This document shows positions 1 through 64,000 of a stretch of 64,000 nt of DNA, piece by piece. Under the pieces are notes generated by a model. It was not told where the DNA came from. It worked only from the letters and a program-made list of their open reading frames with translations, and did not search any database. Origin of the DNA: Ferruginibacter sp. (GTDB lineage Bacteria > Bacteroidota > Bacteroidia > Chitinophagales > Chitinophagaceae); NCBI GenBank assembly GCA_019638635.1, contig JAHBTM010000002.1, forward strand, positions 40,914 through 104,913, in the 5' to 3' direction. A program made the position numbers and the translations under genes. Within the stretch, counting starts at the first letter, position 1. Each line of letters starts with the position of its first letter.

Positions 1-209
1 TCACTTTGCAGATCTACCCCCAACCCCTTTATCATTAACTCGGAGCTATAAATGCCGCTAACGAACAACAAGGAATCCCCCGGAAGGAAAAAGCCTGCGA
101 ACAAACCCGTTTCAGCGAATACAATGAAAAGCACCAGCCACAAACCACCATTGGCAATGTAAAACTCCGGATTCAGTAAGTCTTTGAAAGTAAACTGTAA
201 AAATTCCAT
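1..209 (-). CDS. DedA family membrane protein (N-terminal fragment, cut by window edge)
   Basis: The minus strand from the ATG at 207-209 runs open to the window edge, giving 69 residues. The peptide contains [18 protein letters not shown], the hallmark N-terminal region of the DedA/SNARE-associated (PF09335) family, in which an acidic residue and a PGD turn sit between re-entrant and membrane helices. DedA proteins are inner-membrane proteins proposed to move or flip undecaprenyl phosphate or phospholipids and to support proton-motive-force homeostasis. Only the first membrane segments are visible, so substrate cannot be judged. Confidence 0.8.
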
Positions 210-289
210 GTGCAAATAAACGATAATTTTTTCTGAACCTGAACAATATGAAAGGTGTAATAAATTGTTAATGAAAGCTATAGGTTAAA

Positions 290-1663
290 TCAGCCTTCAA
301 AAGACTGAGCCTTCTGGTCATCGAATTCCCCTTCCCAGCGGGCTATTACACAACTGGCCAGGGTATTACCAATAACATTCACTGAGGTGCGGGCCATATC
401 CATCAGTTCATCAATACCGAGGATGGCCATGATGGGCCAGAGCGGCAAACCGAAAGAGGCTGCAGTACCCAACAGAATAACGAGGGATGCCCTGGGGACC
501 CCTGCCACGCCTTTGCTGGTAAGCATTAACGTTAGTCCCATGATAATCTGTTCACCAATCGTTAAATCAATACCTGCAGCTTGTGCCACAAATACAGCGG
601 CTAATGACAAGTACAAGGTAGTACCATCCAGATTAAAAGTATATCCTGTGGGTAGAACGAAAGAGACAATCTTTCCGGGCACACCAAATTTTTCCATGTT
701 CTCCATGGCTTTGGGTAATGCAGATTCTGAGCTTGTTGTTGCAAAGGCAATGGATACGGGTTCTGAAATGGCTTTAATAAAATTCTTTATCGGTATTTTT
801 ATAATTAAGGCCACCGGTAGTAATACCAATAGCAGAAAAACGATTAGTGCTATATACAATGTAATGAGTAACTGGAACAGATTCCCCAATACTTCCAGCC
901 CCAGATGCCCTACCGTTACTGCAATGGCAGCCCCCACACCGAAAGGCGCAAAGTACATGATGATGTTAGTGAATTTAAACATGACCTCGGCCAGGCTTTC
1001 AGAAAACTCCAGCATTGGCTTCTTCTTGGCATTGGGCAACATAGCGAGGGCAATACCGAAAATGATACTAAAAACTACAATGGGAAGCACGTCGCCATGG
1101 TATACCGACTTGGCAAAATTTTCAGGGAAAATGTGCAGGATGACATCCTGCCATCCCTGTGCTTTTACATCAGGTAATTCTTCTTTCAAACCTTCAGGAA
1201 CCAGTATACCTTTCCCTGCACCGCTGATATTAATGGCAATCAAACCAATGATGAGTGCAATGGTGGTAACTACTTCAAAATACAAGATAGACTTCCATCC
1301 CATTCTCCCAACCTGTTTCAGGCTGGAGTGCCCGGCAATCCCCACTACCAATGTAGCAAACAGGATAGGTGCAATAACGGTTTTCACTAAACGAAGAAAT
1401 ATCTGACTCAGCACTTTTAGGTTTTGAGAAAATGCAGGGAAATCCATACCGATATTGATTCCAATCACCATACTCACCAATATCCATGTGGTGAGAGAAC
1501 GCTTAAACACGGCATAAGCAGATAAAGCAACAATCAACGCCCAGCGCAATGATTTCAATACCATTTCAGGTACTGCAACCCATTCATATAAATGCAAGAC
1601 ATATACAACGGCGAGGATGGTAAACAACAACAGAGAAACAATTCCCGTACTTCTTCTATTCAT
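290..1663 (-). CDS. Dicarboxylate/amino acid:cation symporter (DAACS family)
   Basis: A 457-residue inner-membrane protein of the GltP/DctA/GltT type, importing acidic amino acids or C4-dicarboxylates with protons or sodium. Family features visible are the serine-rich re-entrant loop (ATTSSESALPKAMENMEKFG, around residues 310-330) and the following TGYTFNLDGTTLY segment (around 340-352), which corresponds to the substrate- and cation-binding NMDGT motif with Leu in place of Met. At least eight hydrophobic segments are present. There is an N-terminal extension with two extra hydrophobic segments (residues 5-27 and 37-70) before the canonical start of the fold. It stands alone on the minus strand. 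Substrate (glutamate, aspartate or succinate) is not decided by the sequence. Confidence 0.9.
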   Translation of the reverse strand: MNRRSTGIVSLLLFTILAVVYVLHLYEWVAVPEMVLKSLRWALIVALSAYAVFKRSLTTWILVSMVIGINIGMDFPAFSQNLKVLSQIFLRLVKTVIAPILFATLVVGIAGHSSLKQVGRMGWKSILYFEVVTTIALIIGLIAINISGAGKGILVPEGLKEELPDVKAQGWQDVILHIFPENFAKSVYHGDVLPIVVFSIIFGIALAMLPNAKKKPMLEFSESLAEVMFKFTNIIMYFAPFGVGAAIAVTVGHLGLEVLGNLFQLLITLYIALIVFLLLVLLPVALIIKIPIKNFIKAISEPVSIAFATTSSESALPKAMENMEKFGVPGKIVSFVLPTGYTFNLDGTTLYLSLAAVFVAQAAGIDLTIGEQIIMGLTLMLTSKGVAGVPRASLVILLGTAASFGLPLWPIMAILGIDELMDMARTSVNVIGNTLASCVIARWEGEFDDQKAQSFEG

Positions 1664-1886
1664 TATCTATGATATTGTGCGGGGATAAAACTAACCGATT
1701 GAGTTTATACGGGGAAATTTTTTATTGCATTACCCTTATATGCAACTCAAATTATCCATAAAAAAAAGGAACCGTTACTGTATTTTAAAAAAGATTGTAC
1801 TTACCGGTGGTACAAAAAATTATTTATGGTCGGTATTTAGTAAAATTATTCATTATTTTTCCGCTTAAATTACCAAAACATCGTGT

Positions 1887-3374
1887 ATGAGTTTATTTGT
1901 GAAAAAGCCTATCAGTACTTTATTGAATGAGGCCGGTGAAACCGGTGAACATGCATTAAAACGGACTTTAGGTGGTTGGGGGCTTGTAGCCTTGGGTATT
2001 GGTGCCATCATTGGTGCAGGATTGTTTGTAAGAACTGCTGCTGCTGCATCGCAAAATGCCGGTCCATCGGTAACCATTGGTTTTTTACTGGCTGCATTGG
2101 GATGTGCTTTAGCGGGATTGTGTTATGCTGAACTATCCTCCTCTATTCCCATTTCAGGAAGTGCCTACACATACACCTATGCCACTATGGGAGAGTTTCT
2201 GGCATGGATTATTGGATGGGATTTGGTATTGGAATATGCAGTGGGTGCCGCCACGGTGGGTATAGCCTGGAGTGAGTACTTGAATAATTTATTGGTGGAA
2301 GTATTTAATATGAGTCCGATTCCTTATCAATGGTGTCACTCTCCTTTTCAAACCTCGCCTGACGGAGTGGGTGGGATTGTAAACATTCCGGCTTTATTCA
2401 TAGTTACAGCCATCAGCTTATTACTCATCAGGGGAACGCGCGAGTCAGCATTTGTAAACAATATCATTGTTATTGTGAAAGTAGCCATCGTAGTGCTAAT
2501 TATTGCGTTGGGCTGGGGATTCATCAATGAGGCCAATCATGCCAATTACATTCCTGAACCGCAGAAGTATGTTGACCACCAGGGCATCACATACAATTTC
2601 GGTGGGATTATGGGGATATTGGGAGCCGCAGGGACCGTGTTCTTTGCTTTCATTGGTTTTGATGCGGTGAGTACGGCTGCCCAGGAAACCAAAAACCCTA
2701 AGAAGGATATGCCTTTTGGAATTCTAGGTTCGTTATTAATCTGTACCATATTATATATATTGTTCGCGCACGTATTAACCGGATTGGTTCCTCTGGAGTT
2801 CTTCCGTGACCCTACCAAGGGCGGAGAAGCATCTGTAGTGGCTGCAATCAAAGAAGCGATGCCTCAATATGGCTGGCTTAGCAAATCTGTAACAATCGCC
2901 ATCCTCGCCGGTTTCTCTTCTGTGATATTGGTGATGTTACTCGGACAAAGCCGTGTGTTTTTCTCTATGAGTAAAGACGGATTATTGCCTAAAGCATTTT
3001 CAGAAGTTCATCCAAAATATAAGACGCCTTATAAAGGCAATATGGTGATTTTAATTTTGGTTGCTTTGTTTGCCGGATTTGTACCGGGAGATGTGGTAGG
3101 CCACATGACCAGCATTGGAACCTTATTTGCCTTCATGTTGGTATGTGCTGCAGTGATTATCCTGAGAAAGACAGAACCCAACATGCCGCGACAGTTCAAA
3201 ACGCCCCTGGTGCCGTTTGTACCCATTTTGGGAATCATCACCTGTGGTGCAATGATCTTTGGTTTAGGTTGGGAAAACTGGGCGCGTTTAGGTGGATGGC
3301 TTGCTTTAGGATTCATCATCTATTTTGTATACAGTAAAAAGCACAGCAAACTAAACAACCCGAATAAAAAATAA
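1887..3374 (+). CDS. APC family amino acid permease (cationic amino acid transporter-like)
   Basis: A 495-residue membrane protein with 12 or more hydrophobic segments. The first helix carries GIGAIIGAGLFV, the unwound substrate-binding GxIIGxGIF motif of the amino acid-polyamine-organocation superfamily. The second conserved region, FFAFIGFDAVSTAAQETKNP (about residues 253-272), is typical of the CAT/YfnA branch that carries cationic or broad-range amino acids. The length suits that branch. The ATG at 1887 starts a hydrophilic stretch (FVKKPISTLLNEAGETGEHA) that is common in this subfamily. The gene is monocistronic and is followed closely by a strong hairpin terminator. The amino acid carried cannot be named. 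Confidence 0.88.
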   Translation: MSLFVKKPISTLLNEAGETGEHALKRTLGGWGLVALGIGAIIGAGLFVRTAAAASQNAGPSVTIGFLLAALGCALAGLCYAELSSSIPISGSAYTYTYATMGEFLAWIIGWDLVLEYAVGAATVGIAWSEYLNNLLVEVFNMSPIPYQWCHSPFQTSPDGVGGIVNIPALFIVTAISLLLIRGTRESAFVNNIIVIVKVAIVVLIIALGWGFINEANHANYIPEPQKYVDHQGITYNFGGIMGILGAAGTVFFAFIGFDAVSTAAQETKNPKKDMPFGILGSLLICTILYILFAHVLTGLVPLEFFRDPTKGGEASVVAAIKEAMPQYGWLSKSVTIAILAGFSSVILVMLLGQSRVFFSMSKDGLLPKAFSEVHPKYKTPYKGNMVILILVALFAGFVPGDVVGHMTSIGTLFAFMLVCAAVIILRKTEPNMPRQFKTPLVPFVPILGIITCGAMIFGLGWENWARLGGWLALGFIIYFVYSKKHSKLNNPNKK

Positions 3375-3393
3375 TGGTTTGAAAAACGATCAG

Positions 3394-3419
3394 AGGCTGC
3401 TTTTTAAGCAGCCTTTTTT
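3394..3419 (+). terminator. Rho-independent terminator after the amino acid permease
   Basis: A perfect 9-bp stem AGGCTGCTT / AAGCAGCCT with a TTT loop is followed by a run of six T, 20 nt after the permease stop codon. Confidence 0.85.
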
Positions 3420-3423
3420 GTGT

Positions 3424-3450
3424 AAAAAAAATCCTCCAATTAGGAGGATT
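3424..3450 (-). terminator. Rho-independent terminator after ssb
   Basis: On the minus strand the stem AATCCTCC / GGAGGATT with a 5-nt loop is followed by a T run (A run at 3424-3430 on the plus strand). It lies 24 nt downstream of the ssb stop codon and back-to-back with the permease terminator. Confidence 0.8.
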
Positions 3451-3473
3451 CATAAAAGAAAAATTGATTTTTT

Positions 3474-3899
3474 TTAGAACGGGAGATCATCACTAATCAC
3501 TTCTGCAGATTCAATCTTAGATGTGTTGGGTGATGTGTTTTGTTGATAGTTTGAAGCAGGAGCCCCTGTGTTTTCACCGGAGTTACTCCCTCCTAAAAGC
3601 TGCACATCTTTTACACGCATACGCTGTGTTGCAGCCGGTTTCCCTTCACGATTGGTATAGGCATCTGCTTCGGGAGTTCCTTCTACGTATACGGTTTTAC
3701 CTTTTGTAAGGTACTTTGAAATATTGGTGCGGTCAGTCCAGTACGCACATTCCACCCAATACGTTTTTTCTTTAAGGTTTCCGGTTGCGTCTTTAAAGCG
3801 ATCTGTATGTGCCACACTGAAGTTAATTACGTTCTTCCCGTTTACTTCGTTTACAATACAATCCTTTCCCAGGTTACCGATGATTTGTAGTTTGATCAT
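3474..3899 (-). CDS. ssb: Single-stranded DNA-binding protein
   Basis: A 141-residue SSB. An N-terminal OB fold (about residues 1-105, beginning MIKLQIIGNLGKDC) is followed by a Ser/Asn/Thr-rich disordered linker and the acidic tip DDLPF, which recruits replication and repair partners. It coats ssDNA as a tetramer during replication, recombination and repair. The short size is normal for Bacteroidota copies. It lies 47 nt downstream of, and on the same strand as, the XRE/S24 regulator gene and may be co-transcribed with it, which would tie its dosage to that regulator. A hairpin terminator follows. Confidence 0.95.
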   Translation of the reverse strand: MIKLQIIGNLGKDCIVNEVNGKNVINFSVAHTDRFKDATGNLKEKTYWVECAYWTDRTNISKYLTKGKTVYVEGTPEADAYTNREGKPAATQRMRVKDVQLLGGSNSGENTGAPASNYQQNTSPNTSKIESAEVISDDLPF

Positions 3900-3946
3900 G
3901 TTGTGTTGTTTTAATAATTAAGCGATGTATCTGTTATATGTCAATA

Positions 3947-4702
3947 CTAATTCATTTTTTTGGTCAAGGAGGACACCTGGTCTTGCAAATTATTCACAAG
4001 ATTTGCCAATGTATTTACATCCCATCTTTGCTGGTCGGCCACTTTACCAATAATCATCTGAGCCATCCAGATTTCGGCCACATCTTCAGCGTTCACCTGA
4101 TAAGGCTGATAAGCGGGATTGTCGCTCACTAGGGTGAGTTTATTTTTGCTGCGGTTGTTTTTGACCACTCTTTTATAAACGATTCCTTCCTGCATGCTCA
4201 CCACGATGCAGGGGGTATTGGATTTCAGGTCATCCAGGTTTTGAACTTTTTCTCCGACAATAATACTTCCGGAGGGGGTTGGCAACATACTGTCGCCTAT
4301 GATTTCGAAAGCGCGGTAGTTACCTCCGCTAAGCATGGGCAAAGTAAAAGTGTTGAGTTCTTCAATAAATTCTGTGTCGGCGTAACCGGCCAGATAACCT
4401 GCCGCTGCTTTAACCGGAACAAAATGTATCAGGTTATTTTTAGTAGTCGTACCCAATTTCTGGTTTCTGCGTTTCATCCAGTAGCTCGATTGGTTTTCGC
4501 TCAAATCTTTCAGTAACATTTCATCGAGGCTTACTTTGAACATTTCGCTGACCATTTCAAGTACTTCCAAACGGGGATCCGCCCTTTCTTCTTCATAAGC
4601 ACCTATCAATGAACGTTTTACGTTAAGTTTATTAGCAAACTCCTCCTGCGTCCACCCCCTGAGTTTACGCAGGTATTTCAGGTTTAATCCGGCTTGTGAC
4701 AT
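3947..4702 (-). CDS. LexA-like transcriptional regulator: XRE helix-turn-helix plus S24 peptidase domain
   Basis: A 251-residue regulator. Residues 5-62 form an HTH_3/XRE DNA-binding domain (LRKLRGWTQEEFANKLNV...GAYEEERADPRLEVL). Residues about 110-230 form an S24 (LexA/CI-type) domain with the nucleophile motif GDSMLPTPSG and the general-base region GIVYKRVV, so the Ser/Lys dyad looks intact. An Ala-Gly pair (AAAGYLAGY) near residues 100-108 is a candidate self-cleavage site. Such proteins are repressors inactivated by autocleavage on DNA damage, or are non-cleaving S24 homologues. The gene precedes ssb on the same strand. Its own promoter is bracketed by two copies of the palindrome CTAAWNNNWTTAG, suggesting autorepression. 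No phage genes are nearby. Confidence 0.85.
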   Translation of the reverse strand: MSQAGLNLKYLRKLRGWTQEEFANKLNVKRSLIGAYEEERADPRLEVLEMVSEMFKVSLDEMLLKDLSENQSSYWMKRRNQKLGTTTKNNLIHFVPVKAAAGYLAGYADTEFIEELNTFTLPMLSGGNYRAFEIIGDSMLPTPSGSIIVGEKVQNLDDLKSNTPCIVVSMQEGIVYKRVVKNNRSKNKLTLVSDNPAYQPYQVNAEDVAEIWMAQMIIGKVADQQRWDVNTLANLVNNLQDQVSSLTKKMN

Positions 4703-4708
4703 AAGTAA

Positions 4709-4752
4709 CTAATTTGATTAGCACAAATATACTAAATATTTTAGTTATCAAA
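4709..4752 (-). promoter_or_regulatory. Promoter of the XRE/S24 regulator gene with two operator-like palindromes
   Basis: On the minus strand a -33 TTTG (4749-4752) and a -7 TATATTTG (4724-4731) are 17 nt apart. Two perfect inverted repeats of one pattern, CTAATttgATTAG (4709-4721) and CTAAAtatTTTAG (4732-4744), lie just downstream of the -7 element (over the expected start site) and in the -33/-7 spacer. Their centres are 23 bp apart, about two helical turns. The layout is what is expected for steric autorepression by a dimeric HTH protein. Confidence 0.7.
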
Positions 4753-4806
4753 ATTTATTTTTTAATCCTCTTCTGGATCAGTGCAAAAAAAAAATTGTAA
4801 AAAAGC

Positions 4807-4837
4807 TTTGACTTACCAAAACCCGAATCTATATTTG
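4807..4837 (+). promoter_or_regulatory. Bacteroidota-type promoter for the type IX-secreted protein gene
   Basis: TTTG (4807-4810), a 19-nt spacer, then TATATTTG (4830-4837) match the Bacteroidota sigma-ABfr consensus. The predicted leader of about 150 nt up to 4994 shows no obvious structure or reading frame. Confidence 0.75.
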
Positions 4838-4993
4838 TTCTCCAATGGTGCAGTTACCTCCTGCGCCGCTTGCCTAACCTGATCCACCTATCCCTCGAAA
4901 TTTACCGCTTACCTCCACGTATCTATTTAAAAGCCGTATTAAGCTTCCTCTTATTCCTGTGAGCCATTTTTTATCAACGTAAAAGTTCAATAA

Positions 4994-7177
4994 ATGCTGA
5001 CTAAATTTACCACAATCGTTACTATTGTAACAACCCTCTTCTGTGCATTCACAAACACCTCAAATGCACAAACCAGCGTAAGACCTTACTCTTTAGTGTA
5101 CACTGAAACCCTGCGTGGCGGTGTAGTGATGTTCGGTAACACGAGCATGCACATCCTGAACAACAATGGTTCAGTAAACACCACCCGTATGAACGAAATC
5201 GGCAATGCCAATAACGGTCAGGGTGGAGTTGGTTTCACACAGTACGGCAATGACAACAACAACATGCAGTTTGCAGATGTGGACACAGATGCCGGCACGA
5301 AGAATTCTACTTCTGCTGATCTGATCCTGCCTGCAGGCACCAACAACATTAAGTTTGCCCGTTTGTACTGGGGTGGCAGAATCAGCAATAGTGCTGTAAA
5401 CAGTAACCCTGACACTTTGCGGAAAATTAAAATCCGTAAAGGTGCATTGGGAGCTTACTCACCGGCCATTACAGCTGCTACCAACGTAGACCAGTTTACT
5501 ATTGCGGGTACCAGTGAAAGAGTATATCAATCGTATGTTGATATCACTGACTTTATCCGTGTAGGTGGTGGCGGTACATACTTTGTAGCCGACATTGCAG
5601 CAACGGCAGGTTCTACATCTAATGGTGGCCGTTATGCAGGATGGAGCATCGTAGTTGCTTACGAAAATACAAACAGAGATTATTATAGTGTACGTGTATA
5701 TGATGGTTTTTCACAAGTGTTCAACTCAGGTAGTGGTGGTTTGGTTACTGCAAACGTAACCTTAACCGGCCTGAACGTTCCAAACAATCCTTTGGCCGCT
5801 AACGAAGCCGTGATGAGTGTAATGGCATGGGAAGGTGATGGTAACCTGGGTGCAACCAATGGTAACCCTGCCGGTGATTTTATTAAAGTGAATGGAATTG
5901 CTGTATCTAATGCAACTAATCCGGTAACCAACTTCTGGAATGGTTCAATCACTAAAAATGGGGCGTATGTTACTACTAAAAACCCAAACTACTTCAACCA
6001 AATGGGATTGGATATTGATGAAGTGAATGTAGGAACAGGTTTCAACATTCAACCTAATGCAAATACAGTAAATATACAGTTCGGAACAGAAGCTGATCAA
6101 TATTTCCCGTCTGCTTTCACTTTCGCTATTAAAGCAAAAGATCCGGTAATTGAGCTGGAGAAAACAGTTGAAGATGCGAGTGGTGATGATTTGTTGCAAT
6201 CAAACGAAATCCTGACTTATACCTTATCAGGAACCAACAACGGTGCAGGTTCTGCTTACAATGTGTATGTTGTAGATACCCTGCCTTCTAACGTAACGTA
6301 TGTATCCGGTTCAATGGAAGTAGTGGAAGCAACCGGAGTAACTGCAGGTTTCAAAACCGATGCTATGGATGCAGATATCGCTGAAAAAGGTTTCGCTAAC
6401 GGTAAGCACTACCTGCGTTTTAATATCGGTATCGGTGCCAACGGATTGCAGGGTGGTGAAATGCCCATTGGTTCAAGCTTTACACTGCGTTTTAAAGTTC
6501 AGGGCGGTGCCATCCCCGGTAGTGTAAGCAACACCGCACGAATTGTTTCAGAAAACCTCGGTGGAGAAAGTTTCTTTGATGATGGTACGGCTATCATTGG
6601 TGCAGCCGGTGGTCCGGTAGATGTAAAAATGGCCACCTTTACAGCTACATTGCAAAATGGTAATGGATTGCTGAAGTGGGAAACTGAAAACGAAACCAAC
6701 AACGAGTTCTTCGTGATTGAGCGCAGTGAAGATGGTGTTCGCTTCTCTGACCGTGGTACAAAAGCCGGAAACGGAACTACCACTACCCGTTCACGTTATG
6801 AGTTCATTGATCCGATTAATACAACTGCAAAAATTGTGTACTACCGTTTGAAAGCCGTAGACAACCACGGAGAAGCTACTTACTCTAACATTATTCCGCT
6901 GCGTTTACAGGGAGGAATGAGTGTAGATAAATTCAACGTGTACCCTAACCCATTTGTAAATAACGTGAAAATCACCGTGAACAGCCAGTCTGCTTCACAG
7001 GTTACCCTGCGCGTGTTCTCAATCGACGGACGTGAAGTGATCAACCGCAAGGTGAATGTACTGAGTGGCGACAACATCATTGTGGTAAATGAATTCGATC
7101 GTATGCAAAAAGGAAACTATGTGGTAGAGGTTTCCAACGGTACGGAGAAATTCACCCGTAAAGTGGTTAAAAACTAA
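4994..7177 (+). CDS. Secreted surface protein with DUF11-like domain and type IX secretion sorting tail
   Basis: A 727-residue exported protein. Residues 1-25 are a Sec signal peptide ending SNA before QTS. The bulk (30-380) is a beta-rich, Gly/Asn/Thr-rich region without a recognised catalytic motif, containing repeated descriptions of strands typical of adhesin-like proteins. Residues about 385-510 resemble a DUF11 conserved-repeat domain (ASGDDLLQSNEILTYTLSG... YVVDTLPSNVTYVSGS). Residues about 545-630 look like a fibronectin-III-like module, and the last 80 residues are a type A T9SS sorting domain (FNVYPNPFVNNVKITV ... GNYVVEVSNG ... KVVKN). It should be exported through the Sec pathway, then cross the outer membrane by T9SS. 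Binding target unknown. It has its own promoter and terminator. Confidence 0.85.
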   Translation: MLTKFTTIVTIVTTLFCAFTNTSNAQTSVRPYSLVYTETLRGGVVMFGNTSMHILNNNGSVNTTRMNEIGNANNGQGGVGFTQYGNDNNNMQFADVDTDAGTKNSTSADLILPAGTNNIKFARLYWGGRISNSAVNSNPDTLRKIKIRKGALGAYSPAITAATNVDQFTIAGTSERVYQSYVDITDFIRVGGGGTYFVADIAATAGSTSNGGRYAGWSIVVAYENTNRDYYSVRVYDGFSQVFNSGSGGLVTANVTLTGLNVPNNPLAANEAVMSVMAWEGDGNLGATNGNPAGDFIKVNGIAVSNATNPVTNFWNGSITKNGAYVTTKNPNYFNQMGLDIDEVNVGTGFNIQPNANTVNIQFGTEADQYFPSAFTFAIKAKDPVIELEKTVEDASGDDLLQSNEILTYTLSGTNNGAGSAYNVYVVDTLPSNVTYVSGSMEVVEATGVTAGFKTDAMDADIAEKGFANGKHYLRFNIGIGANGLQGGEMPIGSSFTLRFKVQGGAIPGSVSNTARIVSENLGGESFFDDGTAIIGAAGGPVDVKMATFTATLQNGNGLLKWETENETNNEFFVIERSEDGVRFSDRGTKAGNGTTTTRSRYEFIDPINTTAKIVYYRLKAVDNHGEATYSNIIPLRLQGGMSVDKFNVYPNPFVNNVKITVNSQSASQVTLRVFSIDGREVINRKVNVLSGDNIIVVNEFDRMQKGNYVVEVSNGTEKFTRKVVKN

Positions 7178-7200
7178 ACAAACAATCCAGTAAATATAAA

Positions 7201-7227
7201 AACGGCCGGAGTTTCCGGTCGTTTTTT
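7201..7227 (+). terminator. Terminator after the type IX-secreted protein gene
   Basis: AACGGCCGG / CCGGTCGTT with a short AGTTT loop forms a 9-bp stem (one G-U pair) followed by TTTT. It lies 24 nt after the stop. Confidence 0.8.
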
Positions 7228-7228
7228 A

Positions 7229-7262
7229 TTTGTAAACATCTCAGGGCGAGTCCTTATTTTTG
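7229..7262 (+). promoter_or_regulatory. Bacteroidota-type promoter for the small membrane protein at 7278
   Basis: TTTG (7229-7232), a 22-nt spacer and TATTTTTG (7255-7262). It decides the start of the next gene: the upstream TTG codon at 7260 lies inside the -7 element, so translation should begin at the ATG at 7278. Confidence 0.65.
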
Positions 7263-7277
7263 TACAAATCATATATT

Positions 7278-7733
7278 ATGGACAGCATCCTCAGTATACA
7301 CAGCATCCTCCGTTACCTCGTACTCCTGTTTGGAGTATGGGCGGTATTCAATGCCATTACCGGCGTATCGTCTAAACGTTCGTACAATGGAAACGACAAT
7401 AAATCGAATCTGTTTTTCATGATTCTGACAGATATACAACTGCTGATCGGTTTAATTCTTTTGTATAACTGGGTGAGCAATTCCGGTGTATCGGATTTGG
7501 ATATGGGAACGATTATGAAAGATAAAGCGATGCGATTCTGGACGGTTGAACATCCAATCATGATGTTCCTAGCATGGATATTTGTACATGTGAGCCGAAC
7601 TGCATCCAAAAAAGCCACTACCGATCTGTCAAAACATAAAAAGGTATTGATATTCTCCGGGCTGGCCCTGCTCATTATGCTGGCCTCCATCCCCTGGCCT
7701 TTCAGAGAAGTGATTGGCAGACCATTATTCTAA
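7278..7733 (+). CDS. Uncharacterised four-helix membrane protein
   Basis: A 151-residue inner-membrane protein beginning MDSILSIHSILRYLVLL. Four hydrophobic segments (about residues 10-30, 45-67, 90-112 and 122-142) alternate with short charged loops. Conserved-looking His residues (H8 near the N terminus and H92 in the loop before the third helix) recall small membrane-bound cytochrome-b-like proteins, and I recall homologues in Bacteroidota being given that label, but no haem-binding set can be proven here. It has its own promoter and lies 26 nt before surE on the same strand. Function unknown. Confidence 0.7.
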   Translation: MDSILSIHSILRYLVLLFGVWAVFNAITGVSSKRSYNGNDNKSNLFFMILTDIQLLIGLILLYNWVSNSGVSDLDMGTIMKDKAMRFWTVEHPIMMFLAWIFVHVSRTASKKATTDLSKHKKVLIFSGLALLIMLASIPWPFREVIGRPLF

Positions 7734-7759
7734 TTCGTTCCCATTAAGAAAATATTTGT

Positions 7760-8545
7760 ATGGCTAAGGCAAACAAGAAACCGTTGATTCTGGTAACTAA
7801 CGATGATGACATAACAGCACCGGGTATACGAAATTTAGTAGAGGCCGTAAAAGACCTCGGAACCGTAGTAGTAGTAGCACCGGATAAACCACAAAGTGGG
7901 ATGGGGCATGCTATCACGATTGGCTCTCCGTTGCGTATGAACCGCATGCATTTATTCGGGGATATAGAAGCGTGGCAAACCAGCGGCACTCCGGTAGATT
8001 GTGTGAAGCTGGCCGTTGACAAAATATTACACCGCAAACCCGACTTGTGCCTGAGTGGTATCAACCATGGGGCCAATCACTCCATCAATGTAATTTACAG
8101 CGGCACCATGTCGGCCGCTATGGAAGCCAGTATTGAAGGCATCCCCAGTATAGGGTTCTCTCTGCTCGATTACAATTACGAAGCTGATTTTACGGGAGCG
8201 CGGCAGGCAGTACGTACCATCGTTTCTGCCATCCTACAGCAAAAAACACTGGATAAACATTTTCTGCTGAACGTTAACATTCCATCAGTTCCGGCAAAAG
8301 AAATTAAAGGCATCCGTGTATGTAAGCAGGCCTATGCGAAATACGTGGAAGACTTTGATGAACGTATCGATCCGCAGGGAAAAAAATATTTCTGGCTCAC
8401 CGGCGAGTTTGTGAACTTTGATAAATCCAGGGATGCGGACGTATGGGCATTACAACATAATTATGTAAGTGTGGTTCCCGTACAATTTGATTTAACCAAT
8501 TATAAACTCAAGGAATTGCTTGATAAAAAGCAACTTTTCAAATAA
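7760..8545 (+). CDS. surE: 5'/3'-nucleotidase SurE
   Basis: A 261-residue member of the SurE family, metal-dependent phosphatases that hydrolyse nucleoside 5'- and 3'-monophosphates in stationary-phase survival. The N-terminal metal-binding motif ILVTNDDDITAPGI (residues about 10-23) carries the Asp pair, PQSGMGHAIT (about 48-57) supplies the Ser ligand, and CLSGINHGANHSINVIYSGT (about 97-116) supplies the Asn ligand and the conserved GxN loop. Length fits the family. Its TAA stop overlaps the ATG of the following small membrane gene by one base (TAATG), so the two are translationally coupled. Confidence 0.95.
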   Translation: MAKANKKPLILVTNDDDITAPGIRNLVEAVKDLGTVVVVAPDKPQSGMGHAITIGSPLRMNRMHLFGDIEAWQTSGTPVDCVKLAVDKILHRKPDLCLSGINHGANHSINVIYSGTMSAAMEASIEGIPSIGFSLLDYNYEADFTGARQAVRTIVSAILQQKTLDKHFLLNVNIPSVPAKEIKGIRVCKQAYAKYVEDFDERIDPQGKKYFWLTGEFVNFDKSRDADVWALQHNYVSVVPVQFDLTNYKLKELLDKKQLFK

Positions 8546-8844
8546 TGTTTAAAAAAGATCATTTTACATTTGGCTTGTTGCTGGGACTTATAGCACCATT
8601 GGCCGGTTTGCTCCTATTCAAACTCACCAAGTTTGAATCGTTTACCATTGGTGAAACCCTGCAATTTATGATGAATGAATCAGGATACAGAACACTCACT
8701 GCAGCTTTAAGTGTTTCACTCCTGGCCAATGCAACACTGTTTACTATATATATTAATAAGAAAGTGGATAAAACAGCCAAGGGGATTTTTGTAACCACCC
8801 TCGTGTACGGATTATTTATTTTGTTGATTAAAACTTTCTATTAA
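8545..8844 (+). CDS. Small hypothetical membrane protein coupled to surE
   Basis: A 99-residue protein with three predicted membrane helices (about residues 6-27, 50-71 and 77-97), the last ending close to the C terminus. No catalytic motif is visible. Start and surE stop share the sequence TAATG, so it is very probably co-expressed with surE. I do not recognise the family. In other Bacteroidota a small membrane gene is often found between surE and lpxB, but lpxB in this window is 38 kb away, so the coupling is not informative about function. Confidence 0.75.
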   Translation: MFKKDHFTFGLLLGLIAPLAGLLLFKLTKFESFTIGETLQFMMNESGYRTLTAALSVSLLANATLFTIYINKKVDKTAKGIFVTTLVYGLFILLIKTFY

Positions 8845-8878
8845 CCACGTACTGCCCTGAGGAACAATTTGCTGGCCC

Positions 8879-9916
8879 ATGTATGAACATACATACACAT
8901 CGCTGGAAGTAATACACGTAATACGCGAAACCCCCTCCGCGGTATCGTTGGTGCTCAAACCCCTAAATGGTAAACTGGTTCACTATCTTCCCGGACAATT
9001 CATCACTCTGGTATTTCAAACCTCTTTTGGCCCCAAAAAACGTTCCTACTCCATAAGTTCATCCCCTGCCCTGAACGAACCCCTTACTATAACGGTGAAA
9101 CGAGTAGAGAATGGGGAATTTTCCCGCCAACTGACTGAACAAACCCGTACAGGGGATATCTTATATATGGAGGAAGCCGGTGGGCGTTTTGTATTGCCTG
9201 AAAATCCGGCTCAATATGAATATTTATTTCTGGCGGCCGGAAGCGGAATAACACCGGTCTATTCTCTGGTGAAAACACTGCTACACACCACCCAGACTAC
9301 CATACATTTAATGTATAGCAATACCGGGATTGCAGAAACGATTTTTTTGAAGCATTTAAAGGCATTGGCTTTCGAGTATCCAAACAGATTTAGGTTACGA
9401 TTTTTCTTTAGTAGTGATGAAAATATTTTGGAACGACGCCTGAGCAGCCATTTATTGAATCGTATACTTAAAGAACAATTCGCATCAGTTAAAATGAATT
9501 TGCAGGTGTACATGTGTGGTCCTTTTTTGTATATGGATACTGCGGGTATTATCCTCCGGTCGTTTGGAGTACCGGCACATCAAATACATATTGAAGATTT
9601 CCATCCATTACCCTTAGAGGAATTACCTAAACCACCTGACCTTCGGGCACATCCTGTTACATTGTTGTTGAATGGGAAATCGGTTACGCTTGAGGTTCAA
9701 TACCCACAAAGTATATCGAAAGCCGCTCAGGAAGCCGGGCTTCCGGTTCCATTTAGTTGTGAATCGGGGCAGTGTGGTTCATGTATGGCGAAATTGATTG
9801 AAGGAGAGATTTGGATGGCCTATAATGAAGTACTGACCGACCGGGAGATTACAGATGGTTTAAGACTTACCTGTCTGGGTTTTCCGATAAATGGTCCTGT
9901 TACCATTCAATTCTAA
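8879..9916 (+). CDS. NAD(P)H:flavin reductase with C-terminal [2Fe-2S] ferredoxin domain (PaaE/Hmp-reductase-like)
   Basis: A 345-residue electron-transfer protein. Residues 1-100 form the FAD-binding barrel (GQFITLVFQ ... KRSYSISSSP, the RxYS FAD motif). Residues 110-235 form the NAD(P) domain (FLAAGSGITPVYSLVKTLL and MCGPFLYMD). Residues 255-345 form a plant-type ferredoxin with the cysteine set CESGQCGSCMAKL plus a later Cys (LTCLG). This architecture is shared by phenylacetyl-CoA epoxidase reductase PaaE and other oxygenase reductases. It takes electrons from NAD(P)H to an oxygenase or desaturase. No oxygenase gene lies nearby, so the partner is unknown. Its 3' end overlaps the convergent nitroreductase gene by 4 bp. 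Confidence 0.88.
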   Translation: MYEHTYTSLEVIHVIRETPSAVSLVLKPLNGKLVHYLPGQFITLVFQTSFGPKKRSYSISSSPALNEPLTITVKRVENGEFSRQLTEQTRTGDILYMEEAGGRFVLPENPAQYEYLFLAAGSGITPVYSLVKTLLHTTQTTIHLMYSNTGIAETIFLKHLKALAFEYPNRFRLRFFFSSDENILERRLSSHLLNRILKEQFASVKMNLQVYMCGPFLYMDTAGIILRSFGVPAHQIHIEDFHPLPLEELPKPPDLRAHPVTLLLNGKSVTLEVQYPQSISKAAQEAGLPVPFSCESGQCGSCMAKLIEGEIWMAYNEVLTDREITDGLRLTCLGFPINGPVTIQF

Positions 9917-10518
9917 TCATTGGAATCGACCTTCCAAATCACATGCATTTCTAAAGGATGCCTTGGAGGAACCGGTGGTTGGATGGCAATTTCACCCACC
10001 AGAAACCAACCCAGCAAAAGGTCTGCTTCCGATAGTCCCACGTACTTTTTCATTGCTGGGTGATTGAGGTTTTTACCTGAGGACCAGATGCCGCCATACC
10101 CTCTATTTGCGATAGTAAGTGCCATGTTCTGAACAGCGCAAGCCACAGCGGCTTGTTCTTCCCATTCCGGAATATTCCCGCGCATATCTTTTTTCATGCC
10201 GATGGCAATAGAATATGCTACTGTTTCGAATTGCAATTTCATCCTCAGGAACTTCGAATCCAAAAAAGAATCTCCGGCAGTTTCCAAATACAAATTGGCC
10301 TGAAAGCGGTTCAGTGCTTGTAAGGCCTCACCCGAAAAAACGACAAAATGCCAGGGTTGTGTTTTACCGTGGTTCGGTGCGTAGGTTGCGTTTTCTAATG
10401 CTTCGCGAATGACCGTATCCGGTACCTGACTATGCTTTTTCATTGCAGCCGGTTTAACTGTACGCCTTCCTTTAATGAGGGAAGATAGAGAAGAAGGGTC
10501 TATGGGTTCAAAATTCAT
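9913..10518 (-). CDS. Nitroreductase family FMN oxidoreductase
   Basis: A 201-residue protein of the nitroreductase/YdjA-like family. The N terminus has SLIKGRRTVKPAA (the RRS/T-type FMN phosphate-binding arginines), then ALENATYAPNHGKTQPWHFVV (residues about 40-60 with the NHGxxxPW pattern), and GGIWSSG near residue 146 for the C-terminal FMN contact. Such enzymes use NAD(P)H to reduce nitroaromatics, quinones or enones as dimers. The gene converges with the flavin reductase upstream. The physiological substrate is not predictable. Confidence 0.88.
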   Translation of the reverse strand: MNFEPIDPSSLSSLIKGRRTVKPAAMKKHSQVPDTVIREALENATYAPNHGKTQPWHFVVFSGEALQALNRFQANLYLETAGDSFLDSKFLRMKLQFETVAYSIAIGMKKDMRGNIPEWEEQAAVACAVQNMALTIANRGYGGIWSSGKNLNHPAMKKYVGLSEADLLLGWFLVGEIAIQPPVPPRHPLEMHVIWKVDSND

Positions 10519-10730
10519 TCAATCATAATTTAAAATACACACAAATAATTAAATATCAATATTATAAAACTATTACCTATAATTTATTAAGAAATAAAAA
10601 CAGCATTTTTATGCAATTTATTTCAAAAATGGCACTAATTCGTAGTCGAAAAACAACCAAGTTAAACAAAAGTTATTAAATACTGATTTATAAACAATTA
10701 CAATGATTACCTAAACTTTAATACAAAAAT
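10519..10730. other. A+T-rich intergenic gap
   Basis: About 210 bp of very A+T-rich sequence between the nitroreductase start and the ftsY stop. No convincing gene, hairpin or promoter was seen. Confidence 0.5.
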
Positions 10731-11705
10731 TTAAGTTGTTGGGAAGTCAAATAATCCTTTAATAAACTGGTGCTTATCAAATACCAAAAGATCTTGTGCT
10801 TGTTCACCTATTCCGATAAATTTCACAGGAATTTTAAACTGATCGGTAATAGCCAACACCACCCCACCCTTTGCTGTTCCATCCAACTTGGTAATTGCGA
10901 GTGCCGTTACGTCAGTTGCTGCTGTAAACTGTTTTGCTTGCTCCAACGCATTCTGACCGGTGCTTCCGTCGAGCACCAGAAGTACTTCATGTGGGGCTTC
11001 CGGGATAACCTTTTGGATTACCTTTCTAATCTTTACCAACTCATCCATCAGGTGTACTTTGTTATGGAGGCGACCGGCGGTATCAATCAAAATAACGTCT
11101 ACTCCTCGGGCTACGCCACTAAGGACGGTATCATAGGCTACTGAGGCCGGATCACTACCCATTTCCTTTTTCACGATGGGTACGCCGGTTCTTTCACTCC
11201 AGATGGTCAGTTGATCTACGGCTGCTGCTCTGAAAGTGTCAGCTGCTCCCAGCAATACCGACTTGCCGGCTGAGGAGAAGTTGTGGGCGAGTTTGCCGAT
11301 GGTGGTGGTTTTTCCCACGCCATTCACACCTACTACGAGGATAACATGTGGTTTATGCCCTTTAGGCAATTCGTAATTATCATAGCTGCTGTCGGAAGGC
11401 GCACTCACCATGATATCTTCCATTTCAGCCCGGAGAATCTGGTATAATTCAGCGGTGTTGAGGTATTTATCCTTGGCAACGCGTTTTTCAATGCGGTCGA
11501 TAATTTTCACGGTCGTATCAATTCCTACATCAGCTCCCACCAGTGCATCCTCCAGGTTATCGAGCAATTCCTCATCCACGGTGCTTTTACCTGCGATTGC
11601 CTTGGTTATCTTACTAAAAAATCCTTCCCGTGTTTTTTGTAACCCCTGATCTAACGATTCCTGTTGTTGTTCTTTTTTCTTGAACAGTTTATCAAAAAAT
11701 CCCAT
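10731..11705 (-). CDS. ftsY: Signal recognition particle receptor FtsY
   Basis: A 324-residue SRP receptor GTPase that docks ribosome-SRP complexes at the SecYEG translocon. The N helical domain (about residues 20-95) is followed by the G domain with G1 GVNGVGKTTTIGKLA, the I-box DTFRAAAVDQL, G3 DTAGRLHNKVHLMDEL, G4 TKLDGTAKGG and the C-terminal GIGEQAQDL. The acidic N-terminal A domain is absent, as in many bacteria outside the enterics. I place the start at the ATG at 11703-11705 (MGFFDKLFKKKEQ) because the 16 further in-frame codons upstream run into the predicted promoter. Confidence 0.95.
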   Translation of the reverse strand: MGFFDKLFKKKEQQQESLDQGLQKTREGFFSKITKAIAGKSTVDEELLDNLEDALVGADVGIDTTVKIIDRIEKRVAKDKYLNTAELYQILRAEMEDIMVSAPSDSSYDNYELPKGHKPHVILVVGVNGVGKTTTIGKLAHNFSSAGKSVLLGAADTFRAAAVDQLTIWSERTGVPIVKKEMGSDPASVAYDTVLSGVARGVDVILIDTAGRLHNKVHLMDELVKIRKVIQKVIPEAPHEVLLVLDGSTGQNALEQAKQFTAATDVTALAITKLDGTAKGGVVLAITDQFKIPVKFIGIGEQAQDLLVFDKHQFIKGLFDFPTT

Positions 11706-11722
11706 GCTGTTGAATTTGGGGG

Positions 11723-11753
11723 CAAAATTACCATTTGAAAAATTGGTTACCAA
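11723..11753 (-). promoter_or_regulatory. Bacteroidota-type promoter of ftsY
   Basis: On the minus strand TTG (11751-11753), a 20-nt spacer and TAATTTTG (11723-11730). The expected transcript start falls about 10 nt before the ATG at 11705, supporting that start. Confidence 0.55.
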
Positions 11754-11756
11754 TAA

Positions 11757-11784
11757 ATAAAAAAGCCTCCCCGGGGGGAAGCTT
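11757..11784 (-). terminator. Terminator after the rpmB-rpmG-DUF4295 operon
   Basis: On the minus strand AAGCTTCCCC / GGGGAGGCTT forms a 10-bp stem (one G-U) with a tiny loop, followed by TTTTTTATTT. It separates the ribosomal genes from ftsY. Confidence 0.8.
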
Positions 11785-11805
11785 AATATTTTACGTGGGA
11801 TTCAC

Positions 11806-11976
11806 TTAGTTACCTAAGAATTCCTTGATTTTGTCTTTGTGTACGATTGCTTCTTTAAACGTGTACGCGCCGGTTTTCGGACTACGAACCGTTTTAATCA
11901 CTTTAGACCAGTTTTTAGCCTCGGCGGCTGCCTTTTGGTCTTTCGTTTTAATCGCGGTTTTTGCTGCTTTTGCCAT
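11806..11976 (-). CDS. DUF4295 domain-containing small basic protein
   Basis: A 56-residue basic protein: it starts MAKAAKTAIKTKDQKAAAEA, continues with a WSKVIKTVRSPKTGAYTFKE core and ends KIKEFLGN. This matches the small DUF4295 family that in Bacteroidota sits directly after rpmG and is suspected to be a lineage-specific ribosome-associated protein. Only two bases separate its start codon from the stop codon of rpmG, so it is in the same operon, and a terminator follows. The role is inferred from context only. Confidence 0.85.
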   Translation of the reverse strand: MAKAAKTAIKTKDQKAAAEAKNWSKVIKTVRSPKTGAYTFKEAIVHKDKIKEFLGN

Positions 11977-11978
11977 GA

Positions 11979-12161
11979 TTATTTAATTTCTTTATGAACA
12001 GTTACTTTTTTTAAGATAGGGTTGAACTTTTTTAGTTCCAGGCGCTCAGGGGTGTTCTTCTTGTTTTTAGTGGTGATATAGCGGCTGGTTCCGGGTTTTC
12101 CCGATGTTTTGTGCTCTGTGCACTCCAGAATAACCTGCACCCTGTTTCCTTTCTTTGCCAT
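11979..12161 (-). CDS. rpmG: 50S ribosomal protein L33 (bL33), zinc-free form
   Basis: A 60-residue bL33 of the large subunit near the E site. It begins [21 protein letters not shown] and ends with [10 protein letters not shown]. Only a single cysteine is present, so the two CxxC zinc knuckles of the C+ form are missing. This is the zinc-independent paralogue type. It lies between rpmB and the DUF4295 gene with gaps of 23 and 2 bp. Confidence 0.95.
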
Positions 12162-12184
12162 TATTGATAGTTTTTATACGCTGA

Positions 12185-12421
12185 TTAAATTTTTTCACCT
12201 GCAGCACGCAGATCTTTTACGACGCTCAACAATCCGTTTTTATTGATGGTACGGATAGCTTCAGAAGACACTTTTAAAGTAATCCAACGATCTTCTTCCG
12301 CTAAAAAGTAGCGCTTCTTTTGCAGATTAGGCAAAAAACGACGCTTGGTTTTAATATTTGAGTGCGATACTTTATTTCCTGTAATCGGCTTCTTTCCTGT
12401 AACCTGACATACTCTGGCCAT
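12185..12421 (-). CDS. rpmB: 50S ribosomal protein L28 (bL28)
   Basis: A 78-residue bL28 beginning [20 protein letters not shown] and continuing with the [13 protein letters not shown] core typical of the family. First gene of the rpmB-rpmG-DUF4295 operon. The start is the ATG at 12421. A longer frame upstream ([13 protein letters not shown]) overlaps the promoter and is rejected. Confidence 0.95.
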
Positions 12422-12422
12422 T

Positions 12423-12449
12423 GTCCTAAAATTTTGGAGTGCAAAGGTA
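12423..12449 (-). promoter_or_regulatory. Promoter and leader of rpmB, with an extended -7 motif shared with rplU
   Basis: On the minus strand the -7 element TACCTTTG (12442-12449) is followed by CACTCCAAAATTTT. The same string with one substitution, TACCTTTGCCCTCCAAAATT, precedes rplU at 36231. No clear -33 TTTG is seen. Confidence 0.65.
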
Positions 12450-12479
12450 GGGAAAATCCTAATAAATGTCACACTTTTT

Positions 12480-12735
12480 TAATAAAAAAGAGAAAGATTT
12501 TATTTTAATAGCCATAAAGTGCCTTACGAATAAGGTTTTTAACTTCAAAGTGCGCGTTGCGCTTAAATTAAATCGCTGAAAACGGAATGTATTGTATTCT
12601 TTTTTTGCTTAAATAAATCCGCAAAGTGCATTCAATTTAGGATGGCTAATTTTCTAAATAACTAATGGATGAAGGGAATGGAATTTGACACATAGAACCA
12701 TAGCCTTAATTCGAAAACGGTGAATATATAATATA
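12480..12735. other. Intergenic stretch with nothing recognised
   Basis: About 255 bp between the rpmB promoter and the palindrome array. I see no gene, tRNA or strong hairpin. Confidence 0.4.
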
Positions 12736-12737
12736 AT

Positions 12738-13142
12738 GGCCGGACTTAAGTCCGGCCCTGACCGTTTTTATGCTCCTCGGATAATTTAAAACCTTGTGTA
12801 TGAATTCATTGCAATATAGAAATTGGGCGAATTCCTGGTGGCCGGACTTAAACCCGGCCCGAGATATTTGTAATACTTACTCTTGCGAACACTTACACAA
12901 TTAAACTATGGCCGGACTTAAGTCCGGCCCTGACCGTTTTATGCTCCTCGTATATTTTAAAACCTTGTCTATGAATTCATTGCAATATAGAAACTGGGTG
13001 AATTCCTGGTGGCCGGACTTAAACCCGGCCCGGGATATTTGTAATACTTACCCTTGCGAACACTTACACAATTAAACTATGGCCGGACTTAAGTCCGGCC
13101 CTGAACTGGGCGAATTCCTCGTGGCTGGACTTAAACCCGGCC
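12738..13142. repeat. Tandem array of ~171 bp units carrying alternating perfect and imperfect palindromes
   Basis: Two nearly full units (12738-12909 and 12910-13080, period 172 and 171 bp) and a third, internally deleted unit (13081-13142). Each unit starts with a perfect 20-bp palindrome GGCCGGACTTAAGTCCGGCC (12738-12757, 12910-12929, 13081-13100) and contains about 102 bp later an imperfect copy GGCCGGACTTAAACCCGGCC (12840-12859, 13011-13030, and GGCTGGAC... at 13123-13142). The sequence between the palindromes (for example ATGAATTCATTGCAATATAG) is almost identical between units. In unit 3 the stretch from the CCCTGA after the first palindrome to the AACTGGGCGAATTCCT before the second is missing. 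Function unknown; it does not encode a protein. Confidence 0.85.
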
Positions 13143-13457
13143 CGGCAAGGTTCAAATTTCCTTTCATAACCTATTGGGAAGAATCCTTTGCTAGATACTC
13201 ATCTCAACTAACAAATTTTTCTATCCAATCAACTACTACTACATTTTATCACCCCAGTTTCCAAAGCGCAAAATTATAGATTGGGTACTTCGGGCGCCAT
13301 TTACTACTTCTCCCTATCTTAATTTCACACACTTTAATTATTGTTATTATATGTATTATAATAGCGCAATCATGAATTTGTCCACATACATTTTCCTTTC
13401 CGTTTTCAACCATAATTTTATAGAGTAACTAGCAATACGGTTTAAAACAACGTCTCT
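13143..13457. other. Intergenic stretch with nothing recognised
   Basis: About 315 bp between the palindrome array and the OsmC gene. A+T-rich; no gene or convincing promoter of the TAnnTTTG type was found. Confidence 0.4.
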
Positions 13458-13871
13458 ATGCAACAACACTCCATTTCTGCCAAATATGAATCGGGCATGC
13501 ATTTTTCAACTGACGTTGATACATTTTCAATTGACACAGATTCGCAAGAAGAGGATAAACTCCCGGTTGGGCCAGGACCTAAAAAACTGATGTTGGTATC
13601 ACTGGCCGGCTGCACGGGGATAGATGTGGTGTCTATCCTGCAAAAAATGAAAGTACCCTTCAACAAATTTTCAATACAGGTGCAAGCTACTTTGGGGCAG
13701 AATCATCCGAAAACTTATACCGAAGTACGTGTTCATTATTTTATCCAGGTTGATGCTACACATCATGAAAAAGTGCACCGTGCCGTTCAGTTATCAGAAG
13801 AAAAGTATTGTGGTGTAATGGCCATGTTCCGCTCTTTTGCAAAGGTCGAATTATCTATTCACTTTTTGTAA
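13458..13871 (+). CDS. OsmC family peroxiredoxin-like protein
   Basis: A 137-residue OsmC/Ohr-fold protein. The two redox cysteines are in SLAGCTGIDVVSILQ (about residue 55) and SEEKYCGVMAMF (about residue 119), the usual spacing. This family reduces organic hydroperoxides using lipoylated or small-thiol partners, in the cytosol. The N-terminal AKYESGMHFSTDVDTFSID is typical of the YhfA-like branch rather than the Ohr branch. The 3' end overlaps the convergent EamA gene by 17 bp. Confidence 0.88.
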   Translation: MQQHSISAKYESGMHFSTDVDTFSIDTDSQEEDKLPVGPGPKKLMLVSLAGCTGIDVVSILQKMKVPFNKFSIQVQATLGQNHPKTYTEVRVHYFIQVDATHHEKVHRAVQLSEEKYCGVMAMFRSFAKVELSIHFL

Positions 13872-14751
13872 CCTCTATCTCCCGGGACTGTTGCTTCCAT
13901 ACACGGTACATCTGCAGCAGTAATGAAACCATGACCAGCAACATCCCAATATAAAACCTCCACCCTATTTCACGGTGTTCACCAAAAAGGGCGAAGGCCA
14001 ATAGGATTCCATAAAAGGGCTCCAGGTTATACGTGAGGTTTACTGTGAAAGCTGATATTTTTTGCAAAGCTTTCAACTGCAAATTGAATGGAATGATGGT
14101 ACATAGTATAGCCAATACCGTTAGCCATAGCCAGTCTGCTTGGGTGGGGTAGATATACTCCGCGGGAAAGAAATGCAAGTACAACGGAATTAAAAAGGGC
14201 AGAAACAATACACAGCCACTAAGAGAAAAGAATGTAAGGTGTGACGGGGATAAGTGATGCAACAATTGCTTGTTGAATATGGGGAATAATGCACTCCCCA
14301 CTGCTGCTATTACACCGAAAATAATACCGGTTTGAAACTGAGGATAAAAATCAAAGATGATGTAAATGCCGGCAATGGAAAGTAATCCAAGGAGCAATTC
14401 AGTTGCTTCCAGGCGCTTTTTAAGTACCATTGGTTCAAACAATGCGGTAAAAAAGCCGGTAGCAGCAAAACACACCAATGCTACTGATACATTGGCATAC
14501 TTCACACTGGCATAAAAGGCAACCCAGTGAATGGCAATGATACACCCTACTGCAGCTGCCTGAAATGGATAACCCGAATTCAGGTTTTTAAACCCCGACC
14601 GAAAAGCTATCAGCAAGGCTAATATAGGAACGGCAATGAGTACACGATAAAATACAAGCAACACTTCATTGAGCAGGATAAGCTTGCCCAGGATAGCAGT
14701 AAACCCTGCGAGGAATACAGCTATGTGCAATTGAAGGAATGCTTTTTTCAC
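13855..14751 (-). CDS. EamA/DMT superfamily transporter
   Basis: A 298-residue inner-membrane permease of the drug/metabolite transporter superfamily, made of two EamA repeats with ten hydrophobic helices. The protein most plausibly begins VKKAFLQLHIAVFLAGFTA with GTG at 14749-14751, read as Met. An in-frame ATG exists at 14832, but the 27 residues it adds are cysteine-rich and unlike a membrane leader, and they overlie a good promoter. The C terminus is the hydrophilic tail KQQSREIEVTKSE. Substrate unknown. The gene overlaps OsmC tail-to-tail. Confidence 0.8.
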   Translation of the reverse strand: MKKAFLQLHIAVFLAGFTAILGKLILLNEVLLVFYRVLIAVPILALLIAFRSGFKNLNSGYPFQAAAVGCIIAIHWVAFYASVKYANVSVALVCFAATGFFTALFEPMVLKKRLEATELLLGLLSIAGIYIIFDFYPQFQTGIIFGVIAAVGSALFPIFNKQLLHHLSPSHLTFFSLSGCVLFLPFLIPLYLHFFPAEYIYPTQADWLWLTVLAILCTIIPFNLQLKALQKISAFTVNLTYNLEPFYGILLAFALFGEHREIGWRFYIGMLLVMVSLLLQMYRVWKQQSREIEVTKSE

Positions 14752-14755
14752 CCTC

Positions 14756-14788
14756 CAAATGTAAGTTGTTACACATTGGCTCGTACAA
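14756..14788 (-). promoter_or_regulatory. Promoter immediately upstream of the EamA transporter GTG
   Basis: On the minus strand TTG (14786-14788), a 22-nt spacer and TACATTTG (14756-14763). The -7 element ends only 4 nt before the GTG start at 14751, so the transcript could be leaderless or nearly so. Confidence 0.5.
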
Positions 14789-15024
14789 GTTTTTGATGAG
14801 CATCTATTGGCCTGGCATAAGTGGGTGGGCATGGTTCATTCAAGTGGAATATGCTAAAAAACCTATCCTGACCATTATTGCAAGTATCCGCACACTTGAA
14901 AGGTCTTAGCAAATAATCCAGTCTGGGATGAGCAAAAACATCAAACTAAACAAAGCCACTCTGCGTTAATCAAACATTTTGATTTGGCAAATCAAGAAAA
15001 CTCGTTCAAGGAAGAAATATTAAA

Positions 15025-15032
15025 TAACTTTG
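15025..15032 (+). promoter_or_regulatory. Candidate -7 element upstream of the PAP2 phosphatase gene
   Basis: TAACTTTG at 15025-15032 fits TAnnTTTG and lies 13 nt before the GTG at 15046 and 25 nt before the ATG at 15058. No clear -33 element. Confidence 0.45.
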
Positions 15033-15045
15033 CTATTCTTATCAT

Positions 15046-15387
15046 GTGAATGGCAAAATGAACACTCAGGTCATCAGCAATTACTCCAGGCTTAAGCCTT
15101 CTTTGCTATTTATACCATTCTTTATTTTAATTTCAATCGTTTTCTTTTTATATACTCAACAAGCACTCAATCCGAATGCATACATCCATATTCAAAAAAG
15201 TACTTTTTTATACATAAATGCACAATTAGCTCATTACCCGGGCTTACTTGATAACCTTACCCAATTTGGGAATGCCCTGATTGACATGTCGTTTTTAAGC
15301 ATATTCATTTATTATGCTCCGGCTATCTGGGAGTCGCTCATTTCGGGGTCGCTGATTTCTTTGATTGTAGCAAGCAGTTTAAAATAA
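15046..15387 (+). CDS. PAP2-family phosphatase, N-terminal part (first frame of a split gene)
   Basis: A 113-residue N-terminal half of a membrane phosphatidic-acid-phosphatase-type-2 enzyme. It contains three hydrophobic segments and ends SLISLIVASSLK just before the catalytic motif. The start is GTG at 15046 or ATG at 15058. The zero-frame codons end AGT TTA AAA TAA, which contains the slippery heptamer T TTA AAA (15378-15384) directly before the stop. A -1 slip there would read K-I-M-F-T-I-P-R-P, restoring the family's KX6RP motif exactly, and continue into the next feature for a total of about 279 residues. See that entry and the findings. It could equally be a frameshift mutation or a base-calling error. 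Confidence 0.7.
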   Translation: MNGKMNTQVISNYSRLKPSLLFIPFFILISIVFFLYTQQALNPNAYIHIQKSTFLYINAQLAHYPGLLDNLTQFGNALIDMSFLSIFIYYAPAIWESLISGSLISLIVASSLK

Positions 15388-15884
15388 TGTTTACAATACC
15401 CCGGCCCGAAGCTGCATTGGAACATCATAGTTTTAATATCATCGGACAACATTTATCAGGTCATAACAGTTTACCCTCCGGCCACTCCATTACCATTTTT
15501 ACCACATTGACCGTGCTGATGTTTGCATTGATGCCACGGAAAATTCATCGCCGATATGTTTGGATTTTTTTAATTACAGGTGCGGGATTGTTGGTACCAT
15601 TCACCCGCGTTGGTATCGGTGCACATTATCCGCTAGATGTACTGACCGGAAGTACCGTAGGTTTTGCATGCGGTCTCACAGGTATTTTATTAAACAGAAA
15701 ATATAATATCTGGGCCTGGGTAGGTAGTAAGAAATTCTACCCGTTCTTCATTTTCCTTTTGATCATTTGTGGGGTTGTTATGATGGATAAAATACTCGAA
15801 CAACAACTACTGGTGTATTACCTTGCATTAGCAGCTCAGGTGTTTACCGTATTTAAACTTACCAATGTTTATTTTAAAAAATAA
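15387..15884 (+). CDS. PAP2-family phosphatase, C-terminal catalytic part (-1 frame)
   Basis: A 165-residue region with the remaining PAP2 motifs: RP (in MFTIPRPEA), the central LPSGHSITIF with the catalytic His, and TRVGIGAHYPLDVLTG, corresponding to SRxxxxxHxxxD (Thr for Ser). Four or five hydrophobic helices follow. PAP2 enzymes remove phosphate from lipid phosphates at the outer face of the inner membrane. The neighbouring gene encodes an EptA-like enzyme that acts on lipid A, so the likely substrate is lipid A phosphate (LpxE/LpxT-like). The ATG at 15387 overlaps the stop of the first frame (TAATG), so reinitiation could yield this half alone, but it would lack the KX6 part of the active site. 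Confidence 0.75.
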   Translation: MFTIPRPEAALEHHSFNIIGQHLSGHNSLPSGHSITIFTTLTVLMFALMPRKIHRRYVWIFLITGAGLLVPFTRVGIGAHYPLDVLTGSTVGFACGLTGILLNRKYNIWAWVGSKKFYPFFIFLLIICGVVMMDKILEQQLLVYYLALAAQVFTVFKLTNVYFKK

Positions 15885-17394
15885 CTGGAAAATGACTTGG
15901 TTCGCCGGGTGGGCAAGTGTGCTGAATCTACTCTTGTTTCACTGGCCATTTTTTCATTTTGTGTTTCAGCATGTTGACCATAGTAGCATGAATGGAATGA
16001 TCATTTTGGTGAGTTTGCTGATCCTGATGCTCCTTGTCAATTTTTTTGTCTTCTTCATCATTTTCTCGCTCTCACAATGGGTGGGCAGAGTACTTCTTGT
16101 GTTATTTTTCATACTAAATTCCATTGCGGTTTATTTTATTAACACCTATGGCATCATCATCGACGAGAGTATGGTTGGTAATGTATTTAATACCAATTTT
16201 GAAGAGTCCAGCAGTTTTTTTTCGATAAAATTGATCGTCTATATTCTTATTCTTGGAGTATTGCCTTCTGTTTATATCCTTAGGGCTACGCTTGAAAAAA
16301 GTTCTTGGAAATCTTTTTTTAAAATCACTTCCTTATCCCTGTTGTTGATTGTTAGCATAGCGTTTGCCAATTCGAAAAATTGGCTATGGATTGATAAAAA
16401 CTCTAAAACCCTTGGTGGACTTGCCATGCCATGGTCGTATTCCGTTAATACCTATTTACACCATTTACATGAGTACCAAAAAAATAAAAAGGAAATACTT
16501 CTACCTAACGCATTTATTACAGATAGTTCAAAATCTATTGTAGTGCTGGTTATTGGAGAATCTGCCAGAAGCAATAACTTTTCATTATACGGCTATGAAA
16601 AGAACACCAACCCCTTGTTGTCGCAAACAAAAAACCTTTTCCATTTCAAAGCCAAATCCTGTGCCACCTACACTACCGCAGGCATCAAATGTATCCTGGA
16701 GCATACCAGTACTGATGAATTGTACGAAATTTTGCCCAACTATCTTTATCGAAACAATGTGGAGGTAATATGGCGAAGCACCAATTGGGGTGAACCACCC
16801 GTTCATATTAAAAACTATCAGGGGAAGAAAGACCTTCAGCGAGATTGTTTAGGGGACTCTTGTAACTACGACGCCATTTTATTGAAAGGGCTTCAGGAAC
16901 AAATTGAATCCAGTTCCAAAAACAAGTTGCTGGTAGTACTCCATTCCAACACCAGTCACGGCCCTACGTACAGTAAAAGATATCCTCCTCAATTTGAAAT
17001 ATTTAAGCCGGTTTGCAACAGTGTTGAGTTGAGCAATTGTTCCAATGCAGAGTTAATGAATGCATATGACAACACGATAGTGTACACCGATTATTTATTG
17101 CATCAGATAATAGAAAAATTAAAGCAGATGCCGCAATATAACAGCTGTATGTTGTTTGTATCCGACCATGGTGAGTCATTGGGAGAGAAAAACCTGTACA
17201 TGCATGGTGTGCCAATTAGCATAGCCCCCAGAGAACAATACGAAATCCCCTTTCTTGTATGGCTATCAGAACATAATCCTAAACAATTAAAATCGCTGTC
17301 TGAATTATCGCAAAATCATGTATTCCACAGTGTATTGGATTTTCTGGGTATTCAAAGTCCGGTTTACAAAGAAGATATGAGCATATTCAAATAA
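15865..17394 (+). CDS. Lipid A phosphoethanolamine transferase (EptA/MCR family)
   Basis: A 509-residue inner-membrane enzyme of the EptA/MCR type, which transfers phosphoethanolamine from phosphatidylethanolamine to lipid A phosphates in the periplasm and lowers the negative surface charge. Residues 1-180 hold about five membrane helices. The soluble sulfatase-like domain has VIGESARSNNFSLYGYEKNT (nucleophile region, about 231-250), SCATYTTAGIKCIL, LHSNTSHGPTYSKRYP (about 356-371) and VSDHGESLGEKNLYMHGVP (about 432-450), the zinc-binding Asp-His, Glu and His set. The nucleophile position is Ser rather than the usual Thr. The ATG at 15865 overlaps PAP2 by 20 bp; a second ATG at 15892 starts just after it. 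The PAP2-EptA order resembles the lpxE-eptA pair of Helicobacter. Confidence 0.88.
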   Translation: MFILKNNWKMTWFAGWASVLNLLLFHWPFFHFVFQHVDHSSMNGMIILVSLLILMLLVNFFVFFIIFSLSQWVGRVLLVLFFILNSIAVYFINTYGIIIDESMVGNVFNTNFEESSSFFSIKLIVYILILGVLPSVYILRATLEKSSWKSFFKITSLSLLLIVSIAFANSKNWLWIDKNSKTLGGLAMPWSYSVNTYLHHLHEYQKNKKEILLPNAFITDSSKSIVVLVIGESARSNNFSLYGYEKNTNPLLSQTKNLFHFKAKSCATYTTAGIKCILEHTSTDELYEILPNYLYRNNVEVIWRSTNWGEPPVHIKNYQGKKDLQRDCLGDSCNYDAILLKGLQEQIESSSKNKLLVVLHSNTSHGPTYSKRYPPQFEIFKPVCNSVELSNCSNAELMNAYDNTIVYTDYLLHQIIEKLKQMPQYNSCMLFVSDHGESLGEKNLYMHGVPISIAPREQYEIPFLVWLSEHNPKQLKSLSELSQNHVFHSVLDFLGIQSPVYKEDMSIFK

Positions 17395-17936
17395 TGGTTG
17401 ATTGCATGTATCAAATTTCATTAAACAACCTATTGCTTTTATAATTCACTCTGCTGTGTTTATAGTAATATAATCACTCGTAGCATTGATTTTTTGAATT
17501 GCATTATCCATGACATATTTATTTTATTTTGGCATGGATGATTTCCGCTACGCTCCAATTCAATCTTGAATTAAATTTGGTCTTTGATTACAAATGCTAC
17601 ATTGTCCGCTTAAATAGGAAATTGTATGAATACCTTCTGAACGTATGCCTAAAGAGTTACCCATTACTTACTCGTATTTGTGTAATCAATGTTATGGTGG
17701 TAATTTCGAAGCCTCAATTGCTGATTATGCAACACTTGGGCATCAGCAACCCCACTTCTTAAAGGCTACGTCTTTTTGCACATCAAACCTACTCTCACGT
17801 TATCCCCCCTTCACCAGATGCACGCTCCCATGCACCACCCTAAAAGACTGATTCCCCCATCCTTATCAGATAACCTCCCCGTATTTAGCCGGACGTAATT
17901 AATGGCCTTTTAATAGGGGCACTTAATCAAATCCTT
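17395..17936. other. Long intergenic region without a supported gene
   Basis: About 540 bp between the EptA-like gene and the promoter of the DUF2723 gene. Two short overlapping reading frames (17529-17762 and 17645-17851) have no recognisable similarity and no start context. I see no strong hairpin or RNA gene. It may be decayed coding sequence. Confidence 0.45.
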
Positions 17937-17944
17937 TATATTTG
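17937..17944 (+). promoter_or_regulatory. -7 element of the DUF2723 gene
   Basis: TATATTTG at 17937-17944 matches TAnnTTTG and lies 22 nt before the ATG at 17967. The TTG at 17958 would be too close to the transcript start to be preferred. No clear -33 TTG. Confidence 0.5.
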
Positions 17945-17966
17945 CCCACTTATAATATTGTACTAT

Positions 17967-20900
17967 ATGAGTTTTAACCGTATGAACAATATCACCGGCT
18001 GGGTGGTATTCCTGATTGCATCCTGCGTGTATATTCTTACCATGGAAGCCACCGGCAGCTTATGGGATTGTGGCGAGTTTGCTTCCTGTGCCTATAAATT
18101 GCAAATTCCCCACCCCCCGGGCGCTCCACTGTTTGTACTAATCGGACGTTTGTTCATGATTCCTTTCGATCCGCACACCGCCGCAACCGGTATTAACCTC
18201 ATGAGCTCCCTCGCCAGCTCCTTCACCATCCTCTTCCTGTACTGGAGCATCACCCACTTTGGCGTGAAACTCTCCGGTAAATCAAGAAACGAACTGGATA
18301 GTACCAGCATCTTCACCATCCTTGCAGCAGGTGCCGTAGGCGCCCTCGCCTATACGTTTTCGGATTCTTTCTGGTACAGCGCCGTAGAAGGTGAAGTGTA
18401 CGCCCTGTCCTCTTTCTTCACCGCCATCGTTTTCTGGGCTATCCTGAAATGGGAACAAAATGTTACAGAAGAAGAAGCTCAAGGTATTAAAGGCCATTTC
18501 ACCAAGGCCGACCGCTGGATCATCCTCATCTTTTACCTGATGGGCTTATCCATCGGTGTTCACTTGTTGAACTTACTGACCCTACCCGCCATCGTTATTG
18601 TGTATTATTTTAAACGATACAACGTTACCCGCTGGGGAACCCTGATCGCTTTCCTCATTGGTTGCATAATCACCGGTGTGGTTCAAAAAGCCGTCATCCA
18701 ATGGAGCATCAACTGGGCCGCCTCGATGGATGTGCTGTTTAAAAACAGTTTCGGTATGCCTTTCTTTGCCGGCTTCACCTTCCTGTTTGTTTTACTCGGA
18801 TTACTCATTTTCTGGGGCCTGCGCGTGGCCAATAAAAATAACTGGAACTTCCTGAAACTCGGCTTGTGGAGCTTCGCCTTCATGCTCGTCGGCTACTCCA
18901 GTTACCTCACTACCATGATCAGAAGCAGCGCCGATCCGGTCATCGATATGTATAACGTGGATAACCCCGTTACCCTCGTAGGATACCTCAGCCGCGAACA
19001 ATATGGCGATTGGCCCATCCTGTTTGGACATGATTTTACCGACCCCATTGAAGATACCAAAGTAACGGATACGTATATACGCACTGAATCCGGCTACGAA
19101 AAGAAAGGCCGTAAAATGGAATATGTGTACGCCGATCAGGATAAACATTTCTTCCCCAGAATGTGGGACCAAAGCAACGACCAGGGACGCGCCGATTATT
19201 ACGCCGCGTATCTCGATATCGGTAAAGACGAACAAGGCAATTGGGAAAGAAAACCAACCATGAGCGAAAACATTGCCTTCTTCTGGGATTATCAACTGAA
19301 CTGGATGTACTGGCGCTATTTCCTCTGGAACTTCGCCGGTAAACAAAATGATGTACAAGGTGTGTACATGAACAACGTGCGCGACGGAAACTGGAAAACC
19401 GGTATCGGCTTCCTCGACGCCATCCGCCTCGGCAATCAGAATAACCTGCCCGATAGCCTTAAAAATAACAAAGCCAACAACAACCTCTTCGCACTGCCGC
19501 TCATCCTCGGATTGCTCGGCATGTTCTATCAGTATAAAAAAGATAAAAAAGATTTCCTCATCGTAGGCCTCTTATTCTTCTTCACCGGCGTGGCCATTTG
19601 TATCTACCTCAACCAGGCCGGCTTTCAACCCAGAGAACGCGATTATGCCTTCTCCGGCTCCTTCTATGCCTTTGCATTCTGGATCGGACTCGGTGTATTC
19701 TTCGTACGCGATTTATTGAATAAAGGAATGAAAAACCTCAAAGCGTCTGCGTATGTGGCCGCCGCCGTGTGCATGCTCGCCGTGCCTTTACTGATGGCCA
19801 GTGTGGAATGGGATGATCACGACCGTAGCAAGAAAACCCTCGCACGCGACCTGGCCATTAACTACCTCGAAAGTTGCGCCCCTAACGCCATCGTGATTTC
19901 CTTCGGCGATAACGATACCTATCCGCTCTGGTACGCTCAGGAAGTGGAAGGCATTCGTCCGGATATACGTGTCATCAACTCCAGCCTGCTGGGTACCGAC
20001 TGGTACATCAACCAACTTCGGTATAAGTTGAATGAGAGTGCGCCCATCGACCCTATATGGACCAAGGAACAAATTGAAGGACCCACACGCGATATCATTT
20101 ACTACGCACCGCGCCCCGGCGTAAACCCGGATCAATATATGGATCTCGCCTACATGATGAAAAATTATGCCGGCAGCGATGACCAGGCCAAAATGGAACG
20201 CGCTCGCGATGGCAGCTTCCTGAATGTGTTCCCTAACAAGAAAGTATTTATTCCGGTTGACAGGGAAAAAGTGCTGAAGAATGGCACCGTAAACGCCGAT
20301 GATGAAATTTTGCCTGCATTGAGTTTCGAAATTCCTAAAAATGCATTGTTCAAAAATGATGCAGCTATTTTAAATATCATTGCGGCTAACAATTGGGAAC
20401 GCCCCATCTATTTCACTTCAGTGTATGGTGAACTCGGTTTTGGAGATTATCTGCGTCAGGATGGTATGACCCACCGCCTCGTGCCCGTAGCCAACAGCGA
20501 TGTGAACCACGAACGCGTGGCTGATGTGATGCTGAACAAATTCAAATTTGGAAATGCAGGCACACCGGGCGTGTACTTCGATGAAGAAAACCGCAGGCAC
20601 CTGAACGGAATCCGCCTCGCCTACGCACAGGCCGCAGGCTCACTGGCCGATGCCGGTAAACTCGAGAATGCACGCAAACTGTTGAACAAATATGATCAAT
20701 CCGTTGCAGAAGAAAATCTGCCCTATGCCATGGTGAGTAGAAATCAACAACACAACACCATCTCCCTGCAGTTCCTCTATGCCGCGTATAAAGCCAACGA
20801 TACGGCGCTTATTAAAAAGGTCAGTAGCCAGTTGCAAAAAGATATGGAACAACAACAGGCGTATTATCAATCACTGCCCGACAGAATGCGGGATGCATTG

Positions 20901-21038
20901 GCATACGAAGAAGAACGCAACGACGGATTACTGCGCGCCCTCTTCAGCCTCGAACAACAATTTAAACAAATGAATGCTCAACCCAATGTAGAAACCCAGG
21001 GCAACATTCAAACAGCACCGGTAACCGACAGTAATTAA
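17967..21038 (+). CDS. DUF2723 (TMEM260-like) GT-C membrane glycosyltransferase, putative protein O-mannosyltransferase
   Basis: A 1023-residue polytopic protein. The first helix and loop carry YILTMEATGSLWDCGEF (about residues 22-38), whose Asp/Glu pair matches the catalytic first-loop motif of GT-C glycosyltransferases, followed by HPPGAPLF. About a dozen helices follow (to about residue 630), then a large soluble C-terminal region (about 640-1000) with SFGDNDTYPLWY and WERPIYFTSVYG, the conserved signature of the DUF2723 family in Bacteroidota, and helical repeat-like segments near residues 870-970. The human relative TMEM260 is an O-mannosyltransferase; by analogy this enzyme may use a lipid-linked sugar to glycosylate exported proteins. 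The region is richer in G+C than its neighbours. A strong terminator follows. Confidence 0.85.
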   Translation: MSFNRMNNITGWVVFLIASCVYILTMEATGSLWDCGEFASCAYKLQIPHPPGAPLFVLIGRLFMIPFDPHTAATGINLMSSLASSFTILFLYWSITHFGVKLSGKSRNELDSTSIFTILAAGAVGALAYTFSDSFWYSAVEGEVYALSSFFTAIVFWAILKWEQNVTEEEAQGIKGHFTKADRWIILIFYLMGLSIGVHLLNLLTLPAIVIVYYFKRYNVTRWGTLIAFLIGCIITGVVQKAVIQWSINWAASMDVLFKNSFGMPFFAGFTFLFVLLGLLIFWGLRVANKNNWNFLKLGLWSFAFMLVGYSSYLTTMIRSSADPVIDMYNVDNPVTLVGYLSREQYGDWPILFGHDFTDPIEDTKVTDTYIRTESGYEKKGRKMEYVYADQDKHFFPRMWDQSNDQGRADYYAAYLDIGKDEQGNWERKPTMSENIAFFWDYQLNWMYWRYFLWNFAGKQNDVQGVYMNNVRDGNWKTGIGFLDAIRLGNQNNLPDSLKNNKANNNLFALPLILGLLGMFYQYKKDKKDFLIVGLLFFFTGVAICIYLNQAGFQPRERDYAFSGSFYAFAFWIGLGVFFVRDLLNKGMKNLKASAYVAAAVCMLAVPLLMASVEWDDHDRSKKTLARDLAINYLESCAPNAIVISFGDNDTYPLWYAQEVEGIRPDIRVINSSLLGTDWYINQLRYKLNESAPIDPIWTKEQIEGPTRDIIYYAPRPGVNPDQYMDLAYMMKNYAGSDDQAKMERARDGSFLNVFPNKKVFIPVDREKVLKNGTVNADDEILPALSFEIPKNALFKNDAAILNIIAANNWERPIYFTSVYGELGFGDYLRQDGMTHRLVPVANSDVNHERVADVMLNKFKFGNAGTPGVYFDEENRRHLNGIRLAYAQAAGSLADAGKLENARKLLNKYDQSVAEENLPYAMVSRNQQHNTISLQFLYAAYKANDTALIKKVSSQLQKDMEQQQAYYQSLPDRMRDALAYEEERNDGLLRALFSLEQQFKQMNAQPNVETQGNIQTAPVTDSN

Positions 21039-21062
21039 CGGTTACGCATAAACGAAATAATG

Positions 21063-21090
21063 AAGGCACCGTATTAAGGTGCCTTTTTTT
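21063..21090 (+). terminator. Terminator after the DUF2723 gene
   Basis: AAGGCACC / GGTGCCTT with a 7-nt loop, followed by a T run, 24 nt after the stop. Confidence 0.88.
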
Positions 21091-21140
21091 ATAAGTGTAA
21101 TCTCAGATGCTTAAGTATCTCTGAAAGCATGTGTAGTATT

Positions 21141-21236
21141 GGGGCGTTCCCCCCGTCAAGAACGGGGGTCGTGCTTTCCGTTGCATCCGCCTCCGGCGGT
21201 TCCACTTCAATCACTAACGCGGGGCTTACGGTCACC
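21141..21236. repeat. Structured intergenic repeat element with two hairpins inside a closing stem
   Basis: The segment opens GGGGCGTTCC and closes AACGCGGGGC; GCGTT (21144-21148) can pair with AACGC (21216-21220). Inside lie two perfect hairpins: CCCCCGT/ACGGGGG (21150-21156 and 21162-21168) and CCGCC/GGCGG (21187-21191 and 21195-21199), separated by the single strand TCGTGCTTTCCGTTGCAT. Sequences of this layout (GGGCGTT..., hairpin, CGTGC/CGGGCTTTCCG, hairpin, CACTTCAATCACTAACGC) recur between genes in many Bacteroidota genomes as I remember them. Copy number here cannot be checked from one window. Confidence 0.6.
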
Positions 21237-21296
21237 GAATGTATTTCTAACTGAATTAAAAAATTATCCCTTGGTTAGTGCCGGATAAAAGAAAGC

Positions 21297-21322
21297 AAAA
21301 AAAAGCAGCTTTAAAAGCTGCT
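21297..21322 (-). terminator. Terminator after the cold-shock protein gene
   Basis: On the minus strand AGCAGCTTTTAAAGCTGCT (21304-21322) forms a near-perfect palindromic hairpin followed by an unbroken T run, 10 nt after the csp stop. Confidence 0.85.
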
Positions 21323-21331
21323 CTTTCTGAA

Positions 21332-21523
21332 TTAACGTTGTAAACTGACATTCACGGCGTTCAGTCCTCTGTTCCCAACTTCTGTATCGTACGTTACCAT
21401 GTCGTTTTCCTGAATTTCTTCTTTTAATCCTGTTACATGAACAAAAACTTCTTGTCCATCTTCGCCTTTAATAAAACCAAATCCTTTGGTTGTGTTAAAG
21501 AACTTTACTGTTCCTTTTTTCAT
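21332..21523 (-). CDS. Cold-shock domain protein (CspA family)
   Basis: A 63-residue single cold-shock domain starting MKKGTVKFFNTTKGFGFIKG, with RNP1 (KGFGFI) and RNP2 (VFVHV) RNA-binding motifs. It acts as an RNA chaperone that melts structure in mRNA. I choose the ATG at 21523 because the alternative start six codons upstream is a GTG and the family normally begins at MKxGTVKFFN. A candidate promoter about 150 nt upstream would leave a long 5' leader, as is usual for csp genes controlled by leader structure. Confidence 0.92.
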   Translation of the reverse strand: MKKGTVKFFNTTKGFGFIKGEDGQEVFVHVTGLKEEIQENDMVTYDTEVGNRGLNAVNVSLQR

Positions 21524-21676
21524 TGTGTTGTTTTTTGCCACTTGCGTGGGCTTGATTTTAATAATTTCGTTCCACCTGTGTTGTGGTGAATGACGCTTGA
21601 TTAAAAAATTGTGAATCTAAACTTAAAGTATTGGTGATACTATACGATTGAGAACTCAATCTTCTGATGAAGGATA

Positions 21677-21684
21677 CAAATGTA
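21677..21684 (-). promoter_or_regulatory. Candidate -7 element of the cold-shock gene
   Basis: On the minus strand TACATTTG (21677-21684) fits TAnnTTTG and would give a leader of about 150 nt before the csp ATG. No -33 TTTG at the usual distance. Confidence 0.4.
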
Positions 21685-21739
21685 CACTTCATTTTCCGTA
21701 ATTCCTAATTAAATTTCATTTTACGTGACCATTCAACGG

Positions 21740-21964
21740 TATTCTATGCATCTTCTACCTTCATCCCTAAGCTGTACCGTTTTGCGGCTTGGCGTAATGG
21801 AGGATTTTTAGCACAAAAGTTCAATCGAAGAACAGCACTTGAACCTACCACAAAACTGTCATACGAAGCCTTTCACCCGCCATTAAGCCAAACCGCTGTT
21901 ATCGCTTCGGTGTTCTTTTTCGTCTGTTGGTTTATCGGTCGTTTGGGTCTTGCGTTGGGTCAGG
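21740..21964. other. Noncoding left flank of the defence island
   Basis: Sequence from about TTCTACCTTCATCCC to the left hairpin contains no gene. Its style (GCGGCTTGGCGTAATGGAGG ... ACAAAACTGTCATACGAAGC ... AAGCCAAACCGCTGTTATC) resembles noncoding stretches that I recall beside accessory genes in other Bacteroidota. That resemblance is from memory, not a search. Confidence 0.4.
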
Positions 21965-22023
21965 CACACTCTTTGCCAAACATAGGTTTTAGCGTTGGCT
22001 TGAGTGCCTTGGCAATGTGTGTG
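21952..22023. repeat. Long imperfect hairpin at the 3' end of the defence operon
   Basis: Arms CACACTCTTTGCCAA (21965-21979) and TTGGCAATGTGTGTG (22009-22023) pair at 13 of 15 positions around a 29-nt loop. GCGTTGG occurs just before the first arm (21952-21958) and again in the loop (21992-21998). It ends 16 nt beyond the AIPR stop codon. There is no T run, so it is not a classic terminator, although it could protect or end the operon transcript. A related structure lies at the other end of the operon (31631-31719). Confidence 0.6.
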
Positions 22024-22039
22024 GTTGTTAGCGAGGGCA

Positions 22040-24361
22040 TTATCTAAATCCATACTTCTCTACTGTTTTTAAGTTAAGTCTGGCTAGAAACTTATTTCTA
22101 TCAGTTAGTGTCATTTTGCCTTCTAAAAGGTCGGCCATAAAACGATACTTATACGCATCAAGCCGTTTATTTTTTTTATCCCATTGTACAATTCTTTCAA
22201 TAAGGTCAATCGTTATTTCAACTTCTTCAATTTTTTTACTATTGTCCTCAATAAAGAAATCATCCATATCAAAAAATAATTCTGGATTAACTTCTGCAAC
22301 AATATTAAGAATGGCTTCTCCTTGATTCCTTTCTATGTCTGTAATTGTTCTATTGTTTCTAATTTTACTGCTTAAAGTAGAAGCCATATCATACTGATAT
22401 TGGGTAAGATTTTGAGTCTCTCTTCCCCAGTCTTCTATTTTCTTCCAAGTTTTTCCGTGTATTGATTTTAATCTATTTAATGAAGCTTCAATCTCCGCTT
22501 TTTGGGTTTCATCTTCAGTTAGCTTTTTTCTTTTTTCAGTCAATTTATTTTCCAAGTCGGATTTTAAACTTTCAAGATCAATCTCAAAACTTTCATTTTT
22601 AATTGCATTCCAACATTCCTCTTTTTTTGCCCACTCTCCATATAAAGAGCCAGGGGCTTTAGTTTTGATGTAATCCTCTATTTTAGACATCACCTCGTGT
22701 AATTTAGATTTTAAAGTATCGCTTAGCGATTGATGTTTCCAGATTTTGTATAAATCAAGTTTGTAGTTCAATTTATAACCTAACCAAGCTAATGAATAAG
22801 GAACTGTTATATAACGCATATCTCCAATTGCGTTCGGTTTTACACCATATACTTTTTCAGCAGATGAAAATAAAATAGCTTTTGCAATAGCATCTTCAAA
22901 CCAAATATTGTCTGGTTTAAAACTAAAATTATAATTCAGAAATTGAGCGTAATTTTTCTGACTACCTCTAACGACAATATGAGGTCCAATTACTAACTTT
23001 TTACCATTATATACTTCCTCGTATGAGTTAATAAACTTTGCTAAAGATTCTTTTGTGAACATCTGACTTCTTGGATTCTGCTTGTCAAATTGTTTTCGCT
23101 TTGATGGTGTAATACCAAATCGAATTCGCTCATTTTTATACTGACCTCTTGAACGCTCAAAAAACCAACGTGTTTGAGTAGTTTCACCTGAAATTGGCGG
23201 TGCCCAAATAGTCCTTGAGAGTTTTTCAATTAAAACGTGATTTTCTTTGTTAGAACTTAAATCAGAAGCAGAAACTCTATTTTGAGTGTTAGCATATTCT
23301 GCAATACGACCAACTATTTCAGAAAAATTCTCTCTATTTTTTACAATAGTAAGTTTAACAGGAACAAATACATTACTTATATCAACTTTATCTTTTTTCC
23401 AAGTATGATAAACTGATGCTGTAGTTTGTCCACCATTTACAATTTGAAAATCCTTTACTTGGGCAATAGCTTTACCTTGATTGTTTGGCAAATCTGTAAT
23501 GGTAACTTCTTCGGCAGTAGCTGCGATGCCATTATTAAATGCCATAAACATATGCTGCTCTTTCAAAATAGTATTTCGAATTCCTTTATTTATTTTACCT
23601 GTGAATTGAAGAAATGAACGAACATTTTGCTCCAGAAGTCTAGCTCCATATTGTTCATAAATATCTGCTAAGGCAAGACCTGGGATAATCGCAAGCCAAG
23701 ATTGATAATCAGAATTTTCGCTTTCATTGACAATACAAGGTACTTTATATCCAGCTACTTCAAAGTTAATTTCAATAGGTACTCTGGATTTATCTGAAAG
23801 GTTAAAAAGGTAGTTTATATCAATTGTTCTGTAAAAAATAGTATAACCAGCTATTGTGTCAGAAATTTTCACATCTGATTTTACCTCACCATTCGTTATT
23901 AAAAATATGTTTACTCTGGTTAGATATTCTTTAACCTCAGGAACATTAGCTAGAGTTTGAGCAAGATCAAATATTTCAGAACTTTCCTCTATTTCGTTCA
24001 CATAATCCTTGTAAATAGCATTTCTAAAGAATTTTACTGCTCTTTCAATTGTTTTGTCTGCATCACTCTTTGTAACACTTTGAATGGTGGAATCAGCATT
24101 GTATATAGTTACAAACAAATCAAGTGTTTCGTAATTTTCATAAAGAGAGTAGCCATTAATTTTATGTTCAACACCTCTTTTACTAATCTTTTCATCAAAG
24201 CAAACACGATAATTTTCTGTTTCTCCTGCTTCGGATAAATACGATAGGGCTAACTCTGTAAAAATCTGTTCTGGGTTTGTTCCTTCTTCCTCAGAAATAA
24301 GACTTGCGTTAATTTCCTCCTGAATGTCTATATAGAACTTTTGTAATTCTTTGTTTTCCAT
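22040..24361 (-). CDS. AIPR (abortive infection phage resistance) family protein, last gene of defence operon
   Basis: A 773-residue protein of the AIPR family (PF10592). The family core is visible around residues 265-330: FMAFNNGIAATAEEV, then KDFQIVNGGQTTASVYHTW (the NNGI and GGQTT signature). The C-terminal third is rich in charged coiled-coil-like sequence (for example ESLKSDLENKLTEKRKKLTE). Named for phage-resistance plasmid genes, the family travels with methylase-linked defence operons; its biochemical role is unsettled. The start is taken as the ATG at 24361 (MENKELQKFYIDIQEE), 7 nt after the stop of the DUF4420 gene; a longer frame would overlap that gene by 65 nt. A+T-rich like the rest of the island. 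Confidence 0.85.
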   Translation of the reverse strand: MENKELQKFYIDIQEEINASLISEEEGTNPEQIFTELALSYLSEAGETENYRVCFDEKISKRGVEHKINGYSLYENYETLDLFVTIYNADSTIQSVTKSDADKTIERAVKFFRNAIYKDYVNEIEESSEIFDLAQTLANVPEVKEYLTRVNIFLITNGEVKSDVKISDTIAGYTIFYRTIDINYLFNLSDKSRVPIEINFEVAGYKVPCIVNESENSDYQSWLAIIPGLALADIYEQYGARLLEQNVRSFLQFTGKINKGIRNTILKEQHMFMAFNNGIAATAEEVTITDLPNNQGKAIAQVKDFQIVNGGQTTASVYHTWKKDKVDISNVFVPVKLTIVKNRENFSEIVGRIAEYANTQNRVSASDLSSNKENHVLIEKLSRTIWAPPISGETTQTRWFFERSRGQYKNERIRFGITPSKRKQFDKQNPRSQMFTKESLAKFINSYEEVYNGKKLVIGPHIVVRGSQKNYAQFLNYNFSFKPDNIWFEDAIAKAILFSSAEKVYGVKPNAIGDMRYITVPYSLAWLGYKLNYKLDLYKIWKHQSLSDTLKSKLHEVMSKIEDYIKTKAPGSLYGEWAKKEECWNAIKNESFEIDLESLKSDLENKLTEKRKKLTEDETQKAEIEASLNRLKSIHGKTWKKIEDWGRETQNLTQYQYDMASTLSSKIRNNRTITDIERNQGEAILNIVAEVNPELFFDMDDFFIEDNSKKIEEVEITIDLIERIVQWDKKNKRLDAYKYRFMADLLEGKMTLTDRNKFLARLNLKTVEKYGFR

Positions 24362-24368
24362 AAAAATG

Positions 24369-25370
24369 CTATTGTATTTCTCCCAAAAGAGTTTGGTGGT
24401 TAATTCTCCATTCCTCTGATTCCGATAGAACAATAGAATATCTCACATCTCCAACACCGATAGGGATTTGATTTTCAGTTATTCTTGGGAAATTATCCGT
24501 AACTCGGTATATATTTACTTGACGAATAGTGTAACCTCTCTCATCATAAAGAGGTTTGTGAATATCATAATATCCAGATTCCAATAATTTCAGCTTAAAT
24601 AGGTTGGAAGCCATTGTGTTATCATTCAATAATTCCGAAACTGCGTCAATTAGTATATTCAATGATTCACCGTTTCCCACTCTTACATCTAGCGAAAGAT
24701 GAAATAAAAATATTTTTTCAATGATGGAATCGTCTAACTGTCTTTCACTCGTGATATGAATTTTTTGATGATTGTTACCGTGTGTAGTTTTTACTTCAAC
24801 TGCCCAATTTGAGTATTGAAAATCTTGAATAGACTTTTCTGGGCCAAGCCAAGATTTAATACAATAGTTTTTATCCGAATTATTAGTCAAGAAAAATCGT
24901 AAAAAATAAATTTCACCGTAAAGCCCCCTTTGTGCTTCGTCTGATAAACCTTGTTTACCAACCTTTTCAAACAAAGACTGCCATTTAGCCAAACGCTCCA
25001 ATAGTTTTTCTACTAAGGTTTGTTCTGTGGACACGTCTGATACTCCAAATATCAAATCTTCGCAAAGCGTAGAGAAAATATCTTTGTGCTGTTTGTTTAG
25101 TAAAAGAATTAGTAAAAATTTCTTCGATTTATCTCTTTCATCTGGTAGCGTTTCAATCTTGATGTCTTTGAGTTTATTCCATTGATTTTCATAAAATGGG
25201 AATGCTGCACTTATTCTAAATGCAATGCACCTTAATTTTTCTGGAGCTTTTAATGCAATAAAAACATCAGGCAGTACCTCTGCCGAATACCTCTTATAAA
25301 GTAAACCTGAATGATTGGAAGTTTCACTCTCTAATCCAACCCAAATATTTTCAATCTTCGTCATCTCCAT
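24369..25370 (-). CDS. PD-(D/E)XK motif protein (DUF4420), candidate nuclease of defence operon
   Basis: A 333-residue protein starting MEMTKIENIWVGLE. Residues about 150-200 contain RGLYGEIYFLRFFL, then WLGPEKSIQDFQ and WAVEVKTTHG, which together form a PD-(D/E)XK nuclease core: Glu in the first helix, Asp in DFQ, and Glu-x-Lys in EVK. This is the DUF4420 family, seen almost only beside Z1 and AIPR genes in methylase-linked defence loci. The start overlaps the 3' end of the Z1 gene by 20 nt (alternative ATGs at 25364 and 25397). It is the likely DNA-cutting effector of the system, but substrate and activation are unproven. Confidence 0.82.
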   Translation of the reverse strand: MEMTKIENIWVGLESETSNHSGLLYKRYSAEVLPDVFIALKAPEKLRCIAFRISAAFPFYENQWNKLKDIKIETLPDERDKSKKFLLILLLNKQHKDIFSTLCEDLIFGVSDVSTEQTLVEKLLERLAKWQSLFEKVGKQGLSDEAQRGLYGEIYFLRFFLTNNSDKNYCIKSWLGPEKSIQDFQYSNWAVEVKTTHGNNHQKIHITSERQLDDSIIEKIFLFHLSLDVRVGNGESLNILIDAVSELLNDNTMASNLFKLKLLESGYYDIHKPLYDERGYTIRQVNIYRVTDNFPRITENQIPIGVGDVRYSIVLSESEEWRINHQTLLGEIQ

Positions 25371-28038
25371 AATCTTCAAAATCTTCTTCAACCACATCAA
25401 ATCTGTCTAGTAACTCCTCATTAACAGCATAAGATACTGGTGCGTTAAAATTACTTTTCGGGAAACTTATTGCATAGCCAACAAATGGGTTAGTTCCTTT
25501 TGGTAGGGGATATTTTTCAAGACTTTCTTCTGGGTCGAGTAAATATATTATTAATAATGGCTTTCTTGGGTCTCTTAATTCATTTCTAACTATTTGTCCA
25601 TTTGGATACATTGCGTCACCTTCTTTTTCTCTATGAAGATTGGTCAATTCCATTGCTCGTAATTTTTCAGCATCAGTAAAATCAACAAATTCGTCAGATG
25701 GACTTATTATATGAGATTTTCTTAAATAGTAAAGTTGTTCACTTGAATTCTTATCATCTTCTGTCCTTTTCCATTGACCGATAGAAACAGTATTATTACT
25801 AACGATAAAATGGGAGTTGTTTTTAGCATTTGGTTTTGACATTAAGGCAACTCTCCAATCGGTTAGTTCTCCATTTCGCAATTGAGTAGTAATAAACTGA
25901 ATTATTTTCCTAGGTTCTGCTTTTTTAAGGTTTTCAACGGATTGAATTCCATCAAAAAAGTTGATGACTTGTTCAGCTGGGATATCATACCAAACAAAAG
26001 CATTTGGTTTAGGAACAAAATTAGCTGGTAACCCTGATATAAATTTTTGAGTGTTCCTAAGGTTATTGTCAATAGTCGAAATATCTTTTTTAAACTCGTA
26101 AGATTCGACCAATCTACCTGCCCAGGAAATTTGAACCGTAATTGCCGAACGCATTTTATTAGTTGCTGAGATTTGAAGAACTCCAGGGTGTGTTCTAACT
26201 TTTAGAGCATATTGTTCTGGCGTTGAACCAGCTATGTCTGACATATAATCAAATTCTTCTCTAAGTTCTTCTGAGGCAAGTGTAATATGACAAAACCACT
26301 CATTCAATTCTCTACTTGTAAAAAGTCTGCATAAGTCAACATACCCACTTCTATAACCAAACCAACGCCCCATTTGCATCAAAGTGTCATACATTTTTGA
26401 TGCTCTTAAATAATAACTAACTGAAAGTCCCTCTAAAGTCAAACCTCTTGAAAGTTTATTACCACCAACTGCAATTACTGAAAGTCCATTTTTGTGGTCG
26501 AAATAGTCTAATGCTTCTCCTGAACCTCCGTGAATAGATTTAACTTCAATACGTGATGCAGCATCATTCAAATGCTGTAAAACTTCACTCCATTTATGAA
26601 CCTGAATTTGAGAATCTAAATTTTTGAGTTCTGAATCAAGAATTTGTTGAGAAACAGAAATATAAGATTTATATCCGTTTTCATCCTGTTCAAATGTTGA
26701 TTTTAATTCATCCAATATTACTGCATCATTTTGGTCGATCCCTCTTCGGTAATAAATGAATTGATTAGAAACTAATTCTGCGATATGGTCTTGCCAACGC
26801 ATAAAACGGGAAACGTGGATAAGCATTGAATTATGAACCATTGTTTGCCCTCTTAATCTTCTAATAGCGCAAGTGATTATAAAACAACGAATAGCCCTTT
26901 TCAAAGATTCAGGTAAAGATGATGGTAATTGATCATCTTTTTTATGTCTATCAGGAACAAATCCACTGTAGTCATTTATCCTGTTTACTATAGGTAAAAC
27001 TGTATTTGAAGCCCCATCTTCTTCCAATGGACTAAATCCAAATACTTTTTCTGGTCCAATATAGTTTGAAGGAGCTGGGATATTTTTTATAAAGTTCCTT
27101 GGGAATAAATTTTGGTCATCCAATGGAATAAAAATGTTAGCAAAAGGAGTAGCTGTATAACCAACATAAGCATTCTTTCCAAATAGATTTAGAATTTGAG
27201 TAATCCAGCCATTAATAGAACTTTGTCTTTCAGGGTCGTTTGAAATGTTAATAGAAGCATTGTCTGCTTCGTCATCTATAAGTAAGAGTGATTTATTACG
27301 AATTACTCTTCCTAATTCATTGTCTTCATTTGCTTGAGCTGCAAGCCATTGATGTATTCTTCTGAGTACGTGTGGATTTTTCTTTATTACTGCAACAATT
27401 GGTTCAGAAGTATTGAAGTTTATACCTAGGGCATTTGCCGCTCCTTGAGTAAAATCACCTTTTTCAATGCTAGAAGTTAGAGAATGAGCAACAATAGGCG
27501 AACCAAAGTAGGGGTCACCAACACCTATTTGAATACTTCTCTGATCAAAAGCTCTTGTATGTTGCGTATCAAATCCTAAAAAACTTTCGTCAATTCTTAG
27601 TTGCGTTTGGCTTCTTAAATTATTATGAATTCCAGCCATAATAATTATTAATTTGAATCCAGCATCAGCAGCTTTACAAACGAGACCAGTATAATTTGCT
27701 GTTTTTCCTGATTGAACTTGTCCAACAACTAAACCTTTCTTATTTATCGTGATTTTCAGTGATGGATCAAATAAATTATCAAGAATGCTATCTGTAAGTC
27801 TATCTAGCTTGTTTATAACTTCTGGTGCAAAATTCTTTTCTATTTCGAGGTACTCTCTATATCTACCCCAAAAACCATTTGAAAAATCTAATTCAGCTCT
27901 TTTCTCATTTAACCAAGGTAAGTTTTCATCAGCTTTTTCAATTGACCTAAATTCATCTTGACGAATTGTGTAAAGTTCTTCAATTCTTCTTACAAGCATT
28001 TCACGGTTTTCATTTATGAAATACTTCATTTTAAGCAC
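25351..28038 (-). CDS. Z1 domain protein, superfamily 2 helicase-like ATPase of defence operon
   Basis: An 895-residue protein as read from GTG at 28038. SF2 motifs are visible: Walker A GLVVGQVQSGKTANYTGLV (residues about 102-120), Walker B LLLIDDEADNASIN (about 249-262), motif III-like YVGYTATPFANIF (about 289-301) and the arginine-finger region MQMGRWFGYRSGYVDLCRLF (about 563-582). The Z1 domain (PF10593) occupies about 380-620. These proteins are thought to be DNA translocases in MORC-linked restriction systems. The N terminus is uncertain: 26 further in-frame codons upstream look protein-like (SSYTREEIEDAVDEVL) and would join the overlapping ATG at 28117 if one A were removed from an A6 run. 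Confidence 0.85.
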   Translation of the reverse strand: MLKMKYFINENREMLVRRIEELYTIRQDEFRSIEKADENLPWLNEKRAELDFSNGFWGRYREYLEIEKNFAPEVINKLDRLTDSILDNLFDPSLKITINKKGLVVGQVQSGKTANYTGLVCKAADAGFKLIIIMAGIHNNLRSQTQLRIDESFLGFDTQHTRAFDQRSIQIGVGDPYFGSPIVAHSLTSSIEKGDFTQGAANALGINFNTSEPIVAVIKKNPHVLRRIHQWLAAQANEDNELGRVIRNKSLLLIDDEADNASINISNDPERQSSINGWITQILNLFGKNAYVGYTATPFANIFIPLDDQNLFPRNFIKNIPAPSNYIGPEKVFGFSPLEEDGASNTVLPIVNRINDYSGFVPDRHKKDDQLPSSLPESLKRAIRCFIITCAIRRLRGQTMVHNSMLIHVSRFMRWQDHIAELVSNQFIYYRRGIDQNDAVILDELKSTFEQDENGYKSYISVSQQILDSELKNLDSQIQVHKWSEVLQHLNDAASRIEVKSIHGGSGEALDYFDHKNGLSVIAVGGNKLSRGLTLEGLSVSYYLRASKMYDTLMQMGRWFGYRSGYVDLCRLFTSRELNEWFCHITLASEELREEFDYMSDIAGSTPEQYALKVRTHPGVLQISATNKMRSAITVQISWAGRLVESYEFKKDISTIDNNLRNTQKFISGLPANFVPKPNAFVWYDIPAEQVINFFDGIQSVENLKKAEPRKIIQFITTQLRNGELTDWRVALMSKPNAKNNSHFIVSNNTVSIGQWKRTEDDKNSSEQLYYLRKSHIISPSDEFVDFTDAEKLRAMELTNLHREKEGDAMYPNGQIVRNELRDPRKPLLIIYLLDPEESLEKYPLPKGTNPFVGYAISFPKSNFNAPVSYAVNEELLDRFDVVEEDFEDYGDDED

Positions 28039-28109
28039 TTCATCAACGGCATCTTCAATTTCTTCTCTTGTATAAGATGAGCTGTCGGATGTTCTTAATA
28101 GGGTCTTTT

Positions 28110-29591
28110 TTACTCATTGATTAAAAATTCAATATATTCTGGATAGAAATTATATGGTTCAGTATTTAGAATTCTTGCTTTTGCTTTTTCAATTGAAAGA
28201 CCACTTTCTACAAATCCGTTAAAAAGTTTTTGCATTGTCTCCTTTATAGCATTGTGGTCTATACCTTCAAATGGTTGCCCGTGTGGTTTTTCATTTTCGC
28301 TTTCTTGAAGCGTGATTAAAGGCACAGGTATCGTTTCCTCAATGAACTGAATTACTTTATCAATTTCTTTTTTTAAATCGCCTGATTTAGAAAGCAATTC
28401 ATTTAAAAGCGGGTGATTCCGATTTATTTTATAGAATCTTTTACCGTGCCTAGCTCTTTCTTCCCAAAACGGAAAATATTCATCCGAAGCCAATTTTCTT
28501 TTAAGCACCTTGCCTTTGTGTCTATAAACCTCTACGGCTTGATTTCTAACATCTTTTGCTAGTGCAAGAATTTGTTCACGGTAAATTGAAGGAGGTCTGG
28601 CGATAGATTTCTTGATGTCAATTTGCCAGTCATCATCAAAATTATTTGGTAAGTCAATTTGAATTCTACAAAGGTCATAGTGTCCTTCTTTTTTAAAAAG
28701 ACCAAGCCAATCGCCAGCAACTAACAATCTGCGATTTCTATAAACATAGAAACCTTGATGAGCTGTCCAACTTTCTTTTGGCCCTTTTCCATAATTATAT
28801 TGTTCTGCTGTAAGTTTCGACCGGTGTGGAAGTACAAAACCTTTAATCTTTATTGAACCACCTTCTAATCTAGTCTCGGGTTTGCTTTGTAAATTATCTA
28901 TTCCAATCATAAATGGATCCCAAGATTTTATTTCCCTCTCACGTAAATAGATTTTCAATCCTTCATCCATATATCTATGAAAAACCATAGATAAGTGAGA
29001 TTTTACCGAATCCATTATTCCTAGAAACTTGCTTCTTGCTTCTTCACTATCTTCTGAAGTATCCTTTGTAAGTCTATCCAAATCCCACCAAATTACACAA
29101 GTGCCTATCTCAACAGTTTCTATTTTCTTAGCCCAGCTTTCTTCGTTAGGAATGTATCTAATTAGTTTCCATACTTTTTCTTGATTAACATAGTCCAAAT
29201 CCCAAGTCCAAAAAACAGGCTTGTAACCATTAGCTTTTGAGAAAACAGTAAATTTTCTTGATTGCGAAAATGAAGCAGTTTTTAAGCCTAAACCAAAACG
29301 ACCTAAATCATCTCGATTTCTTTCATCTAATGGATTTTTGCTTCCAGGACGCATAGCTTGAATGAGTTGTTCATTATTCATCCCAGTGCCATCATCTAAA
29401 ATAGACAATGTTGTGTTTGAACCTTTCCAATCGTAATCAATCCATATATTTTTCGCTCCAGCAGTTATAGAATTATCAATAATGTCAGCAATAGCAGTTT
29501 CAATAGAATAACCAATCGCACGAAAGGTTTCAATCATTGAGCTTGCTTCTGGTTCTGCGGAAGTGGATGGTATGTTGTTGTAGTCAATCAT
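28110..29591 (-). CDS. MORC-like GHKL ATPase of defence operon
   Basis: A 493-residue ATPase of the GHKL superfamily. The Bergerat fold motifs are clear: N box AIADIIDNSITAGAKNIWID (about residues 34-53), G1 ILDDGTGMN (about 66-74) and G2 DLGRFGLGLKTASFSQSRKF (about 95-114). The architecture, an N-terminal GHKL domain followed by an S5-like region with a conserved WTAHQGFYVYRNRRLL segment (about 278-293), corresponds to the prokaryotic paraMORC proteins described in restriction-modification neighbourhoods. ATP-driven dimerisation probably clamps DNA and signals to the helicase or nuclease. It overlaps the preceding DUF3883 gene by 8 bp. Confidence 0.85.
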   Translation of the reverse strand: MIDYNNIPSTSAEPEASSMIETFRAIGYSIETAIADIIDNSITAGAKNIWIDYDWKGSNTTLSILDDGTGMNNEQLIQAMRPGSKNPLDERNRDDLGRFGLGLKTASFSQSRKFTVFSKANGYKPVFWTWDLDYVNQEKVWKLIRYIPNEESWAKKIETVEIGTCVIWWDLDRLTKDTSEDSEEARSKFLGIMDSVKSHLSMVFHRYMDEGLKIYLREREIKSWDPFMIGIDNLQSKPETRLEGGSIKIKGFVLPHRSKLTAEQYNYGKGPKESWTAHQGFYVYRNRRLLVAGDWLGLFKKEGHYDLCRIQIDLPNNFDDDWQIDIKKSIARPPSIYREQILALAKDVRNQAVEVYRHKGKVLKRKLASDEYFPFWEERARHGKRFYKINRNHPLLNELLSKSGDLKKEIDKVIQFIEETIPVPLITLQESENEKPHGQPFEGIDHNAIKETMQKLFNGFVESGLSIEKAKARILNTEPYNFYPEYIEFLINE

Positions 29592-30351
29592 TTATTCCTT
29601 GTAATTCGATATTGGAAACACTCCACTGCACTTGGACTGTTTGAATTATATTCTTTTTTGGATTTAATTTTGAAAATGGGTCATTGATGAAGGAAATTTC
29701 AGGGGAATCATTGATATTAGACACAAGACAGACTGTATATTTTGTTCTTTGCTGTTTAGCAGTTTCCCATTCTTTATTTGTAAAGAGAAGTCCACCTATA
29801 TTACTAGCAAGTCCTTTAACTTCAATAAAATGTTGATATGATTTAGTTTTAATTTCAAAATCATATCCACATCCTAAATCTCTTGTATCAATCAACTCAC
29901 CCGCAAAAGGCAAATTATTTAATTTATGATATTTGATAAAAAATTGTTCAGCTTTTTTTCCTGTTGGACCTCTTAGTATAAAAATCGGATTAGTAATGAC
30001 TTCATTTTCTGAGTTATCTATTTCAGGCAAATCAATTTTATTCCCATTTATAATTTCCACTGCTATTTGTCTAATATCAAATTCCTCCAACTGCTCAAAT
30101 AGGGAAATAATATTTGAAATTGTTTTTCTTGGTTGTCTCTGATACCAACCTGCTCTATGTCCGTGAAATGGATCAAACTCATCTCTCCAATTTTTTATAG
30201 TATGTTTGTTAATTTGAAGCTTGTCAGATAAATCATCAAAAGCATCTTTCCAAGTTTTGTATCCTAAATTATTAACAGCTTCATCATTGAAGCGGGACAA
30301 ATAGTAAGAGACAACAATAGCTTGATCGTTATTTATCATTCTCCAAAGCAT
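29584..30351 (-). CDS. DUF3883 domain protein, second candidate nuclease of defence operon
   Basis: A 255-residue protein. The N-terminal half (to about residue 100) is helical with KLQINKHTIKNWRDEFDP, a helix-turn-helix-like stretch. The C-terminal half is a DUF3883 domain: GKKAEQFFIKYHKLNN, then LGCGYDFEIKTKSYQHFIEVKGLAS with the Asp ... Glu-x-Lys spacing of a PD-(D/E)XK nuclease core, and TNKEWETAKQQRTKYTVCLV. DUF3883 domains recur in restriction and defence proteins. It overlaps the methyltransferase gene by 23 bp (11 bp if the in-frame ATG at 30339 is used) and the MORC-like gene by 8 bp. It may bind or cut target DNA. Unproven. Confidence 0.8.
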   Translation of the reverse strand: MLWRMINNDQAIVVSYYLSRFNDEAVNNLGYKTWKDAFDDLSDKLQINKHTIKNWRDEFDPFHGHRAGWYQRQPRKTISNIISLFEQLEEFDIRQIAVEIINGNKIDLPEIDNSENEVITNPIFILRGPTGKKAEQFFIKYHKLNNLPFAGELIDTRDLGCGYDFEIKTKSYQHFIEVKGLASNIGGLLFTNKEWETAKQQRTKYTVCLVSNINDSPEISFINDPFSKLNPKKNIIQTVQVQWSVSNIELQGIND

Positions 30352-31591
30352 TAAATAATTCTTCTGCTATTTTTTTTGCCATTAAAGGTGGTACAGCATT
30401 CCCAATTTGTTTAAACGCAGCGGTTCTAGTTGCACCTTCCTTTTCGCCTTCAAAATAATAATCATCTGGAAAAGATTGTAGTCGTGCTGCTTCTCTTACA
30501 CTGATTGATCTATTTTGCTTACTATCAGGATGAATATAATAATGACCATCTTTGGCAATATGGGCAACTACTGTTTGAGAGTAGGGTAAATCAGAAGCAA
30601 CCACCTTAAATCTGTCAAAAAATGAAGTGCGATTTTGATGGGTCTTTAATCTTTCTGGTAAATCATTGTAGTTTAATCGTTCTTGTTTTTTATCCCATTT
30701 CTGAACGGCAATTTTATAAATTTTTTTATCTTGCTCTCTATGGGGTCTAGCCATATGTTGAGTTAAAATGTCAATACCATTGCGTAAAGCGTAAGATTTT
30801 AAGTATTCCGTTGTTTCAGTTTTGTATTTTAAAAATCTGTCTATACCTTCACCAGCTTTTATTACAGGCAAATCGTCCAGTAAATCTTTAACTAAATAGT
30901 TGCTTTCAATTGCAATTTCCTCCAAGTTTGGAATGCGAATCTTTTTATTTTTTTTCCAACCAAGAATGATTATTCGTTTTCTATTTTGCAATACGCCAAA
31001 GTTCCTTGCTTCAAGCGTATGCAGTTTTATTTGATAGCCTTTTTTGTTAAAAATCTTTTCCATCTCTTCGAGATAGTGTCCACCTTTAGCAGACTTTAAT
31101 CCCAAAACATTCTCAAAGACGAAAATTTTAGGTTTATATCTCTCTAAATATTCAGCATATTGAATAAAGAGGTAATTTCTTGGGTCACCTTCCATTTTGG
31201 TTTTAGACCGCGAACGTCCAACCAATGAATATGCTTGGCAAGGTGGTCCGCCAATAATTAAATCAACCTTTCTTTTTCCTAGGCTTTTCCTTATTTGCTG
31301 ATGTATAGTTTCATTGTGTTCATCACCAATTGGAAGGTTAATAACAGCTTCCAACATGTCTTTTGGTACACTTAAATATAACTGCTCACGAGTTATCTCA
31401 CCTTTTAGATAGGAAATATAGATTTTGTAGTTGTTGTTAGCTTTTAAGTAATGGTAAGCTGCTCTTGTTCTCAGAGTATTACAAGCAGAATTTTCAATTT
31501 CAACGTGAGCAATAGGCTCAAAACCAGCTTGGATAAAGCCTTCTGAAAGTCCTCCTGCTCCTGCAAATAAATCTATGAAATTGTAAGTCAT
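30329..31591 (-). CDS. DNA (cytosine-5-)-methyltransferase, first gene of defence operon
   Basis: A 420-residue C5 methyltransferase, full length, that would mark host DNA. Motif I is FIDLFAGAGGLSEGFIQAGF (SAM binding), motif IV is LIIGGPPCQAYSLVGRSRSK with the catalytic Pro-Cys, motif VI is FVFENVLGLKSAKGG, motif VIII is LQNRKRIIILG, and motifs IX-X are SVREAARLQSFPDDYYFEG and FKQIGNAVPPLMAKKIAEEL. The target recognition region (about residues 240-330) is variable and gives no specificity. It opens a six-gene co-directional operon. The gene is more A+T-rich than flanking housekeeping genes, consistent with acquisition by transfer. Confidence 0.93.
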   Translation of the reverse strand: MTYNFIDLFAGAGGLSEGFIQAGFEPIAHVEIENSACNTLRTRAAYHYLKANNNYKIYISYLKGEITREQLYLSVPKDMLEAVINLPIGDEHNETIHQQIRKSLGKRKVDLIIGGPPCQAYSLVGRSRSKTKMEGDPRNYLFIQYAEYLERYKPKIFVFENVLGLKSAKGGHYLEEMEKIFNKKGYQIKLHTLEARNFGVLQNRKRIIILGWKKNKKIRIPNLEEIAIESNYLVKDLLDDLPVIKAGEGIDRFLKYKTETTEYLKSYALRNGIDILTQHMARPHREQDKKIYKIAVQKWDKKQERLNYNDLPERLKTHQNRTSFFDRFKVVASDLPYSQTVVAHIAKDGHYYIHPDSKQNRSISVREAARLQSFPDDYYFEGEKEGATRTAAFKQIGNAVPPLMAKKIAEELFNALENDK

Positions 31592-31610
31592 TTAATATTT
31601 TTCTTTGGTT

Positions 31611-31643
31611 CAAATTTACTTGTTTATTCTGTGCGTTGGCAAA
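31611..31643 (-). promoter_or_regulatory. Promoter of the defence operon
   Basis: On the minus strand TTTG (31640-31643), a 21-nt spacer and TAAATTTG (31611-31618), 20 nt before the methyltransferase ATG. The -33 element lies in the direct repeat at the base of the adjoining hairpin, so structure formation or recombination there would affect expression. Confidence 0.6.
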
Positions 31644-31719
31644 AATTCAGGCTCTTTTGCTTGCCAAGCGGTCGCCCGTGTGTTGGGGCAAGCAAATGCG
31701 CCTGAATGTGCGTTTGGCA
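31631..31719. repeat. Imperfect 63-nt palindrome framed by short direct repeats at the 5' end of the defence operon
   Basis: Two 21-nt arms, 31645-31665 (starting ATTCAGGCTCTTTTGC) and 31687-31707 (ending GCGCCTGAAT), pair at 19 of 21 positions around a 21-nt loop. The hairpin is framed by near-identical direct repeats GTGCGTTGGCA (31631-31641) and GTGCGTTTGGCA (31708-31719). GCGTTGG and TCAGGC also occur together at the left-hand hairpin (21952-22023), so the two ends look related. Possible roles: recombination site, methyl-sensitive operator, or remnant of the insertion event. Confidence 0.6.
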
Positions 31720-31821
31720 TTTTATTTCTTTCGTTCATTTTATTAATTGTAGTTGTCTTTTTTACACTGAGCGATAACTATTAGAATACTTTCTTCCCGT
31801 AATGATACAAGTACCTGAGGG

Positions 31822-32865
31822 TCAGTATACGTTCACCTCTCTTTCCAATGCAACGCCAAAGGTTTGCTGCACAGATTCAATGATGCGGTTGCTAAGCTCG
31901 AATATATCGGCACCCGACGCGTGGGCATGGTTCACCAGCACCAAGGCCTGCAAGGCATGGCATCCGGCATCCCCTTTTCTGTATCCTTTCCATGAAACAC
32001 CTTCTGCAGGTCCGCAATGCTCTATCAACCAACCGGCAGCCAACTTCACACGGCCAGTTTCTAATATATAACCCACTATATCCTGATGTTTTTCTTGCAG
32101 TGCATGAAAGGTGTCTGCACTCACTTCCGGGTTTTTAAAAAAACTACCGGCATTTCCAATCACAGCCGGATCAGGTAACTTGCCCATTCTTATTTTTATC
32201 ACGGCATCGGCAACGGCACGAATACTCAAATCCTTCACACCCATGTTTTCCAACTCCCGTGCAATGGCTCCGTATGAAATATTGTAATCCGGTTTTTTAT
32301 TGAGTTTGAGCGTAACCGATGTAATCACATATTTGTTTTTCCACTCTCTTTTAAACCGGCTTTCCCGATAACCGAATGCACAGTCATCTGCATACATGGT
32401 ATGCATCAATTGGTCCTGCACGTCCATCGCCGTTAAACAATGAAAAACATTTTTAATCTCCACACCATACGCGCCAATATTTTGCATGGGGGCTGCACCC
32501 GTGTTGCCCGGTATCAGTGCCAGGTTTTCAATTCCTGCATATCCGTGTTCAATGCAATACTCCACCAACTGATGCCATCGCACACCGGCACCGGCTTTAA
32601 CCCAAACGTATTGTTCATCCTCCTGCACCACATCCATACCCGGAATAGCGTTCAACAACACCAATCCATCTACATTTTTTGTAAATAGAATATTACTGCC
32701 TCCTCCTAAAATAAACAACGGACTTTTTATATCGCCAGCCCGTGCAAGGGTATTTCTTAAGGCATCTTCTGATTGTACTTCCGTGAACCATCTGGCATAC
32801 ACATCCATACCAAATGTATTGTGGCGCAACAATGATTTATTTTCTATCCATTCCATGTGGGTCAT
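31822..32865 (-). CDS. murB: UDP-N-acetylenolpyruvoylglucosamine reductase MurB
   Basis: A 347-residue FAD enzyme that reduces UDP-GlcNAc enolpyruvate to UDP-MurNAc with NADPH in peptidoglycan synthesis. The FAD domain shows LGGGSNILFT near residues 54-63 and IPGNTGAAPMQNIGAYG (about 122-138). The catalytic Ser is in GNAGSFFKNPEVS (about 237-249). The overall size and C-terminal domain fit the type I (E. coli-like) class. I prefer the ATG at 32865; a TTG at 32871 and an ATG at 32856 are alternatives. It starts 12 nt after the priA stop, so it is the last gene of a plsC-priA-murB run. Confidence 0.95.
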   Translation of the reverse strand: MTHMEWIENKSLLRHNTFGMDVYARWFTEVQSEDALRNTLARAGDIKSPLFILGGGSNILFTKNVDGLVLLNAIPGMDVVQEDEQYVWVKAGAGVRWHQLVEYCIEHGYAGIENLALIPGNTGAAPMQNIGAYGVEIKNVFHCLTAMDVQDQLMHTMYADDCAFGYRESRFKREWKNKYVITSVTLKLNKKPDYNISYGAIARELENMGVKDLSIRAVADAVIKIRMGKLPDPAVIGNAGSFFKNPEVSADTFHALQEKHQDIVGYILETGRVKLAAGWLIEHCGPAEGVSWKGYRKGDAGCHALQALVLVNHAHASGADIFELSNRIIESVQQTFGVALEREVNVY

Positions 32866-32876
32866 ATTCAATTCTT

Positions 32877-35339
32877 TTAAACCGGATCTACATCTACCAC
32901 TACCTGTACCGGCGAAAAACGTTTGTCGGCCTGCAGGGTTTGTATAGCATTCCGCACCACTTGTTTCAATGCACTACCTTGTGCATCTTTAGGCAATTTA
33001 ATCATCAACTCCATAATATACTGATTCCTCACGCGCCCCACCATCGGTGCAGCTGGTCCTACCACCATCATATCTCTTTTTAAATAATGGGCGAGTGTGT
33101 TGGCAGCATCCTGTACTTTCTGAAGGGTTTTATGTTTTAGCTTAATGGAGAGGATTCGGCTAAACGGCGGATAAAAAAAAGTTTTCCGGTTTTCCATTTC
33201 AGCCGCATACATGGCTTCGTAATCATGCGTTTGAACAAAATGCAGCACCGGGTGTTTTACCTGAACCGCCTGTATGAGCACCTTACCCACTTCATGTTTT
33301 CTGCCGGCGCGCCCGCTTACCTGTTCCATCAATTGAAAGGCTCGTTCATTGACTCGGAAATCCGCAAAGTTCAACAAACCATCCGCATCTAATATACCTA
33401 CCAACCCCACGTGTTCAAAATCGAGGCCCTTGACTACCATTTGTGTTCCTACCAAAATATCCAGTTTGCGTTGTTCAAATAATTTTACAAGGTGGTCGTG
33501 CGCTGTTTTACCACGTACACTGTCCATGTCCATCCTGCCTGTTTTCGCATCAGGAAACAACTGCTCGATGGTTTCCTCCACTTTTTCAGTTCCGAAATTT
33601 CTTTCCAGCCAGGTTTGCGCTCCACAGGCTACGCAGGATGTGAGCGTGGGATACGTACTGCCGCAGTAGTGGCAATGTAATTTGTTACTGTACTTATGCA
33701 GGGTAAGCGATACATCGCAATGGGTGCACTTAGGAATAAATCCACAGGTAGCACATAGCAAGTACGGATGATACCCGCGCCGGTTTTGAAACAGGATCAC
33801 CTGTCGGTTGGCAGCCAGTGTTGCTAATATGGCTTCCTTTAATTTTTCACTGATCATCACCTTACCTTTCGCTCCTTCTGCCATCAGATTCACAATATCT
33901 ACCTCAGGCATACTCATCTCTCCGTAACGGTCTTTCAGTGTAACCAAACCATACTTACCCTGGAGTGCATTGTAATAACTTTCCAAAGAAGGCGTAGCAC
34001 TGCCCAGCAATACTTGCGCACCCGTTAATGTGCCGTAAAATATGGCGGTATCCCGTGCATGATACCGCGGGGCTGGGTCTTGTTGTTTATACGATGCATC
34101 ATGTTCTTCATCTACAATAATTAATCCCGGGTTTACAAAGGGCAGCAACAATGCACTCCGTGCACCCAGAATCATCCGGGTTTCTCCGCTGCGAACCTTG
34201 TTCCACAACTCCACCCGCTCCTGATCATTAAACCGCGAATGGTACACGGAGATGTATCCTCCAAAAAAATATTGCAATCTTCGTATAAGCTGTGCCGTTA
34301 GTGCAATTTCCGGAATAAGGTAAATAACCTGCTTCCCTGCCTGCAGCACTTCCTCTATCAGTTTTACATATACCAGGGTTTTACCACTGCCGGTAACGCC
34401 ATGCAATAAACAAACCGAGCGGCTTTTGAAATTTTCTTTTAATTGTTCGAATGCCTGTTGTTGCGCTTCCGATAGTATGAAGTTTGCATTGATGTGTTTC
34501 GGCAGCAGTTGTATACGATCAATAGCGCGTTCTTCCACCTGCAGTATTTGTTTTTGTTCCAGTGCATTCAATTGGGCTTTGGTTGCACCGGATTTCTGCA
34601 ACAACTTCGACTGTACAACATCGCCTTCTGTTTTCTCCAGGTGCAAAAAGGCCAGCAATAATTCCATTTGTTTGGGCGCACCTTTCCAATGGTTGAGAAT
34701 ATCTTCCAGCTTCGATTCGTCGCGATAATCCGGGTTCAGCAAAACAAATTTTTCGTACCGCGCCTTCACCCGTTCCATCATCTTTTCCCATATCACACAC
34801 ACCTTCCGATCGATGAGTTTTTTCACCACCGGATATACATGATGGATATCTAACAGCTCCTGCACTTCCCGCATGGTAAGTTGCTTTCTGATAGATAATG
34901 CATCGGCTACAATATATTCCCGTTCATCCAAATCCAGGAAATCATCTCCGGCCTCTTCATTAAACAACAGTATGGTTTCACTGCTGAGTTTAAAGTTGGC
35001 GGGCAATGCGGCCGACATCACCTCACCTTCTGTACACAGATAATAGGCGGCTATCCACTTCCATAACTTCAGTTGGTTTTCAAAAACCAGTGGTGTGTCA
35101 TCTAACACCTGAAGAATAGGTTTGGTTGGATAAGGGGGTGCCGTATGCAATACAGAGCGAATAATACCAGCATAGCGTTTGGCTTTTCCAAATACGACTT
35201 CTACCCTGCACCCCGGATGTACAACTGCTTCCAGTTCTTCCGGTACATGGTATGTGTACACCTGTGGTAACGCCAGTGGCAGAATGACATCTACCCAGCA
35301 TGTCGGATTGCTATATAATATGGTATCATGCTCCTGCAT
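32877..35339 (-). CDS. priA: Primosomal protein N' (replication restart helicase PriA)
   Basis: An 820-residue 3'-5' SF2 helicase that restarts stalled forks. The N-terminal DNA-binding domain (about residues 10-105) is followed by helicase lobes with Walker A LLHGVTGSGKTLVYVKL, Walker B LIIVDEEHDASYKQQDPAPR (DEEH box plus aromatic loop), motif III LLGSATPSLES and motif V-VI GTQMVVKGLDFEHVGLVGIL ... MEQVSGRAGRK. Between the lobes the zinc-binding insertion has eight cysteines (LCATCGFIPKCTHCDVS and CHYCGSTYPTLTSCVACG). Its 5' end overlaps the preceding plsC by 14 bp. Confidence 0.96.
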   Translation of the reverse strand: MQEHDTILYSNPTCWVDVILPLALPQVYTYHVPEELEAVVHPGCRVEVVFGKAKRYAGIIRSVLHTAPPYPTKPILQVLDDTPLVFENQLKLWKWIAAYYLCTEGEVMSAALPANFKLSSETILLFNEEAGDDFLDLDEREYIVADALSIRKQLTMREVQELLDIHHVYPVVKKLIDRKVCVIWEKMMERVKARYEKFVLLNPDYRDESKLEDILNHWKGAPKQMELLLAFLHLEKTEGDVVQSKLLQKSGATKAQLNALEQKQILQVEERAIDRIQLLPKHINANFILSEAQQQAFEQLKENFKSRSVCLLHGVTGSGKTLVYVKLIEEVLQAGKQVIYLIPEIALTAQLIRRLQYFFGGYISVYHSRFNDQERVELWNKVRSGETRMILGARSALLLPFVNPGLIIVDEEHDASYKQQDPAPRYHARDTAIFYGTLTGAQVLLGSATPSLESYYNALQGKYGLVTLKDRYGEMSMPEVDIVNLMAEGAKGKVMISEKLKEAILATLAANRQVILFQNRRGYHPYLLCATCGFIPKCTHCDVSLTLHKYSNKLHCHYCGSTYPTLTSCVACGAQTWLERNFGTEKVEETIEQLFPDAKTGRMDMDSVRGKTAHDHLVKLFEQRKLDILVGTQMVVKGLDFEHVGLVGILDADGLLNFADFRVNERAFQLMEQVSGRAGRKHEVGKVLIQAVQVKHPVLHFVQTHDYEAMYAAEMENRKTFFYPPFSRILSIKLKHKTLQKVQDAANTLAHYLKRDMMVVGPAAPMVGRVRNQYIMELMIKLPKDAQGSALKQVVRNAIQTLQADKRFSPVQVVVDVDPV

Positions 35340-36108
35340 GCGCCGGTTGTTTTATCCAACTGGCCTGATAACGGATCAGGCCCTGTTCCATGATATGATA
35401 CACTGTATCTTTAAGCATCTTCACATCCTCCAGTGTGAGCCCTGACACTTCTACCGGATCCAGATATACGGAGCGGGAACGCCCGGGCGTCATTGAAAAC
35501 ACAGATGCGTAATGCATACGGTCGTATGTATCAAGAATCAGTACGGGTTGAACGGGTGTTTGGGTTTCAATGGCCAGCCGGAAAGCGCCATCGTAAAACG
35601 ATTTCAATGGTTGCCGGGTGGTATTGAACGTGCCTTCCGGAGCAATCACCACGGAGATATTGTGTTGCAACACCTCTTTTAGCTCATGCAAGCTTTTAGC
35701 CCTGGCAGCCGCAGAACTTCTGTCAACCATTACTACCGCCTGCTTATAGAGAAATCCAAATAAAGGTATTTTAGCCATTTCTGCTTTGCCAAGGATGCGG
35801 ATGTGTTGCTTTCGGAAAGTTTTCATCATCACCGGGATATCCATAAAGGATACATGATTGAACACAAAAACAGTCGGCCGGTTGCGCAGGGGTTGGGCTT
35901 CATAGATATTGCGGTGCCGGAAGCCCCAGCATACAAATGCAATATCTGCCCATAAACGGCATAAATCGTACACCAGGTTACCGCCCCGGATACGGCCCAT
36001 AAAGAAAGCCACAATCACTGCCGGAAAGAGCAACAACATCACACTTACGAATATGATAAACGCGTACATGCTGTAAATCATTGAGATATAACGCCTGAGG
36101 TGCTTCAC
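35326..36108 (-). CDS. plsC: 1-acyl-sn-glycerol-3-phosphate acyltransferase
   Basis: A 260-residue membrane-anchored acyltransferase of the PlsC family, making phosphatidic acid from lysophosphatidic acid. One strong N-terminal hydrophobic segment (about residues 9-37) precedes the catalytic motif FNHVSFMDIPV (HX4D, about 79-89), and motif III APEGTFNTTRQPLKSFYDGA (about 155-174) binds the glycerol phosphate. First gene of the plsC-priA-murB run on the minus strand. The call among PlsC-type acyltransferases is family-level only. Confidence 0.9.
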   Translation of the reverse strand: MKHLRRYISMIYSMYAFIIFVSVMLLLFPAVIVAFFMGRIRGGNLVYDLCRLWADIAFVCWGFRHRNIYEAQPLRNRPTVFVFNHVSFMDIPVMMKTFRKQHIRILGKAEMAKIPLFGFLYKQAVVMVDRSSAAARAKSLHELKEVLQHNISVVIAPEGTFNTTRQPLKSFYDGAFRLAIETQTPVQPVLILDTYDRMHYASVFSMTPGRSRSVYLDPVEVSGLTLEDVKMLKDTVYHIMEQGLIRYQASWIKQPAHAGA

Positions 36109-36202
36109 AGCAGCGAATATAAAGGATTATATGATGGATAAAAAAGGAGGAAACCCACCCATCTTCCGTGCTTTTCCACTACTGTATGAATATTTTTAAG
36201 AT

Positions 36203-36238
36203 TTTGATGAAAAATCTGCAGGTATTTCCTTACCTTTG
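36203..36238 (+). promoter_or_regulatory. Promoter of rplU, sharing an extended motif with rpmB
   Basis: TTTG (36203-36206), a 24-nt spacer and TACCTTTG (36231-36238), followed by CCCTCCAAAATTTGG up to 22 nt before the rplU ATG. The -7 region through CTCCAAAATTT is nearly identical to the rpmB promoter on the opposite strand at 12423-12449. Confidence 0.65.
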
Positions 36239-36259
36239 CCCTCCAAAATTTGGCAAGAT

Positions 36260-36565
36260 ATGTTAGCAGTAGTAAAAATTGCAGGCCAGCAATTTAAAGT
36301 AAAAGCAGGAGACAGCATTTATGTTCCGCATCTAACCGGCAAAACCGGAGATTCAGTGGAGTTTTCAGACGTGCTGTTTACACATAATGGCAACACCGTA
36401 ACCGCAGGTAAAGATGTACAGGTGGTTGTAAAAGGTGAAATTGTGAACGACCTGGTAAAAGGCGATAAAGTAATCGCTTTTAAAATGAAAAGAAGAAAAG
36501 GGTTCCGTAAAAAACGCGGACATCGTACTCAGTACACTTTAGTAAAAGTGACTGCTATTGCATAA
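36260..36565 (+). CDS. rplU: 50S ribosomal protein L21 (bL21)
   Basis: A 101-residue bL21 starting MLAVVKIAGQQFKVKAGD, with the basic C-terminal motif KMKRRKGFRKKRGHRTQYT that binds 23S rRNA. The start is the ATG at 36260; the longer frame begins inside the promoter. First gene of the rplU-rpmA pair. Confidence 0.96.
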   Translation: MLAVVKIAGQQFKVKAGDSIYVPHLTGKTGDSVEFSDVLFTHNGNTVTAGKDVQVVVKGEIVNDLVKGDKVIAFKMKRRKGFRKKRGHRTQYTLVKVTAIA

Positions 36566-36606
36566 TGATTTTGATTTTGCAAAATTTCAAAAATTAATTT
36601 TTTAAA

Positions 36607-36873
36607 ATGGCACATAAAAAAGGTGAAGGCTCGGTAAAGAATGGCCGCGATTCACAAAGTAAAAGACTCGGTGTAAAAATTTTTGGCGGACAAGTAGCAT
36701 TGGCTGGTAATATCATCCTGCGCCAAAGAGGAACACAATTTCATCCCGGTAAAAATGTAGGTGTTGGAAAAGACTTTACCATCTTTGCATTAACCGATGG
36801 TATCGTTCAGTTTCGCAAAACCAAAGGTGATAAATTACTCGTATCTGTAAACGAGGCAGAAGCAGTCATTTAA
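36607..36873 (+). CDS. rpmA: 50S ribosomal protein L27 (bL27)
   Basis: An 88-residue bL27. The N terminus [20 protein letters not shown] reaches the peptidyl-transferase centre, with AHKKG immediately after Met, so no N-terminal processing extension as in Firmicutes. The [20 protein letters not shown] core follows. It lies 41 nt after rplU in the same direction. Confidence 0.96.
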
Positions 36874-36953
36874 ATTTTTTGATGATTTTTTTGGTAGTTA
36901 CAAAATAGTATTTATTTTTAAGTATTATTTACTAACCAATTAAATTCAAAAAA

Positions 36954-37151
36954 ATGGCTACAACCAAGAAAAAAGCTGCTCCTAAGAAGGCTGCTAAAAA
37001 AGCTGCTCCTAAAAAAGCTGCTCCAAAGAAAGCTGCTAAAAAAGCTGCTCCTAAAAAAGCTGCTAAGAAAGCCGCTCCAAAAAAAGCCGCTAAAAAAGCT
37101 GCTCCTAAAAAAGCCGCTAAGAAAGCTGCAAAGAAAGCCGCTAAGAAGTAA
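36954..37151 (+). CDS. Small Lys/Ala/Pro-rich histone H1-like protein
   Basis: A 65-residue protein composed almost only of Lys, Ala and Pro, built from repeats of the type KKAAPKKAAKKAAPKK after a short MATTKKK start. It matches the tail of histone H1 and the bacterial Hc1/H1-like nucleoid proteins; at this pI it must bind nucleic acid. The repeated gctaaaaaagctgct units make the DNA itself a short tandem repeat, prone to length change. It lies 80 nt after rpmA and before a perfect terminator. Whether it binds DNA or the ribosome is unknown; the position next to ribosomal genes makes either possible. Confidence 0.8.
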   Translation: MATTKKKAAPKKAAKKAAPKKAAPKKAAKKAAPKKAAKKAAPKKAAKKAAPKKAAKKAAKKAAKK

Positions 37152-37181
37152 GTTAATCCTACTTAAGAGCAAAAAAAATAC

Positions 37182-37207
37182 AGTCCCGGTTTTTACCGGG
37201 ACTTTTT
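37182..37207 (+). terminator. Terminator after the histone-like gene
   Basis: AGTCCCGG / CCGGGACT with a 6-nt loop followed by TTTT. Strong, perfect 8-bp stem. Confidence 0.88.
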
Positions 37208-37272
37208 ATTTCTCCCCCATCCGGCTGAATCTCTTTATTGACGTACCTTACAGCCAATTAGAAATTTATTGT

Positions 37273-38934
37273 ATGATGGATAATGCATTGATTGCTGACA
37301 CACTTTCCCTACTCGGAAAACTCATGGACATCCATGGAGAAAATAGTTTTAAAACCAAAGCATACCATGCCGCGGCATTCACCATAGAAAGATTTCCTGC
37401 CCCACTCAGCACACTTTCTGAAACTGAAATTGCTTCAATAAAAGGCATCGGAAAATCATCTGCAGAAAAAATTACAGAACTTATTCAAACAGGAAAACTC
37501 AAAATCCTGGAAGAAATTATCCGCCAAACTCCTCCCGGAATTATCGAAATGATGCACATAAAAGGCATCGGCCCGAAGAAAATAAACACCATTTGGAAGG
37601 AAATGGGCATTGAAACAGTAGGTGAATTATTGTATGCCTGTAAAGAAAATCACGTCAAATTGTACAAAGGTTTTGGTGAAAAAACACAGCAAAGCATCAT
37701 TGAATCCATCGAATATTTTAACCAGCAAAAAGGCAAATACCTCTTTGCACAAACCGAAGAAACAGAAACGCTCATCCGCATTTATCTGGAAAAAACATTC
37801 GGAGAAAACAACGTGAAAGTTACCGGCGCATTTGCACAACAAAATGAAATCATTGAAGCACTCTCCTATCTGGTGGCTGCCCCGGTTGAAAAAATAAAAG
37901 CATCGCTGAATGCCACAGGATACGAACCGGTTTCTGAAACGAAAGATCAGATTACTTACCTTTCTAAAACCGGATTGAAGGTTATGATTTATCCAGTAGC
38001 TGTGGAAGAAATTCCTATTAAAAACCTTGAACTCACTTCTTCTGCTGCATTCTTCCACCAAGTTTCTGAAAAATTGAATAACCGATCCGGATTTTCCAAT
38101 GAAGATGAACTGTTCAAAGCTGCCGGGATTCCTTTTATTCCGGAATTCCTGCGCGAAAACCCCGGGAACATCACAAAGTATACGCCCGGAATGCAACTGG
38201 TGACTGAAGATACCATCCACGGTATCATTCATACCCATACCACGTGGAGTGATGGGGCCCATACCATTGAGGAAATGGCCAAAGCCTGCATCGTAAACGG
38301 AAAATCATACCTCGTGATCAGCGACCACAGCAAATCTGCTTTTTATGCCAACGGCCTCAACGAAGACAGAATCACTGACCAACACCGCGAAATAAACCGA
38401 TTGAATAATGAACTGGCTCCCTTCAGAATCTACAAGAGTATAGAATGTGATATACTAAATGATGGACGACTCGATTATAGTGATGAGGTGCTTAGCACGT
38501 TTGATTTGGTGATTGCCTCCATCCACAGCCAGTTGAAAATGCAGGAAGACAAGGCCATGCACCGGCTGATTCAGGCGATTGAAAACCCATACACCACCAT
38601 TCTCGGACATCTAACCGGCAGACTACTCCTCAGCCGAAACGGCTATCCCATCAACCACAGAAAAATCATCGATGCCTGTGTAGCGAACCGAGTGGTCATT
38701 GAACTGAATGCCAACCCGCACCGTTTAGATATTGATTGGCGTGAAATAGATTATGCGTTGGAGAAAGGCGCCCTCATCTCGATAAACCCCGATGCCCATT
38801 CTATTGAAGGGATGGACGATATTCGTTACGGTGTGCTGGTAGCGCAAAAAGCTATGCTGACACCGCAACAGAACCTGAGTAGTTTTACTTTGGATGCTTT
38901 TGAAGAGTTTATTGCTCAGAAACATCCTCGCTAA
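37273..38934 (+). CDS. PolX-family protein with degenerate polymerase site and intact PHP phosphoesterase domain
   Basis: A 553-residue protein with the PolX layout: N-terminal helix-hairpin-helix modules (IKGIGKSSAEKITELIQ, MHIKGIGPKKINTIW), a beta-polymerase-like region (about residues 165-275) and a C-terminal PHP domain (about 310-545). The PHP metal ligands are all visible: HTHTTWSDG, VISDHSKSAF, ECDILNDGRLDY, IASIHSQLK, ILGHLTG and NPDAHSIEG. In contrast the polymerase motif GSxRR...DxD has become VTGAFAQQNEIIEALSYLVA and the third Asp region GLKVMIYPV, so none of the three catalytic aspartates remains. It should act as a metal-dependent nuclease or phosphoesterase that binds DNA, not as a polymerase. 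The 3' end overlaps the convergent kinase gene by 26 bp. Confidence 0.85.
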   Translation: MMDNALIADTLSLLGKLMDIHGENSFKTKAYHAAAFTIERFPAPLSTLSETEIASIKGIGKSSAEKITELIQTGKLKILEEIIRQTPPGIIEMMHIKGIGPKKINTIWKEMGIETVGELLYACKENHVKLYKGFGEKTQQSIIESIEYFNQQKGKYLFAQTEETETLIRIYLEKTFGENNVKVTGAFAQQNEIIEALSYLVAAPVEKIKASLNATGYEPVSETKDQITYLSKTGLKVMIYPVAVEEIPIKNLELTSSAAFFHQVSEKLNNRSGFSNEDELFKAAGIPFIPEFLRENPGNITKYTPGMQLVTEDTIHGIIHTHTTWSDGAHTIEEMAKACIVNGKSYLVISDHSKSAFYANGLNEDRITDQHREINRLNNELAPFRIYKSIECDILNDGRLDYSDEVLSTFDLVIASIHSQLKMQEDKAMHRLIQAIENPYTTILGHLTGRLLLSRNGYPINHRKIIDACVANRVVIELNANPHRLDIDWREIDYALEKGALISINPDAHSIEGMDDIRYGVLVAQKAMLTPQQNLSSFTLDAFEEFIAQKHPR

Positions 38935-41900
38935 CCAAAGGAAAAGAAACATAAAATATAGTTCCGGAACCTTTTTCCGTTTCAAACCAGATCGTTCCTC
39001 CCGCATGCTCCACCATGCGCTTACACATGGCAAGCCCTAAGCCCGTACCCGATGTTTTGGTGGTGAAGTTGGGCATAAATATTTTCGGTTGTAATTCTTC
39101 GTCTATTCCACTACCGTTATCCCTGATGGAGACAATCACCTGCTGATTACGAACAACCTCCGTGATGCGGATCAGCGGTTTCCGTTCCTCCGGTACCGCC
39201 TGAATGGCATTTTTGATGAGGTTGGTAAAGATGCGGTTGATATGAGATTTATCCGCCTCAATGCGTATATCATCCTGAAATAATGCATACTGTAATTCAA
39301 CAGTAGGATCTGCATTAAACAATTCAATGACATTGCGAAGTACTTCATTCAACCTCAACACCTGTTTATTGGAATGTTCAATATTGGCAAACTGGTTGAA
39401 CTCACTGGCAATAGAACTTAAATGGTCTATCTGCTCTACCATGGTTTTGGCAACACTGTTGGTGAGCGACTGTACATCTTCCGATTTCTGGCTCATCGCC
39501 TTTTGAAGATATTGCATACTCAACTTCATGGGCGTAAGCGGGTTTTTAATTTCATGCGCAATCTGGCGCGCCATCTCACGCCATGCACCTTCCCGCTCTG
39601 TTTTGGCTAATGCCTCTGCACTGGCATCCAACTTTCCCAGCATCGTGTTGAACTCCTTTACCAGCTGTCCGATTTCATCATCGCGCGTCCATACCACCGG
39701 CTCGTTCTCCTTTTCAAGATTAATCATCTTCATTTTTTCTGTGATGATGGAGAATGTGCGGGTAATCCGGTTGGTGATATAAAAGGCAACAATGCCCGCT
39801 ATTAGAAAAATAAAAGCATTCAGGTTGATGATGGTCACTAAAAAGTTTGATATCTCCGCTTTCAGGTTCGATTCAGAAGTGAAGTAAGGGATATTCAGAT
39901 AAGCAAACTTATCACCATAATTATTGATAACCGGTTTATAGTTGCTGATATAACTGAGCGTACCAATTTTTTCCTGTTGGAAATATTGCACTTCATTGTT
40001 CTTATCCATGTGGTAGAAAGCAACCGGTTCCATGAGTGTGCTGAGGATTCCTTTAATGTATGGCAATGGCAAGGAAGAAACCATGAGGTTCCCGTTCAGG
40101 TCGTAGAGATTTACATCGGTACCATGTATTTCAGAAATCTTACGGATAACCACTTCCAGTTGTTCACGCGATACGGTTTTAAGAGATGTTGTATCGCCTG
40201 AATTTACCTGTGTGTTCATAGCCGTTTTAATCTCATTCTCCATGATGTGGATCACGCGACTCAGCATTACTTTGTTGTTGTTCTGATAACGGTTTACGAA
40301 AAACACAATGGAGGCTGCTCCAATCACCAGGAACGATAAAACACTAATGAAAATAATGGTGCCGTGGATCTGATTGCGTAAACTCAGCTGCCAGTAATTG
40401 CGTAAGGTGCTTAACCTGAACCTGGAATTCACCAATGCATTCACCATCCATATTAAAAAGGTGAGTAACAGGAATGCACAGAAAATGTATGAAAACAATG
40501 TAATGGTTTCAATAGCCAGATTATTTTCACTCACAATTACCACTAAACGACCTGCACCGGCATTATGCCATAATTCATGGTGGCCTTTGCGTTGAACCTC
40601 AAAATAACTTTCTCTGGAAAGTTTATCGGCATCTATCGTTGTTGCGAAGGGATAATCATTGTAACTCGTTATCAACTTTCCGTTGTTATACACTGCGAAT
40701 GCATATTTCGAAGAGCTTTCTATGGAATTGGTTTGGCCACGGTTGAACAATTCAGGATAGAGGGCTTCATTGGTATCTACTTTCAAACTGGCGAGAATAA
40801 ATACATATCCCAGTAATTGTCCGTCGCCTTCATACAGTGTTTTCTTACTGATGTAACTATATTGATCGTACGACTGATCGTAATAATATAAATTCGCAAT
40901 ACCGGTTGGTTTCGCCTGTGTTTCGAAAATTGTGTTCAGGTCATTATACGAAGTGGAATCGGGATTATGCAAAGGATTTTCATCCGCATCAAATGTAAAT
41001 ATGCGTGTAATGTATTTGTCGGTATACCCTGCTACGTTTCCTTCGATCAGACTGTCTTTAAAAAATTTACTCTGATAAGGAGAGGACAATCTGTAAAAAT
41101 TATCCGCCAGATAATCTTCCCTGAAATCTGTAAGCATGGTGTTGATCAGGGTTTCACTGGTAGGGTCGGCTTTGGCTGCGATGTTATCCGCATAATATTT
41201 CCTGTTCTGAAGTTCTTTGCTTCTGTTTTGAAGTATGATAACACCGGTTATGGAAACAGAAAACCAGATCAACCAAATAATCAATCGGGAAGAGATAATT
41301 TTATTGTCGCGCAGCGCAAGTAAGGGGTGCGCGCAAAGCAATACAAATACTACCAGCCATATCAGGATGAATAAATCAGTACCTCCTTCCAACTTGCCAA
41401 TACGAGTGGATAAGTACAACATTCCCTGAACCAATATCAAAATATAAATGAGCCATTGCTGACCGGCAAGTAAGGGACGAATTAAATGTAATATAAGCTG
41501 ACTGGCCGTATAGAATGTTATGGCTATTGAACAAAGAATAACCACACCGATGACACTGTATCGATTCAATGAAAAGAAATTCATCACATCAAACGAGATG
41601 TGTGAGTCTGCCACCAGCGAACGAACTACCGAAGTTCCAATAAAGGTAACCGCGAGCAAACTGATGCTTCCGGCAAACACAATTATCCCGTTCCTTAGCC
41701 TGTCTTTGTGTTCCAATTTCATTTGATACCTGAACACGAAGTTTCTTATCAGTAATGTAATCCATAGAGCGAGCAATACATTAATCAGTAAATCGCCCAG
41801 TGATTTCAGCACAGCACTGGAGCCGTAAATAGCTGGATCAAATAAATTGAATTGCCGCGTATTGATTGGAATGTTGTAATAATACGTAAGCACCCGTAAA

Positions 41901-42679
41901 GCAATAACCACAATAACAAAGAACAGAATGCCCGCTACAGGGTGGTACATCCTGGCCAATAAACCGGAAAACATCTGAAGGAAAAGCAGCAGCACCAATA
42001 TTGCAATCACCATAAACCAAACACTTACAGGATGGTTGGCTGCGATGCTATCCTTATATACTTCATTGATTGAAAACAACGGATTGCCATACATAGAAGT
42101 AATAGTGAGCCCGCCGGAGATTTCATCAGACAATACAAACCCTTCCAATAAATGTTGCTTTAAAGCAAATTCATTGGTGATGTATTCATTTGTAATGACA
42201 TAATTCCACTTTACAGGGATCAACGCAATCAGCAGATAATCCTCATACAACTTTTTGCTCCATACATAGTATCCGTTTTGTAGTTGCACAAAACCGGAAT
42301 GGCCCGACAAATAAATTAAACCTGCGGTAGGTACTACATTATTTGTATTCCAAAAGTTCAGTGTATAATCACCCAGGCTATCGATCCCATATACGTAAAA
42401 ATAAAAGGGCTTTGCATGTGCATCGGTTAACTGGTCACGCGTATAACTGCCTTGCAATAGCGAACGAATAAGCACAGAGTCCTGTGCCATCTGCTCAAAT
42501 TCTTTTTCTTTTTTCTGGATGGCTTTTTCTACAGTCTGTCGCACATCAGCAGGCGAAGTACTCGTATTGAAATATGTATCAATGATGATGGCCAGTGTAA
42601 TAAACCATGCCGCCAACGCCAATAGGTATCCGTGGCGTGATAAAAAACTTCTAAAGGTATTTGACTCAGGTGTACTCAA
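38909..42679 (-). CDS. Large membrane sensor histidine kinase (NtrY-like), orphan
   Basis: A 1256-residue two-component sensor kinase. One N-terminal helix (about residues 14-33), an extracytoplasmic region (34-217), a cluster of eight helices (218-480), a second large extracytoplasmic domain (about 485-710), two helices (about 715-800), a third sensor (about 805-935), another helix, a HAMP domain (about 970-1025) and the kinase core: H box ARQIAHEIKNPLTPMKL, N box FTNLIKNAIQA, G1 IRDNGSGID, G2 TSGTGLGLAMCKRMVEH. This topology is NtrY-like but longer. No response regulator gene is adjacent, so it is an orphan. MazG lies just upstream with a gap of 2 bp. Signal unknown. Confidence 0.88.
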   Translation of the reverse strand: MSTPESNTFRSFLSRHGYLLALAAWFITLAIIIDTYFNTSTSPADVRQTVEKAIQKKEKEFEQMAQDSVLIRSLLQGSYTRDQLTDAHAKPFYFYVYGIDSLGDYTLNFWNTNNVVPTAGLIYLSGHSGFVQLQNGYYVWSKKLYEDYLLIALIPVKWNYVITNEYITNEFALKQHLLEGFVLSDEISGGLTITSMYGNPLFSINEVYKDSIAANHPVSVWFMVIAILVLLLFLQMFSGLLARMYHPVAGILFFVIVVIALRVLTYYYNIPINTRQFNLFDPAIYGSSAVLKSLGDLLINVLLALWITLLIRNFVFRYQMKLEHKDRLRNGIIVFAGSISLLAVTFIGTSVVRSLVADSHISFDVMNFFSLNRYSVIGVVILCSIAITFYTASQLILHLIRPLLAGQQWLIYILILVQGMLYLSTRIGKLEGGTDLFILIWLVVFVLLCAHPLLALRDNKIISSRLIIWLIWFSVSITGVIILQNRSKELQNRKYYADNIAAKADPTSETLINTMLTDFREDYLADNFYRLSSPYQSKFFKDSLIEGNVAGYTDKYITRIFTFDADENPLHNPDSTSYNDLNTIFETQAKPTGIANLYYYDQSYDQYSYISKKTLYEGDGQLLGYVFILASLKVDTNEALYPELFNRGQTNSIESSSKYAFAVYNNGKLITSYNDYPFATTIDADKLSRESYFEVQRKGHHELWHNAGAGRLVVIVSENNLAIETITLFSYIFCAFLLLTFLIWMVNALVNSRFRLSTLRNYWQLSLRNQIHGTIIFISVLSFLVIGAASIVFFVNRYQNNNKVMLSRVIHIMENEIKTAMNTQVNSGDTTSLKTVSREQLEVVIRKISEIHGTDVNLYDLNGNLMVSSLPLPYIKGILSTLMEPVAFYHMDKNNEVQYFQQEKIGTLSYISNYKPVINNYGDKFAYLNIPYFTSESNLKAEISNFLVTIINLNAFIFLIAGIVAFYITNRITRTFSIITEKMKMINLEKENEPVVWTRDDEIGQLVKEFNTMLGKLDASAEALAKTEREGAWREMARQIAHEIKNPLTPMKLSMQYLQKAMSQKSEDVQSLTNSVAKTMVEQIDHLSSIASEFNQFANIEHSNKQVLRLNEVLRNVIELFNADPTVELQYALFQDDIRIEADKSHINRIFTNLIKNAIQAVPEERKPLIRITEVVRNQQVIVSIRDNGSGIDEELQPKIFMPNFTTKTSGTGLGLAMCKRMVEHAGGTIWFETEKGSGTIFYVSFPLVSEDVSEQ

Positions 42680-42681
42680 AC

Positions 42682-43461
42682 TTATTCGAGGTGTTTAATT
42701 TGATTCCATAAAGCGTCCATTTCTTCCAGGCTCATATCGTGTAATTGTTTGTGCTGAGCAACGGCAGCAGCTTCCATATTATGAAAACGGCGCATGAATT
42801 TGCGATTGGTTTTTTCCAATGCATTCTCCGCATCTACCTGAAGAAACCTTGAAAGATTTATCATTGAAAAAAGCACATCTCCTGTTTCAGACTCAATGTC
42901 ATCTTGATTTCCATTCTGAATAGCGACTTTCAACTCATCCAATTCCTCATGGAGTTTATCCCACACCTGTTCTGTATTACTCCACTCAAAGCCCACCTGT
43001 TTCGATTTTTCCTGTAAACGTATCGCTTTCACTAAAGCCGGAAGAGATTGGGGTACCCCACCAAGCACTGACTTTTTACCTTCGGCCAGTTTAATTTTTT
43101 CCCAATTTTGTTTTACTTCTTCCTCATCCGCTACCTGTACATCGCCGTAAATATGTGGATGCCTTTTGATTAACTTATCACACACCCCATGTATCACCTC
43201 GTCTAAAGTAAATTTTTGTTGTTCACTTCCAATTTTGGCATAAAATACAATATGTAACAACAAATCACCGAGTTCCTCACGAATGCCGTTATAGTCTTTT
43301 GATGTGATGGCATCCGCCAGTTCATAGGTTTCTTCAATGGTCAGGTGCCGCAGGCTTTCAATGGTTTGTTTTTTATCCCAAGGACATTGAGCCCTCAACT
43401 CATCCATTATTTTAACCAGTCTTAAAAAAGCATCGTTTGTTTGCATATCAGTGGAAATCAT
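42682..43461 (-). CDS. mazG: Nucleoside triphosphate pyrophosphohydrolase MazG
   Basis: A 259-residue two-domain MazG that hydrolyses NTPs or dNTPs to monophosphates and pyrophosphate. Repeat 1 shows LRAQCPWDKKQT, LTIEETYELADAI and EELGDLLLHIVFYAKI (the EExxE and ExxD metal motifs). Repeat 2 has KLHEELDELKVAI and ESETGDVLFSMINLSRFL. I start it at the ATG at 43461. A TTG at 43476 falls inside a good -7 element (TAATTTTG, 43474-43481), and an in-frame ATG at 43446 remains possible. Two bp separate it from the following histidine kinase, which is likely co-transcribed. Confidence 0.94.
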   Translation of the reverse strand: MISTDMQTNDAFLRLVKIMDELRAQCPWDKKQTIESLRHLTIEETYELADAITSKDYNGIREELGDLLLHIVFYAKIGSEQQKFTLDEVIHGVCDKLIKRHPHIYGDVQVADEEEVKQNWEKIKLAEGKKSVLGGVPQSLPALVKAIRLQEKSKQVGFEWSNTEQVWDKLHEELDELKVAIQNGNQDDIESETGDVLFSMINLSRFLQVDAENALEKTNRKFMRRFHNMEAAAVAQHKQLHDMSLEEMDALWNQIKHLE

Positions 43462-43473
43462 GTGTTGTGGATT

Positions 43474-43481
43474 CAAAATTA
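43474..43481 (-). promoter_or_regulatory. -7 element upstream of mazG
   Basis: On the minus strand TAATTTTG fits TAnnTTTG and lies 12 nt before the mazG ATG at 43461; no clear -33. Confidence 0.45.
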
Positions 43482-43656
43482 ATTTTTATCCATTAAATAC
43501 TTTGGGCTTCCGCCATCCTGTGTTGGGTGAAATTCTATTTCTTTCCCCCCTCATCCAAAGCGAATTATGTTAAAAATACTAAAGTTTACCGGCAAGGGTG
43601 TGCCCACCTTCAAATTGCTTGATTAACTTCGGCAAAAATTTAAATATATTGATCTT

Positions 43657-44484
43657 ATGATCAGATTCACTTTCACTGCGCTTATTTCTGTTCTGCTGAT
43701 TTCACCTGCCGGAGCACAATACTTTTATAAAGATTTCAGCAGCAACCGACAGGCCCAGCAAAATATGGCTGCGTACCAGACCAACAAGGTGAAAACCATT
43801 CGATTCAAAAGTTTAGAAGCCGACGGAACCCCCAGTGAAGGTTTTTTCATGGAAACAAAATTATCGAAAGACTACAAAACCAGTACGCTAGTCAGTCGTT
43901 CTGCCTATTCAGCACCAATGTTGTCTGTTTCCCGATTTAATAATAAAGGTCAGTTGATAGAAACGAAAGATACATCTGAAATTTCCAGTGCTTTGTATAC
44001 GTTCAGTTACGATGAGAGCGACCGCTTATTGAAAACCTATTCCACCATCACCTCTTCTGATGAAGATTATATCAGTACCATTACCGAAGAACATCTCTAT
44101 GAATACGGAGACGATTTTTATCCTGAAAAGATGTGGTTAATCAAAAACCATACAGACACCACTTTAATACTATTCTCTAAAGATGAAATTGGAAACATTA
44201 CGATTGAAAAAGATACTAAAACCGGGAGAAAATATTATTACTACTACGATGCTAAAAGCCGCATCACCGATATTGTACACGCGAATGAATACACCGAGAA
44301 AATGATTCCCGATTATTTATTTGAGTACAATGCTGCGGGCCAACTTATTCAAATGACAACCATAGAAGGCTCCACTGATTTTACAATCTGGAAGTATCAA
44401 TATGAAAACGGGTTACGCATTGCAGAAAAAGCATACGACAGAAACCGTAAACTGCTGGGCACTATTGAATATCAGTATAAATAA
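43657..44484 (+). CDS. Hypothetical secreted protein with YD-repeat-like segments
   Basis: A 275-residue protein with a Sec signal peptide (residues 1-20, FTALISVLLISPAGA before Q). The mature part contains irregular, Tyr-rich beta segments of the kind seen in RHS/YD-type proteins (FNNKGQLIETKD, YDESDRLLKTYST, YDAKSRITDIVH, EYNAAGQLIQM, YQYENGLRIAEKAYDRN). No toxin core or catalytic motif. Probably an exported or periplasmic protein of unknown role. Tail-to-tail with the OmpA-like gene across two identical terminators. Confidence 0.75.
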   Translation: MIRFTFTALISVLLISPAGAQYFYKDFSSNRQAQQNMAAYQTNKVKTIRFKSLEADGTPSEGFFMETKLSKDYKTSTLVSRSAYSAPMLSVSRFNNKGQLIETKDTSEISSALYTFSYDESDRLLKTYSTITSSDEDYISTITEEHLYEYGDDFYPEKMWLIKNHTDTTLILFSKDEIGNITIEKDTKTGRKYYYYYDAKSRITDIVHANEYTEKMIPDYLFEYNAAGQLIQMTTIEGSTDFTIWKYQYENGLRIAEKAYDRNRKLLGTIEYQYK

Positions 44485-44540
44485 TTCAAATACGCAAGCA
44501 CTCAATCTTAAATGTATTTCTGTAATCTTTCTCAACAATA

Positions 44541-44570
44541 AAAAAGGCTGCCAAAAGGCAGCCTTTCACA
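44541..44570. terminator. Bidirectional hairpin terminator, copy 1
   Basis: AAAGGCTGCC / GGCAGCCTTT with an AAAA loop, 10-bp perfect stem with A and T on both sides, between two convergent genes. An identical hairpin follows 66 bp later at 44609. Confidence 0.85.
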
Positions 44571-44604
44571 TTTTTCTGCCGATATAAATTTACTTGACCC
44601 ATAT

Positions 44605-44636
44605 AAAAAAAGGCTGCCAAAAGGCAGCCTTTCACA
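44605..44636. terminator. Bidirectional hairpin terminator, copy 2
   Basis: The same sequence AAAGGCTGCCAAAAGGCAGC...CCTTT (44609-44632), preceded by an A run. It lies 21 nt beyond the stop of the minus-strand OmpA-like gene and is the likely terminator of that gene, while copy 1 serves the plus-strand gene. Confidence 0.85.
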
Positions 44637-44653
44637 TTGATATACATCAACTA

Positions 44654-45979
44654 TTAATAGTTACGAACGGTCATCTCTGTACGTCTGTTCTTTGCACGAC
44701 CCGCGGCAGTTTTGTTATCTGCAATTGGTTTCGTTTCTCCGTAACCGGTAGCATTCAGGCGGGATGCCATGATGCCCTTAGAAATCAAGTAATCTTTTAC
44801 TGCATTGGCACGCTTTTCTGATAGTGCCTGATTGAGCTCATCAGAGCCCTGACTATCCGTATGCCCGTCAATTTGCATTTGAAGGGATTCATCGGCTTTC
44901 ATCAGTGCGGCTACCTCATCCAATGACTTATTCGATTTAGCCATCAACTTCGCACTACCCGTAGTGAAGAACACATTCTTGGCAGCAAAATTAATTTTAT
45001 CGATTACTTCCTTAGCAATAACCGGGCATCCCATGTTGCTTTCAGGGCCGGGGCGTGTAGGACATTTATCTTCTTCATCGTTTACTCCGTCGCCATCCGT
45101 ATCCGGAATAGGACAACCCTGATAACGTGCATATCCTTTATCATTCGGGCATTTATCTTCTTCATCGTTGATGCCGTCGCCATCGGTGTCAGGAATCGGG
45201 CAACCGCCATATTTTGCCAAACCGGCTACATCCGGACATTTATCATCATCATCCGCAATACCATCCGCATCACGGTCAGGGCAACCCATCAAATCTGCGA
45301 GCCCAACCACATCCGGGCAACGATCCAGAGAGTCAACCACTCCATCCCCATCTCTGTCAACAATAACAACTTTTACTTCTACCGGAGCAGGAGCTGGTCT
45401 CTTCTTCACCGGTGCTACTAAACCAATGCTATGGTTCAGGTGATAGGCTGCATTTTCGGTAACGGGTATGCGATATTGTGATGCCAGTTGAAGGTAAATA
45501 TCCTGTACCAGTTTAATCTGCACACCTAAACCTACCGGAGCAAATGCTGCGAAATATCCTTTGTATTTAGATGCACCCGCTCCAACAGTTAAGTATGGGT
45601 TTACATAATATTTATCACTGAGCAGTTTAAAATTTGCAGAAGCAACAACATCTACCAGTAAATTTTCAGGACCAGAGGTTACCATGTTTCCGGCTACCGG
45701 ATACCTCAAAAAACTGGCACCTGCAATAGCGGAAAAGTCGATTTGATTGGTCAATCCTTTTTGGTAGGTCAGTGCCAGGCCCGGGCTCATCCGCTTGGTT
45801 CTGTACCATTGTTTATCGTTCAACACCTGGCTTAATCCGTTGGCTCTCAAATCAGCGGCTGTTTGAAAATCATTATAAAAAAATTGAAAACCCAGAGAAG
45901 GCATTTTTTTATAGTCAGCTTGGCTATAGCCTGCACCGGCGAACAAAAGTGCCAGTGCCAAAAGGTAGATATTCTTCAT
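44654..45979 (-). CDS. OmpA family outer-membrane protein with thrombospondin type 3 repeats
   Basis: A 441-residue protein. The signal peptide (MKNIYLLALALLFAGAGYSQ, residues 1-19/20) ends at Q or A. An N-terminal beta-barrel (about 25-200) is followed by calcium-binding TSP3 repeats with the pattern DxDGDGVxDxxDxCP (for example DRDGDGVVDSLDRCPD, DTDGDGINDEEDKCPN), about five units from 205 to 315, and a C-terminal OmpA/MotB peptidoglycan-binding domain with LQMQIDGHTDSQGSDELNQ (about 370-388) and RLNATGYGETKPIADN. It should link the outer membrane to peptidoglycan. The start is the ATG at 45979, downstream of a TATCTTTG -7 element. Confidence 0.92.
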   Translation of the reverse strand: MKNIYLLALALLFAGAGYSQADYKKMPSLGFQFFYNDFQTAADLRANGLSQVLNDKQWYRTKRMSPGLALTYQKGLTNQIDFSAIAGASFLRYPVAGNMVTSGPENLLVDVVASANFKLLSDKYYVNPYLTVGAGASKYKGYFAAFAPVGLGVQIKLVQDIYLQLASQYRIPVTENAAYHLNHSIGLVAPVKKRPAPAPVEVKVVIVDRDGDGVVDSLDRCPDVVGLADLMGCPDRDADGIADDDDKCPDVAGLAKYGGCPIPDTDGDGINDEEDKCPNDKGYARYQGCPIPDTDGDGVNDEEDKCPTRPGPESNMGCPVIAKEVIDKINFAAKNVFFTTGSAKLMAKSNKSLDEVAALMKADESLQMQIDGHTDSQGSDELNQALSEKRANAVKDYLISKGIMASRLNATGYGETKPIADNKTAAGRAKNRRTEMTVRNY

Positions 45980-46002
45980 AATGCATTGTTTGTTGATAGT
46001 TA

Positions 46003-46010
46003 CAAAGATA
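46003..46010 (-). promoter_or_regulatory. -7 element of the OmpA-like gene
   Basis: On the minus strand TATCTTTG matches TAnnTTTG, 23 nt before the ATG at 45979. It excludes the longer frame that starts 23 codons earlier. Confidence 0.55.
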
Positions 46011-46088
46011 ATTTCCCTTAATGATTTGCTAAAATTATTTACCCACAATCAAACACCCCTTGTGCAGAAAATCATGTAGGGTTGAAGT

Positions 46089-46517
46089 TTACTTATCGGT
46101 CACCACCTCAATACGAACCCGTGCCAAACCTGCATGAATAAAACCCAGTTTACTGGCCGCTGTGTGCGTGAGGTCAATGATTCTGCGGGTGTTGGGATGT
46201 AACCGGTCGTTGGTTCGAACAATCACTGATTTCCGGTTTCTGAGGTTGGTTACTTTCAGCCTGGTTCCCAAAGGAAAAACATTACAGGCTGCCGTTAGTT
46301 TCGATTGCGAAAACACTTCACCGTTCGCGGTAAGCCTGCCTTCGAACTTATTGGCATAATAACTGGCTAGTCCGTATATAGTACGTTTAGAAGCAGTCTC
46401 TTTTTCTTTGGGTTGCGCCTGAGCTGCATACTGTAACAAACAGCACAGGAAAAGGGTGCAGGCGGAGGTACGAGTGAAATTTCGTAAAAAGGAAGTGTAT
46501 TTATTTTGTTGATTCAA
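46089..46517 (-). CDS. RlpA-like double-psi beta-barrel protein
   Basis: A 142-residue exported protein. Residues 1-34 look like a signal peptide (hydrophobic ACTLFLCCLLQYAAQAQ), then a short linker and a DPBB_1 domain (about 48-140): YGLASYYANKFEGRLTANGE, LTAACNVFPLGTRLKVTNL, SVIVRTNDRLHP and RIIDLTHTAASKLGF. RlpA proteins bind or cleave denuded peptidoglycan at the septum; the acidic residue of the lytic site corresponds to the Asp in NDRLHP. The only in-frame start before the signal peptide is TTG at 46517, read MNQQNKYTSF. No SPOR domain is present, so it is the short form. Confidence 0.85.
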   Translation of the reverse strand: MNQQNKYTSFLRNFTRTSACTLFLCCLLQYAAQAQPKEKETASKRTIYGLASYYANKFEGRLTANGEVFSQSKLTAACNVFPLGTRLKVTNLRNRKSVIVRTNDRLHPNTRRIIDLTHTAASKLGFIHAGLARVRIEVVTDK

Positions 46518-46653
46518 TATTACAGTTTAGTACAATATGGGATGAATTTGCGGTTAAAATAATAAAAATCACTGAAACCGACTGTGTACATACTAATAAA
46601 ATCGTGCCGCAGCTTTCCATGCGATTGATTGTTTTTGGTATAATTTGCACCTT

Positions 46654-47763
46654 ATGCGATATTATCTTATTGCAGGTGAGGCCAGTGGCGATTTGCATGG
46701 CAGCAACCTGATGCACGCCATCCGGCGGTCTGATGAAGCGGCTGAATACAGGTGTTGGGGTGGAGATTTAATGGAAAAAGCCGGCGGCATCGTGGTAAAG
46801 CACTACAGAGACCTCGCTTTTATGGGTTTTGTGGAAGTGCTGGCAAACCTGCGTACAATCATGCGTAATCTCGCCTTTTGCAAGGAAGATATTTTGACAT
46901 TTAAACCGGATGTGTTGATATTGATTGACTATCCCGGCTTCAATATACGGATTGCGGAATGGGCCAGGGCGCAGGGTATCCGGGTGGTTTATTACATTTC
47001 TCCGCAAGTATGGGCCTGGAAGGCCGGTCGCGTTAAAAAACTCAAACGCAGTGTAGACCGGATGATCACCATACTCCCGTTTGAAAAAGATTTCTATAAA
47101 ACATATAACTGGGAGGTGGATTACGCCGGACATCCCCTGGTTGAAGTGGTTGAACAATTTACAGCCCAACATGAGCACCTTCAGCGAAACGCTAAAACCA
47201 TTGCACTGTTACCCGGAAGCCGAAAGCAGGAAATATTAAAGAAACTGCCTGTAATGTTGGAAGTGAGTACATTTTTTCCGGAGTATTCATTCATTGTGGC
47301 CAAAGCTCCTTCCCTGCCAGAAGCTTTCTATGATGAAATCATGAAGCCATACCAGAATGTGGATGTGATTACCGGCGGTACCTATCATCTATTGATGCAA
47401 TCTTCGGCAGCCCTTGTAACGAGCGGAACTGCTACATTGGAAACCGCCTTGTTTGGTGTTCCTCAAGTCATTTGTTACAAAGGGAATTCCGTGAGTTATG
47501 CAATTGCAAAAAAACTCGTCAATATCCGGTACATCGGTTTGCCGAATTTAATTCTGAATCGCGCGGTGGTAAAGGAACTCATCCAACACGATTTTAACGT
47601 ACAGTTGTTGAAAGAATCGCTGACAGAAATTTTATTCAATGATACAGCCCGGCAGCGTATTGAAAATGATTACCGTGAATTGTATGCGTTACTGAAACAG
47701 GGAGGGCATGCATCGGCCAATGCCGCCAAAATGGTAATGGAAGTAGTTCGCGGTACAGACTAA
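46654..47763 (+). CDS. lpxB: Lipid-A-disaccharide synthase
   Basis: A 369-residue GT19 glycosyltransferase that joins UDP-2,3-diacylglucosamine and lipid X in lipid A synthesis at the inner membrane. It begins MRYYLIAGEASGDLHGS, with the family signature GEASGDxxG, and contains RIAEWARAQGIRVVYYISPQ, the WAWKAGRVKKLKR stretch, LLPGSRKQEILKKLPVML and SSAALVTSGTATLETALFGVP. The start is the ATG at 46654; a TTG nine bases earlier is less likely. It is not adjacent to lpxA/C/D in this window. Confidence 0.95.
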   Translation: MRYYLIAGEASGDLHGSNLMHAIRRSDEAAEYRCWGGDLMEKAGGIVVKHYRDLAFMGFVEVLANLRTIMRNLAFCKEDILTFKPDVLILIDYPGFNIRIAEWARAQGIRVVYYISPQVWAWKAGRVKKLKRSVDRMITILPFEKDFYKTYNWEVDYAGHPLVEVVEQFTAQHEHLQRNAKTIALLPGSRKQEILKKLPVMLEVSTFFPEYSFIVAKAPSLPEAFYDEIMKPYQNVDVITGGTYHLLMQSSAALVTSGTATLETALFGVPQVICYKGNSVSYAIAKKLVNIRYIGLPNLILNRAVVKELIQHDFNVQLLKESLTEILFNDTARQRIENDYRELYALLKQGGHASANAAKMVMEVVRGTD

Positions 47764-47766
47764 CAG

Positions 47767-47931
47767 TTAACGGCTCAGCATTTTAACCGCGAGTATGATC
47801 AGACAGATGATAAACAGGAGAATGGAGATGCGGTTAATCCCATGCATATATTTCATCCATGGTGTTCTGACTTCTTTCGGGTCACGCTTCTTCAGAAAAA
47901 GATACTCACTGAATTGTTTTAGAATACCCAT
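47767..47931 (-). CDS. Small single-pass membrane protein (DUF6728-like)
   Basis: A 54-residue protein missed by length cut-offs. It starts MGILKQFSEYLFLKKRDP, has WMKYMHGINRISILL and then a single hydrophobic helix (about residues 33-50) ending KMLSR. This matches, from memory, a small conserved Bacteroidota family (DUF6728) with charged N terminus and one membrane anchor. It fills the gap between lpxB and the nucleoside deaminase on the opposite strand. Function unknown. Confidence 0.7.
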   Translation of the reverse strand: MGILKQFSEYLFLKKRDPKEVRTPWMKYMHGINRISILLFIICLIILAVKMLSR

Positions 47932-47998
47932 AATGCAAAAGTATATTTTTTGTACATAGGGAATGGATTTTAAAAATTGTATATTTACCCGTTAAGAA

Positions 47999-48481
47999 AT
48001 GCAGCAAATGACCAGAGAAGAAAAATTTATGCAGGAAGCGATTGAGCTCTCCAGAAAAGGGATAGAACACAACGAAGGCGGTCCTTTTGGATGTGTCATT
48101 GTAAAAGACAACCAGATTGTGGGAAGAGGGAACAACCGTGTAACCTCTCAAAACGATCCCACGGCGCATGCTGAAGTGGTGGCCATACGCGACGCTTGTA
48201 AAAACCTGGAAACTTTTCAATTGGAAGATTGTGAAATTTACACCAGTTGTGAACCTTGTCCGATGTGCCTGGGAGCCATTTATTGGGCGCGCCCCAAAGT
48301 GGTATATTATGCAAACACCCGCAACGATGCGGCAGATATTGGTTTTGATGACTCCTTCATCTATGAAGAAATCAGTGCCGATATTGAACACCGTAAAATA
48401 CCGCTGGTTCGTTTACCGCAACAAACAGCGAAAGACGTATTTGAAGTTTGGAACAACAAGCAGGATAAAACTGCTTATTAA
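47999..48481 (+). CDS. Nucleoside deaminase (guanine deaminase/CMP-dCMP deaminase family)
   Basis: A 160-residue cytidine-deaminase-fold enzyme. The zinc site is HAEVVAIRDAC (His and catalytic Glu, about residues 58-68) and TSCEPCPMCLGAIYWA (PCxxC, about 82-97). Further segments NTRNDAADIGFDDSFIYEEI are characteristic of guanine deaminase GuaD of the Bacillus type rather than of tRNA adenosine deaminase TadA. It probably deaminates guanine to xanthine. It is tail-to-tail with the LOG protein gene with 2 bp between stops. Confidence 0.88.
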   Translation: MQQMTREEKFMQEAIELSRKGIEHNEGGPFGCVIVKDNQIVGRGNNRVTSQNDPTAHAEVVAIRDACKNLETFQLEDCEIYTSCEPCPMCLGAIYWARPKVVYYANTRNDAADIGFDDSFIYEEISADIEHRKIPLVRLPQQTAKDVFEVWNNKQDKTAY

Positions 48482-48483
48482 TT

Positions 48484-49200
48484 CTAGCGCTCAAACATCC
48501 ACCAGAGTTTTTTAATGTCTTTCTTCTTCTTAAGCCCGAATTTTACAATGGCATTTTCACGAATGTAATCAACGGCTTCGTCAATCGAATCTGTAAAAAG
48601 GCAAAGGTCTAAATCTTCCGGTGAAATGGTTAAATGCGATTTCATCAGGTTGATATGGTTAACGAGTTCCTGATGATATTGTGTTCCAAATACCACAATC
48701 GGAAAATCATGGATTTTACGAGTTTGTATTAGGGTGAGTGCTTCAAAATATTCATCCAGTGTACCAAATCCTCCGGGCATTACTACAAATGCATACGAAT
48801 ATTTCAGTAAAAGGGTTTTACGCACAAAGAAATAATCAATGGTTACGGATTTGTCGAGGAATGGATTTTCAAACTGTTCATGTGGCAAGGTAATATTACA
48901 TCCCACACTTTTTCCTCCTACATCTTTTGCTCCGCGATTGGCCGCTTCCATTATCCCCGGCCCTCCTCCCGTCATGATGGTAAGTCCTAACCGTGCGATA
49001 CGTCCTGATAACTCTCTTGCTTGTTGGTAATACGGATGGTTTTCATCGAAACGTGCAGAACCAAAAACGGTAACACACGGGCCTGCAAAATGCAACTTTC
49101 TGAAACCACGGATAAAATCACGAACAACCGAAAGTGTAAACTTAAAATCTTTCAACCGGCTTTGGGGGCCGTCTAAAAACTCAATTTCCTGTTTCACCAT
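48484..49200 (-). CDS. LOG family protein (TIGR00730 Rossmann fold)
   Basis: A 238-residue LOG protein. The nucleotide-binding motif is MTGGGPGIMEAANRGAKDVG and the second signature is VMPGGFGTLDEYFEALTLIQ, the PGGxGTxxE motif of cytokinin riboside 5'-monophosphate phosphoribohydrolases. In bacteria the family cleaves the N-glycosidic bond of AMP or related nucleotides. A candidate -7 TAACTTTG lies at 49217-49224 on the minus strand. Physiological role uncertain. Confidence 0.9.
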   Translation of the reverse strand: MVKQEIEFLDGPQSRLKDFKFTLSVVRDFIRGFRKLHFAGPCVTVFGSARFDENHPYYQQARELSGRIARLGLTIMTGGGPGIMEAANRGAKDVGGKSVGCNITLPHEQFENPFLDKSVTIDYFFVRKTLLLKYSYAFVVMPGGFGTLDEYFEALTLIQTRKIHDFPIVVFGTQYHQELVNHINLMKSHLTISPEDLDLCLFTDSIDEAVDYIRENAIVKFGLKKKKDIKKLWWMFER

Positions 49201-49260
49201 AACTTGTAAATATAGCCAAAGTTACAGGCAATAAAAATTCCTATATGGGTGATAAAAATT

Positions 49261-49291
49261 TTTGTTACCACCCTGAATGAGATTATATTTG
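49261..49291 (+). promoter_or_regulatory. Textbook Bacteroidota promoter for tRNA-Ala
   Basis: TTTG (49261-49264), exactly 19 nt, then TATATTTG (49284-49291), placing the transcript start a few bases before the tRNA at 49302. Confidence 0.8.
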
Positions 49292-49301
49292 CAGCCGCCT
49301 C

Positions 49302-49374
<73 letters not shown>

Positions 49375-49384
49375 CAACATTAAA

Positions 49385-49410
49385 GCCCACATCTTTGTGG
49401 GCATTTTTTT
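49385..49410 (+). terminator. Terminator after tRNA-Ala
   Basis: GCCCACA / TGTGGGC with a 4-nt loop, then a run of seven T. Confidence 0.88.
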
Positions 49411-49436
49411 ATGTTGATATCGAAACATAAAATGCA

Positions 49437-49465
49437 TAAAAAAAGGTTGCTGTTTGAAGCAACCT
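49437..49465 (-). terminator. Terminator after the citrate synthase gene
   Basis: On the minus strand AGGTTGCT / AGCAACCT with a 6-nt loop followed by a run of T, 24 nt after the citrate synthase stop. Confidence 0.85.
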
Positions 49466-49488
49466 GATATGTTCGTGTTTGTATGTTT

Positions 49489-50814
49489 TTAATCACCCCA
49501 TATTTCACCTTTACCCTGAATCCAATCTTTAACGGATTCCGTAGTAATAGATTTGGGTCTTTCCAGCGGATGGCCCAGGGCTCGATCCCAACACAGGCTG
49601 GCCAATACGCCCAGCGACCTCGACACACCAAACAATACCGTATAGAACTCGTATTCATCCATTCCATAATGTACCAGCAACGCGCCGCTATGTGCATCAA
49701 CATTGGGCCATGGGTTTTTAATTTTACCGAGTGATTGCAAAATGGGTGGAACTACTTCATAAATATTCCATACGGTTTGAACCAAAGGATCATCCGGCAT
49801 ATGTTTTTTACCAAATTCCATTTGAGCGGTGAAACGTGGATCGGTTTTGCGCAATACAGCGTGGCCGTAACCCGGAACTACCTTACCTTCACTTAGCGTT
49901 TGTTTAACGTAATCAGCAATTTGCTCCTTGGTAGGTAAATCACATCCCAATTTTTCCCTGAGTTCAAAAATCCATTTAATCACTTCCTGGTTGGCCAATC
50001 CGTGCAACGGTCCTGCCAGTCCGTTCATACCTGCAGCAAAACTCAGGTATGGGTCGCTCAGGGCAGAGCCCACCAAATGCGTCGTGTGTGCGGAAACGTT
50101 ACCCCCTTCATGATCGGCATGAATAGTCATGTATAAACGCATCAGTTCTTTGAATCCTTCATCATCATATCCCATCATGTGGGCTAAATTTCCGGACCAA
50201 TCCAATAAGCCATTCGGTTGAATGTGATCACCGCCCTTATACTTACGGCGATAGATATACGCCGCTATGCGAGGCAAACGGGCAATCAGGTCCATAGCAT
50301 CATCGAAGGCGGCATTCCAGTAATCCTTCTTATTCATACCCTTGGCGTACAATTTTGAAAACTGACTTTCTGTTTGAAGGCTCATAATAGCTACTACAAA
50401 CTGTGTCATTGGATGTGCCGATACAGGCAGTGCTTCAATACTGGCAAACACATGATTGGGTACATGGCTGCGGCGTTGCCATACGCTGGATAAATGGGCT
50501 ACATCCTCTTCAGTGGGCAACTCACCCACCAGCATCAGGTAAAATAATCCTTCCGGTAAGGGTTCTGAACCTCCGGCGGCTTTAGGTAATTTCTCACGTA
50601 ATTCCGGTATAGAATAACCACGGAAGCGAATGCCTTCTTGTGCATCCAGGAGCGAAGTTTCTGTTACCAGCCCGGTCATGCCCCTCATGCCTTGATATAC
50701 CTGTGATAAGGTAACCTCCCCTATCTTTTTATCTCCATGCGTTTTGAGAATGTCTTTGATTTCTGCGGATACTTCATCAGCTTTCAACTTAAAACGGTCT
50801 TTGATAATGCCCAT
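49489..50814 (-). CDS. gltA: Citrate synthase, mitochondrial (eukaryote-like) type
   Basis: A 441-residue citrate synthase for entry of acetyl-CoA into the TCA cycle. Catalytic residues are visible in GPLHGLANQE (first His), VPGYGHAVLRKTDPRF (second His and Arg) and WPNVDAHSGALLVHYG (Asp). The closing segment CWDRALGHPLERPKSITTES matches the mitochondrial (type I, dimeric, eukaryotic) branch rather than the hexameric bacterial branch. I use the ATG at 50814 (MGIIKDRFKLKADEV). The 18 extra N-terminal residues of the longest frame are not typical. Confidence 0.93.
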   Translation of the reverse strand: MGIIKDRFKLKADEVSAEIKDILKTHGDKKIGEVTLSQVYQGMRGMTGLVTETSLLDAQEGIRFRGYSIPELREKLPKAAGGSEPLPEGLFYLMLVGELPTEEDVAHLSSVWQRRSHVPNHVFASIEALPVSAHPMTQFVVAIMSLQTESQFSKLYAKGMNKKDYWNAAFDDAMDLIARLPRIAAYIYRRKYKGGDHIQPNGLLDWSGNLAHMMGYDDEGFKELMRLYMTIHADHEGGNVSAHTTHLVGSALSDPYLSFAAGMNGLAGPLHGLANQEVIKWIFELREKLGCDLPTKEQIADYVKQTLSEGKVVPGYGHAVLRKTDPRFTAQMEFGKKHMPDDPLVQTVWNIYEVVPPILQSLGKIKNPWPNVDAHSGALLVHYGMDEYEFYTVLFGVSRSLGVLASLCWDRALGHPLERPKSITTESVKDWIQGKGEIWGD

Positions 50815-50944
50815 TGGGTATAATGATTTATAAGGTTTAGGAAACGTGAACCAGCGAAAATCAACCATTTCGCCGATTCGCTTAAAATTACAACCCTATG
50901 GATAGTTAAACAAATCCTTTTTAAAAAAACAATCTTAAAATCAA

Positions 50945-52036
50945 TTATTTAGGGGCTTTATGGTACAAATAAACCGCTATGATGCCAAAGAGGATGTTGG
51001 GCGTCCATGCGGCCAGAAAGGGTGAAAAGTTACCCTGAGTTGCAAAAACCACAGATAGTCTGCTGAAGAGGATGTAGGTTACACTCAGCACCACACCTAC
51101 TGCCATGTGCATTCCGCTGCCGCCTCTCACTTTACGGGAGGCCAATACACTGCCAATAATGGTGAGGATGAACACGGATACCGGAATGGCATCGCGGTTA
51201 TAACGTTCTACCAACAGGCTGTTTACCATCTCCGACCCACGCGCCCGTTCTTTTTTAATAAATTGTTTGAGTTCGGATGTGGTCATCTGATCTTTCAAAT
51301 ATTCGTCTTTTCGTAAATCAACCGGCTGAAAATTCATTTTTTGATGCAGGCTGTGGTGCAGGGAGATTTTTTCTTCAATACCGTTGATCTCCCGTATCAC
51401 TACATTATTAAACAACCACTGCCGGGCAGTTGTATCCCAACGAAATCCTCCGGCGCGCAGGTTGTACGTGAGGCGGTTGCCGGCATATCGCTGAAGAAAA
51501 AAATTATTGCCCACGCGCGACAAGGTATCGTAACCTTTTATGCCTACCCAGGCGTTTTTCGATTCCCTGAAATAAATATTTTGAATGTAGGTTGATTTTT
51601 TTCCTCCCTTTGAATTGATTTTTACATAATTCTTTTCAAAGTCTGCCCATTTTAAATTGGCTTTCGGTACCACCGTTTGATAACCGAGCCACAACAACAA
51701 AGACATCATCAAACCTCCAATCATAAACGGACGCATATAACGGTTAAAACTTACCCCGCTACTTAGTATGGCAATCACCTCAGAGCGTCCTGCCATTTTA
51801 GATGTAAAGAAAATAACTGAGATGAAAATAAAGAGCGGGAAGAGCATGGCCACAATTCTTGGAATAAACCCGAAGTAGTAATCCGTAATAATTCGGCTAG
51901 CAGGTAATTTAGATTTTACAAAATCGTCGGTATGTTCACTGATATCTACCACAATAACAATAGCCGTAAAAAGAATAAGGCTAAAGAAAAATGTGGTGAG
52001 ATATTTTCCCAGAATATATTTATCGAGCTTCTTCAT
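50945..52036 (-). CDS. LptF/LptG family lipopolysaccharide export permease
   Basis: A 363-residue inner-membrane protein. Three N-terminal helices (about residues 11-32, 53-77 and 102-122) and three C-terminal helices (about 280-300, 311-330 and 336-355) flank a large periplasmic beta-jellyroll domain (about 125-265). It begins MKKLDKYILGKYLTTFFFSL, the family N terminus. LptF and LptG form the permease of the LptB2FG ABC exporter that lifts LPS from the inner membrane. Whether it is F or G cannot be decided from one copy. Confidence 0.9.
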   Translation of the reverse strand: MKKLDKYILGKYLTTFFFSLILFTAIVIVVDISEHTDDFVKSKLPASRIITDYYFGFIPRIVAMLFPLFIFISVIFFTSKMAGRSEVIAILSSGVSFNRYMRPFMIGGLMMSLLLWLGYQTVVPKANLKWADFEKNYVKINSKGGKKSTYIQNIYFRESKNAWVGIKGYDTLSRVGNNFFLQRYAGNRLTYNLRAGGFRWDTTARQWLFNNVVIREINGIEEKISLHHSLHQKMNFQPVDLRKDEYLKDQMTTSELKQFIKKERARGSEMVNSLLVERYNRDAIPVSVFILTIIGSVLASRKVRGGSGMHMAVGVVLSVTYILFSRLSVVFATQGNFSPFLAAWTPNILFGIIAVYLYHKAPK

Positions 52037-52066
52037 TCAGCATGTAAAAGTACGTGCATTCTCTGA

Positions 52067-53296
52067 TTATGTATTTTGTCCGATGGCATGGGCTACCAAC
52101 CAACCTGTGGTCCATGCATTTTGAAAATTGTATCCGCCGGTAATGCCATCTACATCAATCACTTCACCTGCAAAAAATAACCCCGGTTGTATTTTACTTT
52201 GCATGGTATGCGTATCCAGCTCGGTGAGCGGGATGCCACCGGCTGTTACAAATTCTTCTTTGAATGTGGTTTTACCTTTCATGTTGAGTTCCAAGCCGGT
52301 AAGCCAGTTCACCAGCTTGTGCATGACCTTTGCAGGCACATCGGCCCAACGCCACGCTTCGTTTACCCCACATAGTTGTAAGGCCAATTCCCACAAACGG
52401 GCTGGTAACTGAAAAGGATTTTTACTGAATATTTTTCGCGATGCCAGGGTTGTTCGATATTCCTGCATTTTTTCAGCAAGTGTTTGTTGATTGTATTCAG
52501 GTAACCATTGAACAATAACCGTGAAGTGATAATTCATTTCGTGTAACATGCGTGCGGCAAAGGCGGAGAGTTTTAATACTGCCGGTCCGCTTAAACCCCA
52601 GTGCGTTATCAGTACAGCACCGTGCTGTTGCCATTTAGTACCTTTTAATTTCACGTTGGCCTGCACAGCAATCCCCATGAGTGCATTCAACGGATGGGTG
52701 GGCATGTTAAAAGTGAATAATGAAGGTACGGGCGGCACTATGGTATGCCCTGTTTCTTTAAGCCAATCGTATGCAATTGTTTTTGGGAATCCTCCCGTAG
52801 CAATACACACTGCGTTGGCCTCTATGGTTTTTTTTTGTGACAGCCCAATCAGCCAATGTGCATTTTGTTTGCGAATATATTCAACCCCACACAACAGCCG
52901 AACATCTACCTGATATTTAGATGCTTCCTGCAACAGGCAGTCGATAATGGTTTGAGAATGATCTGTTACGGGGAACATCCTTCCATCCGCTTCTGCTTTC
53001 AAATCTACACCCCGTTCACGGAACCATTCTATGGTATCCGTCGGACCAAAATGATGAAATGCTTTTTTAAGAAATGCCTCGCCGCGAGGATAACCCTTAG
53101 CCATAGACGAAATACTTTCTGCATGGTGGGTTACATTACACCGGCCACCGCCACTCACTTTTACCTTTGAAAGTACGCGTGCTGATTTTTCCAAAATAAT
53201 CACCTTCCAACCGGGGTGAAGCCTTGCCGCATTCACTGCACAAAAAAAACCGGCTGCTCCTCCGCCTATGACAACCAGCTTCATTTGTTTTTCCAT
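52067..53296 (-). CDS. NAD(P)/FAD-dependent oxidoreductase, HI0933/BaiN/YhiN family
   Basis: A 409-residue flavoprotein with the dinucleotide-binding MKLVVIGGGAAGFFCAVNAA near the N terminus, the family motif VLSKVKVSGGGRCNVTH (about residues 41-57), and near the C terminus FVTAGGIPLTEL and LFFAGEVIDVDGITGGYNFQ (about 373-392), the FAD-contacting signature of the family. Reaction unknown in most members; BaiN in gut anaerobes reduces bile acid intermediates. Starts at 53296 or 53284 (both ATG) are possible. It ends the minus-strand stretch that follows map. Confidence 0.85.
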   Translation of the reverse strand: MEKQMKLVVIGGGAAGFFCAVNAARLHPGWKVIILEKSARVLSKVKVSGGGRCNVTHHAESISSMAKGYPRGEAFLKKAFHHFGPTDTIEWFRERGVDLKAEADGRMFPVTDHSQTIIDCLLQEASKYQVDVRLLCGVEYIRKQNAHWLIGLSQKKTIEANAVCIATGGFPKTIAYDWLKETGHTIVPPVPSLFTFNMPTHPLNALMGIAVQANVKLKGTKWQQHGAVLITHWGLSGPAVLKLSAFAARMLHEMNYHFTVIVQWLPEYNQQTLAEKMQEYRTTLASRKIFSKNPFQLPARLWELALQLCGVNEAWRWADVPAKVMHKLVNWLTGLELNMKGKTTFKEEFVTAGGIPLTELDTHTMQSKIQPGLFFAGEVIDVDGITGGYNFQNAWTTGWLVAHAIGQNT

Positions 53297-53314
53297 GAAC
53301 TGCACAGGTTGAGT

Positions 53315-54136
53315 TTATGCTGACACTTCGGTGTATGTCCAAACTTTTAAATTAGGGTTCGCGGCTTCCGCTTGTTCTACCGGATCGAAAGAAGAAAGGA
53401 TATCTGCTGTTTTACCGGGTCGGATACAAATATCGTGTTCAAAATGCGCAGAAACTTTTCCATCCTTGGTGCGTATTGTCCATCCGTCGTCTTCAGTGAA
53501 AACGTCTTTTACACCCAGGTTAATCATGGGTTCAATGGCCAGAACCATCCCGGGTTTTAATTTGGGGCCCGTTCCTTTTTTTCCGTAGTTCGGCACTTGA
53601 GGATCTTCATGCATACTTCTTCCCAGGCCATGTCCCACCAATTCCCGCACCACACCGTATCCGTATTTTTTCTCTGTGTATTCCTGAATGGCATGGGCGA
53701 TATCGCCAATACGATTCCCCACCACTGCTTTTTCAATTCCCTTGTATAACGACTCTTTGGTAACTTTCAACAGTTTCAGTACATCCTCTTCCACATCACC
53801 TAACGCAAACGTATAAGCGCTGTCTCCATGAAATCCGTTCATATACGCCCCGATATCAACGGATACCACATCACCTTCTTTCAAGGGAGTATTATTGGGA
53901 AATCCATGCACCACAGCATCGTTTACTGAGATGCAGGTTGCAAAAGGGTAACCGTGGTAATTTTTAAAAGAAGGTGTTGCTCCGTGGTCTTTTAAAAATG
54001 ATTCTGCCAGGGTATTGAGTTGCAGGGTGGTAACCCCGGGCTTCAACGCGGCGGCTATCACTGCCTGAGTTTGCCCAACGAGCAAACAACTTTTTCGCAT
54101 GATTTCAATCTCTTCCGCTGTTTTGTATATAATCAT
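53315..54136 (-). CDS. map: Methionine aminopeptidase type I
   Basis: A 273-residue type I enzyme that removes the initiator Met from nascent proteins. The metal ligands are visible: SVDIGAYMNGFHGDSAYTF (Asp pair), LVGHGLGRSMHEDPQVPNYG (His), MVLAIEPMINLG (Glu) and AHFEHDICI (Glu). I start at the ATG at 54136 (MIIYKTAEEIEIMRK). A TATTTTTG -7-like element lies only 4 nt upstream, and a hairpin separates the gene from secY, so it may have its own weak promoter. The C-terminal extension past ICI is short. Confidence 0.95.
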   Translation of the reverse strand: MIIYKTAEEIEIMRKSCLLVGQTQAVIAAALKPGVTTLQLNTLAESFLKDHGATPSFKNYHGYPFATCISVNDAVVHGFPNNTPLKEGDVVSVDIGAYMNGFHGDSAYTFALGDVEEDVLKLLKVTKESLYKGIEKAVVGNRIGDIAHAIQEYTEKKYGYGVVRELVGHGLGRSMHEDPQVPNYGKKGTGPKLKPGMVLAIEPMINLGVKDVFTEDDGWTIRTKDGKVSAHFEHDICIRPGKTADILSSFDPVEQAEAANPNLKVWTYTEVSA

Positions 54137-54150
54137 ATTGCAAAAATAAA

Positions 54151-54182
54151 ACAAACCCCGGCCACTACGGCCAGGGTTCTAT
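54151..54182 (-). terminator. Hairpin between secY and map
   Basis: On the minus strand AACCCTGGCC / GGCCGGGGTT (one mismatch) followed by TGTTTTATTTTT. It lies 20-odd nt after the secY stop and may attenuate rather than fully end transcription into map. Confidence 0.6.
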
Positions 54183-54204
54183 GTAAGTTTCGTTATATTT
54201 TTTG

Positions 54205-55536
54205 TTATGGTGTAGCCATTGCCTGACGGCCCTGGATTCTGCCACCGCTCATCAAACCATCGTACTGACGCATCAGTAGTTGGGTTTCAATTTGCTGCAG
54301 GGTATCTAAAATTACACCTACCATAATCAGCAATGAAGTTCCGCCATAGAAGGTTGAAAAGTTTTGCGACATTCCAAACACTACCTCAATGATACCGGGA
54401 AGGATACCTACGAATGCCAGTAAAATAGCTCCCGGCAATGTAATACGGTCCATGATGGTACCGATATAATCGGCTGTAGGTTGCCCCGGCTTAACACCCG
54501 GAATAAATCCGTTGTTGCGTTTTAGTTCATCCGACATTTGTTTCGGATTAAATATCAATGCCGTATACAAGAAGGTGAAAGCGATTACACATACAGAGTA
54601 AATAATCATGTACACCACATTGGTGTGGTCAGTAAAGTAACGTGCCCAACCTTCGCTGGTAAATCCTGAAAATATAGTTGGAAGGAACAGGATGGCCTGT
54701 GCAAAGATGATTGGCATAACACCTGCCGCGTTTACTTTCAATGGCAGGAAGTTTCTTGCACCACCCAACTGACGGTTTCCAACAATTTGCTTTGCATAGT
54801 TTACCGGTACTTTTCGTGTACCCTGCACCAGCATCACCAATCCCATGATGACAACGATGAGTAAAATCAATTCAATCAACAGCACCAACAATCCACCGGC
54901 GCCGCTGGTTACGCGTGATCCCCACTCCTGTCCGAATGCTTCCGGAAGGCGGGCCAGGATTCCGACCATGATAATTAAAGAGGTTCCGTTTCCTAAACCT
55001 TTATCAGTAATTTTTTCACCCAACCACATCACAAACAAGGTACCTACGGTTAACAGCACCACGGTAGAAACCCAGAAGAAAGATGAATACGCTTCGATAA
55101 GGGCTGCTTCATTGGCAGGGCTTTTCAGGTAACCGATGTAAGCCGCGGCCTGAAAGGCTGTAACGATTACCGTCAGGTAACGGGTCCATTGGTTGATCAA
55201 CTTCCTTCCACTTTCTCCTTCTTTCTGAATCTTCGCCATCTGAGGTACCAGAATGGTCACCAGCTGCATAAAGATAGAGGCAGAAATGTAGGGCATAATA
55301 CCCAATGCGAATATGGAGGCCTTGGAGAAGGCACCTCCTACGAAAGCATCCAGTAAGCCCAGCATACCGGATTCTGTACTTTGAGATAAGTTATCTAACT
55401 GATTGGGGTCGATACCGGGCAGCACAATAAATGAACCTAAGCGGTAAATGAACAACAACGCTAATGTGAAAAGAATTTTCTTACGCAGTTCTTCAATACT
55501 CCAGATATTTTTGAGTGTTGTTATGAGCTTCTTCAC
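54205..55536 (-). CDS. secY: Preprotein translocase subunit SecY
   Basis: A 443-residue SecY with ten hydrophobic helices, forming the channel of the SecYEG translocon. Landmarks are FIVLPGIDPNQLD in the plug region, LNSINL-type cytoplasmic loop residues, KKVPVNYAKQIVGNR-like text (RKVPVNYAKQIVGN, about residues 240-253) and FIPGVKPGQPTADYI (about 350-364), the classic C5 loop signature. It closes the spc operon after rplO with an 80-nt gap, in the order conserved across bacteria. Confidence 0.97.
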   Translation of the reverse strand: MKKLITTLKNIWSIEELRKKILFTLALLFIYRLGSFIVLPGIDPNQLDNLSQSTESGMLGLLDAFVGGAFSKASIFALGIMPYISASIFMQLVTILVPQMAKIQKEGESGRKLINQWTRYLTVIVTAFQAAAYIGYLKSPANEAALIEAYSSFFWVSTVVLLTVGTLFVMWLGEKITDKGLGNGTSLIIMVGILARLPEAFGQEWGSRVTSGAGGLLVLLIELILLIVVIMGLVMLVQGTRKVPVNYAKQIVGNRQLGGARNFLPLKVNAAGVMPIIFAQAILFLPTIFSGFTSEGWARYFTDHTNVVYMIIYSVCVIAFTFLYTALIFNPKQMSDELKRNNGFIPGVKPGQPTADYIGTIMDRITLPGAILLAFVGILPGIIEVVFGMSQNFSTFYGGTSLLIMVGVILDTLQQIETQLLMRQYDGLMSGGRIQGRQAMATP

Positions 55537-55615
55537 AGATTGTAAACTATTTTAACGTTTTGGCGGTAAGTAAAAAAAACACCTTTTTGGGAGGTGTTCG
55601 CAAATATCGGGTATT

Positions 55616-56065
55616 TTATTTAACTATTTCCAAAGTTCCGCCCGCTGCTTCGATAGCGGTTTTGGCTGATGCGCTGGCAGCGTGTACTTTGAAAGTGAAT
55701 TTCCCTTTGATTTCGCCTTTACCCAGCACTTTTATTACATCTGTTTGGCTGATTAAGCCATTGATATAAAGGTTCTGAGGAGTAAATTCGGTGATACCGT
55801 ATTTTTCAGCATAATGGTCGAACTGACCCAGGTTGAACACTTTAAACTCAACACGGTTTGGATTTTTAAATCCGCGCTTAGGGATACGGCGCTGGATAGG
55901 CATCTGACCACCTTCGTGTGCTTTCTTGCTTTTGTAACCTGCACGGCTTTGTCCGCCCTTATTACCTTTTGTAGATGTACCGCCTTTACCGCTGGCTTCA
56001 CCGCGGCCTAAACGCTTTGTTTTGTGGGTTGAACCTTCTGCAGGTTTCAGTGAATGTAATTTCAT
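55616..56065 (-). CDS. rplO: 50S ribosomal protein L15 (uL15)
   Basis: A 149-residue uL15 starting MKLHSLKPAEGSTHKTKRLG with the basic GKGGTSTKGNKGGQSRAGYK rRNA-binding N terminus. I use the ATG at 56065. It lies between rpmD and secY. Confidence 0.96.
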   Translation of the reverse strand: MKLHSLKPAEGSTHKTKRLGRGEASGKGGTSTKGNKGGQSRAGYKSKKAHEGGQMPIQRRIPKRGFKNPNRVEFKVFNLGQFDHYAEKYGITEFTPQNLYINGLISQTDVIKVLGKGEIKGKFTFKVHAASASAKTAIEAAGGTLEIVK

Positions 56066-56152
56066 TGCTTTTATTTTAAACTTGCGCCCCGAAAGCATCG
56101 GGGCTCGCATGATGAATATACCGGTTGTGTGTTCCGGTTAGGAAAATCCTGA

Positions 56153-56332
56153 TTAAATTTCTTCTACTTTCACCAGGTGGTTTACCTTGGTGATCATACC
56201 CTGAATTTGCGGAGTAGCTTCTACTTCCACAGAGGCATTCATTTTTTTAAGTCCTAGTGCGAGCATCGTGCGCTTTTGGCGCTCTGATCTGTCGATGACA
56301 CTTTTCACTTGGGTTATTCTGATCTTTTTCAT
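56153..56332 (-). CDS. rpmD: 50S ribosomal protein L30 (uL30)
   Basis: A 59-residue uL30: MKKIRITQVKSVIDRSERQK, then RTMLALGLKKMNASVEV and the end NHLVKVEEI. It is too short for a 60-residue cut-off but lies exactly in its place between rpsE and rplO. The fold binds 23S rRNA helix 38 region in the large subunit. Confidence 0.95.
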   Translation of the reverse strand: MKKIRITQVKSVIDRSERQKRTMLALGLKKMNASVEVEATPQIQGMITKVNHLVKVEEI

Positions 56333-56378
56333 TGTACTTGCTTTTACAGTGGCCTGTTAACTAATAACGTTGATGAAA

Positions 56379-56897
56379 TTATCCGTTGAACACACGCTTC
56401 AGTGAGCGGTTGCGCACCTTAGATACTTCAATGGGTTCTCTTAAAGAAGCCAGTGCTTTGATGGTAGCTTTTACCACGTTATGCGGATTGGCAGAACCCA
56501 GGTTCTTTGTCAATACGTCGGTAATTCCGGCTGATTCCAACACAGCGCGCATGCTACCTCCGGCGATTACACCCGTACCGTGGGCAGCTGGCTTAATCAG
56601 CACCTTAGCGGCACCGGCTTTACTGCTTTGATCGTGAGGAATGGTTCCGTGGCGCAGTGGAATTTTGATGAGGTTCTTTTTTGCATCCTCAATGCCTTTG
56701 GTGATGGCTTCCTGCACTTCCTTGGCCTTACCCAAACCGTGACCTACCACACCGGCTTCATTTCCTACTACCACCAGCGCAGAGAAACTGAAAGCGCGGC
56801 CACCCTTAGTGGTTTTTACCACACGGTTGATAGCTACAACTTTTTCCTTTAATTCCAGATCTCCTGCTTTGATTTTATTGCTTAATACGTTTGACAT
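56379..56897 (-). CDS. rpsE: 30S ribosomal protein S5 (uS5)
   Basis: A 172-residue uS5 with the N-terminal double-stranded-RNA-binding-like domain ([20 protein letters not shown]) and the C-terminal domain ([20 protein letters not shown]). It takes part in decoding accuracy and mRNA helicase activity of the ribosome. It follows rplR by 26 nt. Confidence 0.97.
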
Positions 56898-56923
56898 GTA
56901 TATCTGATTAAAATATAAATAGA

Positions 56924-57277
56924 TTAAAACTCCAGACCACCTTCGCGGGCACCTTCTGCTACCGCTTTTACACGGCCATGGTATATGTATCCGCTACGAT
57001 CGAACACCACTTTTTTAATTCCGAGTTCCCCGGCTTTACGTGCAATAGCCGCACCAACCATTTTGCTCGTTTCCACTTTAGGTCCTTTTTGAGCAGCGAT
57101 ATCCTTTTCGCGTGAAGATGCAGCGGCCAGTGTAGTACCGGTGTTGTCATCAATCAGTTGAACATAAATATCGGTATTGCTTCTAAATACGCTCAGGCGT
57201 GGTTTTACAGCAGAGCCGGATACCTTCTTGCGAATCCGGTAGCGAATTTTCTGCCTTGCTGATGTTTTGTTGTTCAT
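56924..57277 (-). CDS. rplR: 50S ribosomal protein L18 (uL18)
   Basis: A 117-residue uL18 that binds 5S rRNA; begins [20 protein letters not shown] and has the conserved [19 protein letters not shown] and [19 protein letters not shown] segments. Confidence 0.97.
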
Positions 57278-57336
57278 TGTTCTTTATTTAACGTTCCTGA
57301 TGCTGCCAGGAACAAATGAATTCAAATTAATGATGA

Positions 57337-57891
57337 TTATTTACCTGCTGATTTACCGGCTTTTCTTCTCAACACTTCACCTACAAACTTCACCCCTTTA
57401 CCTTTGTATGGTTCAGGCTTACGCAGGCTACGGATTTTAGCGCATACCTGGCCCAACAGTTGGTTGTCGGAACCGCTCAGGGTTATAATCGGGTTCTTTC
57501 CTTTCTCAGTAATGGTTTCTACTTTCAGTTCCTTCGGTACATCAAAGATGATGTTGTGAGAATACCCCAGAGCGAGATCCAATACGTTGCCTTGGTTAGC
57601 GGCTTTATAACCCACACCCACCAATTCAAGTTGCTTGGTAAATCCGTCGGTAACACCCTTTACCATGTTGCCAATCAGTGCGCGGTACAAACCATGCATG
57701 GCGCGGTGGCGAATCTGATCCGTTGGGCGATTCACTTCCAGTACATTGTCTTTAACTTCCATTTTGATATCACGATCAATCTGTTGTTTCAGTTCTCCTT
57801 TCGGACCTTTCACTGTAACCAGATTATCTTTACCCACGGTGATAGTAACACCGGATGGAATTTCAACAGGTTTTCTTCCTATACGACTCAT
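57337..57891 (-). CDS. rplF: 50S ribosomal protein L6 (uL6)
   Basis: A 184-residue uL6 made of two repeated alpha/beta domains, starting MSRIGRKPVEIPSGVTITVG, with the C-terminal KPEPYKGKGVKFVGEVLRRK. It binds near the sarcin-ricin loop. Confidence 0.97.
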   Translation of the reverse strand: MSRIGRKPVEIPSGVTITVGKDNLVTVKGPKGELKQQIDRDIKMEVKDNVLEVNRPTDQIRHRAMHGLYRALIGNMVKGVTDGFTKQLELVGVGYKAANQGNVLDLALGYSHNIIFDVPKELKVETITEKGKNPIITLSGSDNQLLGQVCAKIRSLRKPEPYKGKGVKFVGEVLRRKAGKSAGK

Positions 57892-57968
57892 AGTATTTGT
57901 TTTATAAACTCCTTTAAACCGGTCAGCTTAGTATAGTCTCAGCTTAATGTATTCAAAGGAATGATGAA

Positions 57969-58367
57969 TTAGAATATGTTGCACAATACCTCACCCCCTA
58001 CGTTCATGGCTTTGGCTTCCTTATCGGTCATTACCCCTTTAGACGTAGAGATGATGGCTACGCCTAAACCATTTTTCACGCGCTTAAAATCTTCCGGTTT
58101 AGAATATGTTCTCAAACCCGGACGACTTACCCTTTCAAGGCTGCGGATGACAGGCAATTTGGTAGCTGGATCGTACTTCAACGCTATTTTAATAACACCT
58201 TGTTTGCTATCATCTTCAAACTTGTACTTCAGGATATACCCTTTATCGTACAGGATTTCTGTGATGCGTTTTTTAAGGTTGCTGGCCGGAATCTCCACAA
58301 TTCTGTGGTTAGCCATTTGCGCGTTGCGAATCCTGGTTAAATAATCTGCTATTGGATCAGTTACCAT
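57969..58367 (-). CDS. rpsH: 30S ribosomal protein S8 (uS8)
   Basis: A 132-residue uS8 starting [20 protein letters not shown] and ending [20 protein letters not shown] plus GGEVLCNIF. It nucleates assembly of the central domain of 16S rRNA and in many bacteria binds its own operon mRNA for feedback control. Confidence 0.97.
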
Positions 58368-58423
58368 TGTTATTTCAATTAAATGATTTGTGTTTTTGTT
58401 TCACTTTCAGGTGCTCCCTGATA

Positions 58424-58693
58424 TTACCAACTGGCTTTTTTAACGCCCGGAATTTTACCTTGTAATGCCATGTCACGGAACATCACACGACTTAGTCCGA
58501 AGTGGCGCATATAGCCTTTAGGTCTGCCTGTTAACTGACAGCGGTTTTTAAGGCGAACCGGTGAAGCATTTTTTGGAAGTGCGTCCAATGCTGCGTAGTC
58601 ACCTTCTTTTTTAAGGGCAGCTCTTTTCTCAGCGTACTGAGCTACCATTCTCGCTCTTTTTACCTGCCTGGCTTCAATTGATTTCTTTGCCAT
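58424..58693 (-). CDS. rpsN: 30S ribosomal protein S14 (uS14), zinc-free long form
   Basis: An 89-residue uS14 of the long form: only one cysteine is present (in [10 protein letters not shown]), so the CxxC pair of the short zinc form is absent. It ends with [18 protein letters not shown]. Confidence 0.96.
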
Positions 58694-58708
58694 ATTATTC
58701 TTTTCAGA

Positions 58709-59278
58709 TTATGATTTATTGATGTTTTTGAACGGCATTCCCAATTCTTTCAGCAACTCGTAAGCTTCTTCGTTGGTTTTTGCAGTGGTAACAAAAGTGA
58801 TATCCATACCGGTAATTTTGTTCACCTTATCGATGTCAATTTCCGGGAAGATGATTTGCTCGGTTACACCCAGGGTGTAGTTTCCGCGGCCGTCAAATGA
58901 TTTATCATTGATTCCTTTAAAATCGCGTACGCGTGGCAGTGATACAGAGATCAGTCTGTCGAGAAACTCATACATCTTCACACCACGTAAAGTAACGCGT
59001 GCTCCGATAGGCATTTGCTTACGCAATTTAAAGTTCGAGATATCCTTTTTAGATACGGTGGAAACTGCGCGCTGACCGGTGATGGTGGTTAACTCATCAA
59101 CAGCTACGTCAATCAGTTTCTTATCAGCTACAGCGCCGTTAACGCCTCTATTCAAACAGATTTTTGTAAGCCTGGGGGCCTGCATCACTGTTTTATAGCT
59201 AAACTTCTTCATTAAAGCAGGTACAACTTCATTTTTGTACTTGTCTGCTAATCGCGGAGTGTGGATTGTAGTATTCAT
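58709..59278 (-). CDS. rplE: 50S ribosomal protein L5 (uL5)
   Basis: A 189-residue uL5 that carries 5S rRNA; has [20 protein letters not shown] and [20 protein letters not shown]. Its start overlaps the last base of the rplX stop (59278). Confidence 0.97.
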
Positions 59279-59616
59279 TATTTAATTACCTCCCCTGATT
59301 TTTTTGCGGTTCTGATTAATTTTCCGTTCTCACGGCTACGGCTCACCTTTGTTGGGCCGCCGGTTTTAGCATCCCAAAGCATTACATTGCTGATTGCGAT
59401 AGGTGCTTCAGTTTTCACGATACCACCTTTGGTGTTCTGTGCGGTGGGTTTAGTATGCTTGGTTACGATGTTTACACCTTCTACCAATACCCTGGCTTTT
59501 TCAGGTAACACCTCCAACACTTTACGGGGCTTTTTCAAATCTTTATCTTCACCGGTGATAACCACCACGGTGTCGCCCTTTTTGATGTTGAATTTTGGTT
59601 TAAATCTTGTACTCAT
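59278..59616 (-). CDS. rplX: 50S ribosomal protein L24 (uL24)
   Basis: A 112-residue uL24 with an N-terminal KOW motif ([20 protein letters not shown]) and the [19 protein letters not shown] segment. It shares one base with rplE, indicating translational coupling. Confidence 0.96.
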
Positions 59617-59682
59617 TGTTATTTGCTTTAGTATGCCGGCATTGCCGGGAACTGGTTAATGCTTTTCTTTTAGCTGCTGAAA

Positions 59683-60051
59683 TTATAACACTTCAGGAGC
59701 GAGTGAAATGATTTTCATGTAGCCTTTGTCTCTCAACTCACGGGCTACTGGTCCGAAAATACGTGTACCTCTTGGCTCGTCGGCGTTGTTCAACAGAACA
59801 ACTGCGTTATCATCGAATCGGATATAAGATCCGTCTTTACGACGCAGTTTGTTCACGGTACGTACAATCACCGCTTTGCTTACGGTTCCTTTTTTGATAC
59901 CGCCAGCAGGCATGGCGTCTTTAACGGTCACCACAATTTTATCACCGATTTTAGCATAGTCCTGGCCACTGTTACCCAGTACCCGGATACAGAGCACCTC
60001 TTTGGCACCGCTGTTATCTGCAACATTTAGTCTGCTTTCTTGCTGAATCAT
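59683..60051 (-). CDS. rplN: 50S ribosomal protein L14 (uL14)
   Basis: A 122-residue uL14, a beta-barrel protein at the subunit interface, beginning [20 protein letters not shown], with [20 protein letters not shown]. Confidence 0.97.
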
Positions 60052-60105
60052 TTCTTTATCTTTTGTAGTACCAAGTATGTTTTACTCAGCACTTAGTACT
60101 TAATT

Positions 60106-60384
60106 TTATTTCACTTTTTCAACGATCTCCACCAATCTCCAGCGTTTTGTTTTGCTGAGCGGGCGGGTTTCCATGATTTTTACCAGGTCGCCAATGCTGC
60201 ATTCGTTCTTTTCATCGTGCGCATGAAAACTGGTTGTTTTCTTAAGGAATTTACCGTACAGGGGATGTTTGATTTTACGTTCAACCCTCACAGTGATGGT
60301 CTTATCCATTTTGTTGCTGGATACGATACCCACTCTGGTCTTCCTTAAATTCCTTTCAACGGTTTGTGTTGTTGTTGCTTCCAT
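60106..60384 (-). CDS. rpsQ: 30S ribosomal protein S17 (uS17)
   Basis: A 92-residue uS17 OB-fold protein: [20 protein letters not shown], then [18 protein letters not shown] and the [13 protein letters not shown] end. Slightly extended N terminus ([12 protein letters not shown]). Confidence 0.96.
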
Positions 60385-60403
60385 TGTTTACTATTTTACC
60401 GGA

Positions 60404-60613
60404 TTATGCTCCGATTTGCACTTTCCTTAATTGTGTTTTCAGGCGGGCGATATCTTTTCTCAGCATGCGGATGCTTTGAGGATTTTCGAGTGGTGAAATG
60501 GCATGCGCAAAAGATAATTTCTTCAGGCGCTGTTCATCTTCACGGATTTTTGCAGCCAGATCGGCTTCACTCATCCCGGCTAAACTTTGATTAAAATCTG
60601 ATTTCTTTGACAT
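60404..60613 (-). CDS. rpmC: 50S ribosomal protein L29 (uL29)
   Basis: A 69-residue helical uL29 at the tunnel exit (KIREDEQRLKKLSFAHAISP, then IRMLRKDIARLKTQLRK). Confidence 0.95.
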   Translation of the reverse strand: MSKKSDFNQSLAGMSEADLAAKIREDEQRLKKLSFAHAISPLENPQSIRMLRKDIARLKTQLRKVQIGA

Positions 60614-60645
60614 TATATTCAGTTTGATCGTTCTGTTGGATTGGC

Positions 60646-61065
60646 TTACGCTTGATAATCGCGGCTTACCACAAATTTGGTTAAGATGGGCAGTTTTTGT
60701 GCTGCCAGTTCAAAGGCCTCTTTGGCAACCTGCTCCGGTACACCATCCGCTTCAAATATGATACGCCCCGGTTGTACAATAGCAGCCCATCCTTCCGGGT
60801 TACCTTTACCTTTACCCATCCTCACTTCAGCAGGCTTAGCCGTGATAGGCTTATCGGGGAATACACGAATCCATACATTCCCTTCCCTTTTCATGTGACG
60901 CGTCATTGCCTGACGGGCACTTTCTATTTGACGGTTTGTAAGCCAAACACTATCCAAGGCTTTTAATCCAAACGTTCCGAAAGCCAGGGTTGCACCTCTT
61001 TTGGTATCTCCCTTCATTCTGCCTTTCTGCGTTTTCCTGTGCTTGGTTCTTTTCGGTGATAACAT
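60646..61065 (-). CDS. rplP: 50S ribosomal protein L16 (uL16)
   Basis: A 139-residue uL16 beginning [20 protein letters not shown], with the conserved [20 protein letters not shown] and [20 protein letters not shown] near the A site of the large subunit. Confidence 0.97.
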
Positions 61066-61121
61066 CTCTGCTTATTTTAAATTGCTTTATGCTTGTTGTT
61101 TTCTTTTACTACAGGTGACAA

Positions 61122-61895
61122 TTATTTTCTGCCTCCTGAACGGCCTCCGCCGCCTCTTCTGTCATCGCGACGGTCAGGTCTGCGATCTCCTCTGTCGAAT
61201 CCGGCCGGTGAAGGACGATCCCCTTCTTTACCACCTGCAATCAGGTTAGGATTCAAATCTCTCTTCCCTAAAACCTCTCCTTTACAAATCCATACCTTGA
61301 TACCGATTTTTCCGTAAACGGTTAATGCAAATACATTCGCATAATCGATATCCATACGCAGGGTATGCAATGGGGTACGACCTTGTTTGATTTCTTCGCT
61401 ACGGGCAATTTCAGCTCCACCTAAACGGCCACCTACTTTTACCTTGATACCTTCTGCACCCATGCGCAGAGCAGATGCGATGGCCATTTTGATGGCACGC
61501 TTGTAATTGATCCTGTTCTCCAGCTGGCGGGCGATGGTATCTGCCACGATGTTGGCATCCAGTTCCGGGCGACGGATTTCCAGGATGTTGATTTGCACAT
61601 CATCGTTCCCACACAGTTTCTTCAACTCTTCCTTGATACGGTCAACCTCTCCACCACCTTTACCGATGATGATACCCGGCTTGCTGGTGTGAATGGTTAC
61701 GATCAATTTATTCAATGTACGCTCGATTACAATCTTTGCGATTCCTCCTTTGTTGATACGAGCATTCAGGTACGTCCTGATTTTATCGTCCTCAATCAAT
61801 TTGGTTGCATAATCTTTCTTACTAGCATACCAGTTACTGTCCCAGCCCCTGATGATGCCTAATCTTGCGCCAATTGGATTCGTTTTCTGACCCAT
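61122..61895 (-). CDS. rpsC: 30S ribosomal protein S3 (uS3) with Gly/Arg/Asp-rich tail
   Basis: A 257-residue uS3. The KH domain has [20 protein letters not shown] (about residues 68-87), and the C-terminal domain follows with [20 protein letters not shown]-like text and the [20 protein letters not shown] strand. After about residue 220 comes a low-complexity tail ([20 protein letters not shown]) not found in the typical length of about 215-235 residues. Helicase activity at the mRNA entry and 16S head assembly are the known roles. Confidence 0.97.
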
Positions 61896-61944
61896 ATTTT
61901 TGATTTAGCCTTTCCGCCTCAGCGAAAAGATTGTTTGATTTCGT

Positions 61945-62325
61945 TTACTTGGTTGCTGTTTTTTTTGCTTTTTTGGATGTTACATTTTCTCCTGCCATAT
62001 CCACTACCACGGTTACATGGTTACTGCGCTTTCTCACACGGTATCCTCTTCCCTGGGGAGCCGGACGCATACGCTTGATTACCCTTGCTCCGTCCACCAT
62101 AATGGTTTTCACCACCAGGCCCTGCTCATCGGCTCCTTCGTTCTTTTGCTTCCAGTTGTTGATGGCAGAAAGTACCAGCTTTCTTAAAGGAACGGCCGGA
62201 TGCTTGGGGTTGTGATCAAGAATAGCCAATGCCTTCTCAATTTCCATTCCGCGAATCAGATCAGCCAGTAACCTCATCTTACGGGGAGAGGTTGGATAAT
62301 TATTCAATTTTGCTACTGCTTCCAT
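61945..62325 (-). CDS. rplV: 50S ribosomal protein L22 (uL22)
   Basis: A 126-residue uL22 whose loop lines the exit tunnel; YPTSPRKMRLLADLIRGMEI at the N terminus and RVIKRMRPAPQGRGYRVRKR in the macrolide-relevant hairpin. Confidence 0.97.
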   Translation of the reverse strand: MEAVAKLNNYPTSPRKMRLLADLIRGMEIEKALAILDHNPKHPAVPLRKLVLSAINNWKQKNEGADEQGLVVKTIMVDGARVIKRMRPAPQGRGYRVRKRSNHVTVVVDMAGENVTSKKAKKTATK

Positions 62326-62369
62326 TGTATCTGTTTTGAACTTCCGGTATGAGCCGGAAACCGATTTAA

Positions 62370-62636
62370 TTATTTTTTATTTGCGTGGCCCCTGAAATTT
62401 CTGGTTGGAGCAAATTCACCCAGTTTATGTCCTACCATAAATTCTGTTACATACACCGGAATAAATTTATTTCCGTTGTGAACCGCAAAGGTGTGTCCTA
62501 CGAAATCCGGAGAAATAGTACTCCTGCGACTCCAGGTTTTAATCACTCCTCTCTTCAACTTTCCATCATTCATCGCAAAAATCTTTTTCTCCAGATGAGA
62601 TGCGATGTAAGGACCTTTTTTTAATGAACGAGCCAT
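62370..62636 (-). CDS. rpsS: 30S ribosomal protein S19 (uS19)
   Basis: An 88-residue uS19 starting [20 protein letters not shown] and ending with the conserved [20 protein letters not shown]. It contacts S13 and the A-site finger. Confidence 0.97.
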
Positions 62637-62693
62637 ATTGTGTTTGTTTGTTTATTTCCGCGCCTGAGGCGGGTATTTTAACAATGTTTGTTT

Positions 62694-63536
62694 TTACTTA
62701 TTCGGTAATTTTTTTCCGTTGCGACGGCTGATGATCAGTTTATCTGAACCTTTACCTCTTGTACGGGTAATTTCACCCTTAGCGTATTTACCGGAACGGC
62801 TGCGTGGATGACCACCGGAAGCACGCCCTTCACCACCACCCATTGGGTGATCCACCGGGTTCATCGCTACGGCACGTGTGCGCGGACGAATACCTTTCCA
62901 ACGGTTGCGGCCCGCTTTACCCATGCTCTGCAAACTGTGGTCGCCATTGCTGGTTACACCCACGGTAGCATAGCAATTGATCAACACCTTGCGCAATTCA
63001 CCGCTAGGCATTTTTAATACCGCGTATTTTTCTTCCTTATTGCTCAACTGAGCAGATGTACCGGCGCTTCTCACCAGAATACCACCCTGACCGGGCTGCA
63101 TTTCAATGTTGTGCACATTGGTACCCAAAGGCATGTTTTTCAATTTCAGTGCATTACCCAATTCCGGGGCCACTGCATCACCGCTGATAACGGTTTGGCC
63201 TACCTGTAAACCCTGAGGTGCCAGGATGTAACGCTTCTCACCATCAGCATATGCCAGCAAAGCGATGAAAGCAGTACGGTTAGGATCGTACTCAATGGTT
63301 TTAACTACAGCAGGTACATCTTTCTTATCACGCTTAAAATCAACGATGCGGTACATGGTTTTGTTACCACCACCTTTGTAACGCATAGAGCGACGGCCCT
63401 GTGAGTTTCTTCCTGCTACACTCTTTTGCTTCTCCAACAAACTTTTTTCAGGCACGTTGGTTGTAACCTCCGTGTATGCGTTACCGATTCTCCATCGGGT
63501 TCCTGCGGTTGTTGGTTTGTATTTTCTTAATGCCAT
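62694..63536 (-). CDS. rplB: 50S ribosomal protein L2 (uL2)
   Basis: A 280-residue uL2 beside the peptidyl-transferase centre. It shows RYKGGGNKTMYRIVDFKRDK and the histidine-bearing AMNPVDHPMGGGEGRASGGH, the conserved HPxGGGEG loop. Confidence 0.97.
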   Translation of the reverse strand: MALRKYKPTTAGTRWRIGNAYTEVTTNVPEKSLLEKQKSVAGRNSQGRRSMRYKGGGNKTMYRIVDFKRDKKDVPAVVKTIEYDPNRTAFIALLAYADGEKRYILAPQGLQVGQTVISGDAVAPELGNALKLKNMPLGTNVHNIEMQPGQGGILVRSAGTSAQLSNKEEKYAVLKMPSGELRKVLINCYATVGVTSNGDHSLQSMGKAGRNRWKGIRPRTRAVAMNPVDHPMGGGEGRASGGHPRSRSGKYAKGEITRTRGKGSDKLIISRRNGKKLPNK

Positions 63537-63597
63537 TTTTAATTTCTTTTTTTATTTGTCAAAACTTTGCGGTGCTGACCACCATTCATTTACTTAA

Positions 63598-63897
63598 TTA
63601 TGCGCCGCTGTACAGGTCAATGGTTTCCCCTTCAACAACAGTTACCAAAGCTTTTTTCTTGGCAGGCTTGCGACCGGTAACAAATCCGGCTTTGGTATAT
63701 TTTGATTTCAGTTTAGAAGGCATCACCCAGGTGTTTACACTTTCTACCTGAACGCCGTAGAATGTTTCTACCGCTTTCTTAATCTCCAGTTTATTGGCCT
63801 TACGGTCAACCACAAAAGTGTAGCGGTTAGACTTCTCAGAAAACTTGTTGGCTTTCTCAGACAAAACAGGCTTTATTAAAACATCAGACAGTTTCAT
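63598..63897 (-). CDS. rplW: 50S ribosomal protein L23 (uL23)
   Basis: A 99-residue uL23, docking site for trigger factor and SRP at the tunnel exit: VLIKPVLSEKANKFSEKSNR, then VDRKANKLEIKKAVETFYGV. Confidence 0.96.
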   Translation of the reverse strand: MKLSDVLIKPVLSEKANKFSEKSNRYTFVVDRKANKLEIKKAVETFYGVQVESVNTWVMPSKLKSKYTKAGFVTGRKPAKKKALVTVVEGETIDLYSGA

Positions 63898-63923
63898 GAT
63901 TTACAATTTCAGTTTTTATTGAT

Positions 63924-64000
63924 TTACGCTTCAGCTGTTTCAGTTTCTGTAAACAGTTTGGCAGCGCTTTCCGACAATACCAGTACGTTGGCATCCAGGA
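63924..64000 (-). CDS. rplD: 50S ribosomal protein L4 (uL4), C-terminal fragment cut by window edge
   Basis: The last 24 codons and TAA stop are present, reading LDANVLVLSESAAKLFTETE then TAEA. This matches the uL4 C-terminal pattern (VVLTESALKKLEE type), and position just upstream of rplW in the S10 order supports it. Confidence 0.85.
   Translation of the reverse strand, partial: LDANVLVLSESAAKLFTETETAEA

Follow-up and report, generated by a model that had tools for sequence, protein, structure and literature searches.

Described systems most similar to the operon

The MZA anti-phage system (mzaABCDE) is said to come from the work of Gao et al. in 2020. In the sections of Miller et al. 2022 (PMC9523054) that deal with such systems, mzaABCDE is called validated, MzaA is a sigma factor, and MZA-like systems are described as widely distributed. 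The same sections predict a putative Type II system with a core of Z1, DUF4420, and a C5 methylase, together with AIPR, MORC, and an associated putative transcriptional regulator; the PD-(D/E)XK protein is printed there as DUF4220, and neither DUF3883 nor an exchange of AIPR tails is named in that description. The third type of MORC operon, in the passages on operons of Iyer, Abhiman, and Aravind 2008 (PMC2292703), combines a MORC protein with the S5 motif, an SF2 helicase with a DThhQXuRhFG motif, and an RE-fold partner. Methylases and AIPR are named for these operons, and those passages do not mention DUF3883. CglI and NgoAVII, as described in the relevant part of PMC4267653, are three-gene systems (a C5 methylase, an R protein that is a PLD-B3 nuclease, and a Z1-bearing ATPase) that cleave site-specifically with extensive ATP hydrolysis. 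A partial account of a Prevotella intermedia operon (AIPR plus a Z1-domain protein) gives its C5 methylase as active on GCWGC, with 66% of sites protected (n = 11).

We analyzed a 64,000-nucleotide stretch of DNA from Ferruginibacter sp. (the window). As a sequence-only reading had claimed, it holds six co-directional genes, all on the minus strand, for a C5 methyltransferase, a DUF3883 protein, a GHKL ATPase, a Z1 protein, a DUF4420 protein, and an AIPR protein (profile E-values: DNA_methylase, 1.8e-65; NOV_C/DUF3883, 3e-15; HATPase_c_3, 2.6e-33; Z1, 3.1e-82; DUF4420, 3.5e-81; AIPR, 1.4e-92; AIPR_N, 7.7e-41). Judged by profile matches, this kind of operon is already known: genes three to six match MzaB (GHKL), MzaC (Z1), MzaD (PD-(D/E)XK), and MzaE (AIPR), in matching order (PADLOC E = 2.7e-110, 2.1e-170, 1.1e-25, and 4.1e-90). 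By the same kind of evidence, a strict definition of MZA does not cover it. The Mza matches do not reach the NCBIfam equivalog cut-offs (429/850, 656/1500, 147/420, and 394/1050 bits), and MzaA is missing: its profile has no match on the window's contig and matches only contigs C68 and C50 of this genome, and it also matches in 10 of 14 control genomes. Unlike MZA, the operon has a C5 methylase and DUF3883, and its AIPR protein extends about 180 residues beyond the MzaE profile match (50–614 of 797).

The window matches the core of the Type II system of Miller et al., as well as its AIPR and MORC, but no separate regulator is found among the six genes. It also resembles the third MORC operon type in its MORC protein with the S5 motif, its SF2 helicase with the DThhQXuRhFG motif, and its RE-fold partner; it differs in that Vsr has no match in the genome (97.5% complete). 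The C5 methylase and the Z1-bearing SF2 ATPase are shared with CglI and NgoAVII, which are without MORC, DUF4420, and AIPR, whereas the domains of their PLD-B3 R protein have no match in the six window proteins. The sequence-only reading had held that the cooperation of the six parts is not established knowledge. That is correct for the cooperation itself, but apart from DUF3883 the set has been published, and mzaABCDE is called validated.

The best PADLOC match of the methylase is DrmMII (577 bits). The partner proteins in DISARM are DrmA, DrmB, and DrmC, and we rejected a DISARM label because no Drm model matches the other five proteins at E ≤ 0.1.

Insertion site, maintenance, and spread

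The operon is inserted between murB (31822..32871, minus strand) and csp, which encodes a 63-amino-acid cold-shock protein (21332..21523, minus strand). Relatives' murB loci (29 examined) support this claim. In L063, whose murB is the most similar (78%), csp lies about 270 bp downstream of murB, and in L067 and L083 murB is adjoined by a homologue of the window's gene at 17958–21038. In the other 28 loci, csp is not within the sequence covered beside murB (at most 1.5 kb). A scan for repeats over 21038–33000 gave no convincing island ends. The set is A+T-rich, as had been noted: its G+C content is 0.315–0.348, versus 0.44–0.50 in adjoining genes (1-kb windows at 17.5–21 kb and 31.5–35.5 kb). 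Low G+C (0.37–0.39) also occurs elsewhere in the window, at 15–17.5 kb and 36–37.5 kb.

Loss of active-site residues had been proposed as a refutation of a working system, and we found the active-site motifs intact. Since dN/dS relative to L013 is also low (0.04–0.19 across the six genes), these genes are maintained and are not chance open reading frames.

Over 9.9 kb, the operon is 93% identical at the nucleotide level to a Paenimyroides contig. We compared it to 30 seeded loci. A single scan that used the MORC protein of the window supplied all of them, and they are biased toward close relatives. Because many lie on MAG contigs, the host names (archaea, Bacillota) may reflect misbinning. Among the loci, L003, L004, and L005 are contained in L109, L110, and L111. 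In an even phylum sample of 395 genomes, 17 other genomes have Z1, and 11 of these have a MORC match, with a Vsr match nearby in nine of the 11; none of the 17 has DUF3883 at 1e-4. Among the 17 is L092, whose sequence matches that of the seeded locus L016 exactly and which has almost nothing upstream of the methylase. DNA of the MORC gene has no match in E. coli genomes. Scans of viral contigs gave two pattern matches for the MORC protein and 29 for the DUF3883 alignment, none of them confirmed. In PHROGs, the methylase matches methylase families, the MORC match is weak, and AIPR matches one Abi-alpha-like family and one unknown family.

The MORC protein (28110..29591, minus strand; 493 amino acids) is a MzaB-like ATPase of the GHKL-S5 type. 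It had been labeled paraMORC, but it is a MORC proper, with the S5 motif GhXhhpXXRhl. According to the operon passages of Iyer et al. 2008, this motif is found specifically in MORC and is absent from paraMORC1–5. The motif is present in all 44 MORC sequences of at least 440 amino acids and above 150 bits (counting the window's protein and four duplicate entries), and it arises in 8 of 1,000 shuffles of the window's protein. Apart from this label, the earlier description of a defense operon with the look of restriction-modification agrees with the families, the precedents, and the spread between distant hosts.

A variable slot between the methylase and MORC genes

The C5 cytosine methyltransferase (30329..31591, minus strand; 420 amino acids) has intact catalytic motifs, and no other C5 methylase gene was found in the genome. 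It is followed by the DUF3883/NOV_C gene (29584..30351, minus strand; 255 amino acids), whose start in relatives corresponds to 30339. The DUF3883 protein has a helical N-terminal part and a PD-(D/E)XK-type domain. E135, D164, and E177-x-K179 are invariant in seven sequences, and in the structural model the elements follow the order of an alpha-beta-beta-beta-alpha-beta core, with the E...D...ExK pattern of PD-(D/E)XK proteins. Its fold matches Hjc, RecU, and HincII weakly (best E = 0.029).

Our comparison shows that the interval between the methylase and MORC genes is a variable slot. The methylase gene adjoins MORC in 28 of the 30 seeded loci, and in the remaining two the contig ends first. 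Among these 28, the slot is empty in 15 and holds DUF3883 in six, a HEF_HK-type GHKL gene in four, its short remnant in one, HhH-GPD in one, and another gene in one. The HEF_HK-type genes were identified by their likeness to the HEF_HK/Response_reg_2 elements in the part of PMC8011034 that describes them (the HEF_HK model itself was not scored), and the window's operon has no such element. A Hymenobacter plasmid has a kinase-like pair and DUF3883 stacked in the slot. The six parts are thus not of equal standing: DUF3883 is an optional occupant of the slot.

DUF3883 lies directly after the methylase, and a survey of archaeal restriction-modification, in its relevant portion, counts DUF3883 as a presumed group of type II REases. 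These two genes might therefore be a type II pair with one target, standing beside a separate system of MORC, Z1, DUF4420, and AIPR. We consider this improbable: L018, L020, and L023 have no DUF3883, and their methylases are 72%–77% identical to the window's in the target-recognition region, which rejects an obligate pair, whereas in L028 DUF3883 adjoins a very different methylase (24% identity in that region). Also, a stretch of a Terribacillus plasmid has DUF3883, AIPR, and Z1 with no methylase listed, in gene tables that are incomplete for plasmids. Nor is DUF3883 a stand-in for Vsr, as both are present in L028, L037, L039, and the Hymenobacter plasmid.

Exchange of the AIPR C-terminal region

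The DUF4420 protein (24369..25400, minus strand; 343 amino acids) is MzaD-like and of the PD-(D/E)XK type, with E163, D193, and EVK (202–204) invariant in 21 sequences. The MzaE-like AIPR gene is listed at 22040..24433 on the minus strand (797 amino acids), and its start is most likely the ATG at 24361 rather than the TTG at 24433. In PDB sequence searches, the DUF4420, AIPR, and Z1 proteins each had no match at E ≤ 0.1. Confidence in the AIPR model is modest (pLDDT = 68.8), and its fold search found nothing at E ≤ 0.001, with Hachiman HamA at rank 13 (probability 0.18), so AIPR may be a nuclease, an RNase, or a sensor.

The C-terminal region of about 170 residues, which is all-helical in the model, occurs in two classes that are repeatedly exchanged between close heads. 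This finding is new from our comparison. The window's tail is class I (approximately residues 625–797, with an approximate boundary; 22043..22561, minus strand). Between the window and L014, the heads are 98% identical in amino acids and the tails 26%; at the nucleotide level, identity is 92%–99% in windows up to codon 561 and 42%–55% from codon 641. The two classes are homologous to each other, and six tail pieces gave no Pfam match above the cut-off. We named the classes from the alignment before the head tree was made. On that tree, tail class needs five changes, against a mean of 5.2 after shuffling, and a single clade for class II is rejected (p = 1.4e-44). Among 34 AIPR sequences with a length of 560 amino acids or more, 17 were classed as I or II. 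The other 17 belong to neither class: two are cut by the contig end (one sequence twice), six have tails of 8–39 amino acids, four have tails of about 112, and five have other tails of about 190–270.

In partial Mantel tests that control for MORC, the tail shows no tie to the methylase's recognition region (14 close loci, r = 0.04, p = 0.38; 20 wider loci, r = -0.04, p = 0.63, with a plain r of 0.22, p = 0.07) or to the Z1 C-terminus (partial r = -0.14 in both sets), and we rejected both ties; these sets included L016, whose tail is cut. Tail class showed no association with Vsr (5:0 and 6:6, p = 0.10) or with DUF3883 (p = 1.0) in a small sample, with the table of slot, tail, and Vsr compiled by hand. 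Exchange is not total, since across the 20 loci the identity of the heads correlates with that of the tails (r = 0.57, p = 0.0002, versus r = 0.14, p = 0.20 in the 14 close loci), and the identity of MORC with that of the methylase's recognition region (0.48, p = 0.012, versus 0.30, p = 0.12 in the close set).

The tail is an exchanged part of the core and has no detected tie to the methylase, which would fit a device for sensing or abortive infection. The variable tail would recognize a phage product, the methyl mark would not be the main discriminator, and the nucleases would act on the cell's own DNA or on all DNA. The near-constant position of the methylase beside MORC and the strong constraint on it argue against this reading, and we think it rather unlikely. 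Two divergent but homologous classes, repeatedly exchanged, could also be escape variants rather than modules for recognition, if phage inhibitors bind the tail and exchange evades them. As we know of no inhibitor of AIPR, we give this explanation about as little credence.

The start of the Z1 gene

The Z1 SF2 ATPase is MzaC-like and is 895 amino acids long from a GTG (25351..28038, minus strand), versus 915–938 amino acids for proteins of this type in relatives. Its Walker A/B and DTLMQMGRWFGYR motifs are intact, and its C-terminal third is mosaic. In L013, L014, L016, and L018, Z1 starts at an ATG that overlaps the MORC stop. The window keeps this ATG at 28117, but 14 bp that are present in L013 and L016 are absent (junction near 28081/28082); in L016, the 14 bp sit between two 5-bp direct repeats. 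As a result, the native frame closes after 20 codons (remnant at 28055..28117, minus strand), and the long Z1 frame opens at the GTG at 28038. This explains the gap before Z1 that had been reported unless the gene starts at 28117: the ATG exists, but its frame does not continue. Z1 probably starts late in this genome, without about 33 N-terminal residues, and this lesion may impair the operon here.

At the extreme, the operon might be an inactive, decaying copy, as the four relatives that we examined keep the N-terminal stretch. However, the other frames are intact and dN/dS is low; the ATPase motifs begin only at residue 104, downstream of the lesion, and internal GTG and ATG codons are possible starts. 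Furthermore, the 14-bp absence is read from an assembly of 127 contigs. Decay is a possible but doubtful explanation.

A predicted restriction system with exchangeable modules

We favor, with a probability of roughly 55%, an MZA-like, methylation-guarded, ATP-dependent DNA restriction system with exchangeable modules. The C5 methylase would mark host DNA, and the Z1 ATPase would hydrolyze ATP on unmarked DNA, coupled to cutting, as shown for its relative N.CglI. By analogy with eukaryotic MORCs, the MORC ATPase may clamp shut on DNA to hold or remodel it. The DUF4420 protein, with its intact motif, is the candidate main nuclease, and AIPR would be a trigger or effector subunit. The exchanged AIPR tail, with its two old classes, may serve as a recognition surface, and DUF3883, in its optional slot, would be an extra PD-(D/E)XK nuclease.

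Mapped by exchange, the parts fall into constant ones (MORC, the Z1 motor, DUF4420, and the AIPR head) and traded ones (the methylase, the slot gene, the Z1 C-terminus, and the AIPR tail). More speculatively, MORC-Z1-AIPR systems might be modular immune machines, with a conserved ATPase-nuclease engine and exchangeable modules. In this view, the C-terminal domain of AIPR would form a recognition surface of two classes that repeated allelic replacement has maintained in distant microbes, and this surface would be independent of methylase specificity. The pattern of tail trading hints at where recognition may lie. If this broader idea is true, the AIPR tail would give a restriction system a second recognition step that does not depend on methylation.

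Composition and position of the operon

The six genes at 22040-31591, which the sequence-only reading had described as co-directional, all lie on the minus strand and have strong family matches: a C5 methylase, a DUF3883 protein, a MORC-type GHKL ATPase, a Z1 protein, a DUF4420 protein, and an AIPR protein. The claims of A+T-richness (G+C 0.315–0.348 in 1-kb windows across the operon) and of tight junctions also stand: all junctions overlap or nearly touch, with a single exception.

That exception precedes the Z1 gene, where a gap had been proposed unless the gene starts at 28117. In four related loci (L013, L014, L016, and L018), the ATG of Z1 overlaps the MORC stop. The corresponding ATG is indeed kept at 28117, but its frame closes after 20 codons, and the long Z1 frame opens at a GTG at 28038. 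The window's Z1 start region lacks 14 bp that are present in L013 and L016, which may reflect a true mutation or an assembly fault. As read, some 33 residues would be missing from the Z1 protein; in the frame that is left, Walker A starts at residue 104.

The site had been described as an insertion between csp and murB, and we examined 29 relatives' murB loci (up to 1.5 kb each). csp lies ~270 bp downstream of murB in L063, whose murB is the most similar (78%), and a homologue of the window's gene at 17958-21038 adjoins murB in L067 and L083; neither was seen within the stretch examined in the remaining relatives. Given these three neighborhoods, the operon's place does look like an insertion. 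A single C5 methylase gene and a single Z1 gene are present in the genome (97.5% complete), which gives no match for Vsr.

Relation to known systems

The gene set minus DUF3883 is already in print (Iyer 2008, PMC2292703; Miller 2022, PMC9523054). PADLOC and NCBIfam identify genes 3–6 as MzaB, MzaC, MzaD, and MzaE of the MZA anti-phage system, with every score below the NCBIfam equivalog cut-offs. MzaA is a sigma factor (Miller et al., PMC9523054). The MzaA profile has two matches in the genome, both on contigs other than the window's, and also matches in 10 of 14 control genomes; we took both for ordinary sigma factors. The methylase (30329-31591) scores 577 bits with PADLOC's DrmMII model, so automatic annotation may point to DISARM.

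The MORC S5 motif is present in the GHKL protein (28110-29591) and in every one of the 44 sequences compared, a set that counts this protein itself and four duplicates; in PDB, its sequence matches MORC4 and MORC3 chains best. The protein's ATP-site motif is DIIDN, with an Asp that is invariant in 21 aligned sequences; MutL and eukaryotic MORCs have Glu at this position. Perhaps this MORC is a slow ATPase. The Z1 protein shares the DThhQXuRhFG motif with the third MORC operon type, as given by Iyer et al. (PMC2292703). Nuclease motifs are intact in both the DUF4420 and DUF3883 proteins. In the structure model of the DUF3883 protein (pLDDT 72.5), the N-terminal half is helical, and the elements of the C-terminal core follow PD-(D/E)XK order; in a fold search, Hjc resolvases ranked first and RecU and HincII lower, with no match below E 0.029.

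A variable slot between the methylase and MORC genes

A single contig scan of genomes with the window's MORC protein gave 30 loci, 28 of which have methylase and MORC on the same contig (the contigs of L019 and L033 stop short of any visible methylase). The interval between these genes is empty in 15 of the 28. It holds DUF3883 in six, two of which have an additional unknown gene; a HEF_HK-like GHKL gene followed by one or two genes in four; an HhH-GPD gene in one; and an unknown 612-aa gene in one. In the remaining locus (L017), a 74-aa ORF (9780-10004) has a 28-bit match to the HEF_HK-like GHKL protein and may be what is left of an accessory gene that was lost. The HhH-GPD glycosylase-like gene (L029:8806-9486) lies after the methylase; its contig carries the label Euryarchaeota. 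In L019, the gene immediately before MORC (2-1279) encodes a protein that matches HSDR_N_2 below threshold.

The methylase-DUF3883-MORC order recurs in L006, a same-genus fragment. A Hymenobacter plasmid has the order Vsr, methylase, sensor-kinase-like gene, hypothetical, DUF3883, MORC-like ATPase, Z1, PD-(D/E)XK, and AIPR; its kinase-like pair resembles the HEF_HK/Response_reg_2 elements reported beside methylases (PMC8011034). On Terribacillus plasmid pT1 (L115), DUF3883, AIPR, and Z1 genes cluster near a relaxase gene, with neither methylase nor MORC listed in that stretch.

The operon is 93% identical in nucleotide sequence to a Paenimyroides contig over 9.9 kb, and relatives' contigs, mostly MAGs, include some labelled Bacillota and archaea. 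In an even sample of the phylum, 18 of 395 genomes (including the window's own) have a Z1 match. Among the other 17, one of which is identical in sequence to the seeded locus L016, 11 have a MORC match, nine of these 11 have a Vsr match nearby, and none of the 17 has a DUF3883 match at 1e-4. Thus, these operons are usually accompanied by Vsr and more rarely by DUF3883.

Exchange of AIPR tails and other modules

Between the window and L014, AIPR heads are 98% identical and the C-terminal tails 26%; in 40-codon windows, DNA identity is 92–99% to codon 561 and 42–55% from codon 641. L017 and L018 show the same pattern (96% and 26%). Profile comparison finds the two tail classes homologous (99.2%). 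On a head tree of 17 classed and two unclassed sequences, tail class requires five changes (shuffled labels average 5.2, with 294 of 500 shuffles as low), and a single clade for class II is rejected (p = 1.4e-44), which shows that tails have been exchanged repeatedly. L014 shares the window's methylase (94%), DUF3883 (93%), and DUF4420 (96%), so the exchange does not appear to be tied to them. Counting against a simple exchange story, head and tail identities correlate across the broader set of 20 loci (r = 0.57, p = 0.0002; not significant in the 14 close loci, r = 0.14, p = 0.20), and 17 of 34 AIPR sequences fall outside both classes, some without a tail. We met no mention of tail exchange or of DUF3883 in the slot in the open-licence literature searched, and we do not claim that they are absent from print.

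Across the 14 close loci, MORC averages 86% pairwise identity, DUF4420 83%, Z1 81%, AIPR 78%, and the methylase 64%. L038 retains MORC (87% identical to the window's) with a methylase at 35% and a recognition region at 22%, which points to replacement of the methylase on a kept core; hence, the core probably holds no fixed copy of the methylase's target specificity. Identities of the recognition region and MORC correlate in the wider 20 loci (r = 0.48, p = 0.012) and not significantly in the 14 close loci (r = 0.30, p = 0.12). In the Z1 protein of L030 (11373-14189), C-terminal windows (residues about 626–775) are 20–26% identical to the window's and most of the motor part is 78–100% identical, making the C-terminal region another exchanged part. 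A related operon type (L036, L037, L039, and L041) has a Z1 protein of 1207–1230 aa, an AIPR tail of merely 8–28 aa, and a 633–640 aa ATPase gene (AAA_15-like in L036) at DUF4420's usual place.

Proposed function

Active-site motifs are intact, dN/dS is low, gene order is conserved, and modules are exchanged. The main rival explanation is abortive infection with AIPR as the sensor; the best reading is methylation-guarded, ATP-dependent restriction. There are precedents both for coupling of a Z1 ATPase to cleavage (CglI/NgoAVII, about 170 ATP/s per monomer; PMC4267653) and for an active C5 methylase beside AIPR and Z1 (a Prevotella operon whose methylase targets GCWGC). In such a restriction system, MORC would be a DNA clamp, DUF4420 the main nuclease, and DUF3883 an optional nuclease, and the AIPR tail would be a surface for recognition or escape.
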